This document shows positions 1 through 64,000 of a stretch of 64,000 nt of DNA, piece by piece (the stretch's first letter is position 1; every line of letters starts with the position of its first letter). Position numbers and translations under genes: made by a program. Below the pieces are notes generated by a model. It ran no database searches. It had not been told where the DNA came from and worked only from the letters and a program-made list of their open reading frames with translations. Where the stretch lies: positions 454,644 through 518,643 of the IMG/VR virus record IMGVR_UViG_3300017917_001342. One strand, written 5' to 3'. This stretch comes from a virus.

Positions 1-1
1 T

Positions 2-1279
2 GACAGTACTAAAAAAAGCGGCGGCGGTCAGATAGGTGTACTACGCACTGCTGATGGTACACCAGCCAATCTCAACAACACTACACTAATGGAAGCGTGG
101 AACAACGATTACATGCGCAATGTTAGAAAGATGATGTTGCGAGGCGAAAAACCACCTAGCTGTTTAAAGTGCTATAAAGAAGAAGCCGCAGGAGTACAAA
201 GCAAACGCAATTGGGAAACTGCTTATTGGATAGGTCAGCTTGGTTTGGATGATATTATAGGAGACACTGCCGAAGATGGATCTGTAAGTCCTAGAATACG
301 TTATATAGATCTCAGACTTGGTAGCAAGTGTCAGCTGGCATGTGTAATGTGTAGTCCCCATGATTCCAGTGGGTGGGTCAAGGAATGGACACAGATGCAT
401 CCTCAGATTCAAAATCAACGTCTCAAAGAAAGTTGGAGTTGGGAAAACAAAGGCAAAGCCCATGGTGCCAGTTACAATTGGCATTTGAATAATCCTGTGT
501 TTTGGGAACAGCTTTATGACCAAATACCGCATATGAAGCAGCTTTATTTTGCAGGCGGCGAAAGTACTATCATCGACAAGCACTATACACTGCTAGAAGA
601 AGTAATTCGCAGAGGCTATGCCGATAAAATAGAATTGCGTTACAACAGCAACGCAGTTGAACTACCAAACAAATTGTTTATGCTTTGGGATCAGTTTAGA
701 GAAGTAAAGTTTCATTTCAGTATTGATTCGATCGGTGCAAAAAACGATTATATCAGATATCCCAGTAACTGGGACCAACTGGTTACCAATATGGAATTAT
801 TAGACAGCACTGCTGACAACATAACGGTGACCACTGCGGTAACAGTTATGGCATTGAACATCTATTACATACCAGACATGATAAAGTGGAAAATGCAAAA
901 GAATTTTAAAAAATTCAACGCATGGCCCAATGGTGCAGGAATGATAAATTGGCATTTAGCGTATTGGCCGCCACAATTAAATGTTAAGGTTTTGCCTAAG
1001 TGGGCAAAACAAATGGTTAGAGAAAAATTTGAAGAATTTTTTACATGGCTTGATGAAAATTGGAAACAAACAACAGGATTAGATGAAACAGTCAGTAAGG
1101 ACACATTCATGTCTGCTGGGTATGGTATAAAGCGTTTACGAAGTCTACTAGACTTTATGGATAGTGAAGATTGGAGTGAACGCATGCCTGAATTGCAAGA
1201 GTGGATATGTCTTATAGACAAACAGCGAAATCTTGATTTTAAACAGATATTTCCGGAGATGGCCGGATTATTAGATTGA
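2..1279 (+). CDS. Radical SAM protein with N-terminal Cys cluster (5' end outside window)
   Basis: The frame is open to the first bases of the window, so the N-terminus is missing; the first internal Met is at 89. From that Met, C81, C85 and C88 form the CxxxCxxC motif that binds the [4Fe-4S] cluster and S-adenosylmethionine. Before it lies SCLKCYKEEAAG (residues 24-35), the auxiliary Cys segment typical of 'twitch' or SPASM-like radical SAM proteins, here on the N-terminal side. AGGES (near residue 155) resembles the GGE motif that contacts SAM. Such proteins are common in marine T4-like phages, but their substrate is unknown. The stop overlaps the next open frame. A similar protein is encoded on the other strand at 1762-2997. 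Radical SAM membership is secure; the reaction is not. Confidence 0.85.
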   Translation, partial: DSTKKSGGGQIGVLRTADGTPANLNNTTLMEAWNNDYMRNVRKMMLRGEKPPSCLKCYKEEAAGVQSKRNWETAYWIGQLGLDDIIGDTAEDGSVSPRIRYIDLRLGSKCQLACVMCSPHDSSGWVKEWTQMHPQIQNQRLKESWSWENKGKAHGASYNWHLNNPVFWEQLYDQIPHMKQLYFAGGESTIIDKHYTLLEEVIRRGYADKIELRYNSNAVELPNKLFMLWDQFREVKFHFSIDSIGAKNDYIRYPSNWDQLVTNMELLDSTADNITVTTAVTVMALNIYYIPDMIKWKMQKNFKKFNAWPNGAGMINWHLAYWPPQLNVKVLPKWAKQMVREKFEEFFTWLDENWKQTTGLDETVSKDTFMSAGYGIKRLRSLLDFMDSEDWSERMPELQEWICLIDKQRNLDFKQIFPEMAGLLD

Positions 1280-1310
1280 GGAAAAACATGCAATTTGGAC
1301 TACCAGGTAC

Positions 1311-1318
1311 CATAAATA
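1311..1318 (+). promoter_or_regulatory. Putative T4-type late promoter
   Basis: CATAAATA matches the TATAAATA-like core seen upstream of many genes here. It lies 29 bases before the preferred ATG at 1348 and just downstream of the preceding radical SAM gene. It is assigned from motif and position only. Confidence 0.45.
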
Positions 1319-1347
1319 GTAGTGTAAGCTCGCAAGGGGTAACTGTT

Positions 1348-1770
1348 ATGGCAACTTCTCAAAAAAAGACCACTGCTGCTGACGAATACTGGAACGAGAT
1401 ATTCGATAGTTTAGTAATTGAAAACGAACCTCCAATTGAATACATTAAAAGGGTAATAATCGTAACAAAAGATGGCAATCAGTACAAAGTAAGTGCTCAA
1501 CATTTTGCTCAAATAATTGAACACGAAAAACACTTGCATCCAGATGAAAGTGAAATACGCAGTTGTAAAATGAGCATAGACTATAACAAACTGCGATATG
1601 ATGTAGAAAATTGGGCAGGCCAGCTTTTGAGTGATTTAGAAGGTGTGCCGTTTGAAAAAGAACAGCCAGTTAAACCTACGAGAAAACCTAGAGCAGTTAA
1701 ATCAAAACCTGAGACTGCCGAAGAACAACCGACAAAAACACGTCGTAATAAACCTAAGCCGTCAGAGTAA
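1348..1770 (+). CDS. Hypothetical protein with basic Pro/Lys-rich tail
   Basis: A protein of 140 residues if started at the ATG at 1348, which has AAGGGG eight bases upstream. Earlier TTG (1276) and ATG (1288) codons in frame have weaker context. The body is mixed alpha/beta-like and acidic. The last 35 residues are rich in Lys, Pro, Thr and Glu and look disordered, perhaps nucleic-acid binding. No family was recognised. The stop codon lies in a hairpin shared with the convergent gene at 1762-2997. Confidence 0.65.
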   Translation: MATSQKKTTAADEYWNEIFDSLVIENEPPIEYIKRVIIVTKDGNQYKVSAQHFAQIIEHEKHLHPDESEIRSCKMSIDYNKLRYDVENWAGQLLSDLEGVPFEKEQPVKPTRKPRAVKSKPETAEEQPTKTRRNKPKPSE

Positions 1771-1780
1771 CGGCTTAGGT
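1752..1780. terminator. Bidirectional terminator-like hairpin between convergent genes
   Basis: Arms 1752-1762 and 1770-1780 (ACCTAAGCCGT / ACGGCTTAGGT) form a perfect 11-bp stem with a 7-base loop. It covers both stop codons of the convergent genes ending at 1770 and 1762. There is no long T-run, so it may act as a transcript-end stabiliser as well as a terminator. Confidence 0.6.
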
Positions 1781-2997
1781 AACCATTTTGCCAGCAATGG
1801 CATTGATTCGTGTACGTCACGTTTGAATAGTTTGTCTTCTAAATAGACACTGTTAGCAAAATCCTGCCATGTTGGTATACCCATTGAAGGTAAGCCATAA
1901 GGTAATTCGTTTATGTCACCCAACATGTAATTAATTGGATGACTACCCACTGCTTTAGCCCGTGCATATTTCACAGGGTCGTTTATACTAGCAAGATAAT
2001 CATTCCACTTTGACAAAATCTCCTGTTTAACTTCGTCCGGTGCAACTCTTGGGCTTATTATCAATGGTGACTGTACTATTGCACTGCTTAGATCTATTGA
2101 CAAATTGTTATCATAGAGATAGTCTATAGTTTCAGATAGATAAAACAATTGATACACACTACAGGTTATCTCAGAGTATACATCATACCCTGCTGCACGA
2201 AATGCTCTCATGTTTTTTTCAACAACTGACCAATTGGCACCTTGTCTGAAATAATTGTAACGTTCTAACACCCCATCGGTGCTAACAACTACTACAACCT
2301 TTTTGAATTTTTTCCAAAGATCAAACACGTTGTATTTTTTATACTCTGTAACTGTGCCATTGGTTACATATAACAGTTGTATGTGTGCAGCATGCTCTTC
2401 TGGTATTGCTGCGATAAATTCATAATGCTGTTGCTGATACAGTGTTTCACCTCCTGCAAATGATATGTGCATGAGATTAGGAACTAGATTTTTTAAAATG
2501 TCGTCTATGTATTCCTGTCGTAGATTTTTTCCGTCAACTGGTTCTGCATCCTGCCATAATAACGGTTGCCATAGCGTCGGATTGCGCTTTAGCAATGCTG
2601 CCCATTTGCTGCTGTATGCAGGGCTGCAATGCCTGCATGACAAATTGCATTCGTTGCCAAATCTAATTTCGATAGTTTTTAAATGCGATATTTCGCCAGT
2701 AGTATGGTCATAGTCATTGAGATTTAATCCAAATTCAGGATGCTGCAACCCTTCAAGTCTTGTACTAATAAGACCACTGGCTTCAAAATCTCTGCACGAC
2801 CCGCAGCCTTCTGGCCACTCACCGTTCATCAATGTCTGTCTATGAGTTCTTGCTTCTTGCGAATTAACAATTTCACTCATTAATTGTTGTTTATGATCAC
2901 CTAGTTTGGCGACACATCTAAAACACGACGATACGCGGTCTTGTTGTAGTTGATGGTTTAGATGTCCTAATGCATATGCACAGATTTTTGGAGTCAT
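1762..2997 (-). CDS. Radical SAM protein with N-terminal auxiliary Cys motifs
   Basis: A 411-residue protein. C117, C121 and C124 in GNECNLSCRHCSP form the radical SAM CxxxCxxC motif. FAGGET (near residue 200) is the SAM-contacting GGE segment and LLYVTNGT follows the usual TIM-barrel order. N-terminal cysteines C6, C25, C28, C65 and C68 probably bind a second Fe-S cluster; the order (auxiliary cluster before core) is the reverse of classical SPASM proteins. It is complete, unlike its relative at the window start. It is transcribed divergently from the QueF-like gene at 3078, with an 18-base palindrome between them. The substrate is unknown; peptide or nucleotide modification are both possible. 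Confidence 0.85.
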   Translation of the reverse strand: MTPKICAYALGHLNHQLQQDRVSSCFRCVAKLGDHKQQLMSEIVNSQEARTHRQTLMNGEWPEGCGSCRDFEASGLISTRLEGLQHPEFGLNLNDYDHTTGEISHLKTIEIRFGNECNLSCRHCSPAYSSKWAALLKRNPTLWQPLLWQDAEPVDGKNLRQEYIDDILKNLVPNLMHISFAGGETLYQQQHYEFIAAIPEEHAAHIQLLYVTNGTVTEYKKYNVFDLWKKFKKVVVVVSTDGVLERYNYFRQGANWSVVEKNMRAFRAAGYDVYSEITCSVYQLFYLSETIDYLYDNNLSIDLSSAIVQSPLIISPRVAPDEVKQEILSKWNDYLASINDPVKYARAKAVGSHPINYMLGDINELPYGLPSMGIPTWQDFANSVYLEDKLFKRDVHESMPLLAKWLPKPLL

Positions 2998-3041
2998 GCT
3001 GATATTTGATATCCGAATTGATTGATATATTATGTATGTCG

Positions 3042-3059
3042 TTATAAACTAGTTTATAA
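3042..3059. promoter_or_regulatory. Perfect 18-base palindrome in divergent intergenic region
   Basis: TTATAAACTAGTTTATAA is its own reverse complement. It lies in the 80-base gap between the divergent genes starting at 2997 (minus) and 3078 (plus). It could be a dimeric-regulator operator or overlapping divergent promoter elements; the AT-rich TATAAA half-sites resemble promoter -10 elements. Confidence 0.45.
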
Positions 3060-3077
3060 AAATCAGCAGGCAAATTA

Positions 3078-3473
3078 ATGAAATTATGGCAATCCATCGA
3101 AAATACTTTAAAGTCTCTACCAAACGCAGCAGAAGGCTATGAGCAGCAAATAGACATACCTGAATTTACATTTCTTGGTGTAAAGAATCAGCCAGATTTT
3201 GGACATATTAAAATATGGTTTCATGGCAAAGAAAAAACCATTGAACTCAAAAGCCTAAAAGAATATCTGCTGCAATATCGAGACACTGTTATCAGCTACG
3301 AACGTGCAACAGATGTAATGTATAAACATCTAATGGAAGCCTATGCTCCGTTTAGATTGCGTATGGAAATTGCGTTTAGGCCGCGCGGTGGCATCAGCAG
3401 TAAAATGGTAGTAGACAGCGATTGGGGTCATCTAGGTGGCACTGATAAACTTTGGCAACATCACAAGGACTAA
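3078..3473 (+). CDS. QueF-like (T-fold) protein lacking the catalytic cysteine
   Basis: A 131-residue protein aligned by eye to short type I QueF (NADPH-dependent 7-cyano-7-deazaguanine reductase). Shared segments are PEFT (28-31), QPDF (38-41), ELKSLKEYL (56-64), a Glu at 75 and PRGGIS (102-107). In QueF the active site reads SLCPKTGQPDF, with the Cys attacking the nitrile. Here it is FLGVKNQPDF: the Cys is replaced and one residue is missing, so classic nitrile reduction is unlikely. The Asp of QPD and the later Glu are retained, so substrate binding may persist. It is followed after 3 bases by folA and then thyA. Because the window carries folE, queD, queE and dpdA but no visible queC, it may act on CDG, for example as a decarboxylase; that is inference. 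Confidence 0.75.
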   Translation: MKLWQSIENTLKSLPNAAEGYEQQIDIPEFTFLGVKNQPDFGHIKIWFHGKEKTIELKSLKEYLLQYRDTVISYERATDVMYKHLMEAYAPFRLRMEIAFRPRGGISSKMVVDSDWGHLGGTDKLWQHHKD

Positions 3474-3476
3474 GCT

Positions 3477-3962
3477 ATGATACGTGCAATACTAGCCTGC
3501 GACGACAACTGGGGCATTGGTAAAAATGGCACACTGCCTTGGCCACATAACAGTGCAGATCTCAAATGGTTTAAAGAATCAACAACAGGTGGCGTTGTTG
3601 TTATGGGTAAAACTACCTGGGACAGTTTACCAGAAAAAAGTAAACCATTGCCGAACAGAAATAACATTGTGGTTACATCATCTATTAAAGATAAAGATGG
3701 CCCGTATCATTTTGTTAAGTTTGAAAATGCCAAAGACCATATTGTGTCTATGAGTAAACTACAACCAGTTTGGATCATCGGTGGTGCAAAATTAGTTGAA
3801 AGCATGATAGATATTATGGATGAACTTTGGTTAAATCGAATCGCTGGTAACTTTGACTGTGATACCTTTTTGCCAAGCGAGTTAATAATGAGACAGTTTG
3901 TGCAAGCAGATGTTGCACAACATAATACTGAATTAAACATAACACGATGGGTTAGGAGATAA
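3477..3962 (+). CDS. folA: Dihydrofolate reductase
   Basis: A 161-residue protein, the usual length. It reduces dihydrofolate to tetrahydrofolate with NADPH in the cytoplasm. Seen are the N-terminal WGIGKNGTLPW substrate loop, VVMGKTTWDSLP (NADPH-binding strand and helix), and WIIGGAKLVE corresponding to the conserved GG motif. AAGGA lies about seven bases before the ATG. It sits one base upstream of thyA, whose reaction consumes methylene-tetrahydrofolate and yields dihydrofolate, so the pair forms a closed thymidylate cycle for phage DNA synthesis. Confidence 0.95.
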   Translation: MIRAILACDDNWGIGKNGTLPWPHNSADLKWFKESTTGGVVVMGKTTWDSLPEKSKPLPNRNNIVVTSSIKDKDGPYHFVKFENAKDHIVSMSKLQPVWIIGGAKLVESMIDIMDELWLNRIAGNFDCDTFLPSELIMRQFVQADVAQHNTELNITRWVRR

Positions 3963-3963
3963 C

Positions 3964-4809
3964 ATGCAAAATTACTTAGACTTATTGCAAAAAATATTAG
4001 ACCGTGGTATAGACAGTGCCGATCGTACAGGTGTAGGTACTAGAAGCCTGTTTGCTGAACAGCTACGCTTTGATCTTAAACAGGGATTTCCTGCTGTAAC
4101 TACTAAAAAGTTAGCATGGAAATCAATGGTAGCAGAACTGCTATGGTTCCTCGAAGGCACAGGCGACGAACGCAGACTTGCTGAAATACAACACGGTACA
4201 CGTAAGCCAGAAAAGACCACAATATGGACTGCAAATGCCAATGCAGACTACTGGAAACCCAAAGCACGCTATGAAGGTGACCTTGGTCGTGTCTACGGTG
4301 TACAGTGGCGCAACTGGCGCAAAGTTGATGGTTGGAAAACTGTCGATCAACTTAAGAACTTGATCGAAGGCTTGCAGAACGACCCAACTGGCCGCAGACA
4401 TATTATAAGTGCATGGAACCCAGGTGAAATTGATCAAATGGCATTGCCTCCGTGTCATATGATGGCACAGTTCTACATTAGGAACAATCAGCTAAGTTGC
4501 CAAATGTATCAGCGTAGCTGTGATGCATTTTTGGGATTGCCCTTTAACATTGCCAGCTACGCACTGCTTACTCATTTGATTGCAAAAACCATAGGTGCAG
4601 AAGTTAATGAACTCATCATCACGCTTGGCGATGTGCATATCTATAACAATCACTTTGATGCAGTGACTACACAGTTATCAAGGACACCATATGCATTGCC
4701 AAAACTGCATATTGCAGACTCTGCAACAGTATGGAACTCTAAACTTGATGACTTTACACTAGTTGATTATCAGCATCATCCTGCTATACAAGCAGAGATG
4801 GCGGTATAA
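3964..4809 (+). CDS. thyA: Thymidylate synthase
   Basis: A 281-residue ThyA-type enzyme that methylates dUMP to dTMP with methylene-tetrahydrofolate. DRTGVGT (20-26) holds the phosphate-binding Arg. LPPCHMM carries the catalytic Cys164. RSCDAFLGLPFNIASY (184-199) holds phosphate- and dUMP-binding residues, including the Asn that selects uracil, so a dCMP hydroxymethylase is unlikely. It has the middle insertion (about residues 80-125) common in phage and bacterial ThyA. The start has AGGAG five bases upstream and follows folA directly. A strong terminator ends the unit. Confidence 0.96.
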   Translation: MQNYLDLLQKILDRGIDSADRTGVGTRSLFAEQLRFDLKQGFPAVTTKKLAWKSMVAELLWFLEGTGDERRLAEIQHGTRKPEKTTIWTANANADYWKPKARYEGDLGRVYGVQWRNWRKVDGWKTVDQLKNLIEGLQNDPTGRRHIISAWNPGEIDQMALPPCHMMAQFYIRNNQLSCQMYQRSCDAFLGLPFNIASYALLTHLIAKTIGAEVNELIITLGDVHIYNNHFDAVTTQLSRTPYALPKLHIADSATVWNSKLDDFTLVDYQHHPAIQAEMAV

Positions 4810-4810
4810 G

Positions 4811-4837
4811 AAAAAGGACGGTAAAACCGTCCTTTTT
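4811..4837. terminator. Strong bidirectional intrinsic terminator
   Basis: AAAAAGGACGGT (4811-4822) and ACCGTCCTTTTT (4826-4837) form a perfect 12-bp stem with a 3-base loop. The U-tract works on both strands. It separates thyA (plus, ends 4809) from the convergent minus-strand gene ending at 4857. Confidence 0.9.
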
Positions 4838-4856
4838 TCCTAACTATTTCAAAGAT

Positions 4857-5582
4857 TTATTTTTTAGCTAATACAGATGTTTTGCGTTGTACAGCAGGTG
4901 CTTTTGCAGGCGTAGCAGCTTTAGTAGCAGCCTTTGCAGCAGCTTTGGTCACTGTGGGTACTGCAACAGTTTCCTCGGCTTTAACAGACTTATTTGCAGG
5001 GTTTAACGTGGGGTCTATTCTGTATGCTTCTGCACGTTTACTAACAGCATCTGCTTCTAGCATTTCTGCCATACGTATTAGATTCCTTGCTGATTCAGCC
5101 TGACCTTCTGCGGTAGTGCCTTCCATGTTGGTCTTATGCACATTGAACTTGCCCATTTCTGCAATGACCTGTGCTCTAGTCACGGGATCTAGATCATTAA
5201 GGTCTGCGGGTGTTTCCGTTTCAACTTGTTTCATAGTTTCAAGTATCTGACGAAGTGGGAACTTCATACCACGACGCGGGGTCATGTGTACTAGATCAAC
5301 CGGCACTTTCATTAGTCGCTGACTTACATGAAGCTTTTGTAGCATAGTTTGTCCACTGCCATCTGGACTAGGTCTACGACCAAGAATGTCGCCTAGATCC
5401 TTTGCTTGTTGACCTTCTACACTTTCAACAATACGACGCAGTGCTTCGTTGTATTGATCTGGTAATGCGTCGGTATCAATTACCAATGCATTTTCTTCGT
5501 CTTGTGGCAAACTCATGAACACAACTACAACGTTCTTGCCTGTATTTTCGAGCATGCCTATATGTTTAAGCATATCAGCCAT
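4857..5582 (-). CDS. Hypothetical phage protein with Ala/Lys-rich tail
   Basis: A 241-residue protein of unrecognised family. The first 185 residues look folded, with an early hydrophobic strand NVVVVFMSLP (near 17-26) and charged helices. The last 45 residues are almost only Ala, Thr, Lys, Val and Pro and are probably disordered and basic, as in DNA- or membrane-associated tails. It starts inside the end of the upstream 74-residue gene (8-base overlap), so the two are probably translated together. No enzyme motif was found. Confidence 0.75.
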   Translation of the reverse strand: MADMLKHIGMLENTGKNVVVVFMSLPQDEENALVIDTDALPDQYNEALRRIVESVEGQQAKDLGDILGRRPSPDGSGQTMLQKLHVSQRLMKVPVDLVHMTPRRGMKFPLRQILETMKQVETETPADLNDLDPVTRAQVIAEMGKFNVHKTNMEGTTAEGQAESARNLIRMAEMLEADAVSKRAEAYRIDPTLNPANKSVKAEETVAVPTVTKAAAKAATKAATPAKAPAVQRKTSVLAKK

Positions 5583-5799
5583 TGACTTGTTGACCTTCCT
5601 GTTGTGCTGCGTTCAATGCAATAGCATTGTCTACAAAGCGTTTAAATTTGTTGTAAAGTTGTCCTACTGGTTCTAGCTCGGGTCCACGGAATGCACCTCG
5701 GCTGCTAGCTAGATCCAATACTGAAATGATGTTTTGCAAATCAGTTAGCGTGATAGATGCTTCTTCTGATTGCTGTTCAGTTACTGGTTGATCGTTCAT
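5575..5799 (-). CDS. Small hypothetical protein
   Basis: A 74-residue acidic protein starting at an ATG with a strong AAGGAG six bases upstream. It has a Glu/Gln-rich N-terminus, one predicted helix rich in Leu/Ile (near residues 17-32), and a Gln-rich end. Its stop overlaps the start of the 241-residue gene at 5582. The function is unknown; the coupling suggests a partner of that protein. Confidence 0.7.
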   Translation of the reverse strand: MNDQPVTEQQSEEASITLTDLQNIISVLDLASSRGAFRGPELEPVGQLYNKFKRFVDNAIALNAAQQEGQQVNG

Positions 5800-5829
5800 A
5801 TAATTCTCCTTGACACACCGAGTCTAAAA

Positions 5830-5859
5830 ATTATTGACTATAATCTAGTCGGAGGTCAA
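5830..5859 (-). promoter_or_regulatory. Putative sigma70-type promoter
   Basis: On the minus strand TTGACC (5854-5859) and AATAAT (5830-5835) are separated by 18 bases. They lie upstream of the well-placed ATG at 5799. It is a host-polymerase type promoter rather than the late motif. Confidence 0.45.
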
Positions 5860-5874
5860 ATTAATTTATCGGAA

Positions 5875-6060
5875 TTATACTATACTATTATAGATATGCA
5901 TCGCATAATGGCCTAAAAAACCAAAAGATCCTAGAAACGACACAGTGCTGACAACTAAATCGTTGTGAAATTTTTCACATAATATACCAACGCAGCCGGC
6001 TACGATGAACACAGCAAATAACAAAGCAAACATACCGAGGTACTTCAACATTTTACGCAT
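5875..6060 (-). CDS. Small membrane protein with two predicted helices
   Basis: A 61-residue protein. After a basic start (MRKMLKYLG) comes a hydrophobic segment at about residues 8-27 and a second at about 39-57. The first contains VAGCVG, which resembles but does not clearly meet a lipobox. It would sit in the inner membrane, like small phage lysis or membrane-remodelling proteins, but no family was recognised. A late-type promoter in an imperfect hairpin precedes it. Confidence 0.6.
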   Translation of the reverse strand: MRKMLKYLGMFALLFAVFIVAGCVGILCEKFHNDLVVSTVSFLGSFGFLGHYAMHIYNSIV

Positions 6061-6065
6061 CGCAT

Positions 6066-6112
6066 AACTCGCCCCATTAACATATGGTATTAAACTATTT
6101 ATAGTACGAGTT
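6066..6112 (-). promoter_or_regulatory. Late-type promoter between hairpin arms before small membrane gene
   Basis: TATAAATA is at 6096-6103 on the minus strand. It is flanked by AACTCG (6107-6112) and CGAGTT (6066-6071), a 6-bp stem whose distal arm touches the GGGGCGAG ribosome-binding region. The arrangement resembles, more weakly, the other promoter-in-hairpin sites of this window. Confidence 0.45.
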
Positions 6113-6114
6113 AA

Positions 6115-6140
6115 ATGTACCGCCTAATGTGGCGGTACAT
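6115..6140 (-). terminator. Terminator-like hairpin
   Basis: ATGTACCGCC (6115-6124) and GGCGGTACAT (6131-6140) make a perfect 10-bp stem with a 6-base loop. It lies five bases after the stop of the minus-strand gene 6145-6366 and is followed on that strand by TTT. The late-type promoter of the next gene begins right after it. Confidence 0.65.
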
Positions 6141-6144
6141 CTAG

Positions 6145-6366
6145 TTACTGTTTTTGCGACAATGCAGATCGTTGCTGTAGGGCTTTAATAGCATCAGCAA
6201 TGACACGTTGATCGTCTGGACGCATGTCATTGATAGATTTAGGCATTCTTGGTGCACCTAGCTGTGTCAGTATTTGACCAATCCTTGCCCAATCGCAGCA
6301 CTGCTTATCATCTTGCAGATCGCCGCTTGCTATCATCATTTCTCTACCTAGATTCATATGGTCCAT
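6145..6366 (-). CDS. Small hypothetical protein
   Basis: A protein of 73 residues from the ATG at 6366, preferred because AGGAG lies six bases before it; the ATG at 6372 directly abuts that site. It contains a CC pair (DKQCCDW) and a C-terminal helix rich in Gln. No family was recognised. It is the last gene of a run of small minus-strand genes and is followed by a clear hairpin. Confidence 0.6.
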   Translation of the reverse strand: MDHMNLGREMMIASGDLQDDKQCCDWARIGQILTQLGAPRMPKSINDMRPDDQRVIADAIKALQQRSALSQKQ

Positions 6367-6375
6367 TTTCATCTC

Positions 6376-6639
6376 CTAGTGGCTAAGTACAAATCTCAAT
6401 GCATCTTCCTGTTTAGAAAATCTTATCTTAACAGTATCGTAATTCTTCTTTTTGTATTTTGTATCGTTTGACTCTGTTAGTATTGCAGCATCTGGGTATT
6501 CCATTTGCAAGTGCATTTCTAAAATAGCCATAGCGAAGCTGTCGCAGTTAACAAGCTCTACCACCACGTCATTGCCTTGTAACTTTGTACCTAGTATCAA
6601 TCCAGACTTATGAATTTCTTGGCCCATGTATCGGCCCAT
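6376..6639 (-). CDS. Small hypothetical protein
   Basis: An 87-residue protein with an alternating hydrophobic pattern (VVVELVNCDS, MAILEMHLQM, TVKIRFSKQ) suggesting a small alpha/beta fold. It overlaps the end of the upstream gene at 6597-6869. A second in-frame ATG at 6627 would give 83 residues; neither start has a strong Shine-Dalgarno. The function is unknown. Confidence 0.6.
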   Translation of the reverse strand: MGRYMGQEIHKSGLILGTKLQGNDVVVELVNCDSFAMAILEMHLQMEYPDAAILTESNDTKYKKKNYDTVKIRFSKQEDALRFVLSH

Positions 6640-6869
6640 TCGTCTAGGTGTTCTTCTAAGTACTGTACTCCCTGTGCGCTGTGCAAGCTAGGTGTTTTAG
6701 CAATGGTGTTTGCAATAACTGCTGGCAACTGTCCTTCTATCATATCCATAACACGCTTTCGTTCTGCGCTATTGATATCTTTACTCCAGTGCGCAAGTCT
6801 TTCTGCTACCATTACACTGAGCTGAGCAGTGAGTTGCATAAGCTGCGGTTTAAATTCTCCCGGTGTCAA
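6597..6869 (-). CDS. Small helical hypothetical protein
   Basis: A 90-residue protein starting at TTG (6869), supported by GGAG seven bases upstream and a 4-base overlap with the preceding gene. It appears all-helical, with several Leu/Ala heptad-like stretches. The function is unknown. It belongs to the small-gene run 7069 to 6145. Confidence 0.6.
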   Translation of the reverse strand: MTPGEFKPQLMQLTAQLSVMVAERLAHWSKDINSAERKRVMDMIEGQLPAVIANTIAKTPSLHSAQGVQYLEEHLDEWADTWAKKFISLD

Positions 6870-7069
6870 CGTGATTCTCCTGATCGGTTGTGAACAAAGC
6901 CATTGTTCTTACATAGTATATCTATCCGATCTTTGAGCATGAGTTTTTGTTTTTTTAACTCATGAACTTCAATAGTGTCATAACCAGGGTGTGCAGTTAG
7001 ATGTTTGATCTGTTCGTCTAACACCTTGTGTTCTTTTACAAGACGATCTAGATGACCTTCTATACTCAT
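6866..7069 (-). CDS. YdcH/DUF465-like small coiled-coil protein
   Basis: A 67-residue protein. The pattern HLDRLVKEHKVLDEQI followed by LKKQKLMLKDRID matches the DUF465 (YdcH) family of short two-helix proteins, which are widespread in proteobacteria and unassigned in role. AGGAG lies about nine bases before the ATG. It heads a run of overlapping small genes on the minus strand. Confidence 0.7.
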   Translation of the reverse strand: MSIEGHLDRLVKEHKVLDEQIKHLTAHPGYDTIEVHELKKQKLMLKDRIDILCKNNGFVHNRSGESR

Positions 7070-7120
7070 GCTGAGATTCTCCTTTAACAGCTATCAAAGT
7101 ATAACCGCAGAAATAGAGAA

Positions 7121-7429
7121 TCACGAATATTTCAGTCGCGCTTCCATAAAAAGAGGGCAGTTATCGTCGAAGTCTAAACCGTATGCAGCACTACCAGATC
7201 CATCACCTAGATCGGGTAGCGACCATAGATCTACTTTCCAATTTTTAGTCTTTGCCCATTTGATCAAATATGGCAAACCTCTGCGATAATCTGCTAGATA
7301 TTTTTTAAATGTGTGGGAGATCTTAATGTCATGATCGCTACAAAAGTCTGCAATCATGTTTTCAAGTATGCTGTTGACTACATCATGACCGCGACCTAAA
7401 CTGGTCTTGCTGTGCATATTACACTTCAT
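7121..7429 (-). CDS. Hypothetical protein
   Basis: A 102-residue protein of unrecognised family. The centre is basic and aromatic (KKYLADYRRGLPYLIKW); the C-terminal part is acidic with a Gly/Ser loop. It starts 30 bases after the end of the VWA gene, separated by a hairpin, so it may be expressed by read-through. Confidence 0.6.
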   Translation of the reverse strand: MKCNMHSKTSLGRGHDVVNSILENMIADFCSDHDIKISHTFKKYLADYRRGLPYLIKWAKTKNWKVDLWSLPDLGDGSGSAAYGLDFDDNCPLFMEARLKYS

Positions 7430-7449
7430 GATAACCCCAATTGGTAATA

Positions 7450-7473
7450 GTGCAGTCTCTTACGAGACTGCAC
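7450..7473 (-). terminator. Hairpin over the 3' end of the VWA gene
   Basis: GTGCAGTCTC (7450-7459) and GAGACTGCAC (7464-7473) form a perfect 10-bp stem with a 4-base loop. It overlaps the last codons and stop of the minus-strand gene 7460-8743. No U-run follows, so it is either a weak terminator or an RNA-stabilising end. Confidence 0.5.
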
Positions 7474-8743
7474 CGATTTCACTAACACCTTCTGCGTGAT
7501 CGTAGTAAGCATACTCGCCGAACGGCGGCTTAACACGAGTCTTAGCACCTTCTGTGATAACCCACAGCGTGTCGCAGTAGTTTTCGGGACCCCAAGTACC
7601 AAACGGATAACCGTCGGTGAACACCACAGCCTTCTTAGGCTCAATGTCGTTCTCCATCCAGTAATTCCAGAACGCCATGAAGTCAGTGCCGCCGCCACCT
7701 TTGCATTCGTAGCTAAGCAGATCATCAGCAGTGTCCTTGGTAAACACCTGATAGTTGTAGGTCTGCGTATCGAAGCAGATGATGCTGATAGTAAAGTCGT
7801 TGTAGCAGCTCATCATACCGTAGACTTCGCTAAGGAAATCCTTGGCCATACGATCGCTGATAGACCCCGACATGTCAATTGCAACTGCAATGTCAATAGT
7901 CTCATCCTTGTCAAGCACAGGAAGGAACACACCTGAATACATGTGCTTACGGTTAGGACGCATCCAAGTAAAGTCATCAGTGATGCAGCTTTGGATGTTT
8001 TGTTGCAGCAGATCGCGCCAGCTGATCTTAGGCTCAACAAGATCGTCAATCAGTCGCTGCATGCTAGCAGGCATCTTACCCGCAGCAGCCTGCGCAGCTT
8101 GCAGAACCTTGTTCTTGAATTCGTCACGGATCTTCTTGAGATCTTCTTCGCTGATCTTAATGGGATTGCCATTGCCATCAACAGGCTGCTTACCACCTTT
8201 ACCGTTCTTGTTGTTACCGTCCTTACCCATTTCAAGGTGAACGTCGAGTGTCATCTGCTTCTTGACCTTGCGCTTTTCAAGATCGTCATACACAGCTTCT
8301 GACGTCCAACCAAGATAGCGTTCGTCGTAAAGACCAACACGCTGGTTAGTTTCGCCGTTTTCATCAACGTCCATTACCTTCTTAGTAGGCATCTTACCGA
8401 TCTTGTCAGTAGTCAGCATACCGTTGATAATGTAGTCGTTGGCCATGTTCCACCAGCTGGGATCACGATGTGTACGACGACCAAAGTGATCAAGTGCAAC
8501 GTGCAGCACTTCGTGACACAGAACGAACACGATCTCATCGACATCCAGTTCTGCGAAAAACTCACGGTTGAAGTAGATGTTACGGCCATCAACCGCAGCA
8601 GTCTTACACCAACCCGAATCAGTTGCATCAACGAGCGGCAGTTGCATAGTCAGCGTACCAAAGAACGGCTGCGAGAACAGCAGTTTAAGCCGTGCCTGGC
8701 TGATCTTCTTCTTAACAGCTTCTTTGTTAACAGTCATTGCCAT
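7460..8743 (-). CDS. VWA-like domain protein with metallopeptidase HExxH motif
   Basis: A 427-residue protein. HEVLHVALDH (77-86) is a HExxH-type zinc motif, and AIDMSGSIS (288-296) is a MIDAS-like DxSxS metal site at the start of a von Willebrand A fold. The order matches the DUF2201 family (putative metallopeptidase plus VWA-like domain). A Lys/Gly-rich linker (about 173-195) joins the halves. The start has AGGAGG eight bases upstream. It lies downstream of a MoxR ATPase gene, the standard partner, which uses VWA proteins as adaptors to remodel or activate targets. The target in the phage is unknown. A sigma70-like promoter lies just upstream. Confidence 0.85.
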   Translation of the reverse strand: MAMTVNKEAVKKKISQARLKLLFSQPFFGTLTMQLPLVDATDSGWCKTAAVDGRNIYFNREFFAELDVDEIVFVLCHEVLHVALDHFGRRTHRDPSWWNMANDYIINGMLTTDKIGKMPTKKVMDVDENGETNQRVGLYDERYLGWTSEAVYDDLEKRKVKKQMTLDVHLEMGKDGNNKNGKGGKQPVDGNGNPIKISEEDLKKIRDEFKNKVLQAAQAAAGKMPASMQRLIDDLVEPKISWRDLLQQNIQSCITDDFTWMRPNRKHMYSGVFLPVLDKDETIDIAVAIDMSGSISDRMAKDFLSEVYGMMSCYNDFTISIICFDTQTYNYQVFTKDTADDLLSYECKGGGGTDFMAFWNYWMENDIEPKKAVVFTDGYPFGTWGPENYCDTLWVITEGAKTRVKPPFGEYAYYDHAEGVSEIGAVS

Positions 8744-8766
8744 GTTTTAGTCCTCCTATACACCGC

Positions 8767-8794
8767 ATAATAGCATAGATTAAACGAGCGTCAA
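8767..8794 (-). promoter_or_regulatory. Putative sigma70-type promoter for the VWA gene
   Basis: On the minus strand TTGACG (8789-8794) and TATTAT (8767-8772) are 16 bases apart. The -35 lies inside the terminator stem of the upstream MoxR gene, so termination and restart share the same bases. Confidence 0.55.
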
Positions 8795-8812
8795 TCACAA
8801 TGACGCTCGTTT
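8782..8812 (-). terminator. Intrinsic terminator after the MoxR gene
   Basis: AAACGAGCGTCA (8782-8793) pairs with TGACGCTCGTTT (8801-8812), a 12-bp stem with a 7-base loop. It is 15 bases after the stop of 8827-10023 on the minus strand and ends in TTT. Confidence 0.75.
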
Positions 8813-8826
8813 TGTTGTCGTTGATC

Positions 8827-10023
8827 TTACATGCTCGGGATAAGATCGGTGTAACGCTTGGTGAACTCAACCCAATTCTTGAGTTTCGGTGCGTTGATCG
8901 GCAGCTTGTAAAGACCGAGCACAGTCTTAGCAGCCATAACAGCCAGTTCGTCCTCAAAGTTGTCCATGATGAACCGGAAGAACCGGTCGGTCATCTCGTG
9001 GAACTCAGTGAACGCCTTGGGGTTGGTCTTCACGTCGCGGCTAGCATCTTGCAGTTCGTAGCACAGCGCAGTGGTCAGCGCATACATGATGTCGATCTGC
9101 TTGCTGTTCAGCTTGGTGACCTTACCGCTAAGAATGTCTTTAGCAGCCGGCAGGTTAGCAGCCTGTTTGCGATAAGTCATAAACTTAACGCCCGGACCTT
9201 CCCCAACGGTACCTTTGATCAAGTCACCCAGCACTTCGGTCGGAAGATCGGTGTCAACCAAGTCACCGTTGTCGTCGGGTTCTTGCAGCAGTTCGCTAGC
9301 AAAGTACCACGAACGCGGAGTTGCAAACGCATAGCTGTCGCCGCTGGGTTTGAACTGGTTCAGGTCGTTCGGTTGGAAGCTGAGGTAGCCAACAATGTCC
9401 TTGTGGACACGATTCAGCACAGCCCATTCTTGCCAATCGTCGAAGCTAACGTCCAGCGTCACGTGAGTGAAGCGGTTAGCCAGCGGCATCGGCATGTTGT
9501 ATGCAACACCCTTGTCCTTAACACGGTTACCAGCAGCAACGATAACCACATCCTTAGGCAGCGTGTAAGTACCAATCTTACGGTTAAGGATGATCTGATA
9601 GGTTGCAGCTTGAACGCTGGGCGGAGCCGCGCTCATTTCGTCGAAGAACACCAGCGCACGGCTGTTGGGATCAGTTGGCAAGTCCGACGGAGTGGACCAG
9701 CGGAAAACCTTGTCAGTCAGCGGCACACCAGATTCATCTTTAACAAGGTTACCGTCCTTGTCGTAGATTTTCACATCTGCCAGATACGGGATACCGCGCA
9801 TGTCAGTGGGTTCCATCAGCGGCAGACGAATGTCGATCAGCGGACGATTTTGTTCGCGAGCAACTTCGGCAACAATGTCCGATTTACCAATGCCCGGAGG
9901 ACCCCAAACGAACAGCGGACGCTTGCGATTCAAGCTATGGCGCATAGCCATCTTAAGGCGGGAGGGAGTGACGCTTGCAGTTTCAAGCATACGATTCTTA
10001 GTAGCAGTGTTAGCGTTAGCCAT
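8827..10023 (-). CDS. MoxR-family AAA+ ATPase
   Basis: A 398-residue protein. GPPGIGKS (41-48) is Walker A and ALVFFDEM (123-130) is Walker B; PMPLANRFTH fits the sensor/arginine-finger region, and EPTDMRGIPY is a typical MoxR segment. MoxR ATPases act as hexameric chaperone-like machines with VWA partner proteins, and the next gene (7460-8743) is such a partner. A TTGACA promoter lies upstream within the end of the small gene before it, and a terminator follows. In a phage it may remodel host complexes or assist assembly; this is not determined by the sequence. Confidence 0.88.
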   Translation of the reverse strand: MANANTATKNRMLETASVTPSRLKMAMRHSLNRKRPLFVWGPPGIGKSDIVAEVAREQNRPLIDIRLPLMEPTDMRGIPYLADVKIYDKDGNLVKDESGVPLTDKVFRWSTPSDLPTDPNSRALVFFDEMSAAPPSVQAATYQIILNRKIGTYTLPKDVVIVAAGNRVKDKGVAYNMPMPLANRFTHVTLDVSFDDWQEWAVLNRVHKDIVGYLSFQPNDLNQFKPSGDSYAFATPRSWYFASELLQEPDDNGDLVDTDLPTEVLGDLIKGTVGEGPGVKFMTYRKQAANLPAAKDILSGKVTKLNSKQIDIMYALTTALCYELQDASRDVKTNPKAFTEFHEMTDRFFRFIMDNFEDELAVMAAKTVLGLYKLPINAPKLKNWVEFTKRYTDLIPSM

Positions 10024-10059
10024 CTTGTGTGTCTCCGTAGTGTTGTTGTCGATGAGTTA

Positions 10060-10087
10060 CATTTAGCACATTATTAGATACTGTCAA
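10060..10087 (-). promoter_or_regulatory. Putative sigma70-type promoter for the MoxR gene
   Basis: A perfect TTGACA (10082-10087, minus strand) with TAAATG 16 bases downstream (10060-10065). The -10 is poor, so the call rests on the -35 and its position 37 bases before the MoxR start. Confidence 0.4.
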
Positions 10088-10271
10088 CCACTTTTTTCTC
10101 TGTGGGTTGCAGTGTTTCTGTGTCAATCCATTGAGCGCAGAATGCTTCGGTGTAATCAGCATTGGGATTAGGACCGATACCAAACCGACGCTTGTAGCTG
10201 GCAACAAACTGTGCCCACAACTGCGGATTGCAGCTATAGCAGGGTTCATTGCAAGGGAATTCGTCAGTCAT
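10074..10271 (-). CDS. Small Cys-containing hypothetical protein
   Basis: A 65-residue protein. The N-terminus has CNEPCYSC (CxxxCxxC, residues 7-14), plausible for metal binding, and another Cys is at 44. The rest is compact and aromatic. No strong Shine-Dalgarno was seen. It ends inside the promoter region of the MoxR gene. A competing frame at 10016-10249 was judged less likely because it lacks this motif and overlaps the MoxR start. Confidence 0.5.
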   Translation of the reverse strand: MTDEFPCNEPCYSCNPQLWAQFVASYKRRFGIGPNPNADYTEAFCAQWIDTETLQPTEKKVVDSI

Positions 10272-10332
10272 GTGCAGTTCGCTTTCTTAGTTAACAATTG
10301 AACTATACAGCTATTGCACCTAACAAAGCAAG

Positions 10333-10731
10333 CTAGTTTTTAAAGCCTATGTACTGTTGTGCGCTACCGTTGCACATTTGCAACTCGAAATGTATGGTAT
10401 GGTCAAACACTATAATAGTAGCGTCTTTATAACCCCATGGACCTTTCACAGCATTGTCCATGTTTAACAATACTTTACCTGTCATGATACGATTATCTTC
10501 ATGTGTGCTAGTGTAATGGTTATACATGCTAGTAAAGAGGTTTACACCGCGTCGTGACAGTCGCCATCCTTGGTTAACAAACAACTGCTGTCTCAACAGT
10601 ATGTGTTGTTTGTATGTGGGATCTTGTTCTTCTGTAAAGACCAATTCAGGCTGCGGCGACCGCAGCCCGTATTGTTTGATCCATGTCATTGGATCACTGC
10701 ATGGTATCCAATCTGTTAGATTATTTTTCAT
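10333..10731 (-). CDS. Hypothetical protein
   Basis: A 132-residue protein, unrecognised. It is rich in aromatic residues and ends in a beta-like stretch (ATIIVFDHTIHFELQMC). Its start overlaps the end of 10721-11011 by 11 bases, suggesting coupled translation. It may be a phage-specific small enzyme or regulator; nothing more can be said. Confidence 0.6.
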   Translation of the reverse strand: MKNNLTDWIPCSDPMTWIKQYGLRSPQPELVFTEEQDPTYKQHILLRQQLFVNQGWRLSRRGVNLFTSMYNHYTSTHEDNRIMTGKVLLNMDNAVKGPWGYKDATIIVFDHTIHFELQMCNGSAQQYIGFKN

Positions 10732-11011
10732 CTATCTGCTGACCGCTAGTTAACAGTACAACAGTGAATTTGTCAGTCTTAAACAGGCTGTTTAACTTTG
10801 TGCAAAGATTAAACGCATGTCCCGGATTACTAAAACTGACTTTGCGATATTTTGGACCTGGGTAACTGATCAAACTGTTTAGAGTGCGAAGATTGATCGG
10901 TTTATTCTCATAAAAAACTGCGTATATACCAGTGGCTTCTAATATTTCTTCAGCTTTGTAAGTCTTTGGATCTGTGTAAGAAAGTAACACATTTGGCTTT
11001 GGTCTTGACAA
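10721..11011 (-). CDS. Hypothetical protein with TTG start
   Basis: A 96-residue protein. TTG at 11011 is supported by AGGAG eight bases upstream. The protein is basic with beta-like segments (KFTVVLLTSGQ near the end). Its start codon and ribosome site lie in a hairpin that contains a late-type promoter, so expression is probably late and structure-controlled. The function is unknown. Confidence 0.6.
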   Translation of the reverse strand: MSRPKPNVLLSYTDPKTYKAEEILEATGIYAVFYENKPINLRTLNSLISYPGPKYRKVSFSNPGHAFNLCTKLNSLFKTDKFTVVLLTSGQQIDEK

Positions 11012-11043
11012 TATCGTAACTCCTAGACAGCACGATATTTATC
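11010..11043 (-). promoter_or_regulatory. Late-type promoter within start-blocking hairpin
   Basis: On the minus strand GATAAATA (11036-11043) overlaps the left arm AATATCGT (11032-11039). It pairs perfectly over 8 bp with ACGATATT (11010-11017), which touches the TTG start at 11011. AGGAG is in the 14-base loop. A transcript begun at the promoter would start at or after the left arm and escape the fold. Confidence 0.6.
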
Positions 11044-11054
11044 AATTACAGGGT

Positions 11055-11276
11055 TTAAAACCCTCCGCCATCCTGTTGAACTTCTGCACTGGCAATCTGT
11101 GATTGCAACTCAATTATCTGATTGGCCATGTCCAATTCTTTACTTAACAAGATTCCCAGTGCAATGCCCAACTGTTCTGCTTCTTGTATGGTAACACGTA
11201 TTTCTTTACTGTTTGCAGATTTTGCAACACGTACCTTGTCGAGAAAACTGCGTATTTGTAATGTGTCGTTATTCAT
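11055..11276 (-). CDS. Small helical hypothetical protein
   Basis: A 73-residue protein. Two amphipathic helices with Leu/Ile spacing (residues 28-62) suggest a coiled coil or oligomerisation element, followed by a Gly-rich end. The stop of the upstream gene overlaps its start by four bases. The function is unknown. Confidence 0.6.
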   Translation of the reverse strand: MNNDTLQIRSFLDKVRVAKSANSKEIRVTIQEAEQLGIALGILLSKELDMANQIIELQSQIASAEVQQDGGGF

Positions 11277-11752
11277 AGTTTACTGACTCTCTTTTTCTGC
11301 GACATAGCATTCTGCATTTCTAGTTTACTGCGGAATGGTCCAATGTATGTGTTGTTTAATACAGTTTGTATTCTCGGACAGTAGCTAGGTGTCCATCCAT
11401 GATCAAACTCAATAGCAAAATAACCAGCAGCATATCTAGCTTTGCTTTTAGTTGCTTTGGTATAGGTAACAATTTCATCTTCTACAATGTCAAATGCTAC
11501 ACGATGTTTGATAGGATAGCCGTTTACCTCACCTATTTCATCACCATCTTCATTGTCAGCATCGCGAGATTCGATAGTTAGTGTGCCACCTAGATAAGAA
11601 CCTAGTTCGTCAGCACTTTCAAACAGTTTGCGTTCAACATTGCCGATGACTTTTAAGCCGTCTGCTGTTGCAACAACCAATGCAGACATAGTACCGTCTT
11701 TTGACAATATCCAACTGTTTTCAGATACGTCTTTTAATTGCCAATGTATCAT
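11273..11752 (-). CDS. Hypothetical protein
   Basis: A 159-residue protein, unrecognised. The N-terminal half is beta-rich (WILSKDGTMSALVVATADG), the centre acidic (SRDADNEDGDEIGE), and the C-terminus basic. It overlaps its neighbours on both sides by four bases (ATGA type), placing it in one operon with the exonuclease gene upstream. Confidence 0.65.
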   Translation of the reverse strand: MIHWQLKDVSENSWILSKDGTMSALVVATADGLKVIGNVERKLFESADELGSYLGGTLTIESRDADNEDGDEIGEVNGYPIKHRVAFDIVEDEIVTYTKATKSKARYAAGYFAIEFDHGWTPSYCPRIQTVLNNTYIGPFRSKLEMQNAMSQKKRVSKL

Positions 11753-12738
11753 TGAGACTCCATTTTAAGATTGCCTTCGTATAGCGAACTCAGTGTAGAC
11801 GAAAATTCACCTACTTGCTTTTCAATTCTTACCAACCCGTGTACATTACAGAAACGCATGAGATTGATACCGATTTGCTTACGAGGTTCTTTATTTGTAC
11901 TCTCAATAATAACTCTGTCAAACTTTTCAATTAGGTCAATTGGCTGTTGAGTTAGATCAATCAGTTGACGGTTGCGTTCGTAATCATCGCGAACTCGATG
12001 TTCAACATTTTCATGATCTAGCCATTTGCTAAGCATGAGATTATTCCACACATAGCCTTTGGTATGTCGGTCTTGAAATGCTGCTTCTAGTTTAGTTTTG
12101 CGAACACCTGGGAATGCACTCATCACATTGTCACTGTCGTCACCGCGCATGCACTTTTCAAACAGCAACCATTCTGGATTAGGTACTGCAAGATCTGCGC
12201 CCTGTTTGTTTTTAGCAATCTTCCCATCTTTATCGAAGATACCTTCGTGTGTGTATAGTAGACCTGCAATGCCGTTATAGATGACAACATTTTTAGCAAT
12301 CAACTGCTGGAAGTCGCTGTCGCTGCTGATAACAACATGCTGATCATCTGGATGCAATGCAATCCATCTTGCAATCATATCGTCTGCTTCTGCATTGGGA
12401 TGTCGTAGCACAGTACAATTAGTTTGATCAGTAACAAACTTTATAAATTCGTCCATGCTTTCAAAGAATACTTTGTCTTCTTCGACTTCACGTTCTGATC
12501 GCTTTGCTGCGGCAACTTTTCTGTTGGCCTTGTATGGCGGATAAAAGTCTTTACGCCAACTGCGACCTTCAAGGCAAAACACTGTATGTGTGCCATTGAA
12601 CTCGTTCCACACTTTTTTAACACTGTTGAAAATAATGTGAAGCGCCATACCAATTTGTTGGTCGATATCGGGTGCTCGAATACCGTGACGAACACGCATA
12701 AACAGATTTTGTGTATCGATTACAATGTAAGTTGCCAT
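11749..12738 (-). CDS. T4 RNase H-like 5'-3' exonuclease (FEN family)
   Basis: A 329-residue protein. Acidic metal-binding motifs occur in the family order: VIDTQN (6-11), AEADD (116-120), SSDSDF (138-143) and RGDDSDN (198-204). These are the PIN/FEN active-site carboxylates that bind two Mg ions. In T4 the homologous protein removes lagging-strand RNA primers and 5' flaps. The length fits T4 RNase H (about 305). AGGA lies nine bases before the ATG, with a sigma70-like promoter upstream, consistent with early or middle expression in replication. Confidence 0.85.
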   Translation of the reverse strand: MATYIVIDTQNLFMRVRHGIRAPDIDQQIGMALHIIFNSVKKVWNEFNGTHTVFCLEGRSWRKDFYPPYKANRKVAAAKRSEREVEEDKVFFESMDEFIKFVTDQTNCTVLRHPNAEADDMIARWIALHPDDQHVVISSDSDFQQLIAKNVVIYNGIAGLLYTHEGIFDKDGKIAKNKQGADLAVPNPEWLLFEKCMRGDDSDNVMSAFPGVRKTKLEAAFQDRHTKGYVWNNLMLSKWLDHENVEHRVRDDYERNRQLIDLTQQPIDLIEKFDRVIIESTNKEPRKQIGINLMRFCNVHGLVRIEKQVGEFSSTLSSLYEGNLKMESQ

Positions 12739-12765
12739 GTTATAGAATCCTGATTGCTAACGTAT

Positions 12766-12794
12766 ACTGTAGCACATTAACAATAGATGTGCAA
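12766..12794 (-). promoter_or_regulatory. Putative sigma70-type promoter for the exonuclease gene
   Basis: On the minus strand TTGCAC (12789-12794) and TACAGT (12766-12771) are 17 bases apart, with the start codon 28 bases beyond the -10. A short inverted repeat GCACAT/ATGTGC (12772-12777 and 12787-12792) occupies the spacer and may end the upstream transcript. Confidence 0.45.
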
Positions 12795-12799
12795 CTGTT

Positions 12800-13390
12800 T
12801 TAATTGTCGGTTTTATACCAAAACCAGCATTCGTTAGGTGCTTGCTTTAAAAGGGAAAGATCCCAACCTTTGCTTTTGTACCAACTTGAAACTGCAAAAT
12901 TCACACTGAACAAATTGCTGTCATGCCCTGCAATAATGCCGCCAGTTCGTACCTTTGGATACCAACTGTCAAGGTCGGACAACACCTGCTTCATGCTGTG
13001 TCCACCATCTATAAACACAAAGTCGTATACATCGTCATCTAACATACTAGCAGCAGTTTGACTATCTTCTTTTATCAACTTAAAGCGATCGCCCATCAAC
13101 GGTATGTTTTTCAACAACACACGGTAGTTCAACTCTTGTTCAAGTTTGGTAATTGGTCTATCCCAATCAATGTATGGTTGGTAATGGTCAACACCTATCA
13201 GAGAACTGATATTCGGACATTCCTGCAACATATACCAACTGTTTATACCTCGATTGACACCTATTTCTATGCCAATTGCTGGATAAGGTAATTTCTTAAG
13301 TTCTTTCACAATGCCACGAGCAGCCTGCTGTTTGTATATCGCAGGCCAATCGGCACTTTCTAATAATGAGTTAATAGATTTGTCGTTCAC
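12800..13390 (-). CDS. Class I SAM-dependent methyltransferase-like protein (Methyltransf_24 type)
   Basis: A 196-residue protein starting at GTG (13390). IGIEIGVNRGINSW (near 37-50) is the SAM-binding motif I. YDFVFIDGGHSMKQVLSDLD (near 119-138) and GGIIAGHD (near 150-157) match the small-molecule or sugar methyltransferase pattern. It resembles its neighbour at 13398-13934 in the IDGGH/IDGDH and GGHD segments, so the two are paralogues. The start lies right after a TATAAATA-like motif, leaving little room for a leader. The substrate is unknown; base-modification or glycan methylation are both open. Confidence 0.75.
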   Translation of the reverse strand: MNDKSINSLLESADWPAIYKQQAARGIVKELKKLPYPAIGIEIGVNRGINSWYMLQECPNISSLIGVDHYQPYIDWDRPITKLEQELNYRVLLKNIPLMGDRFKLIKEDSQTAASMLDDDVYDFVFIDGGHSMKQVLSDLDSWYPKVRTGGIIAGHDSNLFSVNFAVSSWYKSKGWDLSLLKQAPNECWFWYKTDN

Positions 13391-13394
13391 ATAG

Positions 13395-13402
13395 TATTTA
13401 TA
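13395..13402 (-). promoter_or_regulatory. Putative T4-type late promoter overlapping a stop codon
   Basis: TATAAATA on the minus strand overlaps the stop of 13398-13934 and ends four bases before the GTG at 13390. A transcript from it would be nearly leaderless, so either translation is coupled from upstream or the motif is not used. Confidence 0.35.
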
Positions 13403-13934
13403 TTGGTTTTTGCCATAACCAACTGGTAACTATGCCATAACCTTGATTTGGTACAGACGGATCAACTTCCCTATGATCGGGTATCAATTCACAACAGGCC
13501 TGTTTGACGCCTTCATGTTGCGGATGATTGTAGTCATGTCCGCCCATCCATCCTCCGGGTTTTACTTTTGGCAACCACGCAGTGATGTCTTGTACAACAG
13601 CTTCGTACGAATGATCACCATCTATCCATACAAAGTCTAAACTGTGATCTTCGTATTCAGTTGCAGCTTCTGTGCTAGGAATCTGTTTGTGAGTATAGCG
13701 TCCACAGACTTGAATCAAATTGTTGTTAAATTCAGTTTGATAGCCTACGTCAACACAGTCTAACTTGATGTTCTTGCCGCTATTAATAATCTCTACAAGC
13801 ATGTATGCTGCACTTCTGCCCATGTAAGAACCGACCTCTACAAAATGTGCAGAGTCTGATACCTGTGCAATCATATCGTCGTAGATACCGGGATAGTCAA
13901 ACCATCCTTCGATTTTGTTATAAAAGTGTTCCAT
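13398..13934 (-). CDS. Class I SAM-dependent methyltransferase-like protein
   Basis: A 178-residue protein. FVEVGSYMGRSAAYM (near 31-45) is the SAM-binding loop. LDFVWIDGDHSYEAVVQDI (near 99-117) and PGGWMGGHDYNHP (near 126-138) match the Methyltransf_24 family, often seen with sugar or small-molecule modification genes. It is paralogous to the gene directly downstream. The start codon lies in the arm of a perfect 8-bp hairpin together with a late-type promoter. Confidence 0.78.
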   Translation of the reverse strand: MEHFYNKIEGWFDYPGIYDDMIAQVSDSAHFVEVGSYMGRSAAYMLVEIINSGKNIKLDCVDVGYQTEFNNNLIQVCGRYTHKQIPSTEAATEYEDHSLDFVWIDGDHSYEAVVQDITAWLPKVKPGGWMGGHDYNHPQHEGVKQACCELIPDHREVDPSVPNQGYGIVTSWLWQKPI

Positions 13935-13963
13935 TAACCTATCCTGTTAATGGTGTATTTAAC
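13931..13963 (-). promoter_or_regulatory. Late-type promoter with hairpin that contains the start codon
   Basis: On the minus strand GTTAAATA (13956-13963) is followed by CCATTAAC (13946-13953), loop AGGATAG, then GTTAATGG (13931-13938), a perfect 8-bp stem. The ATG (13934) is in the distal arm and the ribosome site in the loop. Late initiation would fall near 13949, inside the first arm. Confidence 0.6.
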
Positions 13964-14552
13964 TGTGTTCTATCTTGCCATCGTCGCGACGTATTTTTCT
14001 CACTGTGGTGACAAAATCAGTATCAACAGGTTCCATTTCACTGAGAATACTGTTGCATACATCGTTCAACCAACGAGAAATAATGTCATCTTCGGCACCA
14101 GTGTAGCCATTACTTTGTAGATATTCTACAAACGCAGGATTGTAATCTAACTCAAAAAATGTCTTGCTTGGATCAGTGGGATCCCAACTGATTTTTGGCA
14201 TTGCCATATAGGGTTCGTTTAACAGATCAGCACGTTTACGATCATACTCTTGTTGTGCAATGCGACTATGCTTGAGATCAAGATCTAGCTTTGCAAGTTC
14301 TGTGGCATTTGGATTATCTGCATTATCAAGTTCTAACAGTTTCAATTCTGCTAGATATTGATCAATACGACCGTATTGCAGATCAATTTTAATCACTGAC
14401 CTTGTAAATTCTCTACTGTCTTCACCGTGCTCAATCTTTGCAAGTTCCACAGCAAGATCGTAGCCACTGAGATTGTATTCTGCTTCGGCAATCAATCTTG
14501 ATTTGCCTTTTAAGCCCCAACTTGCAGGCAAATATTTAAACGGTATTTTCAT
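13959..14552 (-). CDS. Hypothetical protein in the queE operon
   Basis: A 197-residue protein, mostly helical and charged with a central Leu-rich stretch (LAELKLLELDNADN) that could form a coiled coil. AAGGA lies about eight bases before the ATG, and the gene starts 12 bases after queE. No family was recognised. Its location directly after queE makes it a candidate accessory to base modification, but nothing in the sequence proves this. Confidence 0.65.
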   Translation of the reverse strand: MKIPFKYLPASWGLKGKSRLIAEAEYNLSGYDLAVELAKIEHGEDSREFTRSVIKIDLQYGRIDQYLAELKLLELDNADNPNATELAKLDLDLKHSRIAQQEYDRKRADLLNEPYMAMPKISWDPTDPSKTFFELDYNPAFVEYLQSNGYTGAEDDIISRWLNDVCNSILSEMEPVDTDFVTTVRKIRRDDGKIEHS

Positions 14553-14563
14553 TATGAGTATCC

Positions 14564-15436
14564 TTATGCCAGACTAGCATACAAGTGTATTTGCAAGTTT
14601 AGAGTAAATCCATACTTGACACAATATTCTGCTGCATATTCATGGTTGCGTTGATTAGATTCTGCGTTAAGCAGGCCCGGGGTCCAGAATGAAACTACTT
14701 CGTCAATAGTGCTGCGCTCTTGCATAGTTGTCTGGTTAGAAGTTAGTCGCAGTTTCTTTGATGCAAGTGGTACTTCGTTATAGACATTCATTGGACTTAC
14801 ATAGATTTCTTTGCCTGTCTTGTTGCGCCACTCATGCGCCCAATCCGGTACCTCTGCATATGGAGAACCTTCTGTAGCTTCCATAACAAATTTCAAACAG
14901 TCTGCACGTTCGAGTATTTCTGGACGCGGTTTCAAATACCGCACTGCAATCTTATTCTTTTCTAAACATTTTGGTGAACATACTAACACAGTGGACGCTG
15001 GTATAGCTGTATTCTGTGTACCGTTTGATTCAATCTGAGTTTTAGTAAAAATTCTGTCCATGTATTCTAAAAACGGACCAATGTTGTCTTGCAGCATTGG
15101 TTCCCCACCTGTCATAACAAGCACCATTTTTTTACGAGCAACGTCGCTATGATGTGTCCATGCAGGCCTATCTAGTTTTTTATCTGTGTAGAATTGCTCG
15201 ATTGTCTGTTCTACACGTTCTGCGATCTGATCAAATGTTAGCCAATCACCGTCGTCGAAGAATGTATCACAGAATTGACAATCTAAGTTACATTTTGCAA
15301 GACGAATAAAGAACGCAGGTTCTCCACGAAAGGGTCCTTCACCTTGCAGTGTCATAAACATACTAGTTACAAACAGTTGATCTTTGCTTGCGTCTTTAAA
15401 GTATTTTTTACCAATGATTTCGTTTGTACCAAACAT
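14564..15436 (-). CDS. queE: 7-carboxy-7-deazaguanine synthase (radical SAM)
   Basis: A 290-residue protein. QueE converts 6-carboxytetrahydropterin to 7-carboxy-7-deazaguanine (CDG) by radical ring contraction. FMTLQGEGPFRGEPAFFIRL (27-46) is the family signature; C49, C53 and C56 form CxxxCxxC; MTGGEPMLQ (108-116) binds SAM; IESNGT, LVCSPKC and LKFV follow; and NLQIHLYA is the typical C-terminal end. It is longer than bacterial QueE by an insert near residues 60-100. It belongs with folE, queD and dpdA to the DNA-modification set of this phage. Confidence 0.94.
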   Translation of the reverse strand: MFGTNEIIGKKYFKDASKDQLFVTSMFMTLQGEGPFRGEPAFFIRLAKCNLDCQFCDTFFDDGDWLTFDQIAERVEQTIEQFYTDKKLDRPAWTHHSDVARKKMVLVMTGGEPMLQDNIGPFLEYMDRIFTKTQIESNGTQNTAIPASTVLVCSPKCLEKNKIAVRYLKPRPEILERADCLKFVMEATEGSPYAEVPDWAHEWRNKTGKEIYVSPMNVYNEVPLASKKLRLTSNQTTMQERSTIDEVVSFWTPGLLNAESNQRNHEYAAEYCVKYGFTLNLQIHLYASLA

Positions 15437-15439
15437 GTT

Positions 15440-15625
15440 TTAACCTTTGTTATCTATTGTATGATTATGTGCTACATCGTCTGATATATCAAGTGTATCT
15501 ATAGAATCCCATCCAACTTGGTCCATTGAGTCTAAAGATACAACTAATTCTACCAGATCATTACCGTCTTTGACCTGTATTACCCAACGTCCGTCTTCAA
15601 GTTTATGTGGATATGTTTTCATCAT
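15440..15625 (-). CDS. Small acidic hypothetical protein
   Basis: A 61-residue acidic protein (KLEDGRWVIQVKDGNDLVEL pattern, beta-like first half). It sits 3 bases upstream of queE and overlaps 15603-15836, within the folE-queE operon. No family was recognised. Confidence 0.55.
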   Translation of the reverse strand: MMKTYPHKLEDGRWVIQVKDGNDLVELVVSLDSMDQVGWDSIDTLDISDDVAHNHTIDNKG

Positions 15626-15836
15626 CTTTACTCAAAATATATAACAGTTTAACTTGTGCGATCATTTCAGCCAATGCAGTATTGGTTTCAGCGGCAGCAA
15701 GAATATCGCGCCACTGCGGTTCTTCCTGTTTAGGCGATGTTGATTTGAATCGGTCTAGTAGTGGCCCTGGTAGAAACCCAAACTCTCTAGAGTATACTGT
15801 TTTGCCACCATCTGGACTTTCGTAGATCTTAGGCAT
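15603..15836 (-). CDS. Small hypothetical protein
   Basis: A 77-residue protein from the ATG at 15836, which overlaps the stop of the AbrB-like gene (ends 15829). A longer version from 15875 lies inside that gene and is less likely. PKIYESPDGGKTVYSREFG near the start looks like a beta hairpin, followed by two helices. The function is unknown. Confidence 0.6.
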   Translation of the reverse strand: MPKIYESPDGGKTVYSREFGFLPGPLLDRFKSTSPKQEEPQWRDILAAAETNTALAEMIAQVKLLYILSKDDENIST

Positions 15837-16038
15837 TAGGTCCAACAGGGCCTTCTGTCTTAGCCTTGCGAGCAACTACTCTACCGTGGTCGTCTGTGTC
15901 CCATTCAATGACATCACCTTCTTGCCATCCAAGATGTGCAATCATTTCTTCTGGAAATGTGATATACAGTTCGCCGTGTTCATCTTCTTCTACTGTGCCA
16001 ATAAATGTCACTGCGTCTTGGTTTAGGGTCTCGGGCAT
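15829..16038 (-). CDS. AbrB/MazE-like DNA-binding domain protein
   Basis: A 69-residue protein. ELYITFPEEMIAHLGWQEGD with VIEWDTDDHGRVVARK is the swapped-hairpin beta pattern of AbrB/SpoVT transition regulators and MazE-type antitoxins. These dimers usually bind DNA. No toxin partner is adjacent. As a phage gene it may regulate transcription in the modification operon. It starts inside the end of 16023-16442. Confidence 0.65.
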   Translation of the reverse strand: MPETLNQDAVTFIGTVEEDEHGELYITFPEEMIAHLGWQEGDVIEWDTDDHGRVVARKAKTEGPVGPNA

Positions 16039-16442
16039 TGATCTGAATCCTTGGTTAATGCATGATATACTTTGGCTTCGTTTTTTAAACGTTCGTAATC
16101 ATCTGCATGTTGTTTCATAGTGTTAATCGCAATGTTCATAATATCTGCAATGGCATCGTCCAACACTGCGTCATACTTATCGCCAGCTTCTCTCAGGGGT
16201 TCGTAGGCATTTTCTAGAGCTTTGTCTCTACGCAGTATTCCCATCATGCGTTCAATGCGTTCTAATCTATCGAACACACCGTCTTTGACTTGATTACCTG
16301 TTGTCATTCTATAGATGTCTCCATCTTGTAAAGTAATACCACTGCGAGTTATATCAACTGTGGTAAGTGCAGGTTCCCAGCCATTGGTTGTGAGAATAGA
16401 ACCTTCTATTAGATTAGCGGGTACTGTTATTACGCTAGTCAT
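16023..16442 (-). CDS. Hypothetical protein
   Basis: A 139-residue protein. The N-terminus is beta-rich (VITVPANLIEGSILTTNG), followed by long charged helices. It overlaps the genes on both sides (ATGA type with 16439-16738). No family was recognised; it is one of four small genes between folE and queE. Confidence 0.6.
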   Translation of the reverse strand: MTSVITVPANLIEGSILTTNGWEPALTTVDITRSGITLQDGDIYRMTTGNQVKDGVFDRLERIERMMGILRRDKALENAYEPLREAGDKYDAVLDDAIADIMNIAINTMKQHADDYERLKNEAKVYHALTKDSDQCPRP

Positions 16443-16738
16443 CCGTTCCTCAGATGATGCTGCATTATGATACTGGAAACTTCTTGTCCCAGATCTTTAT
16501 CTTCGCTGATAATGTAAAGTTCTGATTCATATCTATCACGTTTTGAATCATACCAACTAACCTGTGCAACAGTACCACCGTTTGCAGTGTGAAATTTAAA
16601 ATTTGCACTGCTTCTGGTACTGAGGTCATCATCAACAGCAGATGCCTTAACAATGCCAGATGATCTGCTGTTAGTAAGACGCTGATTGTCCCAGTCTTCG
16701 CGTATCCATTTAATCACTAGTTTTTTTAGAAAATTCAT
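16439..16738 (-). CDS. Hypothetical protein
   Basis: A 99-residue protein. The N-terminal helix is basic and hydrophobic (MNFLKKLVIKWIREDW), and a beta-rich centre follows (VAQVSWYDSKRD, ESELYIISED). It overlaps the end of folE by four bases, indicating translational coupling. The function is unknown. Confidence 0.6.
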   Translation of the reverse strand: MNFLKKLVIKWIREDWDNQRLTNSRSSGIVKASAVDDDLSTRSSANFKFHTANGGTVAQVSWYDSKRDRYESELYIISEDKDLGQEVSSIIMQHHLRNG

Positions 16739-17430
16739 CTAGGTGCAAACTCCTGTTGCAATTTGATATTATCAAAGAATTCTTTCTTAGTACCGGTGTC
16801 GTGATTAAATGCACCTTTCAACACTGTGGTTTGTGTTAGGCTGCTGTGTGCCATAATACCACGATTTTCGCAACAGCCATGTGTTGCCTGAATATACACA
16901 CCTACGTCTTTACTGCCGGTGGCTTTCATAATCTCCCTGGCTATATCGTTACAGAGTTCTTCTTGTAGTGTACCACGTCGAGCACACCACTGTGCAATAC
17001 GAGTATATTTGCTAAGTCCAATTAGTTTTTGTGCAGCAATAATACCGATATATGCAACACCAGTTACTGGTTGATGATGATGGCTGCAAACGCTTTTGAT
17101 TTCACTGCGTACTACCAACATACCTTCGTAACGGTCTTCGCTGTCGTTGGGAAATGCAGTTGGATTGGGAGACTTATCATAACGTCCTGACATCAGTTCG
17201 TTATAATACATCTTAGCAAGCCTGCGTGCTGTGCCTTTGCTGTTTGGATCTGTTTCTTTGTCGATTAACAGAGTATCTAACACTGCTTCAAATGCCAGTT
17301 CGGCTTCGTCAATCAGTTTCTTTTTTATGTCTTCTGTAATGAATTGAGAAATGTTATCACCTGCCCAGTATCTTGTACCAGATGATTTGAGTTGTTCGCG
17401 AATTTTCGCGCTAACGGGATAGTTTGTCAA
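16735..17430 (-). CDS. folE: GTP cyclohydrolase I
   Basis: A 231-residue protein. It converts GTP to dihydroneopterin triphosphate, the first step of both folate and 7-deazaguanine synthesis. SVCSHHHQPVTG (113-124) supplies zinc ligand C115 and the histidines. ATHGCCENRG (182-191) supplies the second zinc Cys and the RG motif. VVRSEIKS matches the family segment before the zinc site. The start is TTG at 17430 with GGAG seven bases upstream. A sigma70-like promoter with a perfect TATAAT precedes it. It feeds QueD and QueE for the CDG precursor. Confidence 0.93.
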   Translation of the reverse strand: MTNYPVSAKIREQLKSSGTRYWAGDNISQFITEDIKKKLIDEAELAFEAVLDTLLIDKETDPNSKGTARRLAKMYYNELMSGRYDKSPNPTAFPNDSEDRYEGMLVVRSEIKSVCSHHHQPVTGVAYIGIIAAQKLIGLSKYTRIAQWCARRGTLQEELCNDIAREIMKATGSKDVGVYIQATHGCCENRGIMAHSSLTQTTVLKGAFNHDTGTKKEFFDNIKLQQEFAPR

Positions 17431-17487
17431 TATTGTCTCCGATGGTAAGCAGTGGATTGCTAAGAACTTCTTAAGTTACTTAAAATG

Positions 17488-17516
17488 ATTATAGTCTAAA
17501 ATAGTAGTCAATGCAA
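17488..17516 (-). promoter_or_regulatory. Sigma70-type promoter for folE
   Basis: On the minus strand TTGCAT (17511-17516) and a perfect TATAAT (17488-17493) are 17 bases apart, 58 bases before the folE start. The -35 lies inside the terminator hairpin of the upstream gene. Confidence 0.65.
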
Positions 17517-17526
17517 CATTGACTAC
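17504..17526 (-). terminator. Terminator overlapping a stop codon
   Basis: GTAGTCAATG (17504-17513) and CATTGACTAC (17517-17526) form a perfect 10-bp stem with a 3-base loop. On the minus strand it includes the stop of 17523-17957 and is followed by TATTTTAG. Confidence 0.7.
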
Positions 17527-17957
17527 ACTCTTAATTTTGCGCTGGCAGACGACACACTGATCATGCCATTATACGAGCCTGTGCCACCGTTGGTAATACT
17601 GCTAGATGCACCAACTGCACCCATTGCACCAATTGATGCTAAGTTATAGTGTCTGTCATGCCACAGTGTTTGTTGTTGATGTTCTTCAGTCTTTAGTTTA
17701 GCTTCTACTGGATCACAGCCAGTATCTAGCATAAATGTAACGATTCTGCGCATTCTGTTAAGTCGTTGGTATAGTTCTTCACTAGACTCTTGTAGATCAC
17801 TCATTAAATGATTAAATCGTTCTTCTTCGTCTTTTATTCGTGTTTTAATATTTGCAAATTGTTCAGCAGCTTGACGGTATTCTTCAAAATACTGTTCTCT
17901 AGCAGCAACTCGTTCTTCGTTGGTCATATAGGTTGGTCCTTTCCATATTCTTGCCAT
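17523..17957 (-). CDS. Coiled-coil hypothetical protein
   Basis: A 144-residue protein. Residues 12-85 are a long charged helix with heptad-like spacing (probable coiled coil). The last 40 residues are Gly/Ser/Ala-rich and may be disordered or beta. It overlaps 17924-18466 by 34 bases and ends in a terminator. The family is unknown, although it is the last gene of the dpdA operon. Confidence 0.65.
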   Translation of the reverse strand: MARIWKGPTYMTNEERVAAREQYFEEYRQAAEQFANIKTRIKDEEERFNHLMSDLQESSEELYQRLNRMRRIVTFMLDTGCDPVEAKLKTEEHQQQTLWHDRHYNLASIGAMGAVGASSSITNGGTGSYNGMISVSSASAKLRV

Positions 17958-18466
17958 GATGTAAATGTATCACGTGTCATCAATTCGTGTAGACTATGAC
18001 ACCAAACACCTGGGTTAGATGCTTTGAAATCAGTGTCATCTATTTTCAACATTGTGTTGTAGTTGAACTGTTTGATATAGGGTATTTTGACACTGATCTG
18101 TGGAATGAAATTATCATACTCGCACCATCCAGATTCTAACACTGTGTTGCAATGCGTTACATCAAAATCCAATGTTACTAGATAATCCAGCTTCAACAAT
18201 GGTTTGATCATACTATCCCATTTTTGCATAGCATCGTACAAATCCACGTTGTATTTTGACATTGTTGCAGCAGGATCAAAACACTGATTTGCACCAACAA
18301 ATATGTGCTTACAATCATGCTTGTTTGCATAATCTACAATAGCAATTGGACTTTGAATATCTACCACAAACAGTGTGCGTTGACCATATGCCGGTGTGCG
18401 TTCTATTTCTGTACCAACAAAAAATACCACATTGTTTTTTACGCCGTCTGCATAATCTCGTTCCAT
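17924..18466 (-). CDS. Unknown protein coupled to DpdA
   Basis: A 180-residue protein. Its ATG shares bases with the dpdA stop (TAATG), so the two are translated together. VVFFVGTEIERTPAYGQRTL (14-33) begins a mixed alpha/beta fold; later comes LDFDVTHCNT, and an aromatic C-terminus WCHSLHELMTRDTFTSW. Four Cys and several Asp/His residues could form a metal or active site. No QueC P-loop (SGGxDS) and no methyltransferase motif are present. It is a candidate new partner of the DNA transglycosylase, a role inferred only from coupling. Confidence 0.65.
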   Translation of the reverse strand: MERDYADGVKNNVVFFVGTEIERTPAYGQRTLFVVDIQSPIAIVDYANKHDCKHIFVGANQCFDPAATMSKYNVDLYDAMQKWDSMIKPLLKLDYLVTLDFDVTHCNTVLESGWCEYDNFIPQISVKIPYIKQFNYNTMLKIDDTDFKASNPGVWCHSLHELMTRDTFTSWQEYGKDQPI

Positions 18467-20124
18467 TACATATCCTCTATGTCCATACTGACATCGTTGT
18501 TGGCATCCATGCCTGTGATCTGCTGTAGCATTTTTGCATGTTTATTGATCAAATCCATTGGACGCTCGCTAGTGAATATTTCCGGACAGAGATCTCTAAA
18601 CTCTAATAGGTCTGGTGTTAGATGATGCCTAGCTTCTTCGATTGCCATGTCTTGATATTTGTTTGCAGTTTGAATTGCATCAATGTGTACTTCCACATTG
18701 TGATTCATTGCCAACAGATAACTGAACCCATCCATGCTGCTTGGCCACTTGAGCTGATACTTGTTGCGGTCATTGTTATAGTCTACATTACCCATATCAA
18801 ACAAGCCACCATTTTCGTGACTGTGCAACAGATACTCTTTGTATTCTTTAGTCCAACGGAACTTGTCACCTGCACGACCTTCGGGTGTTTTACTCCATTC
18901 GCCGTTTTCAATTTCTTTCTTTGTAAACTGTACTTTCTTGTATTCGAGATCATCATAGCCGCGAACACAGATATCACCAACTGTACAAGCATCGCCGATA
19001 CGCGAACGATAGGGATAGCAACTTTTAATACGGTTTTCAATTAACCAGTCATTTAGACTCTGCATACCGCCCTTGAGTTCTTTTTTATCAACAATTGGTC
19101 CACCTTTGAATCCTACACTGGTTGGACTTAGTTCGTATCCATAGTACATCTGACCTTTAGCTGTCATAACAAAAGGTGATGCAGCATCAAAGCTTACAGT
19201 AAGTTCCGGATCTACATATTTTCTCAATGCACGCTGTACAGTGGTTAATGCACAGCCTGCTTTGATCTTACCGTTACCAAGATAATGCAGCCATTCACGA
19301 CCTTGTAGATAACCATCGTCGCGCATGATAATCAGTCGACGTAGATTGATGCTAAAGTTACTGGCCTGTACGTTTGAGAATGCCCAGCTTTCAAATGGCA
19401 AGTCTTTGGTTGCTTCCCACCATATATCGCCTTCTTCTTGGTTACGACCTTGAAGAACGTTTAGGAATTTAGTAGCACCTTCTTTGCGATTCTTAATAAA
19501 GAACTCGTGATTTTCTAAACTACCACGTAGGCAGTCGCCGAAGTTTTTCAAACTTGGATGTAGACTTGCACCAGTTACTGGATCAAGACCAAACTTAACC
19601 AGTGCATAGGTAGGCCAGTCTAGTACCATACTGTAGTCACTAGTTGCTTCTAACCAGCGCAGCAGTTTCATACGAACATCATCTTTATCATTTAGATGCT
19701 GTTCGGGTGTTTGATTTGGCTTAGGATGCCATGGGTATTTTAGCACACCTGTTGCAGCTTGGAAACCACCACTGTCACCAATCATCACAGTGCGACTTCT
19801 GTCACGCTGTTGAACTAGGCTTTCTTGTTCCCAACTCTGTTCTGGATCAAGTATTGCATGTCCTGCCGAATACAGTGCAACAGGATAATAAAACATGCTG
19901 TTTGCAGGATCTAGAAAATCTAGATCCTTGAGTCCGTTGACCATACCTGGTGGCAACGATTCTCTCATGTTGTAGTTTTTCATGCTGGCAATTCTAGCAT
20001 AGATAGCACTGATACTAGGCAAGAAACATGCATAGTCTTTTTGCGGATCAGCAAGATTTTTAGCAGCGGGATTTAGGTTTAATCCGTCTGTTGTGAATTG
20101 AAATCGTTTAAATGTGTTTGTCAT
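18466..20124 (-). CDS. dpdA: DpdA-type DNA 7-deazaguanine transglycosylase
   Basis: A 552-residue protein of the tRNA-guanine transglycosylase superfamily. MIGDSGGFQ (114-122) holds the substrate-recognition Asp (D117) and SGGFQ motif. NVLQGRNQEE (222-231) matches the VQG segment, LHYLGNGK (279-286) the GxG loop, and VSFDAASP (310-317) supplies a candidate nucleophilic Asp313. The Cys/His zinc site of tRNA TGT is not obvious, and the protein is longer, as in viral DpdA. DpdA exchanges guanine in DNA for a 7-deazaguanine base. FolE, QueD and QueE encoded nearby would make that base. The DpdA subfamily cannot be fixed by eye. Confidence 0.82.
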   Translation of the reverse strand: MTNTFKRFQFTTDGLNLNPAAKNLADPQKDYACFLPSISAIYARIASMKNYNMRESLPPGMVNGLKDLDFLDPANSMFYYPVALYSAGHAILDPEQSWEQESLVQQRDRSRTVMIGDSGGFQAATGVLKYPWHPKPNQTPEQHLNDKDDVRMKLLRWLEATSDYSMVLDWPTYALVKFGLDPVTGASLHPSLKNFGDCLRGSLENHEFFIKNRKEGATKFLNVLQGRNQEEGDIWWEATKDLPFESWAFSNVQASNFSINLRRLIIMRDDGYLQGREWLHYLGNGKIKAGCALTTVQRALRKYVDPELTVSFDAASPFVMTAKGQMYYGYELSPTSVGFKGGPIVDKKELKGGMQSLNDWLIENRIKSCYPYRSRIGDACTVGDICVRGYDDLEYKKVQFTKKEIENGEWSKTPEGRAGDKFRWTKEYKEYLLHSHENGGLFDMGNVDYNNDRNKYQLKWPSSMDGFSYLLAMNHNVEVHIDAIQTANKYQDMAIEEARHHLTPDLLEFRDLCPEIFTSERPMDLINKHAKMLQQITGMDANNDVSMDIEDM

Positions 20125-20154
20125 GTCTAAGTATGGTCACTGGTTATTATATTG

Positions 20155-21255
20155 TCAAGCTGATTTTACTAAACTGTTTACCAATGGCGTCGCATCAGTA
20201 AACTGTGATATTTTGTTAACTTGTTCTGCAATATCCTGTTGCAATTGGTTGTCTCGATTTAGTACAGCGTTTACGTCTGCTTTTATACGAGCAATTAGAT
20301 TATCTTTATTTTTGAGGTAATTGTCAAAATTAATTGTCCATTCGCTAGGATACTTAAAACGATCATTCCACATTTCTTTATAGCTTAGCCTATCTGGTAC
20401 CATTGGCACAGCACCTGCAAGCAGACCTTCGATAACACTAATGCCATAGGTCTCTTGCAAATTAGCACTGAACACTATTGCAGCAGATCCCAGTATCTCA
20501 TGATATTGATCCTTTGTTAGGGTACGTTCTTGACACACTATCCATTCATACTCGGGCATTGACTCTGCAAGGTCTTTGAAAATCACTAGTTGCTTTTCTG
20601 GTGCTAGTCTGTGTGGGAATACAATCTGTGGCTTCTTAACTGGTTGTGCATACGCAGGCATAATATCATGTAGATATTCCATTGGCCAGCCTGTTAGCTG
20701 TACGCGGCCTTGAGAATTCTCATGCCATTTGTTCCATTCTTCGATACTGCCGTTGTCATCAAACAGTGTATTCAAAAACAGTTCGGCATGAAAATCAGTT
20801 GCAAACCAATTTACATCATAGGTGTAGAACATTGTGCCTTCTGCATTGCGAACCCAGGGTTTGTTGCCAATCAGCCTACCTAAGAAGTCTTGCGGGTCAT
20901 AGCTGCCAGCATGCCACATGCCATGTATTTCAATATTTTTCCCAAGTAATTCAGCCATGTAGCGTAGCTGAATTACAGTTGGGTTCCATGCATCTGTATA
21001 CAAAAATTTGTCACCATCTTGTATTTTGCCGTCTCTGAATAGCTGTGCAATTACACTTAGTTGCGAACCTTTATAGATGTTTGTTGCACCAAAATCTAGA
21101 AATGCACCCGGTGTTGGTTGTGCCGGTACATCTTCACCTTCTATGACTGCAACGGTTTCTGCACCTGCTGCGTCTAGCAGTTTGGGAATATGATCATACC
21201 ATTGTCTGGTATAGCGAGTGTCAATTGGTTCAATTGGTACTACGTATATAGTCAT
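20155..21255 (-). CDS. GT-B glycosyltransferase (family 4-like)
   Basis: A 366-residue protein. The C-terminal half carries FPHRLAPEKQ and the nucleotide-sugar binding stretch SANLQETYGISVIEGLLAG with AVPMVP, typical of GT4 enzymes. The N-terminal half is a divergent acceptor domain. It lies between queD (upstream) and dpdA (31 bases downstream). It could glycosylate the modified base, as glucosyltransferases do in T4 with another base, or a protein or glycan. The location favours but does not prove the first. Confidence 0.8.
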   Translation of the reverse strand: MTIYVVPIEPIDTRYTRQWYDHIPKLLDAAGAETVAVIEGEDVPAQPTPGAFLDFGATNIYKGSQLSVIAQLFRDGKIQDGDKFLYTDAWNPTVIQLRYMAELLGKNIEIHGMWHAGSYDPQDFLGRLIGNKPWVRNAEGTMFYTYDVNWFATDFHAELFLNTLFDDNGSIEEWNKWHENSQGRVQLTGWPMEYLHDIMPAYAQPVKKPQIVFPHRLAPEKQLVIFKDLAESMPEYEWIVCQERTLTKDQYHEILGSAAIVFSANLQETYGISVIEGLLAGAVPMVPDRLSYKEMWNDRFKYPSEWTINFDNYLKNKDNLIARIKADVNAVLNRDNQLQQDIAEQVNKISQFTDATPLVNSLVKSA

Positions 21256-21256
21256 G

Positions 21257-21709
21257 TTACATTCCCCACATGTTGTCTTCGTATCGACGTATCACACGTT
21301 CGATTATATCTTGTGCATCTTTATTGGCTTTGGTAGTGTGAATAGCATTCTTCAACGACCGTATCATATGCTTGCGCATAATTTCTTGATTTTCTATGTA
21401 TCGATCCATAGATATTTTACCAATGTCATTGCTGTTAGAATGCCATTCATTGTAAACGCGAACTAATTCATCAAAGTTGCGTTTGCTTTCTTCGTCCCAC
21501 ATGCTAACTGGCTCATAGGGATCGTCACAACCATTGATATAGTTGCACAATCCGCTATCCATTAGATTAACAATACTTTCTAAGTCTTGAATACGTTTTT
21601 GTTGATCGACGATAGTGTCAATGGCTTCTTTGATCAAAAGATGTACTTTACTATCAGCCATATGCGATTCTAATCGGTTTACCAAATTAGCAAGTGTGGC
21701 GTCATTCAT
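21257..21709 (-). CDS. Helical hypothetical protein
   Basis: A 150-residue protein, almost wholly helical with heptad-like Leu/Ile spacing near residues 22-50. It starts on the last base of queD and ends one base before the glycosyltransferase, so it is within the same operon. No motif was recognised. Confidence 0.62.
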   Translation of the reverse strand: MNDATLANLVNRLESHMADSKVHLLIKEAIDTIVDQQKRIQDLESIVNLMDSGLCNYINGCDDPYEPVSMWDEESKRNFDELVRVYNEWHSNSNDIGKISMDRYIENQEIMRKHMIRSLKNAIHTTKANKDAQDIIERVIRRYEDNMWGM

Positions 21710-22116
21710 TATGCTAGTCCTTTAATGTGTTCAGCACGGTCCCACTTGATTAGTGCGCCGTTTTCATTGTCTTCGCTAACTTCGATCCACACACTGCGAT
21801 TTGGATAACGAGCAGAAATTTCTGCATACAAATCATCTGCAATCATCTCGCAGCTTTTGTAATCTAGATTGAGTATGTTGTCGCCATAGAGATTTTGCAG
21901 CCAACGTTTGAACTGAATAAATTCAATGTCCCTGTCGTCGTGTGTTACACTGATCCAAACTTGAAAGTGAAAAATGTGACGATGCGGATGCCCTAGAAAA
22001 CTAACATCATATTTGTCACCAGTTGCAAGTTTTGGATCAGTTAATGCCGCAGGATATCTGTGAATACCTTCCTGGGTAAACTTTACCCAGATCATTTTGC
22101 TTGTAGCATCAACCAT
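21709..22116 (-). CDS. queD: QueD-like 6-carboxytetrahydropterin synthase
   Basis: A 135-residue protein of the PTPS/QueD T-fold family, the usual length. IHRYP (18-22) and HRH (45-47) supply the three zinc histidines. SCEMIADDLYAEI (88-100) corresponds to the PTxEniA helix, and VWIEVSEDNENGA (109-121) to the VxVxET segment with the base-binding Glu. The family's catalytic Cys near the HGH site is not seen, so activity or chemistry may differ. It is upstream of the glycosyltransferase and dpdA and would supply QueE. AGGAG lies seven bases before the ATG. Confidence 0.72.
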   Translation of the reverse strand: MVDATSKMIWVKFTQEGIHRYPAALTDPKLATGDKYDVSFLGHPHRHIFHFQVWISVTHDDRDIEFIQFKRWLQNLYGDNILNLDYKSCEMIADDLYAEISARYPNRSVWIEVSEDNENGALIKWDRAEHIKGLA

Positions 22117-22126
22117 TAGAAGTCTC

Positions 22127-22150
22127 CTATACTGTGATTCTACAGTATAG
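22127..22150 (-). promoter_or_regulatory. Hairpin beside the queD ribosome site
   Basis: CTATACTG (22127-22134) and CAGTATAG (22143-22150) form a perfect 8-bp stem. The arm nearer the gene runs into the AGGAG used by queD. A TTGACG (22151-22156) lies directly upstream. The hairpin could modulate queD translation. Confidence 0.45.
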
Positions 22151-22175
22151 CGTCAATACCGCAAATCAGCTAGTA

Positions 22176-25100
22176 TCAAAGATCGATAGTAGTTCTAACG
22201 GTTTTAATAACCATAGTACCACTATTAGCAGGAGTGAATATTAATTCCACAACTCCGCCTACAATGTCTGCATCAAACTCGCCTAAGCTGCCACTGGTAT
22301 AGATGTAGTTGTATTCGGTAATGTACACATCAGTACCGTCATGTATTAACATAACCTGTCCGGATTGATAAGTGCTATTGGTTTGATCTGTAATCTGTAT
22401 AAAGTAGTGAGCAGTTCTGTATTCTGTTGCAGGCCATGAGTCTACTACCTGTTGGAACGTGCTAGAACTAGTATATGAATTACCATCTAGTACCCAGGTG
22501 TTACCGCTTACAGTAGAATTGCTGTTGAGTTTTTCTACAGTAACAGTACCTCTAGAAGTCAATGCACTGACGTTAGCATGACCGGCAACAGCAATGTTAC
22601 CGCCCGCATTAACATCACCGCCAAGACCTATGCCACCACCTACTACCAATGCACCTGTGGCAGTGTTTGTGCTTGCATTAGTTGAGTTAACTGTTACATT
22701 CTGTCCAAACTGACCATAGACGTTGCTTACCAATGCATTTACTGTTGCAGTACCACTACTCTGTAGTGATGTAACTGTAAATGCAGTGCCGCTAATAGCA
22801 CCATTTGATATCAAACTGCCTACTGAGAGACTGCTGTTAAAATTGGATGCACCGGTAACACCAACACCGCCGCGTACATCCAAGTTACTGTTTGGTGTTG
22901 TAGTGTTTATACCAATACTGCCAGTGAATGCAGTATAACCACTCAGGCCACCGGTTATATCTAGATAAGCACCTGTATCGTTATTGATACTGCCTCTAAA
23001 ACTAGCAACGTTGCTTACATATAATCCAGTACCCGGTCCGTCTGCTAAGATTGCACCGCCCATAACTTCAAGTTGTGTAGCTGGATTATTAGTGCCGATA
23101 CCAACACGACCTGCGAAATAGTTTACACTACCACCAGTGACAATGTTGCCACCTATACCAATACCGCCGCCTACAACCAACGCACCGGTAGTTGTACTGA
23201 TACTAGGATTGGTACTGTTAACAGTTACGTTTTGACCAAACAAACCATAGACGTTTGAAATCAATACGTCTGTTAAGGTTGTGGTGCTGCTTTGTATAGA
23301 TGTAAATCCGGCATGTGTACCCGTAACTGTGCCGTTACTAGCTAGAGAACTTACACTGGCTCTACCAACTGATTGTATGTTAGTTGCTACAACATTGGTA
23401 TTACTTGATAAACTGTTAACAGATGTGTGACCGATGACTTTTAATTCGTTGACAGTCAGTCTTGTTGCATTGTTGTCCCAGAATAAGTTGTCACCGTTAC
23501 CTGAGAAGCTGTTTGCTGCGCCCGCAAATTGCACTGTACCTGGAATACCATAACTCAGTGTGCTGGTAGCAGATGTAGTTTGGAAACTGCCGTCTGGGAA
23601 TATTATGCCGCTGGCTGTATTGGAATTACCTATATGTATATTTCCGTATACGTCCAATGGATAATTGTAAGTTGCAGTGCCTATACCGATTGCAACATTG
23701 GCAATAATGTAAGTACCAGCAGTAATACTGGTGTTGCTAACCAACACATTGAACTGCGAACTACCGCCAACAGTTATATTGTTAGCAGTAAATCCTATAT
23801 TTGCAACAACATAATTTGCTTGTAACGTGCCACTTGATTGAATATCACCGTTGCTTACTAATCGTTGACCGGTGATAGTACCGTTTGCTTGTATAAATGT
23901 ATTACTGCGTAGAGAATCACCTACGATTTTATCGTTGGCCTGTATGGCAATATTAGAATAGAGATTCTGTGCAACAATCTGGCCGGTGGATTGTATAAAA
24001 CTGTTACTGTAAATTTCGCCAGCCCACAGTGTACCATTGGCCTGTATTGTAGTATTACTTGTTAGTTTGTTACCTAATACGTAACTATCAGCCTGAACAA
24101 AGTTATTACTATAATATCCATTGGCATATACAAAAGATGCTGCTCGTACAGTGGAATTACTTGAAAATGTGTCAACAATTACAATACCAGTAGCATTCAA
24201 ACTACCAGTTTTCATGTCAACGTTGCTGTAAATGCTGTCCCCTAAAATTACAGTAGCAGCTTGAATTGTAGAATTGCTAAAAATTCTATTTGCAGTTATA
24301 TCACTGCGAGCAGAAATGCTGTCTGCATTCACATAGGTATTGGAGTCTAAATATCCAGTCTGTGTACCTAAATGTGTATAGGTATAATTTGATACAGTTT
24401 GAGAAAAATTACCTTGTGTTGCATTTAACACAGATGCTTGTACAAAGGAATTGCTGATAATAGCATTGGCTATTATTCTGTCAGATGCATTAACTACTGG
24501 TGAAAATACTGAAATGTTACCAACTAGAACATTACCAGTAATATAGTTTAATGCTGTAATATTGTTACTAGTAACCGAATCATTTGCTGCCAACAACAAT
24601 CCAGTTATTGTGTTTGTAGCAGACATGTTGGTAGCACTGATTGCAGTGTTACTCTGTATATTATTACCTGTGATAGTACCTGCGGCGCTGACAAAACTGT
24701 TGCTTCTTATACCGTTTGATTGTATGTCGTTTACAGCTCGTATACCGTCTAGCGAAGAAATTTGACCGCCGGTGTTCAGAGAATCTCCGATACCAACACC
24801 ACCTGCAACAATTAATGCACCTGTGGTAGTATTAGTACTTACAGTAGTATTGCTGAGATATTGACTACCAAAGTGAGCTCTACCATAGACATATCCGGCT
24901 ATCGCTTCAAATGGGTTATATACATTACTAGAATTTGGTTGCACATTGGTGATGTAAATGAGATCACCTGTGCTGTTTTGCCAACCTAAGAATGCATTAT
25001 TATCATCAATGACATAATAATTCATTATCATGCCACGATCATAACCATCGTTAACAGTTAATGGGTCATTGTTAATCGATTCGTTACCAACTATGATAGT

Positions 25101-26954
25101 TGGACCTAGTATAGAAACTACGTTACTGTTGATAATAGAACTGTTACCAGTGACGATTAAGTTACCGGCAACACGCAGGTTACCAGCTATAAATGCAGCA
25201 CCTCCTACGTTAAGGTTGCCGCCAATTCCCACACCGCCTGTAACAGTCAATGCACCGCTTGCTGTACCATAGCTCTGTGCAGTGTTTGTAACGTTAACGA
25301 TACCGGATACATTTAAATCTGCTGTGACAACTGTGGTATTTGCAGTTATGATATTTGCACTTATTTGATTAAATGCATTGATGTTTTCAGAAGTTACGTT
25401 GAGATTTGCGTATATTTGATCGGCTATTACATCAGCAGATTGAATGGTAGTATTACTGACAATTTGTTGCGATACTATACCGGTAATTACGTTTACAGTG
25501 TTTGCAGTTATCTCAGTGTTGGTAATTACAGAATTTAACTGTGCAACACCGACAGATTTTATAGTAGATGCTTCTACAAATCCATTACTGCGAATATCGT
25601 TGCCTATTATTAAATCTGCGGCGGTCATAGTAGACAAACTGTCAACTGCCCCGCCTAGTATTCTACCGGCAGCATAGATCACAGTATTACTTGATAGAGA
25701 ATCTACATTTGCGTGAAAATGTACGGTTATTCTCTGAGTTGTGGTACTACCAGTTACTTCTAATGTGTTAAGCGTAGTGTCACTCAACACCTGTAGATTA
25801 TTTGACGTAATGGTATTATTAGTGTTTAAACTGTCTACACTAGTTAAACCAGTTGATTGTAGATTGGTAGCAACTACATTGGTATTGCTATTCAAACTTT
25901 GAACAGTGGTAGTTCCACTATTTTGCAGCGATGTAAATGTGCCAGCAGTACCGTTTATAGTAGTACCAACAATTGCGCCGTTGCTATTCAATGAATTTAC
26001 AGTAGCAACTCCGGCGGTATTAAAATCACCGCTATACAGCGTGTTAGTAAATGTGCCGTTGACTGCGTCTACATAGGTATTGCTTGTAAATGCGTTGACA
26101 ACTGCATTACCACTTACCTGCAGATTGGTAAATGTACCAGTGTTAAAATTGATTACATTGCCACTAATAGTGGTATTGCTTACAAGTGCGTTTACTGTTG
26201 CTGTTCCGCTGCTTTGTAAACTGTTAAATGTACCATCAGTGCCATTTATACTTGTGCCATTGATTGCACCATTACTCGCAAGCGCATTTACTGTTGCAGT
26301 ACCAGAAACATTTAACTGGCCAGCGTAGGCATCACTGGCAAATATACCAGTTAAACCGCTAACCGCAGTGTTGCTTGCTAACGAGTTGACAGTAGCAACA
26401 CCCGCAGTGTTGAGCTCAGCACTATAGATTGCAGTATTTGATACAAAATTGTTAACGGTTGCAGTGTTTGAAACAGTTAAGTCGTTGCCGATGATATTAA
26501 GTGCAGCAGCATAACCATTTACAATTAGATTCGCACCGTTGTCTAACACAAGGTTATTGCTGGTGTAATCCCAAAATAAGTGCGACGAATCGCCGGCAAA
26601 TGCGTTGCCAACACCGGCAAACTGTATAGTACCTTGAATACCAAAGCTTGGTGTATTTTTAGTAGCAGTGCTTTGAAATGTTCCGTCTGGAAATATTATA
26701 CCGCTTGAAGTTGCAGTATTGCTGATATGCACATTACCCCAAACATCTAATGGATAGACGATTTGAGATGTGCCTATGCCAATAGCTGTAAAATTACCTT
26801 GGTTTATTATTACGTTGCCTGGTAATCCGGATGCAGTTAGCAGTTGAAGGTCGCCGCCAGAATTGACTAAGCGAGGTCCGCCTTTGCCAAAGCTCAGGTC
26901 TCCAGAAACGCCACTCTGTCTAAAATCAAAAGTTGGGTTAGTTGGTAAAGTCAT
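22176..26954 (-). CDS. Giant repetitive tail-fibre-type structural protein
   Basis: A 1592-residue protein made mostly of short beta repeats. The recurring pattern is 'SNT-x-I/V ... SGTATVNALVSN' and '[18 protein letters not shown]', typical of phage fibre stems that trimerise as beta helices. A non-repeated insert (about residues 605-700) interrupts the repeats, and a globular C-terminal domain (about the last 100 residues) is probably the receptor-contact or tip part. It shares modules with the plus-strand fibre starting at 56824. A late-type promoter precedes it. There is no catalytic motif and no obvious S74 chaperone end. Confidence 0.85.
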   Translation of the reverse strand: MTLPTNPTFDFRQSGVSGDLSFGKGGPRLVNSGGDLQLLTASGLPGNVIINQGNFTAIGIGTSQIVYPLDVWGNVHISNTATSSGIIFPDGTFQSTATKNTPSFGIQGTIQFAGVGNAFAGDSSHLFWDYTSNNLVLDNGANLIVNGYAAALNIIGNDLTVSNTATVNNFVSNTAIYSAELNTAGVATVNSLASNTAVSGLTGIFASDAYAGQLNVSGTATVNALASNGAINGTSINGTDGTFNSLQSSGTATVNALVSNTTISGNVINFNTGTFTNLQVSGNAVVNAFTSNTYVDAVNGTFTNTLYSGDFNTAGVATVNSLNSNGAIVGTTINGTAGTFTSLQNSGTTTVQSLNSNTNVVATNLQSTGLTSVDSLNTNNTITSNNLQVLSDTTLNTLEVTGSTTTQRITVHFHANVDSLSSNTVIYAAGRILGGAVDSLSTMTAADLIIGNDIRSNGFVEASTIKSVGVAQLNSVITNTEITANTVNVITGIVSQQIVSNTTIQSADVIADQIYANLNVTSENINAFNQISANIITANTTVVTADLNVSGIVNVTNTAQSYGTASGALTVTGGVGIGGNLNVGGAAFIAGNLRVAGNLIVTGNSSIINSNVVSILGPTIIVGNESINNDPLTVNDGYDRGMIMNYYVIDDNNAFLGWQNSTGDLIYITNVQPNSSNVYNPFEAIAGYVYGRAHFGSQYLSNTTVSTNTTTGALIVAGGVGIGDSLNTGGQISSLDGIRAVNDIQSNGIRSNSFVSAAGTITGNNIQSNTAISATNMSATNTITGLLLAANDSVTSNNITALNYITGNVLVGNISVFSPVVNASDRIIANAIISNSFVQASVLNATQGNFSQTVSNYTYTHLGTQTGYLDSNTYVNADSISARSDITANRIFSNSTIQAATVILGDSIYSNVDMKTGSLNATGIVIVDTFSSNSTVRAASFVYANGYYSNNFVQADSYVLGNKLTSNTTIQANGTLWAGEIYSNSFIQSTGQIVAQNLYSNIAIQANDKIVGDSLRSNTFIQANGTITGQRLVSNGDIQSSGTLQANYVVANIGFTANNITVGGSSQFNVLVSNTSITAGTYIIANVAIGIGTATYNYPLDVYGNIHIGNSNTASGIIFPDGSFQTTSATSTLSYGIPGTVQFAGAANSFSGNGDNLFWDNNATRLTVNELKVIGHTSVNSLSSNTNVVATNIQSVGRASVSSLASNGTVTGTHAGFTSIQSSTTTLTDVLISNVYGLFGQNVTVNSTNPSISTTTGALVVGGGIGIGGNIVTGGSVNYFAGRVGIGTNNPATQLEVMGGAILADGPGTGLYVSNVASFRGSINNDTGAYLDITGGLSGYTAFTGSIGINTTTPNSNLDVRGGVGVTGASNFNSSLSVGSLISNGAISGTAFTVTSLQSSGTATVNALVSNVYGQFGQNVTVNSTNASTNTATGALVVGGGIGLGGDVNAGGNIAVAGHANVSALTSRGTVTVEKLNSNSTVSGNTWVLDGNSYTSSSTFQQVVDSWPATEYRTAHYFIQITDQTNSTYQSGQVMLIHDGTDVYITEYNYIYTSGSLGEFDADIVGGVVELIFTPANSGTMVIKTVRTTIDL

Positions 26955-26987
26955 TATGTTTCCGGCCGGTGTAAATACCTACGACGA

Positions 26988-26995
26988 TATTTAGT
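26988..26995 (-). promoter_or_regulatory. Putative T4-type late promoter
   Basis: ACTAAATA on the minus strand, 33 bases before the ATG of the 1592-residue fibre gene. TAAATA pairs with a downstream TATTTA (26972-26977), a weak stem. Confidence 0.55.
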
Positions 26996-27023
26996 TGAAC
27001 CTGTTTTTGTAAAACCGGGTTGG

Positions 27024-29042
27024 TCAATTGTAATCTAATACGATTTTAAATTCTCCAGAGGTACTAGACCCTGGATTTATAAATGCTTTGACACTGGTTG
27101 TAGATAATACTGGATATGACAATGTTGTTGTGTATAGACCCACTGTTGTTGGATCAATTAATGCACCGTCCATTAATAAACCATGCACAGTGTCAGTGCC
27201 AATTTCAATGTTGCTGCTGTTGTCGTTGAATGCCTGTATGATTTCGATGTTTAATCTAGTCAAAGTTTTAGTCGGCGCTAGTATACCAACTGTAACAGGA
27301 CTAGTACTGAGATAACTGCCGGTTGCAGTAAAACTATTCACTAGTGTTGTATCACCAGATGTAGTGTTGCCAACGTTTTGACCATTCTGACTTAGCCCTA
27401 GTTGCATCCATACAGTCGGACCGGTATCAACTGCTACATATGCTTGGTTGTGACCAGCACCGTCGTTATAAACAAACGCAATAGCACCTCGTGTGGGTGT
27501 TAGTGCATTTCTAGCTGCAATATCTTGTACAAAGTATCCAAACGCAACACCAGTTGGACCTGTTGGACCTGTTAATTGGCTTAGACTTGATATTGACCAT
27601 GCGATAAGGTCAACCTGATCACCTGCAACAGACGGTGCATTTAATGTAACAGTTATACCATCATCTGCTGTGTACTCAGTTGGCGGTAATTTGAGTCCAT
27701 TTACATACACATCTATATATGGTGCTGTATATAGAGCATTGAATATAGTCTGGCCGCTTGTAGCGGTGTAGTTATATTCTTGGTATGCACCAACTGCGGC
27801 CGGACCAGTTGGACCTGTTACATCGCTGGCAGCACCAGTTGGACCTATAAAACCCTGTGGACCAGTAGGACCAGTTACTACGCTGTCTGCGCCAGTCGGG
27901 CCAATAGGACCAGTAGGACCGCCTAACGGACCAGTGGGACCTGTAGCACCTACTCCTGTTGCTCCCGTAGCACCAGTTGGTCCAGTAGGACCTGCTGCAC
28001 CACCTACGCCTAGACGTTGCCAATTTGCATTACCAAGTGTAGGGTTAATACAAATGTATGCAGTGTTTGTGCCGATGTCTATCCAAAGACTACCGTAACT
28101 GTAACCAAATGCTTCATCATCGTAGATAGTAGGCGGTACTACACTGGTAAAATTGTTTAGAGGTCCTGATAAACTGCCTTGTGATAATTTTACTGCGCTG
28201 GTATTGTTTATTTTTATAAACAATGGCATAGCAAAATTATTTGGTTTAACTGCGGTTAGTTTTCCCGGTACAGTGGTACTTAGATATAGGACATCACCTG
28301 GATTACCAGGCAGTGTAGGTAAATCATAAAGTACTTTGCCTTTTGGTTCCCAGCTAAAGTAATCATATCCAGGAATGCCTAATTGTCTTACAGTACCAAT
28401 TACATTAACAGTTGAAATGTCATCAGCAATTGCCAGCGCATAGGTGCCATCAGATTTAAGATAGATCTGATCGCCTATATCAAATCCATTGCTGGGTTGT
28501 AAAACAGTTAACAGATTCTGTTTAATGTTTCTAGCATTGAATTTGCTAATAACATCTTCTAAAAATCCCGGATAGGGTTGAAGAAAACTGTTGTATAAGG
28601 TTAGTGTATGGAATACTGGAATGCCATCTTCGTCTAACGCAAAAATAAAACCAGGCTCACCTGTTGCTGCAACACCGTCTGGAGCAGAAAACTGCTCATA
28701 TCTTCCGGTATCTTCTATTGTACAAACCAGTGTTGTGCTGTTAGTTAATAGTGGGTCTATTGCAATGATCTGGCAGCATTTACCAGTGGATGCTTCCGCA
28801 TACCACATGCCTACTTTGATATCTAATGCATTATAAACATAGAGTTGTTCGGTACTGAAACTGCTGTGGTTTTGTTGAGTTACAGCAGCAGTCATAATAA
28901 AACGATATGGTTGCGGTGCTGGCCCGCCAGCCCACCATTGATCTTCTCCGTATATAGGACCTTCGTCTACAGGCCAATACCCATCAGGTACAATACTGAT
29001 ATTGTCTACATATAACGTAATGATAGGAAGTATAGATGCCAT
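27024..29042 (-). CDS. Structural protein with collagen-like centre
   Basis: A 672-residue protein. Residues 1-345 look like a globular beta-rich virion domain, about 346-425 consist of Gly-X-Y triplets ([13 protein letters not shown] type), and the rest is a beta-rich C-terminal domain. It is probably a tail or baseplate-attached fibre or appendage. AGGA lies eight bases before the ATG. It sits 13 bases after the collagen-containing gene 29056-30120 and before the 1592-residue fibre, forming one structural cluster. Confidence 0.8.
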
Positions 29043-29055
29043 CAGTTAAATCCTA

Positions 29056-30120
29056 TCATGCTGTGAATATCAGCGTCACCCAGAGATATCCATTGCCGGA
29101 TGCAGGTACACCTGTATTACCAGGTGACAATGCATATAAACTTGTACTGTTAACAGTAGTACTCAGCGCAGAATAGCTACCAGTTGTAGCACCAGATGGT
29201 ATTGTTTGTCTAAATGCTCCGGCTGGTAATACACCCGGCCCGCCTTGACAAGATATCATAACAGGATAGAGATTTCTGTTGTGATTTACAGTGATCTGTG
29301 TATCGCCCAGTCTTGTGATTTGACCTAATGTGATATTTGTTAAATTGTCAACATAGTCAGATGGCAATATTACACCGTCTGCAAACAGCAATCTGAAATT
29401 GATAAGCGATGTTGCAGCAGGGCCTGTTGCACCAGTTGGTCCTACAACACTAGAACCAGTTGCACCAGTTGGACCTGTAATTGTGCTAGCTGCACCAGTT
29501 GGGCCTTGATCTCCCTGTGGTCCTGTAGCACCTTGATCACCTTGACTACCAGTAGGACCAGTTGGACCGCCTAAAGGACCAGTAGGACCAGTTACAGTAC
29601 TATCTGCACCTTGAGGACCAGTTACGCCAGTAGGACCAGTTGGACCTAACGGACCAGGTGGGCCCATTGCACCACCGCCGCTACCACCGGATGGTAATGG
29701 ATTGCTAGGAGCAATTGCGCCATAATTTAAAAGTATTTGAAGAACTTCGCCTACTAGATAGGAATTACTTGGTGGTGGCACCAAATAGGTTCTGTCAATT
29801 TTTGCACGAACCCAAACATAGTTGCCAGAGAAACTATATGCATAGTTACCTGTATCACCAGTTTGTCCTGTGGGATATGCAGGGTCTAGTGGATATTGTA
29901 CATATGGTGCAGTTGTACCAATTGGTATATCAAACCAGTCGAGTTCACCCGGGTCTCTAGCTAGACTGCCCTGAATGTATATACGACCAGTAAAATTGCT
30001 AAGCGATATACTAACGGTATGATTGTTACCGATAGTGTTATTGTAGCCAGCGCCTTTTTGTTTCTGGCCTGTTACATTGATTTGTTCGTTGGTAGTTGAT
30101 AAAAGAATTACACTGATCAT
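29056..30120 (-). CDS. Structural protein with collagen-like repeats
   Basis: A 354-residue protein. A beta-rich N-terminal domain (1-145) is followed by Gly-Pro-Thr/Gly-Ala-Thr triplets (about 152-240) and a C-terminal beta domain. It is a probable virion appendage in the same cluster as the two downstream fibre genes. Its promoter and ribosome-binding region lie in an imperfect hairpin (30124-30152). Confidence 0.78.
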
Positions 30121-30123
30121 GAT

Positions 30124-30152
30124 GCCGCCTAATACTTGAATTATTTAGCGGC
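30124..30152 (-). promoter_or_regulatory. Late-type promoter in a ribosome-site hairpin
   Basis: On the minus strand GCTAAATA (30142-30149) lies in the arm GCCGCTAAATA (30142-30152). It pairs with TATTAGGCGGC (30124-30134) apart from two single-base bulges. The distal arm contains the AGG of the ribosome site and ends three bases before the ATG at 30120. Confidence 0.58.
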
Positions 30153-30158
30153 AGCGCA

Positions 30159-30341
30159 TTACTCTAATTCTGCAAGTTCCACTATAACCGAAGAGTCGTT
30201 CAATACTTCGTCTACAAGAGCTGGAACCGTGGCAAGCAACAGTGCTTTTTGCTCATCGCTTAAGACACTGTTGTTACCACTGTGATCTTTTACTAATTTA
30301 CTGAGTTTTAAAACTACAATTTCTTCAACAAGTTTGGCCAT
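30159..30341 (-). CDS. Small helical hypothetical protein
   Basis: A protein of 60 residues from the ATG at 30341, with AAGG seven bases upstream; the GTG at 30350 would overlap that site. It is helical and rich in Leu/Val with a basic start. The function is unknown. A late-type promoter lies 30 bases upstream. Confidence 0.55.
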   Translation of the reverse strand: MAKLVEEIVVLKLSKLVKDHSGNNSVLSDEQKALLLATVPALVDEVLNDSSVIVELAELE

Positions 30342-30371
30342 TTTAAACACCTTATGTTAGGCAATACTTGA

Positions 30372-30379
30372 TATTTATT
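30372..30379 (-). promoter_or_regulatory. Putative T4-type late promoter
   Basis: AATAAATA on the minus strand, about 30 bases before the ATG of the 60-residue gene at 30341 and after the ClpA operon ends at 30394. Confidence 0.5.
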
Positions 30380-30393
30380 AAATTAGTAGTTAA

Positions 30394-30726
30394 TTATACA
30401 CGAGGTTTTGGTTTTCTACCACGTTTGCGGCCAGTTGATCTGTTACTGCCATCTGCATTTATGTTGTAGACTTCTGCGTATCTGTCTAAACTCATGCCTT
30501 CTATACTGGTAATTAGATCCATTGATATTTTTATTGCTGCTGAGGTATACGGGTCCCTCAGCAGCAAAATGTATCCATCTACAGCACCGTCGATTTTATC
30601 TATTACCATATCTCGATAATGATGAGTGACTGTTCCATATTTAGAATGCTGTGGTATTTTTGCTGTAACCACAGTGTCTTCAACTAATACTCCTGATAGA
30701 ATCAATCGTTCTATAACTGCTGTCAT
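30394..30726 (-). CDS. Hypothetical protein with basic tail
   Basis: A 110-residue protein. It overlaps the ClpA-like gene by four bases. A small beta-rich body (VLVEDTVVTAKI, GAVDGYILLLRD) is followed by a basic end, STGRKRGRKPKPRV, that resembles an AT-hook (RGRKP). DNA binding is therefore possible; family unknown. Confidence 0.65.
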   Translation of the reverse strand: MTAVIERLILSGVLVEDTVVTAKIPQHSKYGTVTHHYRDMVIDKIDGAVDGYILLLRDPYTSAAIKISMDLITSIEGMSLDRYAEVYNINADGSNRSTGRKRGRKPKPRV

Positions 30727-33017
30727 TCATTGACCTCAGTAATACTGGTAGAATCTAACAATAGCAATTCTGTTTCATTAGTGAATTCCGGATTGCTAAG
30801 ATAGTCAAAAACCAACTGCGAATCCTTTACAGTGATCATCACTGCACCACCGTTTTTCAATTTACCAAACAGTATTTCTTTACTGATAGGCTTTTTAACA
30901 TTTTCTGCAATGACTCTCGACAGCGGTCTAGCACCCATCTTTTTGTCAAAGCCCTTGTCAATAAGCCACTGTTTAGCAGCAGGATCACAAATTATGTTAA
31001 CATTCTTTTTAGCAGACAGTTCATTCATTTGATTGATAAACTTGTCAACAATGTGTTCCATATTTTCTTTAGCAAGGCTACCAAACCGTACTATTGCATC
31101 AAGACGGTTACGGAATTCGGGAGTAAAGTATCTATTGATTGCTTGAGTATCTTCGTCTCTCAACGCATTCTCACTACCAAACCCGATACGGTCTTTTTCC
31201 ATATCTGCTGCACCTAGGTTACTGGTAAAGATAACAATTGCATTTCTTGCACTTGCACTCTTACCTTGACTACCTGTCACAGTACCGCTATCCATCATAG
31301 CAAGGAACACGTTATAAACATCGGGGTGTGCTTTTTCGATTTCATCAAACAGCAACACACAATGCGGATGTGTTTCTAATTCATTGATAAGAAGACCGCC
31401 ACCTGCTCCACCGTCGCTGTATCCTACATAACCCGGAGGGCTACCTAGGAATTTACTGACAGTGTGTCGTTCTTGGAATTCGCTCATATCAAATTTAGTA
31501 AAGTGAATTCCCAGACTCTTTGCCAATTGTTTAGCAACTTCTGTTTTACCTACACCACTTGGCCCACTAAACAGGAAACTACCTATAGTTTTGTCATTTT
31601 CACGTAGACCGCTACGGCTCATGTAGATTGCATCAGTTACACGATTAATTGCTTCGTCTTGTCCGAAGATCACTGTTTTAAGATCAGACTCTAAACGTTC
31701 TAGACGATCTGCTTCTTTACTCTTAACTGAAGTCACTGGCACTTTGGCAACACGGCTTACTTCTGCTTCGATTTCAGTTTTAGTAATAGTTTTAATACGT
31801 AGTTCTTCTGGGCGTATTTTTTGCCATGCTGCTGCACTGTCAATTACATCAATTGCTTTGTCTGGCAAAAATTTATCATGCATATGACGGCTAGTAAGTT
31901 CAACTGCTGCATCCAGTGCCGCGGTTTCATATTGCACGCCATGGAATTCTTCGTAGTATTTGGCAATACCTCTGAGAATACGCTTGCTGTCCTCGATGCT
32001 GGGTTCAAAAATATCAAGTTTTTGGAAACGTCGTACCATTGCACGGTCTTTTTCAAAATGCTTGCGATATTCTTCAGCAGTTGTACTACCTATGCAGCGA
32101 ATGTCGCCTCGACTCAGAGCCGGTTTAAGCATGTTGGCAGCATCCATACTGCCTGAACCACCGCCACTGCTACCTGCACCCATGATCATATGTATTTCAT
32201 CAATGAACATAATGTGTTCAGGTAGTGCTGTAAACGCAGCAATGATATGCTTCATGCGTTCTTCAAAGTCACCGCGGAATTTTGTACCTGCTACTAGGCT
32301 TGCAATATCTAGATTCCAAATTGTGCAGTTAGCAAGACTTTCTGGTACATCGCCTTCAACAATGCGTTTTGCAAGACCTTCGACAATAACAGTTTTACCA
32401 ACACCAGGGTCACCTGTCATAATGACATTGTGTTTGTTGCGTCTTGCAAGTATTTGACAGATTTGTTCAACTTCGCGTTCACGTCCGATCAATGGGTCAA
32501 TACGACCCGCTTCGGCTTTTGAATTAAGATTGATACAATATGTCTGCAATATTTCTATAGCAGAATTTTCATCCATTGTTGATTGTTCTTCTGCTGCAAC
32601 CTGATTTATCTGTGCAACTATTTTGTCTTTTGATGCAGAGTGCTGTTGAATGATCCAACTTGCAGGACTATCTTGAATGCCATACAGTGCAAGGTAGATG
32701 TCTTCTGGACCAATTTCTTTTCTGCCACTAAACATGCTGTGTGTTTTGGCTTTTTTAATAACCTGTGCAAGCAATGTAGTGTGTCTTGGTTGATATGAAC
32801 CCTGTTTAACAATTACATGATTGCGATCATCGTTTAACCAATCGCTAGTATCTTTGATCATTGCATCAAGATCGCCGCCTGTGCGTTTGATTAGTTTTTG
32901 AATAATACCATTTTCAAGCAGTCCAGCCAATAGATGTTCAAGAGTCACTAATTCGTGATTCATGCTTGCAGCCAATTGGTATGCACGTTGAATAGTCTGT
33001 TCGAAGCTGTTTTCCAT
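30723..33017 (-). CDS. clpA: ClpA-like AAA+ unfoldase
   Basis: A 764-residue protein, the length of E. coli ClpA. An N-terminal Clp repeat domain (1-140) is followed by two AAA modules. The first has GDPGVGKT (202-209) and FIDEIH (271-276); the second has GPSGVGKT (485-492) and LFDEIEKAH (556-564). An IGF tripeptide (611-613) lies where ClpA has its IGL loop for docking to ClpP, so it may recruit host ClpP, as no clpP is seen here. It unfolds proteins for degradation. It is cotranscribed with peptide deformylase and DnaJ, whose genes precede it with overlapping ends. Confidence 0.92.
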   Translation of the reverse strand: MENSFEQTIQRAYQLAASMNHELVTLEHLLAGLLENGIIQKLIKRTGGDLDAMIKDTSDWLNDDRNHVIVKQGSYQPRHTTLLAQVIKKAKTHSMFSGRKEIGPEDIYLALYGIQDSPASWIIQQHSASKDKIVAQINQVAAEEQSTMDENSAIEILQTYCINLNSKAEAGRIDPLIGREREVEQICQILARRNKHNVIMTGDPGVGKTVIVEGLAKRIVEGDVPESLANCTIWNLDIASLVAGTKFRGDFEERMKHIIAAFTALPEHIMFIDEIHMIMGAGSSGGGSGSMDAANMLKPALSRGDIRCIGSTTAEEYRKHFEKDRAMVRRFQKLDIFEPSIEDSKRILRGIAKYYEEFHGVQYETAALDAAVELTSRHMHDKFLPDKAIDVIDSAAAWQKIRPEELRIKTITKTEIEAEVSRVAKVPVTSVKSKEADRLERLESDLKTVIFGQDEAINRVTDAIYMSRSGLRENDKTIGSFLFSGPSGVGKTEVAKQLAKSLGIHFTKFDMSEFQERHTVSKFLGSPPGYVGYSDGGAGGGLLINELETHPHCVLLFDEIEKAHPDVYNVFLAMMDSGTVTGSQGKSASARNAIVIFTSNLGAADMEKDRIGFGSENALRDEDTQAINRYFTPEFRNRLDAIVRFGSLAKENMEHIVDKFINQMNELSAKKNVNIICDPAAKQWLIDKGFDKKMGARPLSRVIAENVKKPISKEILFGKLKNGGAVMITVKDSQLVFDYLSNPEFTNETELLLLDSTSITEVNE

Positions 33018-33532
33018 TAGCGTCCCTTTGTCAAAATAGCTTTAAGCCTAGCGTTCTTAGCGGCTTTTTTCTTTGCTAGCATAAGCTTAACTGGTCCTAC
33101 ACGATCGTCAATCAGTATTCCTTGCAAATGGTCAAATTCGTGCAAGAATATTCTTGCCCACCATTCATCAAAGTCAGTTACCTGTTGATTACCGTGTTCA
33201 TCTCGATACATGGCTTTGATACGTTTGCTACGTGGTATATCTAACACAAGCCCTGGTATGCTCAAACAGCCTTCTGGTTGTACAGACATTTCGTCGCTGG
33301 CTTCTATTACCACAGGATTAATAAAAACGTAGTCTTGTCCTTCGAGACTGATTACAAACAAACTGAGATCACTACCAACCTGCGGTGCAGCTAAACCAAC
33401 TCCGCCATGTTTTTTAAGTGTATCAAACATGTCGCGAATCAGTGTTTGATGATTGACAATATCTTCCGGTTCAATGACAGTGGTCTTTTGCCTAAGTATG
33501 GCATTTGGTTTTTTAACGATATCTAATATCAT
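33017..33532 (-). CDS. def: Peptide deformylase
   Basis: A 171-residue enzyme, full length. It removes the formyl group from nascent proteins. GVGLAAPQ (44-51), EGCLS (87-91) and HEFDH (131-135) are the three family motifs, with Cys89 and two His residues binding the metal. Marine phages often carry def. It is placed between dnaJ (4-base overlap) and clpA (1-base overlap), making a protein maturation and quality-control operon. Confidence 0.95.
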   Translation of the reverse strand: MILDIVKKPNAILRQKTTVIEPEDIVNHQTLIRDMFDTLKKHGGVGLAAPQVGSDLSLFVISLEGQDYVFINPVVIEASDEMSVQPEGCLSIPGLVLDIPRSKRIKAMYRDEHGNQQVTDFDEWWARIFLHEFDHLQGILIDDRVGPVKLMLAKKKAAKNARLKAILTKGR

Positions 33533-34401
33533 AAAGTTGGTTCGCCTCTTTGTTGTGCTATTGTTTTGATTTGCTCAAACTGTTCAACATTTAAATCTTT
33601 TGGTATACTGATGTTAACAGTGATAAACAAATCACCGCGTTGTCTTGCATTGTTGTGTACAGGCATACCGTTTCCGGCTACTCGTAAAATTGCACCAGTC
33701 TGTGTGCCTGCCGGAATGTTAATAGACAGATGTGTACCATCTATAGCTGTTAGCTCACGCTTTGTTCCAACTATTGCAGATAGTGCATCTAACTTCAATG
33801 CCATGTGCAGATGCGGTCCATCTCTCCTAAAAACAGGATGATCGTTGATACTCACTGTTACAAACAAATCACCTGGTGGTAAATTGTTGATAGACTTGTC
33901 ACCGTAACCTTGATAGCGCAATCGTGTACCATGTTGCACACCTGCTGGTATGTTGACAACTATGTTTCTAGATTGGCCATTTACTTCAAAGTTTATCGGT
34001 AAACTTTTACCTGCAAATGCTTCTTCTAATGTGATATTCAGAGTAAATTGATAGTCTTTGTTTTTTACAGGATGTTGTTGTCTAAATGCCTGTCCAAAGA
34101 ACTGATTGATCATGTCGTCAAATGGGTTACCATGACCAAAATCAAATGTAAACCCACCTGGTCCAAACGGCGATCCGCCATTCATATTACCAAACTTGCG
34201 CTGTTGGTCATATTGAGCACGTTTTTGCGGGTCGCTTAATATATCATTGGCTTCGTTTATTTGTTTAAACTTAGCTTCAGCATCGGGATTATCTTTGTTG
34301 AGATCCGGATGCCATTTTTTTGCGAGATTGCGATACGCAGTTTTTATTTCATCCTGCGACGCAGAGTCTGATAATCCTAAAGTACTATAATGGTCTGTCA
34401 T
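33529..34401 (-). CDS. DnaJ/CbpA-like co-chaperone
   Basis: A 290-residue type II J-protein. The J domain (1-70) has HPD within KKWHPDLNK. A Gly/Phe-rich linker (about 74-102) leads to a DnaJ C-terminal beta domain without the four CxxCxGxG zinc repeats. J-proteins stimulate host DnaK ATPase and hand over clients; phages also use them in replication or assembly. It heads the def-clpA operon on the minus strand and is divergent from the membrane protein at 34485. Confidence 0.92.
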   Translation of the reverse strand: MTDHYSTLGLSDSASQDEIKTAYRNLAKKWHPDLNKDNPDAEAKFKQINEANDILSDPQKRAQYDQQRKFGNMNGGSPFGPGGFTFDFGHGNPFDDMINQFFGQAFRQQHPVKNKDYQFTLNITLEEAFAGKSLPINFEVNGQSRNIVVNIPAGVQHGTRLRYQGYGDKSINNLPPGDLFVTVSINDHPVFRRDGPHLHMALKLDALSAIVGTKRELTAIDGTHLSINIPAGTQTGAILRVAGNGMPVHNNARQRGDLFITVNISIPKDLNVEQFEQIKTIAQQRGEPTL

Positions 34402-34448
34402 ATCATAAGTTTATAAATTTTCTAACGTTTGTCAAGGTATTAGATTTC

Positions 34449-34456
34449 TATAAATA
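34449..34456 (+). promoter_or_regulatory. Putative T4-type late promoter
   Basis: A perfect TATAAATA, 28 bases before the preferred GTG at 34485, in the gap between the divergent dnaJ-like gene and this gene. Confidence 0.6.
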
Positions 34457-34484
34457 TTGCGACTTGCGAAAAAAGGTGCATAAA

Positions 34485-35198
34485 GTGGCAGAATCGAGAA
34501 AAATACCAACATTTTCAAGAGCAGTACCTATTCTGGATGCATTGTTAAAGTATCTAACTAGAACTTCTCCATTGATGTTAGCAGTGCATTTAATTTATAT
34601 CAGCACTGCTAGTATATTCATAAGCATGGCATATGTTGTTAGTTTCCATTGGGAAAGTCTAGTACGACTATACGAAGAAGCACACGATATACAATCATTT
34701 TCTGCCAATTTGAAAACATCTGTAGAAAACGACAACAAAATCTACGGACACCTCAATACTATTATCAGCAATTCTGGAGGTATGCGTGCTTATGTATATC
34801 GCTATCACAACGGACTAGCTGCAATTTCAGGTGTGCCTTTTTTCTTTCAAACTATGACACACGAAGTAATCGCCAATGGTGCAACTCGTATTATACAATT
34901 TGAACAGCGTATACCAGCAAGCATACATATGGCAATTAACAATGATTTTGTAGAAGATAAATGTGCTATTATCGAAAATGCAGATAAAGATCCAAGCAGC
35001 CAAAACTATTACTTCTATCAAAGCAAGAACGCTAAGTCATTGATACGTTGTCCAATTTATATGGAAAATGGTGATTTGTTTGGATTTGTTGGAGTTGACT
35101 TTGCAGATCATATTCCTTCTGATACTAAGAAAACTGTAGATGAAATCAAAAACACTGCTAAAGATATAGGTAGATTATTCGCTACTACTGCCAAGTGA
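34485..35198 (+). CDS. Membrane-anchored GAF-like domain protein (possible holin)
   Basis: A protein of 237 residues from the GTG at 34485, which follows AAAGG; a longer open frame from 34320 covers the promoter and the start of the dnaJ gene. One hydrophobic segment is at about residues 27-52. The rest is soluble, with FGFVGVDFAD near the end as in GAF domains. One N-terminal membrane helix plus a large outer domain is also the topology of T4 holin T, so a lysis role is possible. Signal sensing is the alternative. The late promoter in front fits either. Confidence 0.6.
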   Translation: MAESRKIPTFSRAVPILDALLKYLTRTSPLMLAVHLIYISTASIFISMAYVVSFHWESLVRLYEEAHDIQSFSANLKTSVENDNKIYGHLNTIISNSGGMRAYVYRYHNGLAAISGVPFFFQTMTHEVIANGATRIIQFEQRIPASIHMAINNDFVEDKCAIIENADKDPSSQNYYFYQSKNAKSLIRCPIYMENGDLFGFVGVDFADHIPSDTKKTVDEIKNTAKDIGRLFATTAK

Positions 35199-35208
35199 TT
35201 TTTTTAGG

Positions 35209-35254
35209 TAATCCGCCGTTTATGCCATTAAATATGTACATAACGGATGGATTA
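35209..35254 (+). promoter_or_regulatory. Late-type promoter in a loop whose stem hides the ribosome site
   Basis: Arm 35209-35224 (TAATCCGCCGTTTATG) pairs with 35239-35254 (CATAACGGATGGATTA) with small internal mismatches. ATTAAATA (35227-35234) lies in the loop. The distal arm holds GGATGG, the ribosome site of the ATG at 35257. A late transcript would lack the first arm. Confidence 0.62.
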
Positions 35255-35256
35255 AC

Positions 35257-35979
35257 ATGCAGATTCTTATACCAATGAGCGGAGCCGGCAAGAGATTTGC
35301 CGATATGGGTTATCAAAAACCAAAACCTTTAATAGAGTTTTTTGGTAAACCTATGATAGAACATGTGTTGGAAAATCTAGGTGCAGACAACGATTACATT
35401 CTCTGTGTGCAAAAAGCACACTATGATGCAGACCCAACTCTGTTCGAAAGATTAAAAACCAAAGTTAAAAGTTTATCTATAGTTCTAGTAAACGGTGTAA
35501 CACAGGGTGCAGCAGAAACCTGTCTGCTTGCAAAACAGCTATTGGATCTAGATAAACCGTTGTTCATTGCCAACTGTGATCAAATGATGGTATGGGATCA
35601 AACACATTTTGAAAATTGGTTTGCAGCAGAGAACCTGGATGGTGTTATGTTTGTGTTTGACAGCGACAGTACAAAAAACAGTTATGTAGAATTAGATAGC
35701 AACGGTATTGCTGTTAGAACTGCTGAGAAACAGGTTATCAGTCCCTATGCTACCAACGGCATCTATGTATGGAAACGTGCAGGCGACTTTGTCTGGGCAG
35801 CCGAAAAGATGATTGCAGATGATATACGTGTAAACAACGAATTCTATGTGTGTCCTGTATACAATGAAAACATTGCAAGAGGTGATCGTATAGGCATCTA
35901 CTATCCAACTGAGCATTGGCCTATTGGAACACCAGAAGACCTGGACATCTACATAAAGGCACACTATGAAACTGTTTGA
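35257..35979 (+). CDS. Sugar-phosphate nucleotidyltransferase-like protein
   Basis: A 240-residue protein. PMSGAGKRFADMGYQKPKP (6-24) is the nucleotide-binding signature (GxGxRF...KPKP) of NTP_transferase enzymes that activate sugar phosphates. IANCDQMM (near 109-116) supplies the metal-binding Asp, and NGIYVWK and HWPIGTPEDL match the family's end. It starts an operon with a cupin, a RuBisCO-like protein and glycosyltransferases, so it probably makes a nucleotide sugar. The exact sugar is unknown. Confidence 0.85.
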   Translation: MQILIPMSGAGKRFADMGYQKPKPLIEFFGKPMIEHVLENLGADNDYILCVQKAHYDADPTLFERLKTKVKSLSIVLVNGVTQGAAETCLLAKQLLDLDKPLFIANCDQMMVWDQTHFENWFAAENLDGVMFVFDSDSTKNSYVELDSNGIAVRTAEKQVISPYATNGIYVWKRAGDFVWAAEKMIADDIRVNNEFYVCPVYNENIARGDRIGIYYPTEHWPIGTPEDLDIYIKAHYETV

Positions 35980-36298
35980 TCCTGACGAATTTAAAGGCGG
36001 ATGGTTTATAGGAGATTTTGAACCTAGTATTTGGCGTACAACTGGTTTTGAAATAGGTTATAAACATCATATTGCAGGCGAAGCATGGCCTGCACACTAC
36101 CATGAACACATGGACGAAGTTACTTTTCTTCTAGAAGGTACAATGCAAATTTGCAATCAGACCATAACTGGTCCTATTATATTTTTAATAGGCCGTAATG
36201 AAATCGCTGACCCCGAATTTATAACAGACTGCAAGGTATTCATAATAAAAACTCCGTCTGTACCCGGAGATAAAGTTTTAATTGGAGATAAAACATGA
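35966..36298 (+). CDS. Cupin-domain protein
   Basis: A 110-residue single cupin. HYHEHMDEVTFLLEG (43-57) carries the HxH...E metal-binding motif, and the second motif is degenerate. It overlaps the upstream nucleotidyltransferase by 14 bases and the RuBisCO-like gene by four. Cupins in sugar operons can be isomerases, epimerases or binding proteins; the enzyme type cannot be set here. Confidence 0.82.
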   Translation: MKLFDPDEFKGGWFIGDFEPSIWRTTGFEIGYKHHIAGEAWPAHYHEHMDEVTFLLEGTMQICNQTITGPIIFLIGRNEIADPEFITDCKVFIIKTPSVPGDKVLIGDKT

Positions 36299-37518
36299 GC
36301 GCAATTGACATTGTGAGAGACGAAAAAAATCTTGCAAAATATTTTTATGTAACATACGACGTTGAAAGTACAAAAAGCGTATACGATGCTGCCTGGAATA
36401 TTGCAGTCGGACAAAGTATAGGTAATCCAAATACTCGCAGTATTTGGGAAACTGACGATATGATCGAAGCATACAGTGCTAAGATTTTACGCAATAGTAA
36501 TTTTGAAAAGAAAAAAGGCAAAGTTGTAATTGCATACCCCAATGCTAATATTGACTGGGACACCGATGGTATTGCACAGCTATTGTGTATAGTACAAGGT
36601 GGTCAGGTTGATATTGACAGCATTAAAAAATGCAGAGTGTTGGATATAGAAATACATCCTCAAATAATAGACAGCCACTTTAAAAAGCCTGCGCATGGTA
36701 TAACAGGTATGCGCGAGTTCACTAACACCTATGGTAAACCAATGTTCGGCGGTATCGTAAAACCAAAAACAGGTATTACTCCTCAGGTACTGTTGGACAT
36801 GACCAAAGAACTTGTAGAGGGTGGTGTTAACTTTATCAAAGAAGATGAAATTCTCAGCAACCCTGCTGTATGTAGATTGCAAGATCGAGTAGAACTTATC
36901 AGCAATTACATACAAGGTAAGAACGTAGTATACTGTTTCTGTATCAACAGTGATCCTGCATACGTAGTAGACCGCGCACGCTTTGTTGCACAGAATGGCG
37001 GTAATGGTGTGCATGTTAATATTTGGAGCGGATTAGGCAGCTATCGCAGTATACGCAACGCAGACCTCGGTCTGTTTATACACTATCAAAAGAGCGGCGA
37101 CAAAGTAATTACAGGTAAACAAAATCCCTTTGGTATTGAGTGGACAGTGCTTTGTAAACTGGCTGCAATGTGTGGTGTAGACACTATTCATGCAGGTATG
37201 TGGGGCGGATATCTCAGCGACGACGAAGAGGAACTGCGTAAAACACTTGCTGTACTGCATGATAGAAACGTATTACCTGCACTAAGCTGTGGTATGCATC
37301 CTGGTATTGTTAACGCAACATCTGAGAAATTTGGTGTAGATTTCCTTGCTAACGTTGGCGGTGCTATTCACGGACACCCAGGTGGTACACTTGCTGGCGC
37401 TAAGGCTATGCGTCAAGCAATAGATAAGACTCCGGGTCCAGAATTCAAAACTGCAATTGACAAATGGGGTTATGAAACCAACGGTGGTTCAATGCCGGAA
37501 TGGGTATTGGAATTCTGA
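36295..37518 (+). CDS. RuBisCO-like protein (large-subunit family)
   Basis: A 407-residue homologue of the RuBisCO large chain. The N-terminal domain has VVIAYPNANIDWDTD and KPAHGITGMRE; the barrel has GGIVKPKTGIT (152-162, equivalents of K175 and K177) and FIKEDEIL (180-187), keeping the carbamylated Lys and the Asp/Glu metal ligands. H263 and H299 match H294 and H327, and S331 matches S379. In loop 6, GMWGGYL puts Tyr306 where RuBisCO has Lys334, so CO2 fixation is very unlikely and a form IV enolase-type role is likelier. It overlaps the cupin by four bases (ATGA), and GGAG precedes its ATG. Confidence 0.9.
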   Translation: MSAIDIVRDEKNLAKYFYVTYDVESTKSVYDAAWNIAVGQSIGNPNTRSIWETDDMIEAYSAKILRNSNFEKKKGKVVIAYPNANIDWDTDGIAQLLCIVQGGQVDIDSIKKCRVLDIEIHPQIIDSHFKKPAHGITGMREFTNTYGKPMFGGIVKPKTGITPQVLLDMTKELVEGGVNFIKEDEILSNPAVCRLQDRVELISNYIQGKNVVYCFCINSDPAYVVDRARFVAQNGGNGVHVNIWSGLGSYRSIRNADLGLFIHYQKSGDKVITGKQNPFGIEWTVLCKLAAMCGVDTIHAGMWGGYLSDDEEELRKTLAVLHDRNVLPALSCGMHPGIVNATSEKFGVDFLANVGGAIHGHPGGTLAGAKAMRQAIDKTPGPEFKTAIDKWGYETNGGSMPEWVLEF

Positions 37519-37535
37519 TAGAAAGGTATAGGATT

Positions 37536-38024
37536 TTGCCATCTGTAATAATTGCACATAGAGGGTTGTTGGAGGGACCAGATGTAAATCTGCAGAATCG
37601 TCCAGATCAGGTGAAGAAAGCAATTGGCTTAGGCTTTCAAGTTGAAGTTGATGTGTGGTATATAGATGGCAAATGGTTTTTAGGACACGACGGACCTGAG
37701 CATAGTATAGATTGGCAGTTTCTAGCTGATCACAGCAATGACCTTTGGATACACTGTAAAAATCTAAATGCGTTCTTTGAGCTAAAAACTGATAGATCAC
37801 ATCAGTTAAATTACTTTTATCACGACAGTGACGCAGTTGTGTTAACAGCTAAAAACCACGTTTGGACATATTTTGGTAAACGCGAAACCATGCATCGCAG
37901 CAGTGTATGTGTAATGCCGGAAGTTAGTTATGAGTGGGAAGAAATAGTACAAATGGCAACAAACAATCAATGGTTTGCCATTTGTACGGATTACCCAAGA
38001 AAGCTCAAGGAATGTCTCGCGTAG
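37536..38024 (+). CDS. GDPD-like phosphodiesterase family protein
   Basis: A protein of 162 residues from the TTG at 37536, supported by AGAAAGG nine bases upstream; an ATG at 37500 lies inside the previous gene. IIAHRG and the following QVEVDVW with FLGHDGP match the glycerophosphodiester phosphodiesterase barrel (HRG, ExD, HD). It is shorter than typical GDPD (about 240), so it may be a reduced or non-catalytic form. It lies between the RuBisCO-like gene and the glycosyltransferases. Confidence 0.72.
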   Translation: MPSVIIAHRGLLEGPDVNLQNRPDQVKKAIGLGFQVEVDVWYIDGKWFLGHDGPEHSIDWQFLADHSNDLWIHCKNLNAFFELKTDRSHQLNYFYHDSDAVVLTAKNHVWTYFGKRETMHRSSVCVMPEVSYEWEEIVQMATNNQWFAICTDYPRKLKECLA

Positions 38025-38674
38025 CACTTTGCTTTGCAGGTCTACCAAGAATGTCTACAATCAGCACAGATAGCTGGCGTAGATTAATATCTCAACACCA
38101 TACAGATGTTTTTGTACATACTTGGGCTGATAATGATCCGCAACAGCTACAGCAATCTATTGCTGCAACCTATGCACCAAAAGAATTGATTGTTGAACAA
38201 CAACGTCAATTTGATACAGCTATCTATACTGATCGCATATGGGCATACCGTAGTTTTCCCAACAATGTATTGAGCATGTGGTACAGCATAGCACAGAGCC
38301 TACAGATGGCTGATAGATATGCTGCAAAATACAACATCACATATGATTATGTTTGTCGTGCTAGATTTGACTGGCACTGTAATCAATTTGATTTGCAACC
38401 ATTTGATGGCTTAACAGTACCAGATGATCCCGGTTTAAGTGGACATCATTTTCAACATAGAGGCCACTGGTATGTTGCACATAACGATCAATTTGGCTAT
38501 GGCAGCATGAATGTCATGCGCGATTATGGTGAGACCTTTTATCGCATACCATGGTTATATCAAATCGACAAAATAGACTTTTGCAGTGAATTATTCCTTA
38601 CAACAAATATGATTACAAAAAAAATTCCTGTAAAATTACAAAAGGGATGGGTTTATAGGATGGTACGCGAATGA
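38012..38674 (+). CDS. Glycosyltransferase-like protein
   Basis: A protein of 220 residues from the ATG at 38012, overlapping the end of the previous gene by 13 bases. VALCFAGLPR and DVFVHTWADN at the start, and DYVCRARFDW in the middle, match a family of small phage and bacterial glycosyltransferase-like proteins with a DxD-type site (RFDW). It ends in ATGA overlap with the next glycosyltransferase. Acceptor and donor are unknown. Confidence 0.65.
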   Translation: MSRVALCFAGLPRMSTISTDSWRRLISQHHTDVFVHTWADNDPQQLQQSIAATYAPKELIVEQQRQFDTAIYTDRIWAYRSFPNNVLSMWYSIAQSLQMADRYAAKYNITYDYVCRARFDWHCNQFDLQPFDGLTVPDDPGLSGHHFQHRGHWYVAHNDQFGYGSMNVMRDYGETFYRIPWLYQIDKIDFCSELFLTTNMITKKIPVKLQKGWVYRMVRE

Positions 38675-39744
38675 AAATAGCTGTATATACAATTGCACTT
38701 AATGAAATAAAACACTGTGAACGCTGGGCAGAATCTGTAAAAGATGCAGACTATCGAATCGTTTTAGACACTGGTAGTACAGATGGTACAGTAGAAAAAC
38801 TGCGCGAACTAGGTGTAACTGTATACGAACAGCAGTTTACACCTTGGCGTTTTGATGTTGCACGCAATGCTGCATTGAATTGTGTACCAGAAGATGCTGA
38901 TATCTGTATAAGCCAAGACATGGATGAATTTTTAGAGCCGGGATGGCGTGCAAAAATGGAAGCAGTTTGGCAGAAAGGTCAAACTACTAGATTGGCTTAC
39001 ACCTATGTATTTGATTATAGACCAGGTGGTAAGAATGACGGCTATCGTATGGATAAGATTCATGCTAGACAGGGTTACGAATGGCGCAGGCCAGTGCATG
39101 AAACTGTATGGAGCACACTGAGTTACGAAAACATTGCAGAAGATCTGTCTATTGTATTGAATCAAATACAAGACAGAAACAAAACAACTCGCAGCAACTA
39201 TTTGCCATTGATGGCTATGGCCACAGCAGAAAATCCCAATGACAGCCAATTGAGCTTTTGGTATGGACGCGAGTTAATGTACGCAAATCAACATGAAGCT
39301 GCTATCACAGAATTGAAACGCTATCTTGATCTAGAAACCAGTCGTTGGCCAGTAGAACGTAGCGAAGCTATGATTTATCTGTCTAGACTAACAGACAGCA
39401 GCAAATTTGACTATTTGCACAGGGCATTGATCTGTGCGCCAGAACGCAGACAGGTATGGTTAGAACTTGCTAGATATTATTACAGTAAACAAGACTGGCA
39501 TGGATTGCTATGGGCCTGTGGTAGCGGGCTTGAACACAGCCGCAGGGACAACAGCTATCTTGATCATGCAGATGCCTGGGGCAATCAACTACACGATTTT
39601 GGAAGCATTGCAGCAGCTAACTTAAAATGGTACGAAAAAGCTGTGGAATGGTGCCAATTAGCGATAAACATACAACCAACTGATGATAGATTGCGTGCAA
39701 ACTTAAATTGGATGCAAAGCAAACTAGGAGAGATTTCAAAATGA
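38671..39744 (+). CDS. GT2 glycosyltransferase with helical-repeat C-terminus (copy 1)
   Basis: A 357-residue protein. Residues 1-100 form a GT-A fold: ALNEIKHCERW, LDTGSTDGT (31-39) and ISQDMDEF with a DxD-like metal site. After residue 180 the sequence is a run of paired helices (SQLSFWYGRELMYANQHEAAI...) like TPR repeats. It is a tandem duplicate of the next gene, with which it overlaps four bases. It probably transfers a sugar to a glycan or protein of phage or host surface. Confidence 0.85.
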   Translation: MKIAVYTIALNEIKHCERWAESVKDADYRIVLDTGSTDGTVEKLRELGVTVYEQQFTPWRFDVARNAALNCVPEDADICISQDMDEFLEPGWRAKMEAVWQKGQTTRLAYTYVFDYRPGGKNDGYRMDKIHARQGYEWRRPVHETVWSTLSYENIAEDLSIVLNQIQDRNKTTRSNYLPLMAMATAENPNDSQLSFWYGRELMYANQHEAAITELKRYLDLETSRWPVERSEAMIYLSRLTDSSKFDYLHRALICAPERRQVWLELARYYYSKQDWHGLLWACGSGLEHSRRDNSYLDHADAWGNQLHDFGSIAAANLKWYEKAVEWCQLAINIQPTDDRLRANLNWMQSKLGEISK

Positions 39745-40805
39745 AAATAGCTATATACGGTCCGGCAAAAAACGAATTCAAACATGTCGAAGCATGGTAT
39801 GACAGTTGCAAAGATGCAGACATTATCTGCGTTGCAGACACTGGTAGTACAGATGGTACACCAGAATTAATGCGACAACTTGGTGTACAAGTTACAGATG
39901 TACGTATATCACCTTGGCGATTTGATGATGCATTTAATACAGCAATGTATCTGGTGCCCGATTGGGTCGATGTTTGTATTCGATTAGACACAGACGAGCG
40001 TCTTGTAGAAGGTTGGAGAGCAGCGTTAGAAGCAGCATGGACACCTGAAACAACACGTTTACGTTACCCTTATGTATGGAATTGGAACCCAGATGGCACA
40101 CCAGGCCGTACATGGTATGGCGATCGTATCCACAAGCGAGTTGGTTACAGATGGATGGGTGCAACACACGAAGGGCTTGTTAGCAGGTTGCCGGAAATTC
40201 AAACCTATACAGACACTGTGAAGATACATCATTTCCCGGATGTAAAAAACAAATCGGGCGATTTGCCATTGCTGTTAGAATCTGTAAAAGAGTGGCCGCA
40301 TGATGCTAGAATCCGTGCTTACCTTGCTAGAGAATACATGTATGCTAGAAACTACGAGAAAGCAGCAGAAACCTACAAAGAATTCCTAGGAATGAGCTGG
40401 GACACTGCCGAACGCTGTCAGGCAATGACATCACTGGCACAAGCAGAACCAGAAAATAAAATCTACTGGTTAAGGCAAGCTGCGTATGAAGTACCAACAC
40501 ACAGAGAACCTCTAGTATATCTTGCACAACACTATTACGACAAAAGTGAATGGCAAAAGTGTTATGAATATGCACACAAGGCTTTGGCAATTACCAGACA
40601 TCCTATGGATTATACCTGCACACCGGAAGCATGGGGATGGCAACCACACGATTTGTTAAGCATTGCAGCATGGAATCTCAAGCTGTACAAAGAAAGTCTC
40701 GAACATGCTAAACTGGCATTGTCACATGCTACACATGATGTAAGGCTGCAAAACAATGTCAAGCTCATTGAAGAATTTATAGCTAAGAATCTCAGTGACA
40801 GTTGA
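39741..40805 (+). CDS. GT2 glycosyltransferase with helical-repeat C-terminus (copy 2)
   Basis: A protein of 354 residues from the ATG at 39741 (AGGAG upstream). It shows the same domain order as its neighbour: MKIAIYGPAKNEFKHVEAW, ADTGSTDGT, RLDTDE as metal site, then TPR-like helices. The two proteins align along their whole length and arose by duplication; the second has diverged in the acceptor half. It is the last gene of the sugar operon. Confidence 0.85.
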   Translation: MKIAIYGPAKNEFKHVEAWYDSCKDADIICVADTGSTDGTPELMRQLGVQVTDVRISPWRFDDAFNTAMYLVPDWVDVCIRLDTDERLVEGWRAALEAAWTPETTRLRYPYVWNWNPDGTPGRTWYGDRIHKRVGYRWMGATHEGLVSRLPEIQTYTDTVKIHHFPDVKNKSGDLPLLLESVKEWPHDARIRAYLAREYMYARNYEKAAETYKEFLGMSWDTAERCQAMTSLAQAEPENKIYWLRQAAYEVPTHREPLVYLAQHYYDKSEWQKCYEYAHKALAITRHPMDYTCTPEAWGWQPHDLLSIAAWNLKLYKESLEHAKLALSHATHDVRLQNNVKLIEEFIAKNLSDS

Positions 40806-40807
40806 TC

Positions 40808-40815
40808 ACTAAATA
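40808..40815 (+). promoter_or_regulatory. Putative T4-type late promoter directly before a small gene
   Basis: ACTAAATA followed by TCACT and the ATG at 40821. A transcript from it would start at about the start codon, so it would be nearly leaderless. Confidence 0.45.
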
Positions 40816-40820
40816 TCACT

Positions 40821-40997
40821 ATGAGAGCAACTGAATTCATAAATGAGTCAGGCGGAGCAGGCCGCGTTGTGCCAGGTGTGAATACCACACCTGATGTTGG
40901 ACCGGATGAAATACCAAAGCAAGCTGCAAAGCTAGGTATGAAAACTGATAGAGACGGTAGACCGCCTATTGCTAGAACTGATGGGAAAATTGAATAA
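40821..40997 (+). CDS. Small unannotated protein of 58 residues
   Basis: The frame starts MRATEFINESGGAGRV and ends in TAA at 40997, followed within three bases by a strong terminator. The N-terminus resembles the MRAxEFIxE start often seen in small late proteins of marine T4-like phages. It is Gly/Pro-rich with a basic end. No ribosome site is visible, matching the promoter placed right before it. The function is unknown; a small virion or capsid-associated protein is a guess. Confidence 0.55.
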   Translation: MRATEFINESGGAGRVVPGVNTTPDVGPDEIPKQAAKLGMKTDRDGRPPIARTDGKIE

Positions 40998-40999
40998 TA

Positions 41000-41025
41000 A
41001 AAAAGGGCGCCTAAGCGCCCTTTTT
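41000..41025. terminator. Strong bidirectional intrinsic terminator
   Basis: AAAAAGGGCGC (41000-41010) and GCGCCCTTTTT (41015-41025) form an 11-bp stem with a 4-base loop. The A/T runs serve both strands: the small plus gene ending at 40997 and the minus gene ending at 41028. Confidence 0.9.
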
Positions 41026-41027
41026 AG

Positions 41028-41225
41028 TTAGATACGACTGCGTCGACTTGCAGCTTCTGCGTCTTCTTTTGTACGCTCAATTGCGATAGGAACCCACCGT
41101 TGCGGAATAGCAAGGCCGCTCTTGCGGTAATAGTCTAGATCAGCATCGGGATCATCTACCTGAGCCCAAACTGTCCACTTACCATCAAAAGGACGCTGCG
41201 TAATTTCGTGTCGGGATTTTTCCAT
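41028..41225 (-). CDS. Small hypothetical protein
   Basis: A 65-residue protein, rich in Trp, Asp and Arg with a basic start and end. No family was recognised. It is bounded by a terminator downstream and an 86-base gap upstream that holds two hairpins. Confidence 0.6.
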   Translation of the reverse strand: MEKSRHEITQRPFDGKWTVWAQVDDPDADLDYYRKSGLAIPQRWVPIAIERTKEDAEAASRRSRI

Positions 41226-41281
41226 TATCTTAATTGCCTCATATTTTGAGTTAGTGTTATGCGTATTACTACGCGGCTAAT

Positions 41282-41307
41282 ATTATTGCATGTTATTATG
41301 CAATAAT
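41282..41307. repeat. Inverted repeat in intergenic gap
   Basis: ATTATTGCAT (41282-41291) and ATGCAATAAT (41298-41307) form a perfect 10-bp stem with a 6-base loop. A second short stem GCGTA/TACGC lies at 41260-41274. They follow the stop of 41312-41827 on the minus strand but have no U-run, so the role may be termination or regulation of the gene at 41225. Confidence 0.5.
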
Positions 41308-41311
41308 TTCG

Positions 41312-41827
41312 TTATGGTGTAGTCTTGCTCCACCATTTGTCCCAAGGAAAGCTAATTTCTGTATCGGTTGATTCAGTTGCGCTGTAGTTAACTATAAAGT
41401 CACTTTCGACGTTGTCAACCAATACTGCAAATTTTGTAGATTTATACCAAACATCGTCCCAGATGTTTGACATAGGCATGCAGCCACTTTGCCAATCTTT
41501 TTTGATCCAATTAAAAACAGTTGGATCATTTACATGATTGACAATGAGAATATTTTTTGGTGTACAAGGTTTCCAATTATTGTTGCAATCTAAACCAAAT
41601 GCATCCTCTGCCATCCATAGGTTAGATTCAGCCGAATCGATATGTAGCTGTGTGTTGAGAGTGTAACAAGGTACATCAAACCATTCACTGATGAGCGCAG
41701 CAGGTAATGTACCGTTCTTAACAAGACCTACGACGTAGTCTGGTTTCCAGTTGTTGCAGTGCATCTGTTGAACAATGTCTAAACATTGTGCATGAACATC
41801 TTTATATGTAAATGCTGTTGCGGCCAT
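41312..41827 (-). CDS. Phosphoribosyltransferase-like protein
   Basis: A 171-residue protein. KPDYVVGLVKNGTLPAALIS (28-47) matches the start of the type I PRTase fold, and ILIVNHVNDPTVFNWI (92-107) stands where PRTases have the PRPP-binding motif vVDDxxxTG; the two Asp and the Gly are poorly kept. It may bind nucleotides without classical transfer. The role in the phage is unknown. Confidence 0.6.
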   Translation of the reverse strand: MAATAFTYKDVHAQCLDIVQQMHCNNWKPDYVVGLVKNGTLPAALISEWFDVPCYTLNTQLHIDSAESNLWMAEDAFGLDCNNNWKPCTPKNILIVNHVNDPTVFNWIKKDWQSGCMPMSNIWDDVWYKSTKFAVLVDNVESDFIVNYSATESTDTEISFPWDKWWSKTTP

Positions 41828-41865
41828 AGTGTCTCCAATCTATGCCGCAGTATAACACAGTGTTG

Positions 41866-42660
41866 TTAGTTGTCAACTGCCAATGTTAAGTTGAAAGTAC
41901 CGTCTGTAACAACAACATGCCCGTCGCCACATTCGACATGATAAGAAGGACCTAGCAGCGATTGCAATGCAATGCTTTCTCTTAGTGCAGAGTTACCTAT
42001 AGTAAGTCCGAATACTGGCATCGGAGATGTGCCTTTGCGCCAATCAGTGATTTGATACACTCTGTCGCGGCCTCTGTCAGAAATACAAATCCAGTCGCCT
42101 TTGATTTCGACACTTTCTACTAGCGAATGCTTTAAAAACTCACCAACTTGTTCGTAGATTTTTACTTCACCTGCTGGTGCAACTTCAAGTTTATCTTCTG
42201 GTGATTCAACCGGCGGCTCAGTTGTGTCGCCTTCAATCTCAATTTTGTCTGGATTTAGATTAACGTATTCTCTAACGTTGTCTTCGGTTAGATCTAAAAA
42301 CTCGTCGTCGCCGAGACCATAAGGCTTGAATTTCCATTTGTTGACAAATGTTAGATTTTTCAGTTGATTTGCCATGTCTATTAAACGTGACGGATAATCT
42401 TCGTTTCTGGACATTTCCACGAACACCATGTAGAATCCGTCATCTGTTGGTGCAGGACTAACTTCTGTGTCCAGCGGTCGTATGCTGCTTTTTTCTACAA
42501 ACACACTTAGATCAGCTGCTGGATTTTTATCTTTTACATAAAATCCGGTAACAATTACTCTGCGATCATCGATCTTGCTTTCATATTCGTCAACTGAAAT
42601 CAACGGCAATACTAGATGTTCTAATGCACCTCGATCAAGACCTTCGTTTATTCTTTTCAT
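41866..42660 (-). CDS. Hypothetical phage protein
   Basis: A 264-residue protein. Residues 1-135 form a mixed domain with acidic strands. A Pro/Glu-rich linker (about 142-165) joins it to a C-terminal domain (166-264) with beta strands. It overlaps the upstream gene by four bases. It looks like a two-domain structural or regulatory protein, but no family was recognised. Confidence 0.65.
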   Translation of the reverse strand: MKRINEGLDRGALEHLVLPLISVDEYESKIDDRRVIVTGFYVKDKNPAADLSVFVEKSSIRPLDTEVSPAPTDDGFYMVFVEMSRNEDYPSRLIDMANQLKNLTFVNKWKFKPYGLGDDEFLDLTEDNVREYVNLNPDKIEIEGDTTEPPVESPEDKLEVAPAGEVKIYEQVGEFLKHSLVESVEIKGDWICISDRGRDRVYQITDWRKGTSPMPVFGLTIGNSALRESIALQSLLGPSYHVECGDGHVVVTDGTFNLTLAVDN

Positions 42661-43169
42661 TGCTGTGGCGCTCCATCAGCATCAACACCTGCTGCTGCTG
42701 CGTCGTCAAGTGTTTCAACGTCAACTTCTTCTTCGTATTGGTCCATGATTTTATTATCAATGTTTTGAACAAACTTACGAGGTATAAGCATATCTATCAG
42801 CCAAATCTTACGTTTTTTCATCTTTGGCTTTTTAGTACCTGGTTGGTAGTCAGCTTCGCTTTTTACCTTGACAGGATATTTTTCCAGTGCAACACGATAT
42901 GAAATTTTTGTACCGTGCATAAGAAGTCTTAGACCGCCTTCGGGGTCTGGCATTTTTTCGTATGGATATTTCAGTGTGATCTTTACCCAATACTGTTTGG
43001 TATAAGGGCCAGCTACAACTTCACCAAGTTTCCAATTTTTGTAAACGTACAGGTTGTTACCATCGAGGTAATCCTCAATGTCAATTAGTATATCTACAAG
43101 ATCTTCAGAGTCCGTAATTCTACGGACTACTTCTGCTGCTTTTGATGTGTTAAATTCTTCGTGTGCCAT
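42657..43169 (-). CDS. Hypothetical protein with Lys-rich middle
   Basis: A protein of 170 residues from the ATG at 43169; a GTG at 43190 in frame lies in the other hairpin arm. The body is mixed alpha/beta, with a basic run (KKPKMKKRK) near residue 120 and an acidic/Ala end. The ATG sits in the distal arm of a perfect 12-bp hairpin around a late-type promoter. It is coupled to the downstream 264-residue gene. Confidence 0.62.
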   Translation of the reverse strand: MAHEEFNTSKAAEVVRRITDSEDLVDILIDIEDYLDGNNLYVYKNWKLGEVVAGPYTKQYWVKITLKYPYEKMPDPEGGLRLLMHGTKISYRVALEKYPVKVKSEADYQPGTKKPKMKKRKIWLIDMLIPRKFVQNIDNKIMDQYEEEVDVETLDDAAAAGVDADGAPQQ

Positions 43170-43192
43170 GTAGATATTTATACATGGCACAC
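43161..43192 (-). promoter_or_regulatory. Late-type promoter inside a perfect 12-bp hairpin
   Basis: GTGTGCCATGTA and TACATGGCACAC (43161-43172 and 43181-43192) are exact inverted repeats with an 8-base loop. TATAAATA (43175-43182, minus strand) lies in the loop and arm. The start ATG at 43169 is in the distal arm. Confidence 0.62.
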
Positions 43193-43205
43193 AAGTTTCG
43201 TTATA

Positions 43206-43976
43206 TCATTCTTCGCCGTACATGCGAAGAATATCTGTTATCACAGGATGGCGTTCTACACTGTCTTTATCAAACTTACAGATTCGTATACGGGACGATC
43301 CGTCGAAGCGATTAACAAAGTCTGCAAGTCCATTATTGTTCATACCTCTATCGCTTTGTTTGATATCGCCGGTAACAACCATCTTGCTACCTTCGCCGAT
43401 TCTAGTCAATGCACTTAGCATGCTAGTCGGAGTTGTGTTTTGTGCTTCGTCTAGGAGGACTATGGCGTTTTTAAACGTGCGGCCACGAATATATGCCATT
43501 GGTACCAATTCTATTACGCCATCTTCGATCATAGCTGTGATGTCTTTGACACTGTAATATTCTTCAAAAACATCAAGTACTGGCTTAGTCCACGGTGCCA
43601 TCTTTTTAAGAATATCACCTGGTAAGAAACCAATATCTTTATCATCAACTGCAATGTTTGGTCGTGTGATTACGATCTTTTGAACATTGCCTTGTCTAAG
43701 TTGTTGGATTGCGTAAAGTGTTGCTAGGTATGTCTTACCGCTACCTGCGTATCCCATTGCAAATACTATGTTTACATTGGAGTTTTCAAGCGCATCAATA
43801 TATTCTTCCTGCGCTAAGTTTTTTGGTACTAGTCTAATTTTAGTTTTTTGGGGTTTTTGGAACTGTTCTACTCGTACAATGTTCCCTTGTGGTTGTATCT
43901 CCATATTTCTATTAAAAGGCATATCAAAATCAGTTCTGTTCGAACGACGTATACGTTTACCCAAATGGTCCTCCAT
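43206..43976 (-). CDS. phoH: PhoH-like ATPase
   Basis: A 256-residue protein. The Walker A is GYAGSGKT, and IVLLDEAQNT and VVTGDIKQSD are the PhoH motifs. It ends with the HPVITDIL segment. PhoH-type ATPases are frequent in marine phages; their role (possibly RNA or phosphate-stress related) is unsettled. AGG lies about nine bases before the ATG, and a CATAAATA promoter motif is further upstream. Confidence 0.9.
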   Translation of the reverse strand: MEDHLGKRIRRSNRTDFDMPFNRNMEIQPQGNIVRVEQFQKPQKTKIRLVPKNLAQEEYIDALENSNVNIVFAMGYAGSGKTYLATLYAIQQLRQGNVQKIVITRPNIAVDDKDIGFLPGDILKKMAPWTKPVLDVFEEYYSVKDITAMIEDGVIELVPMAYIRGRTFKNAIVLLDEAQNTTPTSMLSALTRIGEGSKMVVTGDIKQSDRGMNNNGLADFVNRFDGSSRIRICKFDKDSVERHPVITDILRMYGEE

Positions 43977-43992
43977 TGTTGTGACCTACAAA

Positions 43993-44000
43993 TATTTATG
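43993..44000 (-). promoter_or_regulatory. Putative T4-type late promoter for phoH
   Basis: CATAAATA on the minus strand, 16 bases before the phoH ATG, in the divergent gap with the fibre gene at 44081. Confidence 0.5.
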
Positions 44001-44045
44001 GCGCATGGCATGAAAATTGTATCGAATGTTAATATAAAGAGACCG

Positions 44046-48403
<4,358 letters not shown>

Positions 48404-48415
48404 GAGAGAAGATAA

Positions 48416-48808
48416 ATGGCTGGTATTCCATTAAACACATTTAGAACCGTTACTGCTACAGTAAAATATCTTAACCCATTACAGGCGAATCCAACTCCTC
48501 CTGGGCCAAGTAATCCAGCCTACATATATACTGCACCACCTGGCACTACAGGTATTGTGTTATACATGCAGGTTGCAAACGTTGGTACTGCTGAAGATTT
48601 TACAACCAGTGCTTGGCATTACAGACCAAGCACTAATACATGGACCTGTATTGTAAAAAACATCATAGCACCAATCAATGATACTAGAATAATGCTAGGC
48701 GGCAAATTGGTTCTACAGACAAACGATCAGTTATACGTAAGTGGAAGTGATCCATATGAACAATATTTGCAATTGATTGTGAGTTTGCTAGAAAGTGCTA
48801 ACCAGTAA
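48416..48808 (+). CDS. Small virion structural protein
   Basis: A 130-residue protein starting MAGIPLNTFRTVTA. It is beta-rich, with TGIVLYMQVANVG and QLYVSGSDP, a pattern typical of small structural proteins next to fibre genes in marine T4-like phages. Its end contains the first arm of the hairpin that controls the next fibre gene. Confidence 0.65.
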   Translation: MAGIPLNTFRTVTATVKYLNPLQANPTPPGPSNPAYIYTAPPGTTGIVLYMQVANVGTAEDFTTSAWHYRPSTNTWTCIVKNIIAPINDTRIMLGGKLVLQTNDQLYVSGSDPYEQYLQLIVSLLESANQ

Positions 48809-48851
48809 GCAATCTAGTTACATAAATATTCAAATAAATTAGGTTGGTTAG
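48798..48851 (+). promoter_or_regulatory. Late-type promoter inside a long-loop hairpin
   Basis: CTAACCA (48798-48804) pairs with TGGTTAG (48845-48851), just before the ATG at 48855. CATAAATA (48821-48828) lies in the loop. A read-through transcript can close the stem over the ribosome region; a late transcript cannot. Confidence 0.55.
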
Positions 48852-56759
<7,908 letters not shown>

Positions 56760-56769
56760 TAACAAACAG

Positions 56770-56816
56770 CCTTTCCGCTAAATATCACAACATATTATGT
56801 GACATTAGCGGAAAGG
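56770..56816 (+). promoter_or_regulatory. Late-type promoter inside a ribosome-blocking hairpin
   Basis: CCTTTCCGCTAA (56770-56781) pairs exactly with TTAGCGGAAAGG (56805-56816). An inner TCACA/TGTGA stem extends it. GCTAAATA (56777-56784) begins in the first arm, so a late transcript starts after it. AAAGGG, the ribosome site of the ATG at 56824, lies in the second arm. Confidence 0.68.
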
Positions 56817-56823
56817 GAACCTA

Positions 56824-59800
56824 ATGGTCGCCAAGAGTCAAGACTTTGTAGTCAAACATGGACTACAAGTTTCAAGCAACCTTGTGGTAGGTGCGTATAC
56901 TGGCTTTGCATCAAGTCAGCAAATCAACAACGGTGCGATAATCAGCGGAAATGTTGGTATTGGTACATCAACAGTAATAGCCGGCACTCGTCTGCAAGTA
57001 ACCAACGGAAATCTAAGGATTTCTTCTGCGAATACCGGCATTTTATTCCAGGATGGTACCCTACAAACTACTGCTGCAACCAACACTCCTAGCTACGGTC
57101 TCCCTTATACCATACAGTTTGCTGGTGCTGCAAATACATTTAGCGGTGATAGTACAAACCTTGTCTGGAACAACACAACTGCTACTCTGCAAGCAAATAA
57201 TATCGCAGTAACAGGAACTACTCCTGCAACTACGTTTGGTACTGGTTCTCTTACCACAGCAGGTGGTGCAAGCATTGGTGGCAACCTTTATATCGGTGGC
57301 AACTTTACTGTAGGTGGCCAGGTTAACTTTTCCAACGTAGGTGGTATTCAGAACCTTGTGGTTACAAGTTTAACCAGTAACACTACTGTTCAAGCTGCAA
57401 CAACTGTACAAGGCAACAACCTTATTGCTAACCTGACTCTGGGTGTTGGTACCACAGTTGCAGCATATCCTATTGATGTCTACGGCAATATTCATATCGG
57501 CAACACTGCTACAGCTAGTGGTTTAGTATTCCCAGACGGTAGTTTCCAAACCACTGCTGCAAGAAATACACCAAGTTTTGGTGCACAAGGCACAGTGCAA
57601 TTTGCAGGTGCTGCGAATGCATTCAGTGGCAATACTGATAACTTCTTCTGGGATACTGCAAACACACAATTAAATGTTAACAGACTAAAAGTTAATAGCA
57701 CTGCAACAGTTCAAAGCTTGAACAGCAACACAAACGTTGTTGCTACAAATATTCAAAGTACTGGTCAGGCAACAGTAGCGTCGTTAGTAAGCAACAGTAC
57801 AATAAGCGGTACTGCGGCAACGTTTACAAGTCTACAAAACAGTGGATCTACTACGGTTCAAAGTTTGAATAGTAACACCAATATAGTTGCGACTAATTTA
57901 CAATCAACCGGTCAAGCATCGGTTTCAACTCTTATTAGTAACGGTGCAGTTAGTGGTACAACTGGCACATTTGGTGCAGGATTGCAGAGTGGTGCAGCAA
58001 CAGTTTCAAGTTTGAATAGCAACACTAATGTTGTTGCAACCAATCTACAATCAACTGGCACTGCTACAGTAAATGCATTGACTAGTAATGGAGCAATCAG
58101 CGGAACTAGTATAAACGGTACTGTTGGTACATTTACATCTCTGCAAAACAGCGGTACTGCTACTGTTCAAAGTTTGAATAGTAACACCAATGTAGTTGCG
58201 ACTAATTTACAATCAACTGGTCAGGCATCGGTCGCATCATTAGTAAGCAACGGTGCTATTTCGGCTACAACTATTTCTGGTACTGCTAGTACATTTACAT
58301 CTATACAAAACAGCGGTACTACTACTGTTCAAAGTCTAAACAGCAACACCAATGTAGTTGCTACTAATCTACAATCAACTGCACAGACTACAGTTCAAAG
58401 TCTAGTAGTTAACACAAACATAACCACTGCAACTCTTAATTCTACAGGTGCAGCACAGGTCAGCAGTTTAACAAGTAACACTAATATTACCAGTCAAACA
58501 GGTGTATTCGCTAGTAATGTTGGAATTGGCACAACTGTACTTTATACAGGTGATGCACTGAGAGTAGTGGGCGGTAACATCAATGTTGCAGTATCTGGCA
58601 CGGGTATACTGTTCCCAGATGGCAGTTTCCAACAGAGTTCAGCTGGTAGTTCAGCCGCAGGAACAGACAAAGCAGTTCAGTTTAACAATGGCGGATTATT
58701 TGCTGGACAAACCAACTTTATATTCGATAAAACCAACATTCGTTTAGGTATAGGTACTACAAATCTAACCAACAGTTTGATGGTATTTTCTGCAACACCT
58801 GCACTGTTTAACACTACCAATGGCGCAGATCAACAGTTAATAGTCGGTAACACTGAAACAACTGGTATTGTTCTAGGATTTAACAGCAGCAGTGGTACTG
58901 GTGTAAACACCTATGGTTATTTGAGCGCAGTAGGTGCCGCAGCTAAGAACATATCTCTTACTAAGACAGGCACAGGTATTGGTGGTATAACCATACCTCA
59001 GAATACACTGGATGTTGGCGGCGGTGTTGCAATAGGATTCACCTATGCTGGTTCAATTACAGCACCATCAAATGGTCTATTAGTACAAGGGACTATTGGT
59101 GTAGGATCATCAGCACCTATTAGTAAACTAGATGTCATAGGTGGTGCTGCATTTACCGGTGCTGTAAGTGCAGGCGGTGCGTTATCTGCAAATTCTGTTA
59201 CCAGTAATACATTTGTGAGAACTGCAACCGTAAATGCATCTAGTACTATCGTTGGTGCAAATCTCTACAGTAATGGATTTGTACAAAGCGCAGGTACTGT
59301 TACAGGTCAGGCAGTTGTAAGTAATAGCACTGTAACAGCTAGTACAGGACTTAGTGTAACTGCTGGCGGTATGACAGTAACAGGTACTAGTAGCTTTACT
59401 GGTAACGTTAATATCACAGGCAACGTTAATGTCACTGGTTCTATTAACTCTACAGAATCCAACATACTTGTAGTACAAGATCCACTTATCTATGTAGGTC
59501 AAAATAATCCCGGCGACCTATACGATCTAGGTATAGTAGGTGCATACACCGAAGGATCGTACTATAACACTGGTATTGTTCGTAATCACATTGACAATTT
59601 CTGGACCGTGTTTGACACATTAACAGCAACTCCCAATGTCATTACAGGTAATATCGACTGGACAGATAGTACATTAACCTACGGCCCATTCAAAGCTGGC
59701 AACATTGTTGTTGCTGGTAACACAGCCAGCACCGGCACTAACAGTGGTGCTATGATAATCAACGGCACTGGTGGATTAGGCGTAGGTGGCAGAATCAATG

Positions 59801-62800
59801 TTGGCGGCAGTGCTTGGTTTGCAGGTGCTGTAAATGCCGGAGGTACTGCAACTGTTAACGCATTGATTAGTAACACAACTATAAACGGCGGTGTTACAAC
59901 CGTTACAACATTCCAATCAAACGGCGCTACTGTCAACAGCTTAAACAGTAACACCAATGTTGTTGCTACCAATCTGCAATCAACCGGCACTGCAACTGTT
60001 GCATCGTTGGTTAGCAATGGTTCTATAACTGGTACTACTATAAACGGCACTGCTGCAACTGTTACATCACTTCAAAGCAGTGGTACGGCAACTGTTGCAT
60101 CATTAACTAGCAACGGTGCTGTTAGTGGTACTAACGGTACATTTACTGGTGCACTTTATGCCGGTAGTTTCAACACTGCTGGTACAGCTACAGTAAATGC
60201 ATTGATAAGCAATGGTGCAATAACTGGTACTACAATCAATGGTACTGCGGCAACTGTTACATCACTTCAAAGCAGTGGCACAGCAACAGTAAACTCACTG
60301 GTAAGCAACAGTTCAATAACTGCTACAACTATCTCTGGTACTGCACTCACTGTAACAAGTATACAAAATAGCGGCACTACCACAGTGCAGAGTTTAAACA
60401 GCAATACCAATGTGGTTGCAACCAATCTACAAAGTACAAGTACTGCAACCGTTGCAAGTCTTGTAAGCAATGGTGCTGTCAGTGGTACCAGTGGTACATT
60501 TACTGGCAGTTTATACAGCGGCAGTTTTAACACTGCCGGCGTTGCCACTGTTAACAGTTTAGTAAGCAACGGTGCCATTTCGGCTACAACTATATCTGGT
60601 ACCGCACTCACTGTTACCAGTATACAAAACAGTGGCACAACTACAGTACAGAGTTTGAATAGCAATACCAACGTAGTAGCTACTAACCTGCAATCAACTG
60701 GTGCTGCAACTGTTGCATTGTTAACCAGTAACGGTGCTGTTAGTGGTACTAGTGGTACGTTCACTGGCGCTTTATACAGTGGTAGTTTTAATAGTGCAGG
60801 CACTGCAACGGTAAACAGTTTAGTGAGCAATGGTGCAATTACTGCGACTACCATAACAGGTACCGCTGCAATTGTTACAAGTTTACAGAATAGCGGTACT
60901 GCAACTGTAAACGCACTTGTTTCAAACGTTTATGGGTTGTTTGGTCAAAACGTAACTGTTAACTCAACCAACGCATCAACTAGCACAACAACCGGTGCAC
61001 TGATACTTGCAGGTGGTGCAGGTATCGGCGGCAACATCAATGTCGGCGGTGCGAATAACTTATTCACAAATAAAGTTGGTATTGGTACCAGCACGGTTAC
61101 AGGCGCAAGAGCAAACGTACTTGCTGTTTACGGCAACGCAGACATTTACGGCAATATCGATCTTGCTAATCCTGCTGGTGGTACTAGTGGCATTTACTTC
61201 AGTGATGGTACATATCAAACCAGTGCTGCTGGTTCTACAACACCGTATAGCAATACCAACGTTGCTAGTTACCTAAGCGGGCCTGTCAGAGTTGGCAACC
61301 TAAGTATTGTTAACACCACAGCAAGTACTAGCACACTCACTGGTGCATTACTCTTGGGCGGCGGTGCAGGTATTCAAGGTGCAGTTCACATAGGCGGATT
61401 GATCTACGGCGCAAGTACGCTAAACATAGCAGGCACTGCACAGGTCAACAGTTTGATCAGTAACGGTGCTGTTAGTGGTACAACTGGTACGTTTACTTCG
61501 GCACTTTATAGTGCTAGCTTCAACACTGCTGGTGTTGCTACTGTGAACAGTTTAGTGAGCAACAGTTCTGTAAGTGGCACCTCTGGTACATTTACCGGTG
61601 CACTATATAGTGGTAGTTTTAATACCGCGGGTGTTGCTACAGTTAACTCATTGGTAAGCAATAGTTCTGTAAGTGGCACCTCTGGTACATTTACTGGTGC
61701 TCTGTATAGTGGTAGTTTTAATACCGCGGGTGTTGCTATAGTTAACTCATTGACTAGCAATGGTTCAATAAGTGGTACAACAGGTACATTTACATCACTA
61801 CAGAGTAGTGGTACTGCAACAGTTGCAAGTCTTGTAAGTAACGGGGCTGTAAGTGGCACAAGTGGTACATTTACTGGTGCATTGTACGGTGGTAGTTTCA
61901 ACAGTGCAGGTACAGTTACAGTTAACACACTGGTAAGCAATGGTGCGATTTCGGCTACAACTATCTCTGGTACCGCACTCACTGTAACAAGTATACAAAA
62001 CAGCGGAACTACTACGGTTCAAAGCCTAAACAGCAATACCAACGTAGTAGCTACTAACCTGCAATCAACTGGATTAACCAGTGTTGCAAGTCTCAATGTA
62101 AACGCAGGTATTACCACACAAACATTGACTACAAGCGGTGCTGCAATAGTAAGCAGTTTAACTAGCAACAGTACTATTCAAAGTGCAGGTGCTCTTACTG
62201 CTGCATCAATTACCAGCAATGCTGGCATAAGCGGCGCAAGTGCTACTATCACTAACAATCTATATTCTGGAACTGCAAATATCAACGGTGCATTGCAAGC
62301 AGGTAGCGTAGCAAGCAACGGTGCAGTCAGTGGCACTAGTGGTACGTTTACTGGCGCATTGTATGGCGGTAACTTTAATACAGCAGGCACTGCTACTGTT
62401 AATGCACTAGTAAGCAACACTGATGTTAAAACTGCAACAGTGAACGCATCAAGTACTATAGTTGGTGCTAACATTTACAGCAATGGATTTGTACAAAGCG
62501 CAGGTACTGTCACCGGCCAGGCGATTTCAAGTAACACAACTGTTACAGCCGGAACAGGACTCACAGTTACCAGTGGCGGCATGACCGTAACAGGTACTAG
62601 TAGCTTTACTGGTAATGTCAACATCACAGGCAACGTTAATGTTACTGGTTCGATTAATTCCACGGCATCTAATATACTTGTAGTACAAGACCCACTTATC
62701 TATGTAGGTCAAAATAACCCAAGTGATCTCTATGATCTGGGTATAGTAGGTGCATACACAGAAGGCAGTTATTACAATACAGGTATTGTTCGTAATCACA

Positions 62801-64000
62801 TTGACAATTTCTGGACTGTGTTTGATACACTAACTGCAACTCCCAATGTCATTACAGGTAATATTGATTGGACAGACAGCACACTTACCTATGGTCCGTT
62901 CAAAGCCGGTAACATTGTTGTTGCAGGCAATACTGCTAGTATCGGTACTACCACCGGTGCTATGGTTATTAATGGTACTGGTGGATTAGGTGTAGGCGGT
63001 AGACTCAACGTAGGCAGCAGTGCTTGGTTCGCAGGCGCTGTAAATGCTGGCGGTACTGCAACTGTTAATGCATTGATTAGTAATACAACTATCAATGGTG
63101 GCATAACAACGGTTACAACCTTCCAATCAAATGGTGCTACAGTTAACAGCTTAAACAGTAACACCAATGTCGTTGCTACTAACATACAATCAACTGGCGC
63201 TGCTACAGTTGCAAGTCTAACAAGTAATGGTGCAATTACCGGTACTACAATAAATGGTACCAGTGCAACAGTGACAAGTCTACAAAACAGTGGTACAGAA
63301 ACTGTTAATGCGTTAATAAGCAATGTCTATGGTGTATTTGGACAAAACCTAACTGTTAGATCATCTAATGCCAGTACTAGCACTACAACAGGTGCATTTG
63401 TAGTCAGCGGTGGAATAGGTGCTGCTGGTGCAATACATGCAGGTGGTCAAATCTACAGTGCAAGTACACTGAATATTGCAGGTACTGCACAGGTAAACAG
63501 TTTAATCAGCAATGGTGCAATCACTGGAACTACTGCAACTGTAACTTCGTTGCAGAACAGCGGTACCGAAACTGTTAATGCATTGGTTGCAAATGTCTAC
63601 GGTATATTTGGACAAAACGTAACTGTTAACTCAACCAACGCATCAACTAGCACAACAACAGGTGCTCTACAAGTTGCCGGTGGTGTAGGTATCAGTGGCA
63701 ATCTCAATGTGGGTGGCGCAAATAACCTATTCACTAATCAGGTAGGTATTGGTACTAGTACTGTAACAGGTGCTCGTGCTAACGTATTGTCTGTATATGG
63801 TAGTGAAAATATATTTGGTAACCTAGTTATTGCAAATACTGCGGCAGGCGGCAGCGGCATTTACTTCCCAGACGGCTCATTCCAAACTACTGGTACTGCA
63901 ATAGGCGGTGTAAACCAAAGTGTTCAGTTCAACGACAATGGCCTGTTTGGTGGACAAACTAACTTTATCTATGACAAAACTAATATTCGTCTTGGTATTG
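56824..64000 (+). CDS. Giant repetitive tail-fibre protein (3' end outside window)
   Basis: An open frame without stop from the ATG at 56824 to the end of the window, at least 2392 residues; the last complete codons still read in frame. After a short head (MVAKSQDFVVKHGLQVSSN) it is almost all beta repeats of the type SNTNVVATNLQSTGTATV and SNGAISGTTINGT. It carries the same modules as the minus-strand fibre 22176-26954 and contains an internal duplication (59221-60090 and 62431-63300). A ribosome site (AAAGGG) lies in the preceding hairpin. Confidence 0.85.
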   Translation, partial: MVAKSQDFVVKHGLQVSSNLVVGAYTGFASSQQINNGAIISGNVGIGTSTVIAGTRLQVTNGNLRISSANTGILFQDGTLQTTAATNTPSYGLPYTIQFAGAANTFSGDSTNLVWNNTTATLQANNIAVTGTTPATTFGTGSLTTAGGASIGGNLYIGGNFTVGGQVNFSNVGGIQNLVVTSLTSNTTVQAATTVQGNNLIANLTLGVGTTVAAYPIDVYGNIHIGNTATASGLVFPDGSFQTTAARNTPSFGAQGTVQFAGAANAFSGNTDNFFWDTANTQLNVNRLKVNSTATVQSLNSNTNVVATNIQSTGQATVASLVSNSTISGTAATFTSLQNSGSTTVQSLNSNTNIVATNLQSTGQASVSTLISNGAVSGTTGTFGAGLQSGAATVSSLNSNTNVVATNLQSTGTATVNALTSNGAISGTSINGTVGTFTSLQNSGTATVQSLNSNTNVVATNLQSTGQASVASLVSNGAISATTISGTASTFTSIQNSGTTTVQSLNSNTNVVATNLQSTAQTTVQSLVVNTNITTATLNSTGAAQVSSLTSNTNITSQTGVFASNVGIGTTVLYTGDALRVVGGNINVAVSGTGILFPDGSFQQSSAGSSAAGTDKAVQFNNGGLFAGQTNFIFDKTNIRLGIGTTNLTNSLMVFSATPALFNTTNGADQQLIVGNTETTGIVLGFNSSSGTGVNTYGYLSAVGAAAKNISLTKTGTGIGGITIPQNTLDVGGGVAIGFTYAGSITAPSNGLLVQGTIGVGSSAPISKLDVIGGAAFTGAVSAGGALSANSVTSNTFVRTATVNASSTIVGANLYSNGFVQSAGTVTGQAVVSNSTVTASTGLSVTAGGMTVTGTSSFTGNVNITGNVNVTGSINSTESNILVVQDPLIYVGQNNPGDLYDLGIVGAYTEGSYYNTGIVRNHIDNFWTVFDTLTATPNVITGNIDWTDSTLTYGPFKAGNIVVAGNTASTGTNSGAMIINGTGGLGVGGRINVGGSAWFAGAVNAGGTATVNALISNTTINGGVTTVTTFQSNGATVNSLNSNTNVVATNLQSTGTATVASLVSNGSITGTTINGTAATVTSLQSSGTATVASLTSNGAVSGTNGTFTGALYAGSFNTAGTATVNALISNGAITGTTINGTAATVTSLQSSGTATVNSLVSNSSITATTISGTALTVTSIQNSGTTTVQSLNSNTNVVATNLQSTSTATVASLVSNGAVSGTSGTFTGSLYSGSFNTAGVATVNSLVSNGAISATTISGTALTVTSIQNSGTTTVQSLNSNTNVVATNLQSTGAATVALLTSNGAVSGTSGTFTGALYSGSFNSAGTATVNSLVSNGAITATTITGTAAIVTSLQNSGTATVNALVSNVYGLFGQNVTVNSTNASTSTTTGALILAGGAGIGGNINVGGANNLFTNKVGIGTSTVTGARANVLAVYGNADIYGNIDLANPAGGTSGIYFSDGTYQTSAAGSTTPYSNTNVASYLSGPVRVGNLSIVNTTASTSTLTGALLLGGGAGIQGAVHIGGLIYGASTLNIAGTAQVNSLISNGAVSGTTGTFTSALYSASFNTAGVATVNSLVSNSSVSGTSGTFTGALYSGSFNTAGVATVNSLVSNSSVSGTSGTFTGALYSGSFNTAGVAIVNSLTSNGSISGTTGTFTSLQSSGTATVASLVSNGAVSGTSGTFTGALYGGSFNSAGTVTVNTLVSNGAISATTISGTALTVTSIQNSGTTTVQSLNSNTNVVATNLQSTGLTSVASLNVNAGITTQTLTTSGAAIVSSLTSNSTIQSAGALTAASITSNAGISGASATITNNLYSGTANINGALQAGSVASNGAVSGTSGTFTGALYGGNFNTAGTATVNALVSNTDVKTATVNASSTIVGANIYSNGFVQSAGTVTGQAISSNTTVTAGTGLTVTSGGMTVTGTSSFTGNVNITGNVNVTGSINSTASNILVVQDPLIYVGQNNPSDLYDLGIVGAYTEGSYYNTGIVRNHIDNFWTVFDTLTATPNVITGNIDWTDSTLTYGPFKAGNIVVAGNTASIGTTTGAMVINGTGGLGVGGRLNVGSSAWFAGAVNAGGTATVNALISNTTINGGITTVTTFQSNGATVNSLNSNTNVVATNIQSTGAATVASLTSNGAITGTTINGTSATVTSLQNSGTETVNALISNVYGVFGQNLTVRSSNASTSTTTGAFVVSGGIGAAGAIHAGGQIYSASTLNIAGTAQVNSLISNGAITGTTATVTSLQNSGTETVNALVANVYGIFGQNVTVNSTNASTSTTTGALQVAGGVGISGNLNVGGANNLFTNQVGIGTSTVTGARANVLSVYGSENIFGNLVIANTAAGGSGIYFPDGSFQTTGTAIGGVNQSVQFNDNGLFGGQTNFIYDKTNIRLGI
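59221..60090 (+). repeat. First copy of 870-base internal duplication
   Basis: It aligns in the same frame with 62431-63300, offset 3210 bases (1070 codons). Shared blocks include STIVGAN, PLIYVGQNNP, YDLGIVGAYTEGS and NHIDNFWTVFDTL. Long stretches are identical in DNA, so the copies are recent or kept alike by recombination. Confidence 0.85.
62431..63300 (+). repeat. Second copy of 870-base internal duplication
   Basis: It matches 59221-60090 in the same frame of the giant fibre. Differences are mainly synonymous with a few substitutions. Flanking beta repeats differ more, so the copied unit has edges near these coordinates. Confidence 0.85.

Follow-up and report, generated by a model that had tools for sequence, protein, structure and literature searches.

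What a relative of the RuBisCO large chain does in the genome of a giant phage is the question raised by an open reading frame (ORF) of the IMG/VR virus record IMGVR_UViG_3300017917_001342. RuBisCO-like proteins (RLPs) serve as a model of the way in which new chemistry arises in a single active site, and just a few reactions are known for them. The stretch analysed here, hereafter the window, comprises 64,000 nucleotides and is the terminal part (positions 454644–518643) of the 518,643-bp record; coordinates given below without a locus name are those of the window. A first-pass annotation, made from the sequence alone, had described the product of this ORF as a full-length RuBisCO large-chain relative of form IV type, encoded in a sugar operon.

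The RuBisCO-like protein and its carrier

The RLP gene (36295..37518, + strand) is a complete ORF with an ATG start that codes for 407 amino acids; its start overlaps the stop of the upstream cupin ORF by 4 bp. The protein matched both large-chain domains in Pfam, RuBisCO_large (PF00016; 2.5e-39, 135.8 bits against a cut-off of 30.1) and RuBisCO_large_N (PF02788; 2e-07, above the cut-off), and its top match by sequence in PDB was the form III RuBisCO of Pyrococcus horikoshii (2cwx, 1.4e-41). An AlphaFold2 model, obtained with 47 family members as input, had a pLDDT of 94.5 and a pTM of 0.92, and a Foldseek search with this model again put form III RuBisCO on top (TM ~0.86, E ~1e-32), with MtnW and other RLPs ranking below it. 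None of the equivalog cut-offs in NCBIfam was reached, the scores being 191 bits for rubisco_III (cut-off 497), 148 bits for OiaX (cut-off 700; aligned to residues 20–377) and 129 bits for MtnW (cut-off 409; 1.4e-37). Foldseek comparison with a library of predicted viral proteins gave no RuBisCO match, only weak partial barrel matches. A degenerate DNA pattern for the FIKEDEI motif of the RLP had one match in the window and none in 100 shuffles. Judged from its sequence and its predicted α/β-barrel fold, the window RLP, with both domains, can be firmly placed inside the RuBisCO superfamily. Pfam, PDB, AlphaFold and Foldseek thus agree on the full-length relative seen in the first-pass annotation, and none of them pointed to a placement outside the superfamily.

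The RLP is under strong purifying selection. Comparison of the RLP genes of two viral relatives (L001 and L002) yielded a pN of 0.054 versus a pS of 0.70; against the window copy, pS was close to saturation with pN of only 0.14–0.18.

The record is a giant T4-like phage. The genes for the T4 gp23 capsid protein (310 bits) and for a terminase are located elsewhere on it than the RLP cassette, and near the RLP ORF are genes for PhoH (closest to that of the jumbo phages Phosso and Atu_ph07), a virion protein, tail fibres, a Clp-type ATPase and peptide deformylase. The GC content of the RLP ORF (0.416) is like that of its neighbours and of the window (0.422), and there are no N bases. Given these phage hallmarks, the uniform GC and the recurrence of the cassette across many independent viral contigs, a chimera with bacterial DNA, the outcome against which the first-pass annotation had wished its proposal to be checked, can be rejected. 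Genes for PRK and RbcS were looked for in the record and neither was found.

Elsewhere in the window we noted a thymidylate synthase (3964..4806, + strand), a QueE-like radical SAM protein (14564..15436, – strand) and the Clp-type protease ATPase (30723..33017, – strand). Two long ORFs of 425 and 398 amino acids overlap on opposite strands (8800..10077, + strand, and 8827..10023, – strand) in a region with a GC of 0.51 versus 0.42; the + strand ORF has no PHROG match. An ORF of 2634 amino acids (48855..56759, + strand), where GC rises to 0.52, is accompanied by several long antisense ORFs, and ORFs longer than 90 amino acids are scarce in the final 7 kb of the record (57100..64000).

Active-site residues

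We compared 20 active-site columns, in form I numbering, in 131 distinct sequences of the clade described below. Sixteen of these columns are invariant and the other four nearly so, with the proviso that at G39, N44, P45, K182, D184 and E185 of the window RLP the invariance is partly circular, as the sequences were selected by patterns (FIKEDEI and GQSxGNP in the IMG/VR family scan, HxQKSGD in the GTDB scan) that overlap some of the scored columns. Columns outside every scan pattern are those of K156, K158, Y306, S331, C332, G333, G355 and G356. The KEDE motif of the RLP is K182-E183-D184-E185, and the metal-site residues K182, D184 and E185 (equivalent to K201, D203 and E204) are found in 131 of 131 sequences, as are K156 and K158, the equivalents of K175 and K177. 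Also retained throughout the clade are S379, G381, G403 and G404, with H327 kept in 128 of the 131 sequences. The lysine K182 is presumably carbamylated.

The other columns carry a different, equally fixed set of residues. Loop-6 K334 is replaced by Tyr (Y306 in the window RLP), E60 by Gly (G39) and H294 by Gln (Q265) in all 131 sequences, and R295 by Lys (K266) in 129 of them; T65 to Asn, W66 to Pro and G380 to Cys are likewise fixed, and H298 is replaced by Asp in 128 of 131. In the column of N123 the clade has Gly (G103 in the window RLP, with Q104 adjacent), a Gln being adjacent in 126 of 131 sequences, and the register here is uncertain by one. A pair-shifted register (H263 for H294 and Y264 for R295) was set aside for the one given by phmmer and MAFFT (Q265 and K266).

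Joint loss of E60, N123, H294 and K334 is incompatible with known carboxylation chemistry, and every form I, II and II/III sequence sampled keeps all four. Since all four are replaced in the RLP, it should not carboxylate and would be a form IV protein in the broad sense, that is, a RuBisCO homologue without the carboxylation-essential residues. The retention of K177 together with the loss of K334 sets the clade apart from MtnW and from the OiaX group and its kin. Several statements of the first-pass annotation are upheld by this comparison: the KEDE site (carbamylation itself being a likely reading of it) and several other active-site residues persist, the loop-6 lysine is replaced by Tyr306, and the form IV assignment agrees both with an active site incompatible with carboxylation and with a position outside forms I–III. 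The structure prediction with active-site comparison that it had suggested returned a RuBisCO fold with a fixed residue set unlike those of MtnW and the OiaX kin.

Phylogeny and distribution

In both FastTree and IQ-TREE phylogenies, the viral, SAR11 and Azospirillum RLPs formed one clade (support 1.000 and UFBoot 100, respectively), with a stem branch of 0.77 substitutions per site in the IQ-TREE tree. This clade, which answers the call for a tree of RuBisCO forms, is separate from forms I, II, III and II/III, MtnW, the OiaX group and a Chlorobiota-type group (L146, L148) that is probably IV-Photo, in a tree built without named members of IV-GOS, IV-AMC, IV-DeepYkr, IV-Aful and IV-NonPhoto. 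Cellular RLPs sit at the base of the clade (support 47) and are also nested within phages (L072–L077, support 100; L075), so that the gene must have passed between cells and phages; with a basal support of 47, it may have done so in either direction. Two higher-scoring Patescibacteria sequences (L154, L155) were rejected as cellular relatives, as they retain the full canonical set of RuBisCO residues and fall with form III.

The clade is mostly viral and rare in cells. There were no RLP homologues among 50,697 phage records, so the view that RLPs are not standard phage genes holds for cultured phages; it does not extend to IMG/VR, where the gene recurs in hundreds of contigs. Searching IMG/VR with the window protein alone gave 70 relatives, and the family alignment matched 374 stretches, 353 of them encoding a relative; these are hits, not lineages, as the contigs may be near-identical. 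Viral contigs scanned with a form I query gave no match, a search that covers close relatives of one protein only. A large viral subgroup (L180–L216), 60–63% identical to the window RLP, shares with it a C-terminal extension, GGSxPEWxLxF.

Among GTDB genome contigs we found 11 RLP loci, mainly of SAR11; the carriers were SAR11 single cells, another alphaproteobacterial single cell, a Patescibacteria MAG, a member of Crocinitomicaceae (on a 3.3-kb contig) and Azospirillum oleiclasticum. In genome samples that contained the seed genomes, clear members were present in 2 of 297 genomes from a single SAR11 family (each of the two a known seed), 1 of 399 Pseudomonadota (Azospirillum; 379 bits, with the next best at 128), 1 of 396 Bacteroidota and 1 of 287 Patescibacteria. 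Two SAR11 loci look chromosomal, as read from the initial sequences of the neighbouring genes: in L081 the RLP gene adjoins Mrp-, HflK/HflC-, DegP- and MiaA-like genes and in L074 genes of envelope-glycan type, with flippase-type genes and a PntAB-like pair. A highly divergent RLP on the Vibrio nigripulchritudo plasmid pVNTG1 (L104:4803-5948) has E204 replaced by Asp, R295 by Ser and K334 by Arg, and adjoins a split transketolase and an FGGY kinase. On the haloarchaeal plasmids L098 and L099, an OiaX-type RLP is followed by a four-carbon acid sugar kinase.

The cassette and its glycan island

All-against-all clustering of neighbours revealed a recurrent order on a single strand: nucleotidyltransferase, cupin, RLP and GDPD-like protein. 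In the window, the nucleotidyltransferase (35257..35979, + strand; NTP_transferase or RmlA/MobA/IspD-like) has 240 amino acids, matches PF00483 at 7.9e-11 and has 4evw as its nearest solved structure (2e-31 by profile). The small cupin (35966..36298, + strand; 110 amino acids) was recognised through family profiles, Cupin_7 in 16 of 25 members and Cupin_2 in 6 of 25, with the window copy itself below threshold; the metal-binding motif HxH...E (H44, H46, E51) is invariant in the family. The GDPD-like protein (37500..38024, + strand) has 174 amino acids from the first ATG and its ORF overlaps the 3' end of the RLP gene, so that the RLP gene is indeed flanked by cupin and GDPD-like genes, as first annotated. 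In the GDPD-like family the motifs HRG, ExD, GHD and K are found, with invariant H-R-G, E, D, H and K columns; E19 is nearly invariant, but is Gln in the window copy. Its AlphaFold model (pLDDT 95) had only GDPDs as best Foldseek matches (E ~1e-4) and the protein also matched PDB GDPDs by profile; it had no Pfam GDPD match and is ~80–100 residues shorter than solved GDPDs. Immediately upstream of the cassette is an ORF of 292 amino acids (34320..35198, + strand) with no Pfam or NCBIfam match, which the nearest relatives also have (cluster 31, 6 loci).

The nucleotidyltransferase is the most constant partner of the RLP. Within 4.5 kb of the RLP gene on the same strand, viral loci encoded the nucleotidyltransferase in 69 of 71 cases, the cupin in 62 of 71 and the GDPD-like protein in 56 of 71; for cellular loci the counts within 4.5 kb were 10/11, 3/11 and 9/11. 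A second scan of 80 loci (64 new by contig name) found the same three genes within 3 kb in 78, 72 and 56 loci, respectively. With the cupin as bait, the nucleotidyltransferase was present at all 80 loci and the RLP at 70. As some SAR11 and Azospirillum RLPs have no adjacent cupin or GDPD-like gene, not every member of the cassette is obligatory.

Downstream, the window encodes a DUF7796-type protein (37934..38674, + strand; PF25072, 9.4e-10; true start uncertain), a family 2 glycosyltransferase with TPR (38671..39744, + strand; PF00535, 1.1e-06; PHROG 13126 'beta-1,4-glycosyltransferase', 3.4e-88) and a paralogue of the latter (39708..40805, + strand; shared blast cluster 32, weak TPR_2). Genes of the islands include those for GDP-mannose dehydratase-type epimerases, FkbM methyltransferase, UDP-GlcNAc 2-epimerase, UDP-sugar dehydrogenase, DegT aminotransferase and several glycosyltransferases, and the islands adjoin phage DNA polymerase, clamp loader and Thy1 genes. 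The 'sugar operon' of the first-pass annotation is a defined cassette. Pelagimyophages have host-recognition islands with LPS-type genes (PMC7029224).

Ten cupin-bait loci had no RLP, and in these we read from the sequences what the nucleotidyltransferase nearest the cupin carried. In 8 of the 10 it has a C-terminal HAD-like domain, with the motif DxDGT in seven and DIDGS in L257; three of them (L298, L299 and L301) are near-identical. In L317 (6235-7392, + strand) it is fused to ribose-5-phosphate isomerase B (RpiB; 115.9 bits, cut-off 24.7), a HAD-type motif outside the RpiB domain being a chance match, and in L328 it has no extra domain. At loci with RLP, by comparison, the nucleotidyltransferase is short and lacks a HAD motif in 66 of 70 cases. 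The cultured cyanophage S-SKS1 (L173:5001-6425), which has no RLP, joins its nucleotidyltransferase to a complete DHBP synthase (RibB) domain, which scored 188.1 bits versus the TIGR00506 cut-off of 177.45, apparently a non-riboflavin use of a ribulose-5-phosphate enzyme. Two further cultured cyanophages without RLP have a nucleotidyltransferase fused to a beta-phosphoglucomutase-type HAD (S-CAM9) and a class II aldolase near the nucleotidyltransferase (S-SM2).

Proposed function and its alternatives

Making a nucleotide-activated glycan precursor is, in our judgement, quite probably the role of the cassette. We think it reasonably likely that the RLP contributes an enolisation or isomerisation; enolisation of a phosphorylated sugar would fit the retained metal and phosphate-site residues and the cassette partners. 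Ribulose-5-phosphate is made by RpiB and used by DHBP synthase, and the substrate of RuBisCO itself is a pentulose. These few fusions and the RuBisCO substrate suggest a pentulose-phosphate-like substrate for the RLP, an identification that we regard as tentative: the RpiB and DHBP synthase fusions are represented by one example each, and the commonest RLP alternative, the HAD phosphatase-like domain, is uninformative on pentuloses. Replacement of R295 by K266, with H327 and S379 kept, would also be compatible with a possible bisphosphate substrate.

In the proposed mechanism, carbamylated K182 would hold Mg2+ together with D184 and E185, while K156, K158 and the phosphate-site glycines would bind a phosphorylated ketose. 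The RLP would remove a proton beside the carbonyl to give an enediolate; with K334, E60 and N123 absent, no CO2 would be held, and reprotonation would yield an isomer or epimer of the pentulose-phosphate-like compound. The nucleotidyltransferase would then join this product to a nucleotide, possibly after action of the cupin, and glycosyltransferases of the island would put the activated sugar onto a surface glycan, which might serve to remodel the envelope of the infected host or to decorate the virion. Going by fold, one might guess at epimerase or isomerase activity for the cupin and at phosphodiester cleavage for the GDPD-like protein. Taken as a whole, the proposal that an active, non-carboxylating RLP isomerises a pentulose-phosphate-like sugar, which is then nucleotide-activated for a surface glycan, is the one that we favour, with moderate confidence.

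The fold, the top sequence match to form III and the retained metal site and K175/K177 equivalents might instead be taken to indicate a carbon-fixing RuBisCO, a viral rbcL auxiliary metabolic gene (AMG) that raises CO2 fixation by the host, and publications treat viral 'rbcL' as a gene of carbon fixation, with activity claimed for one set (PMC12615777). This is highly improbable, given the replacement of K334, E60 and H294 in 131 of 131 sequences, the absence of PRK and RbcS from the record, the glycan-synthesis gene context and a rubisco_III score of 191 against 497. Just as little credence can be given to a methionine-salvage enolase (MtnW) or another sulfur-salvage RLP. MtnW is an RLP of like size that enolises a keto-phosphate, and its profile does match (1.4e-37), but with 129 bits against 409; it has Lys at N123, Pro at R295, Ser at K334 and no K177, where the clade has Gly (Gln adjacent), Lys, Tyr and Lys at N123, R295, K334 and K177, respectively. 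MtnW sequences fall outside the clade in both trees, and the annotated families of the cassette include no salvage genes. That the gene is host DNA brought in by mis-assembly, or encodes a decaying pseudoenzyme, is scarcely credible in spite of the related genes in SAR11 and a few other bacteria, considering the cassette in many independent viral contigs, the phage hallmarks and uniform GC, and the strong purifying selection on an invariant active site.

An OiaX-like decarboxylase or transcarboxylase would break or form a C–C bond in a branched or 3-oxo sugar-acid phosphate, so that the nucleotidyltransferase receives a short-chain ketose phosphate. Such C–C bond chemistry is possible by analogy, as OiaX decarboxylates; the OiaX group is form IV with known sugar-phosphate chemistry (PMC6302742), its profile aligns to residues 20–377 of the RLP, and the cassette of S-SM2 neighbours a class II aldolase. 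We nonetheless consider it unlikely: the OiaX score is 148 bits against 700, the OiaX group is a separate clade that has R295 and K334 and lacks K177, the opposite of the RLP clade, and the four-carbon acid sugar kinase that adjoins OiaX-type genes is absent from the annotated families of the cassette. The near-obligatory pairing with the nucleotidyltransferase, and the fact that the RLP alternatives are domains fused to it, would also suit a non-catalytic or regulatory subunit of a nucleotidyltransferase complex, but invariant metal-site, lysine and phosphate-site residues favour catalysis and make such a role very doubtful.

The cassette supplies a concrete substrate class to test, in a context, nucleotide-activated glycan synthesis, that is undescribed for the RuBisCO superfamily in the papers found. 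The clade is well populated and mainly viral, and its active-site signature is fixed and differs from that of every form sampled; through exchange of apparent envelope-glycan cassettes, it connects SAR11 with giant phages and with other T4-like phages. Whether it represents a largely viral family with a reaction new to the superfamily (ribulose-5-phosphate-type isomerisation or epimerisation for a nucleotide-activated glycan precursor), its cassette exchanged between phages and SAR11 and its members behind some of what has been published as 'viral rbcL carbon fixation', is a broader proposition that we find plausible, if somewhat short of probable.

Comparison with known systems

Searches of the open literature for viral or glycan-linked RLPs yielded nothing beyond AMG lists, reviews and papers on other subjects; an earlier description in subscription journals or preprints, which lie outside that search, is possible. 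The Global Ocean Sampling survey of 2007 listed 65 RuBisCO homologues outside known groups (PMC1821046), and the name IV-GOS is used in PMC10173188; these marine metagenome homologues may include the RLP clade, although the available portions of these papers describe no link to viruses or to the RLP cassette. Lists of carbon-fixation genes include viral rbcL in studies of the Great Salt Lake (PMC8506154), mining soils (AMGs with 25–36% similarity to known genes; PMC12615777), an estuary (PMC13390420), landfill ('RbcL-like'; PMC12607003) and hydrothermal mats (PMC10159854). Like the RLP, these are RuBisCO-large homologues on viral contigs, described mostly in terms of carbon fixation. Some of them may belong to the non-carboxylating clade and are worth rechecking against it; the residues in the loop-6 (Lys versus Tyr) and H294 (His versus Gln) columns provide a simple sequence check for such claims.

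Form III RuBisCO (2cwx; 3a12 of Thermococcus kodakarensis) has the same fold (TM 0.86), with 29% identity to 2cwx in the Foldseek alignment. The RLP keeps its K175, K177, K201, D203, E204, H327, S379, G381, G403 and G404, whereas E60, T65, W66, N123, H294, R295, H298, K334 and G380 are changed. OiaX (3-oxo-isoapionate-4-phosphate decarboxylase) and its kin, including 3nwr, share with the RLP the superfamily and the carbamate/metal triad, and OiaX acts on sugar-derived phosphates, the substrate class proposed for the RLP; the OiaX kin are found in a catabolic context with a four-carbon acid sugar kinase, whereas the RLP belongs to a glycan cassette. MtnW (2,3-diketo-5-methylthiopentyl-1-phosphate enolase; 2oek, 2zvi) is non-carboxylating and of similar length, and enolisation would be common to both, but the two differ in the N123, K177, R295 and K334 columns and belong to separate clades. 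A parallel in gene content is provided by cyanophages S-CAM9, S-SM2, S-SKS1, Bellamy, SynMITS9220M01 and B23, which have a related nucleotidyltransferase in glycan islands, a GDPD-like protein in most cases and sometimes the cupin, as in the cassette described here, but lack the RLP.
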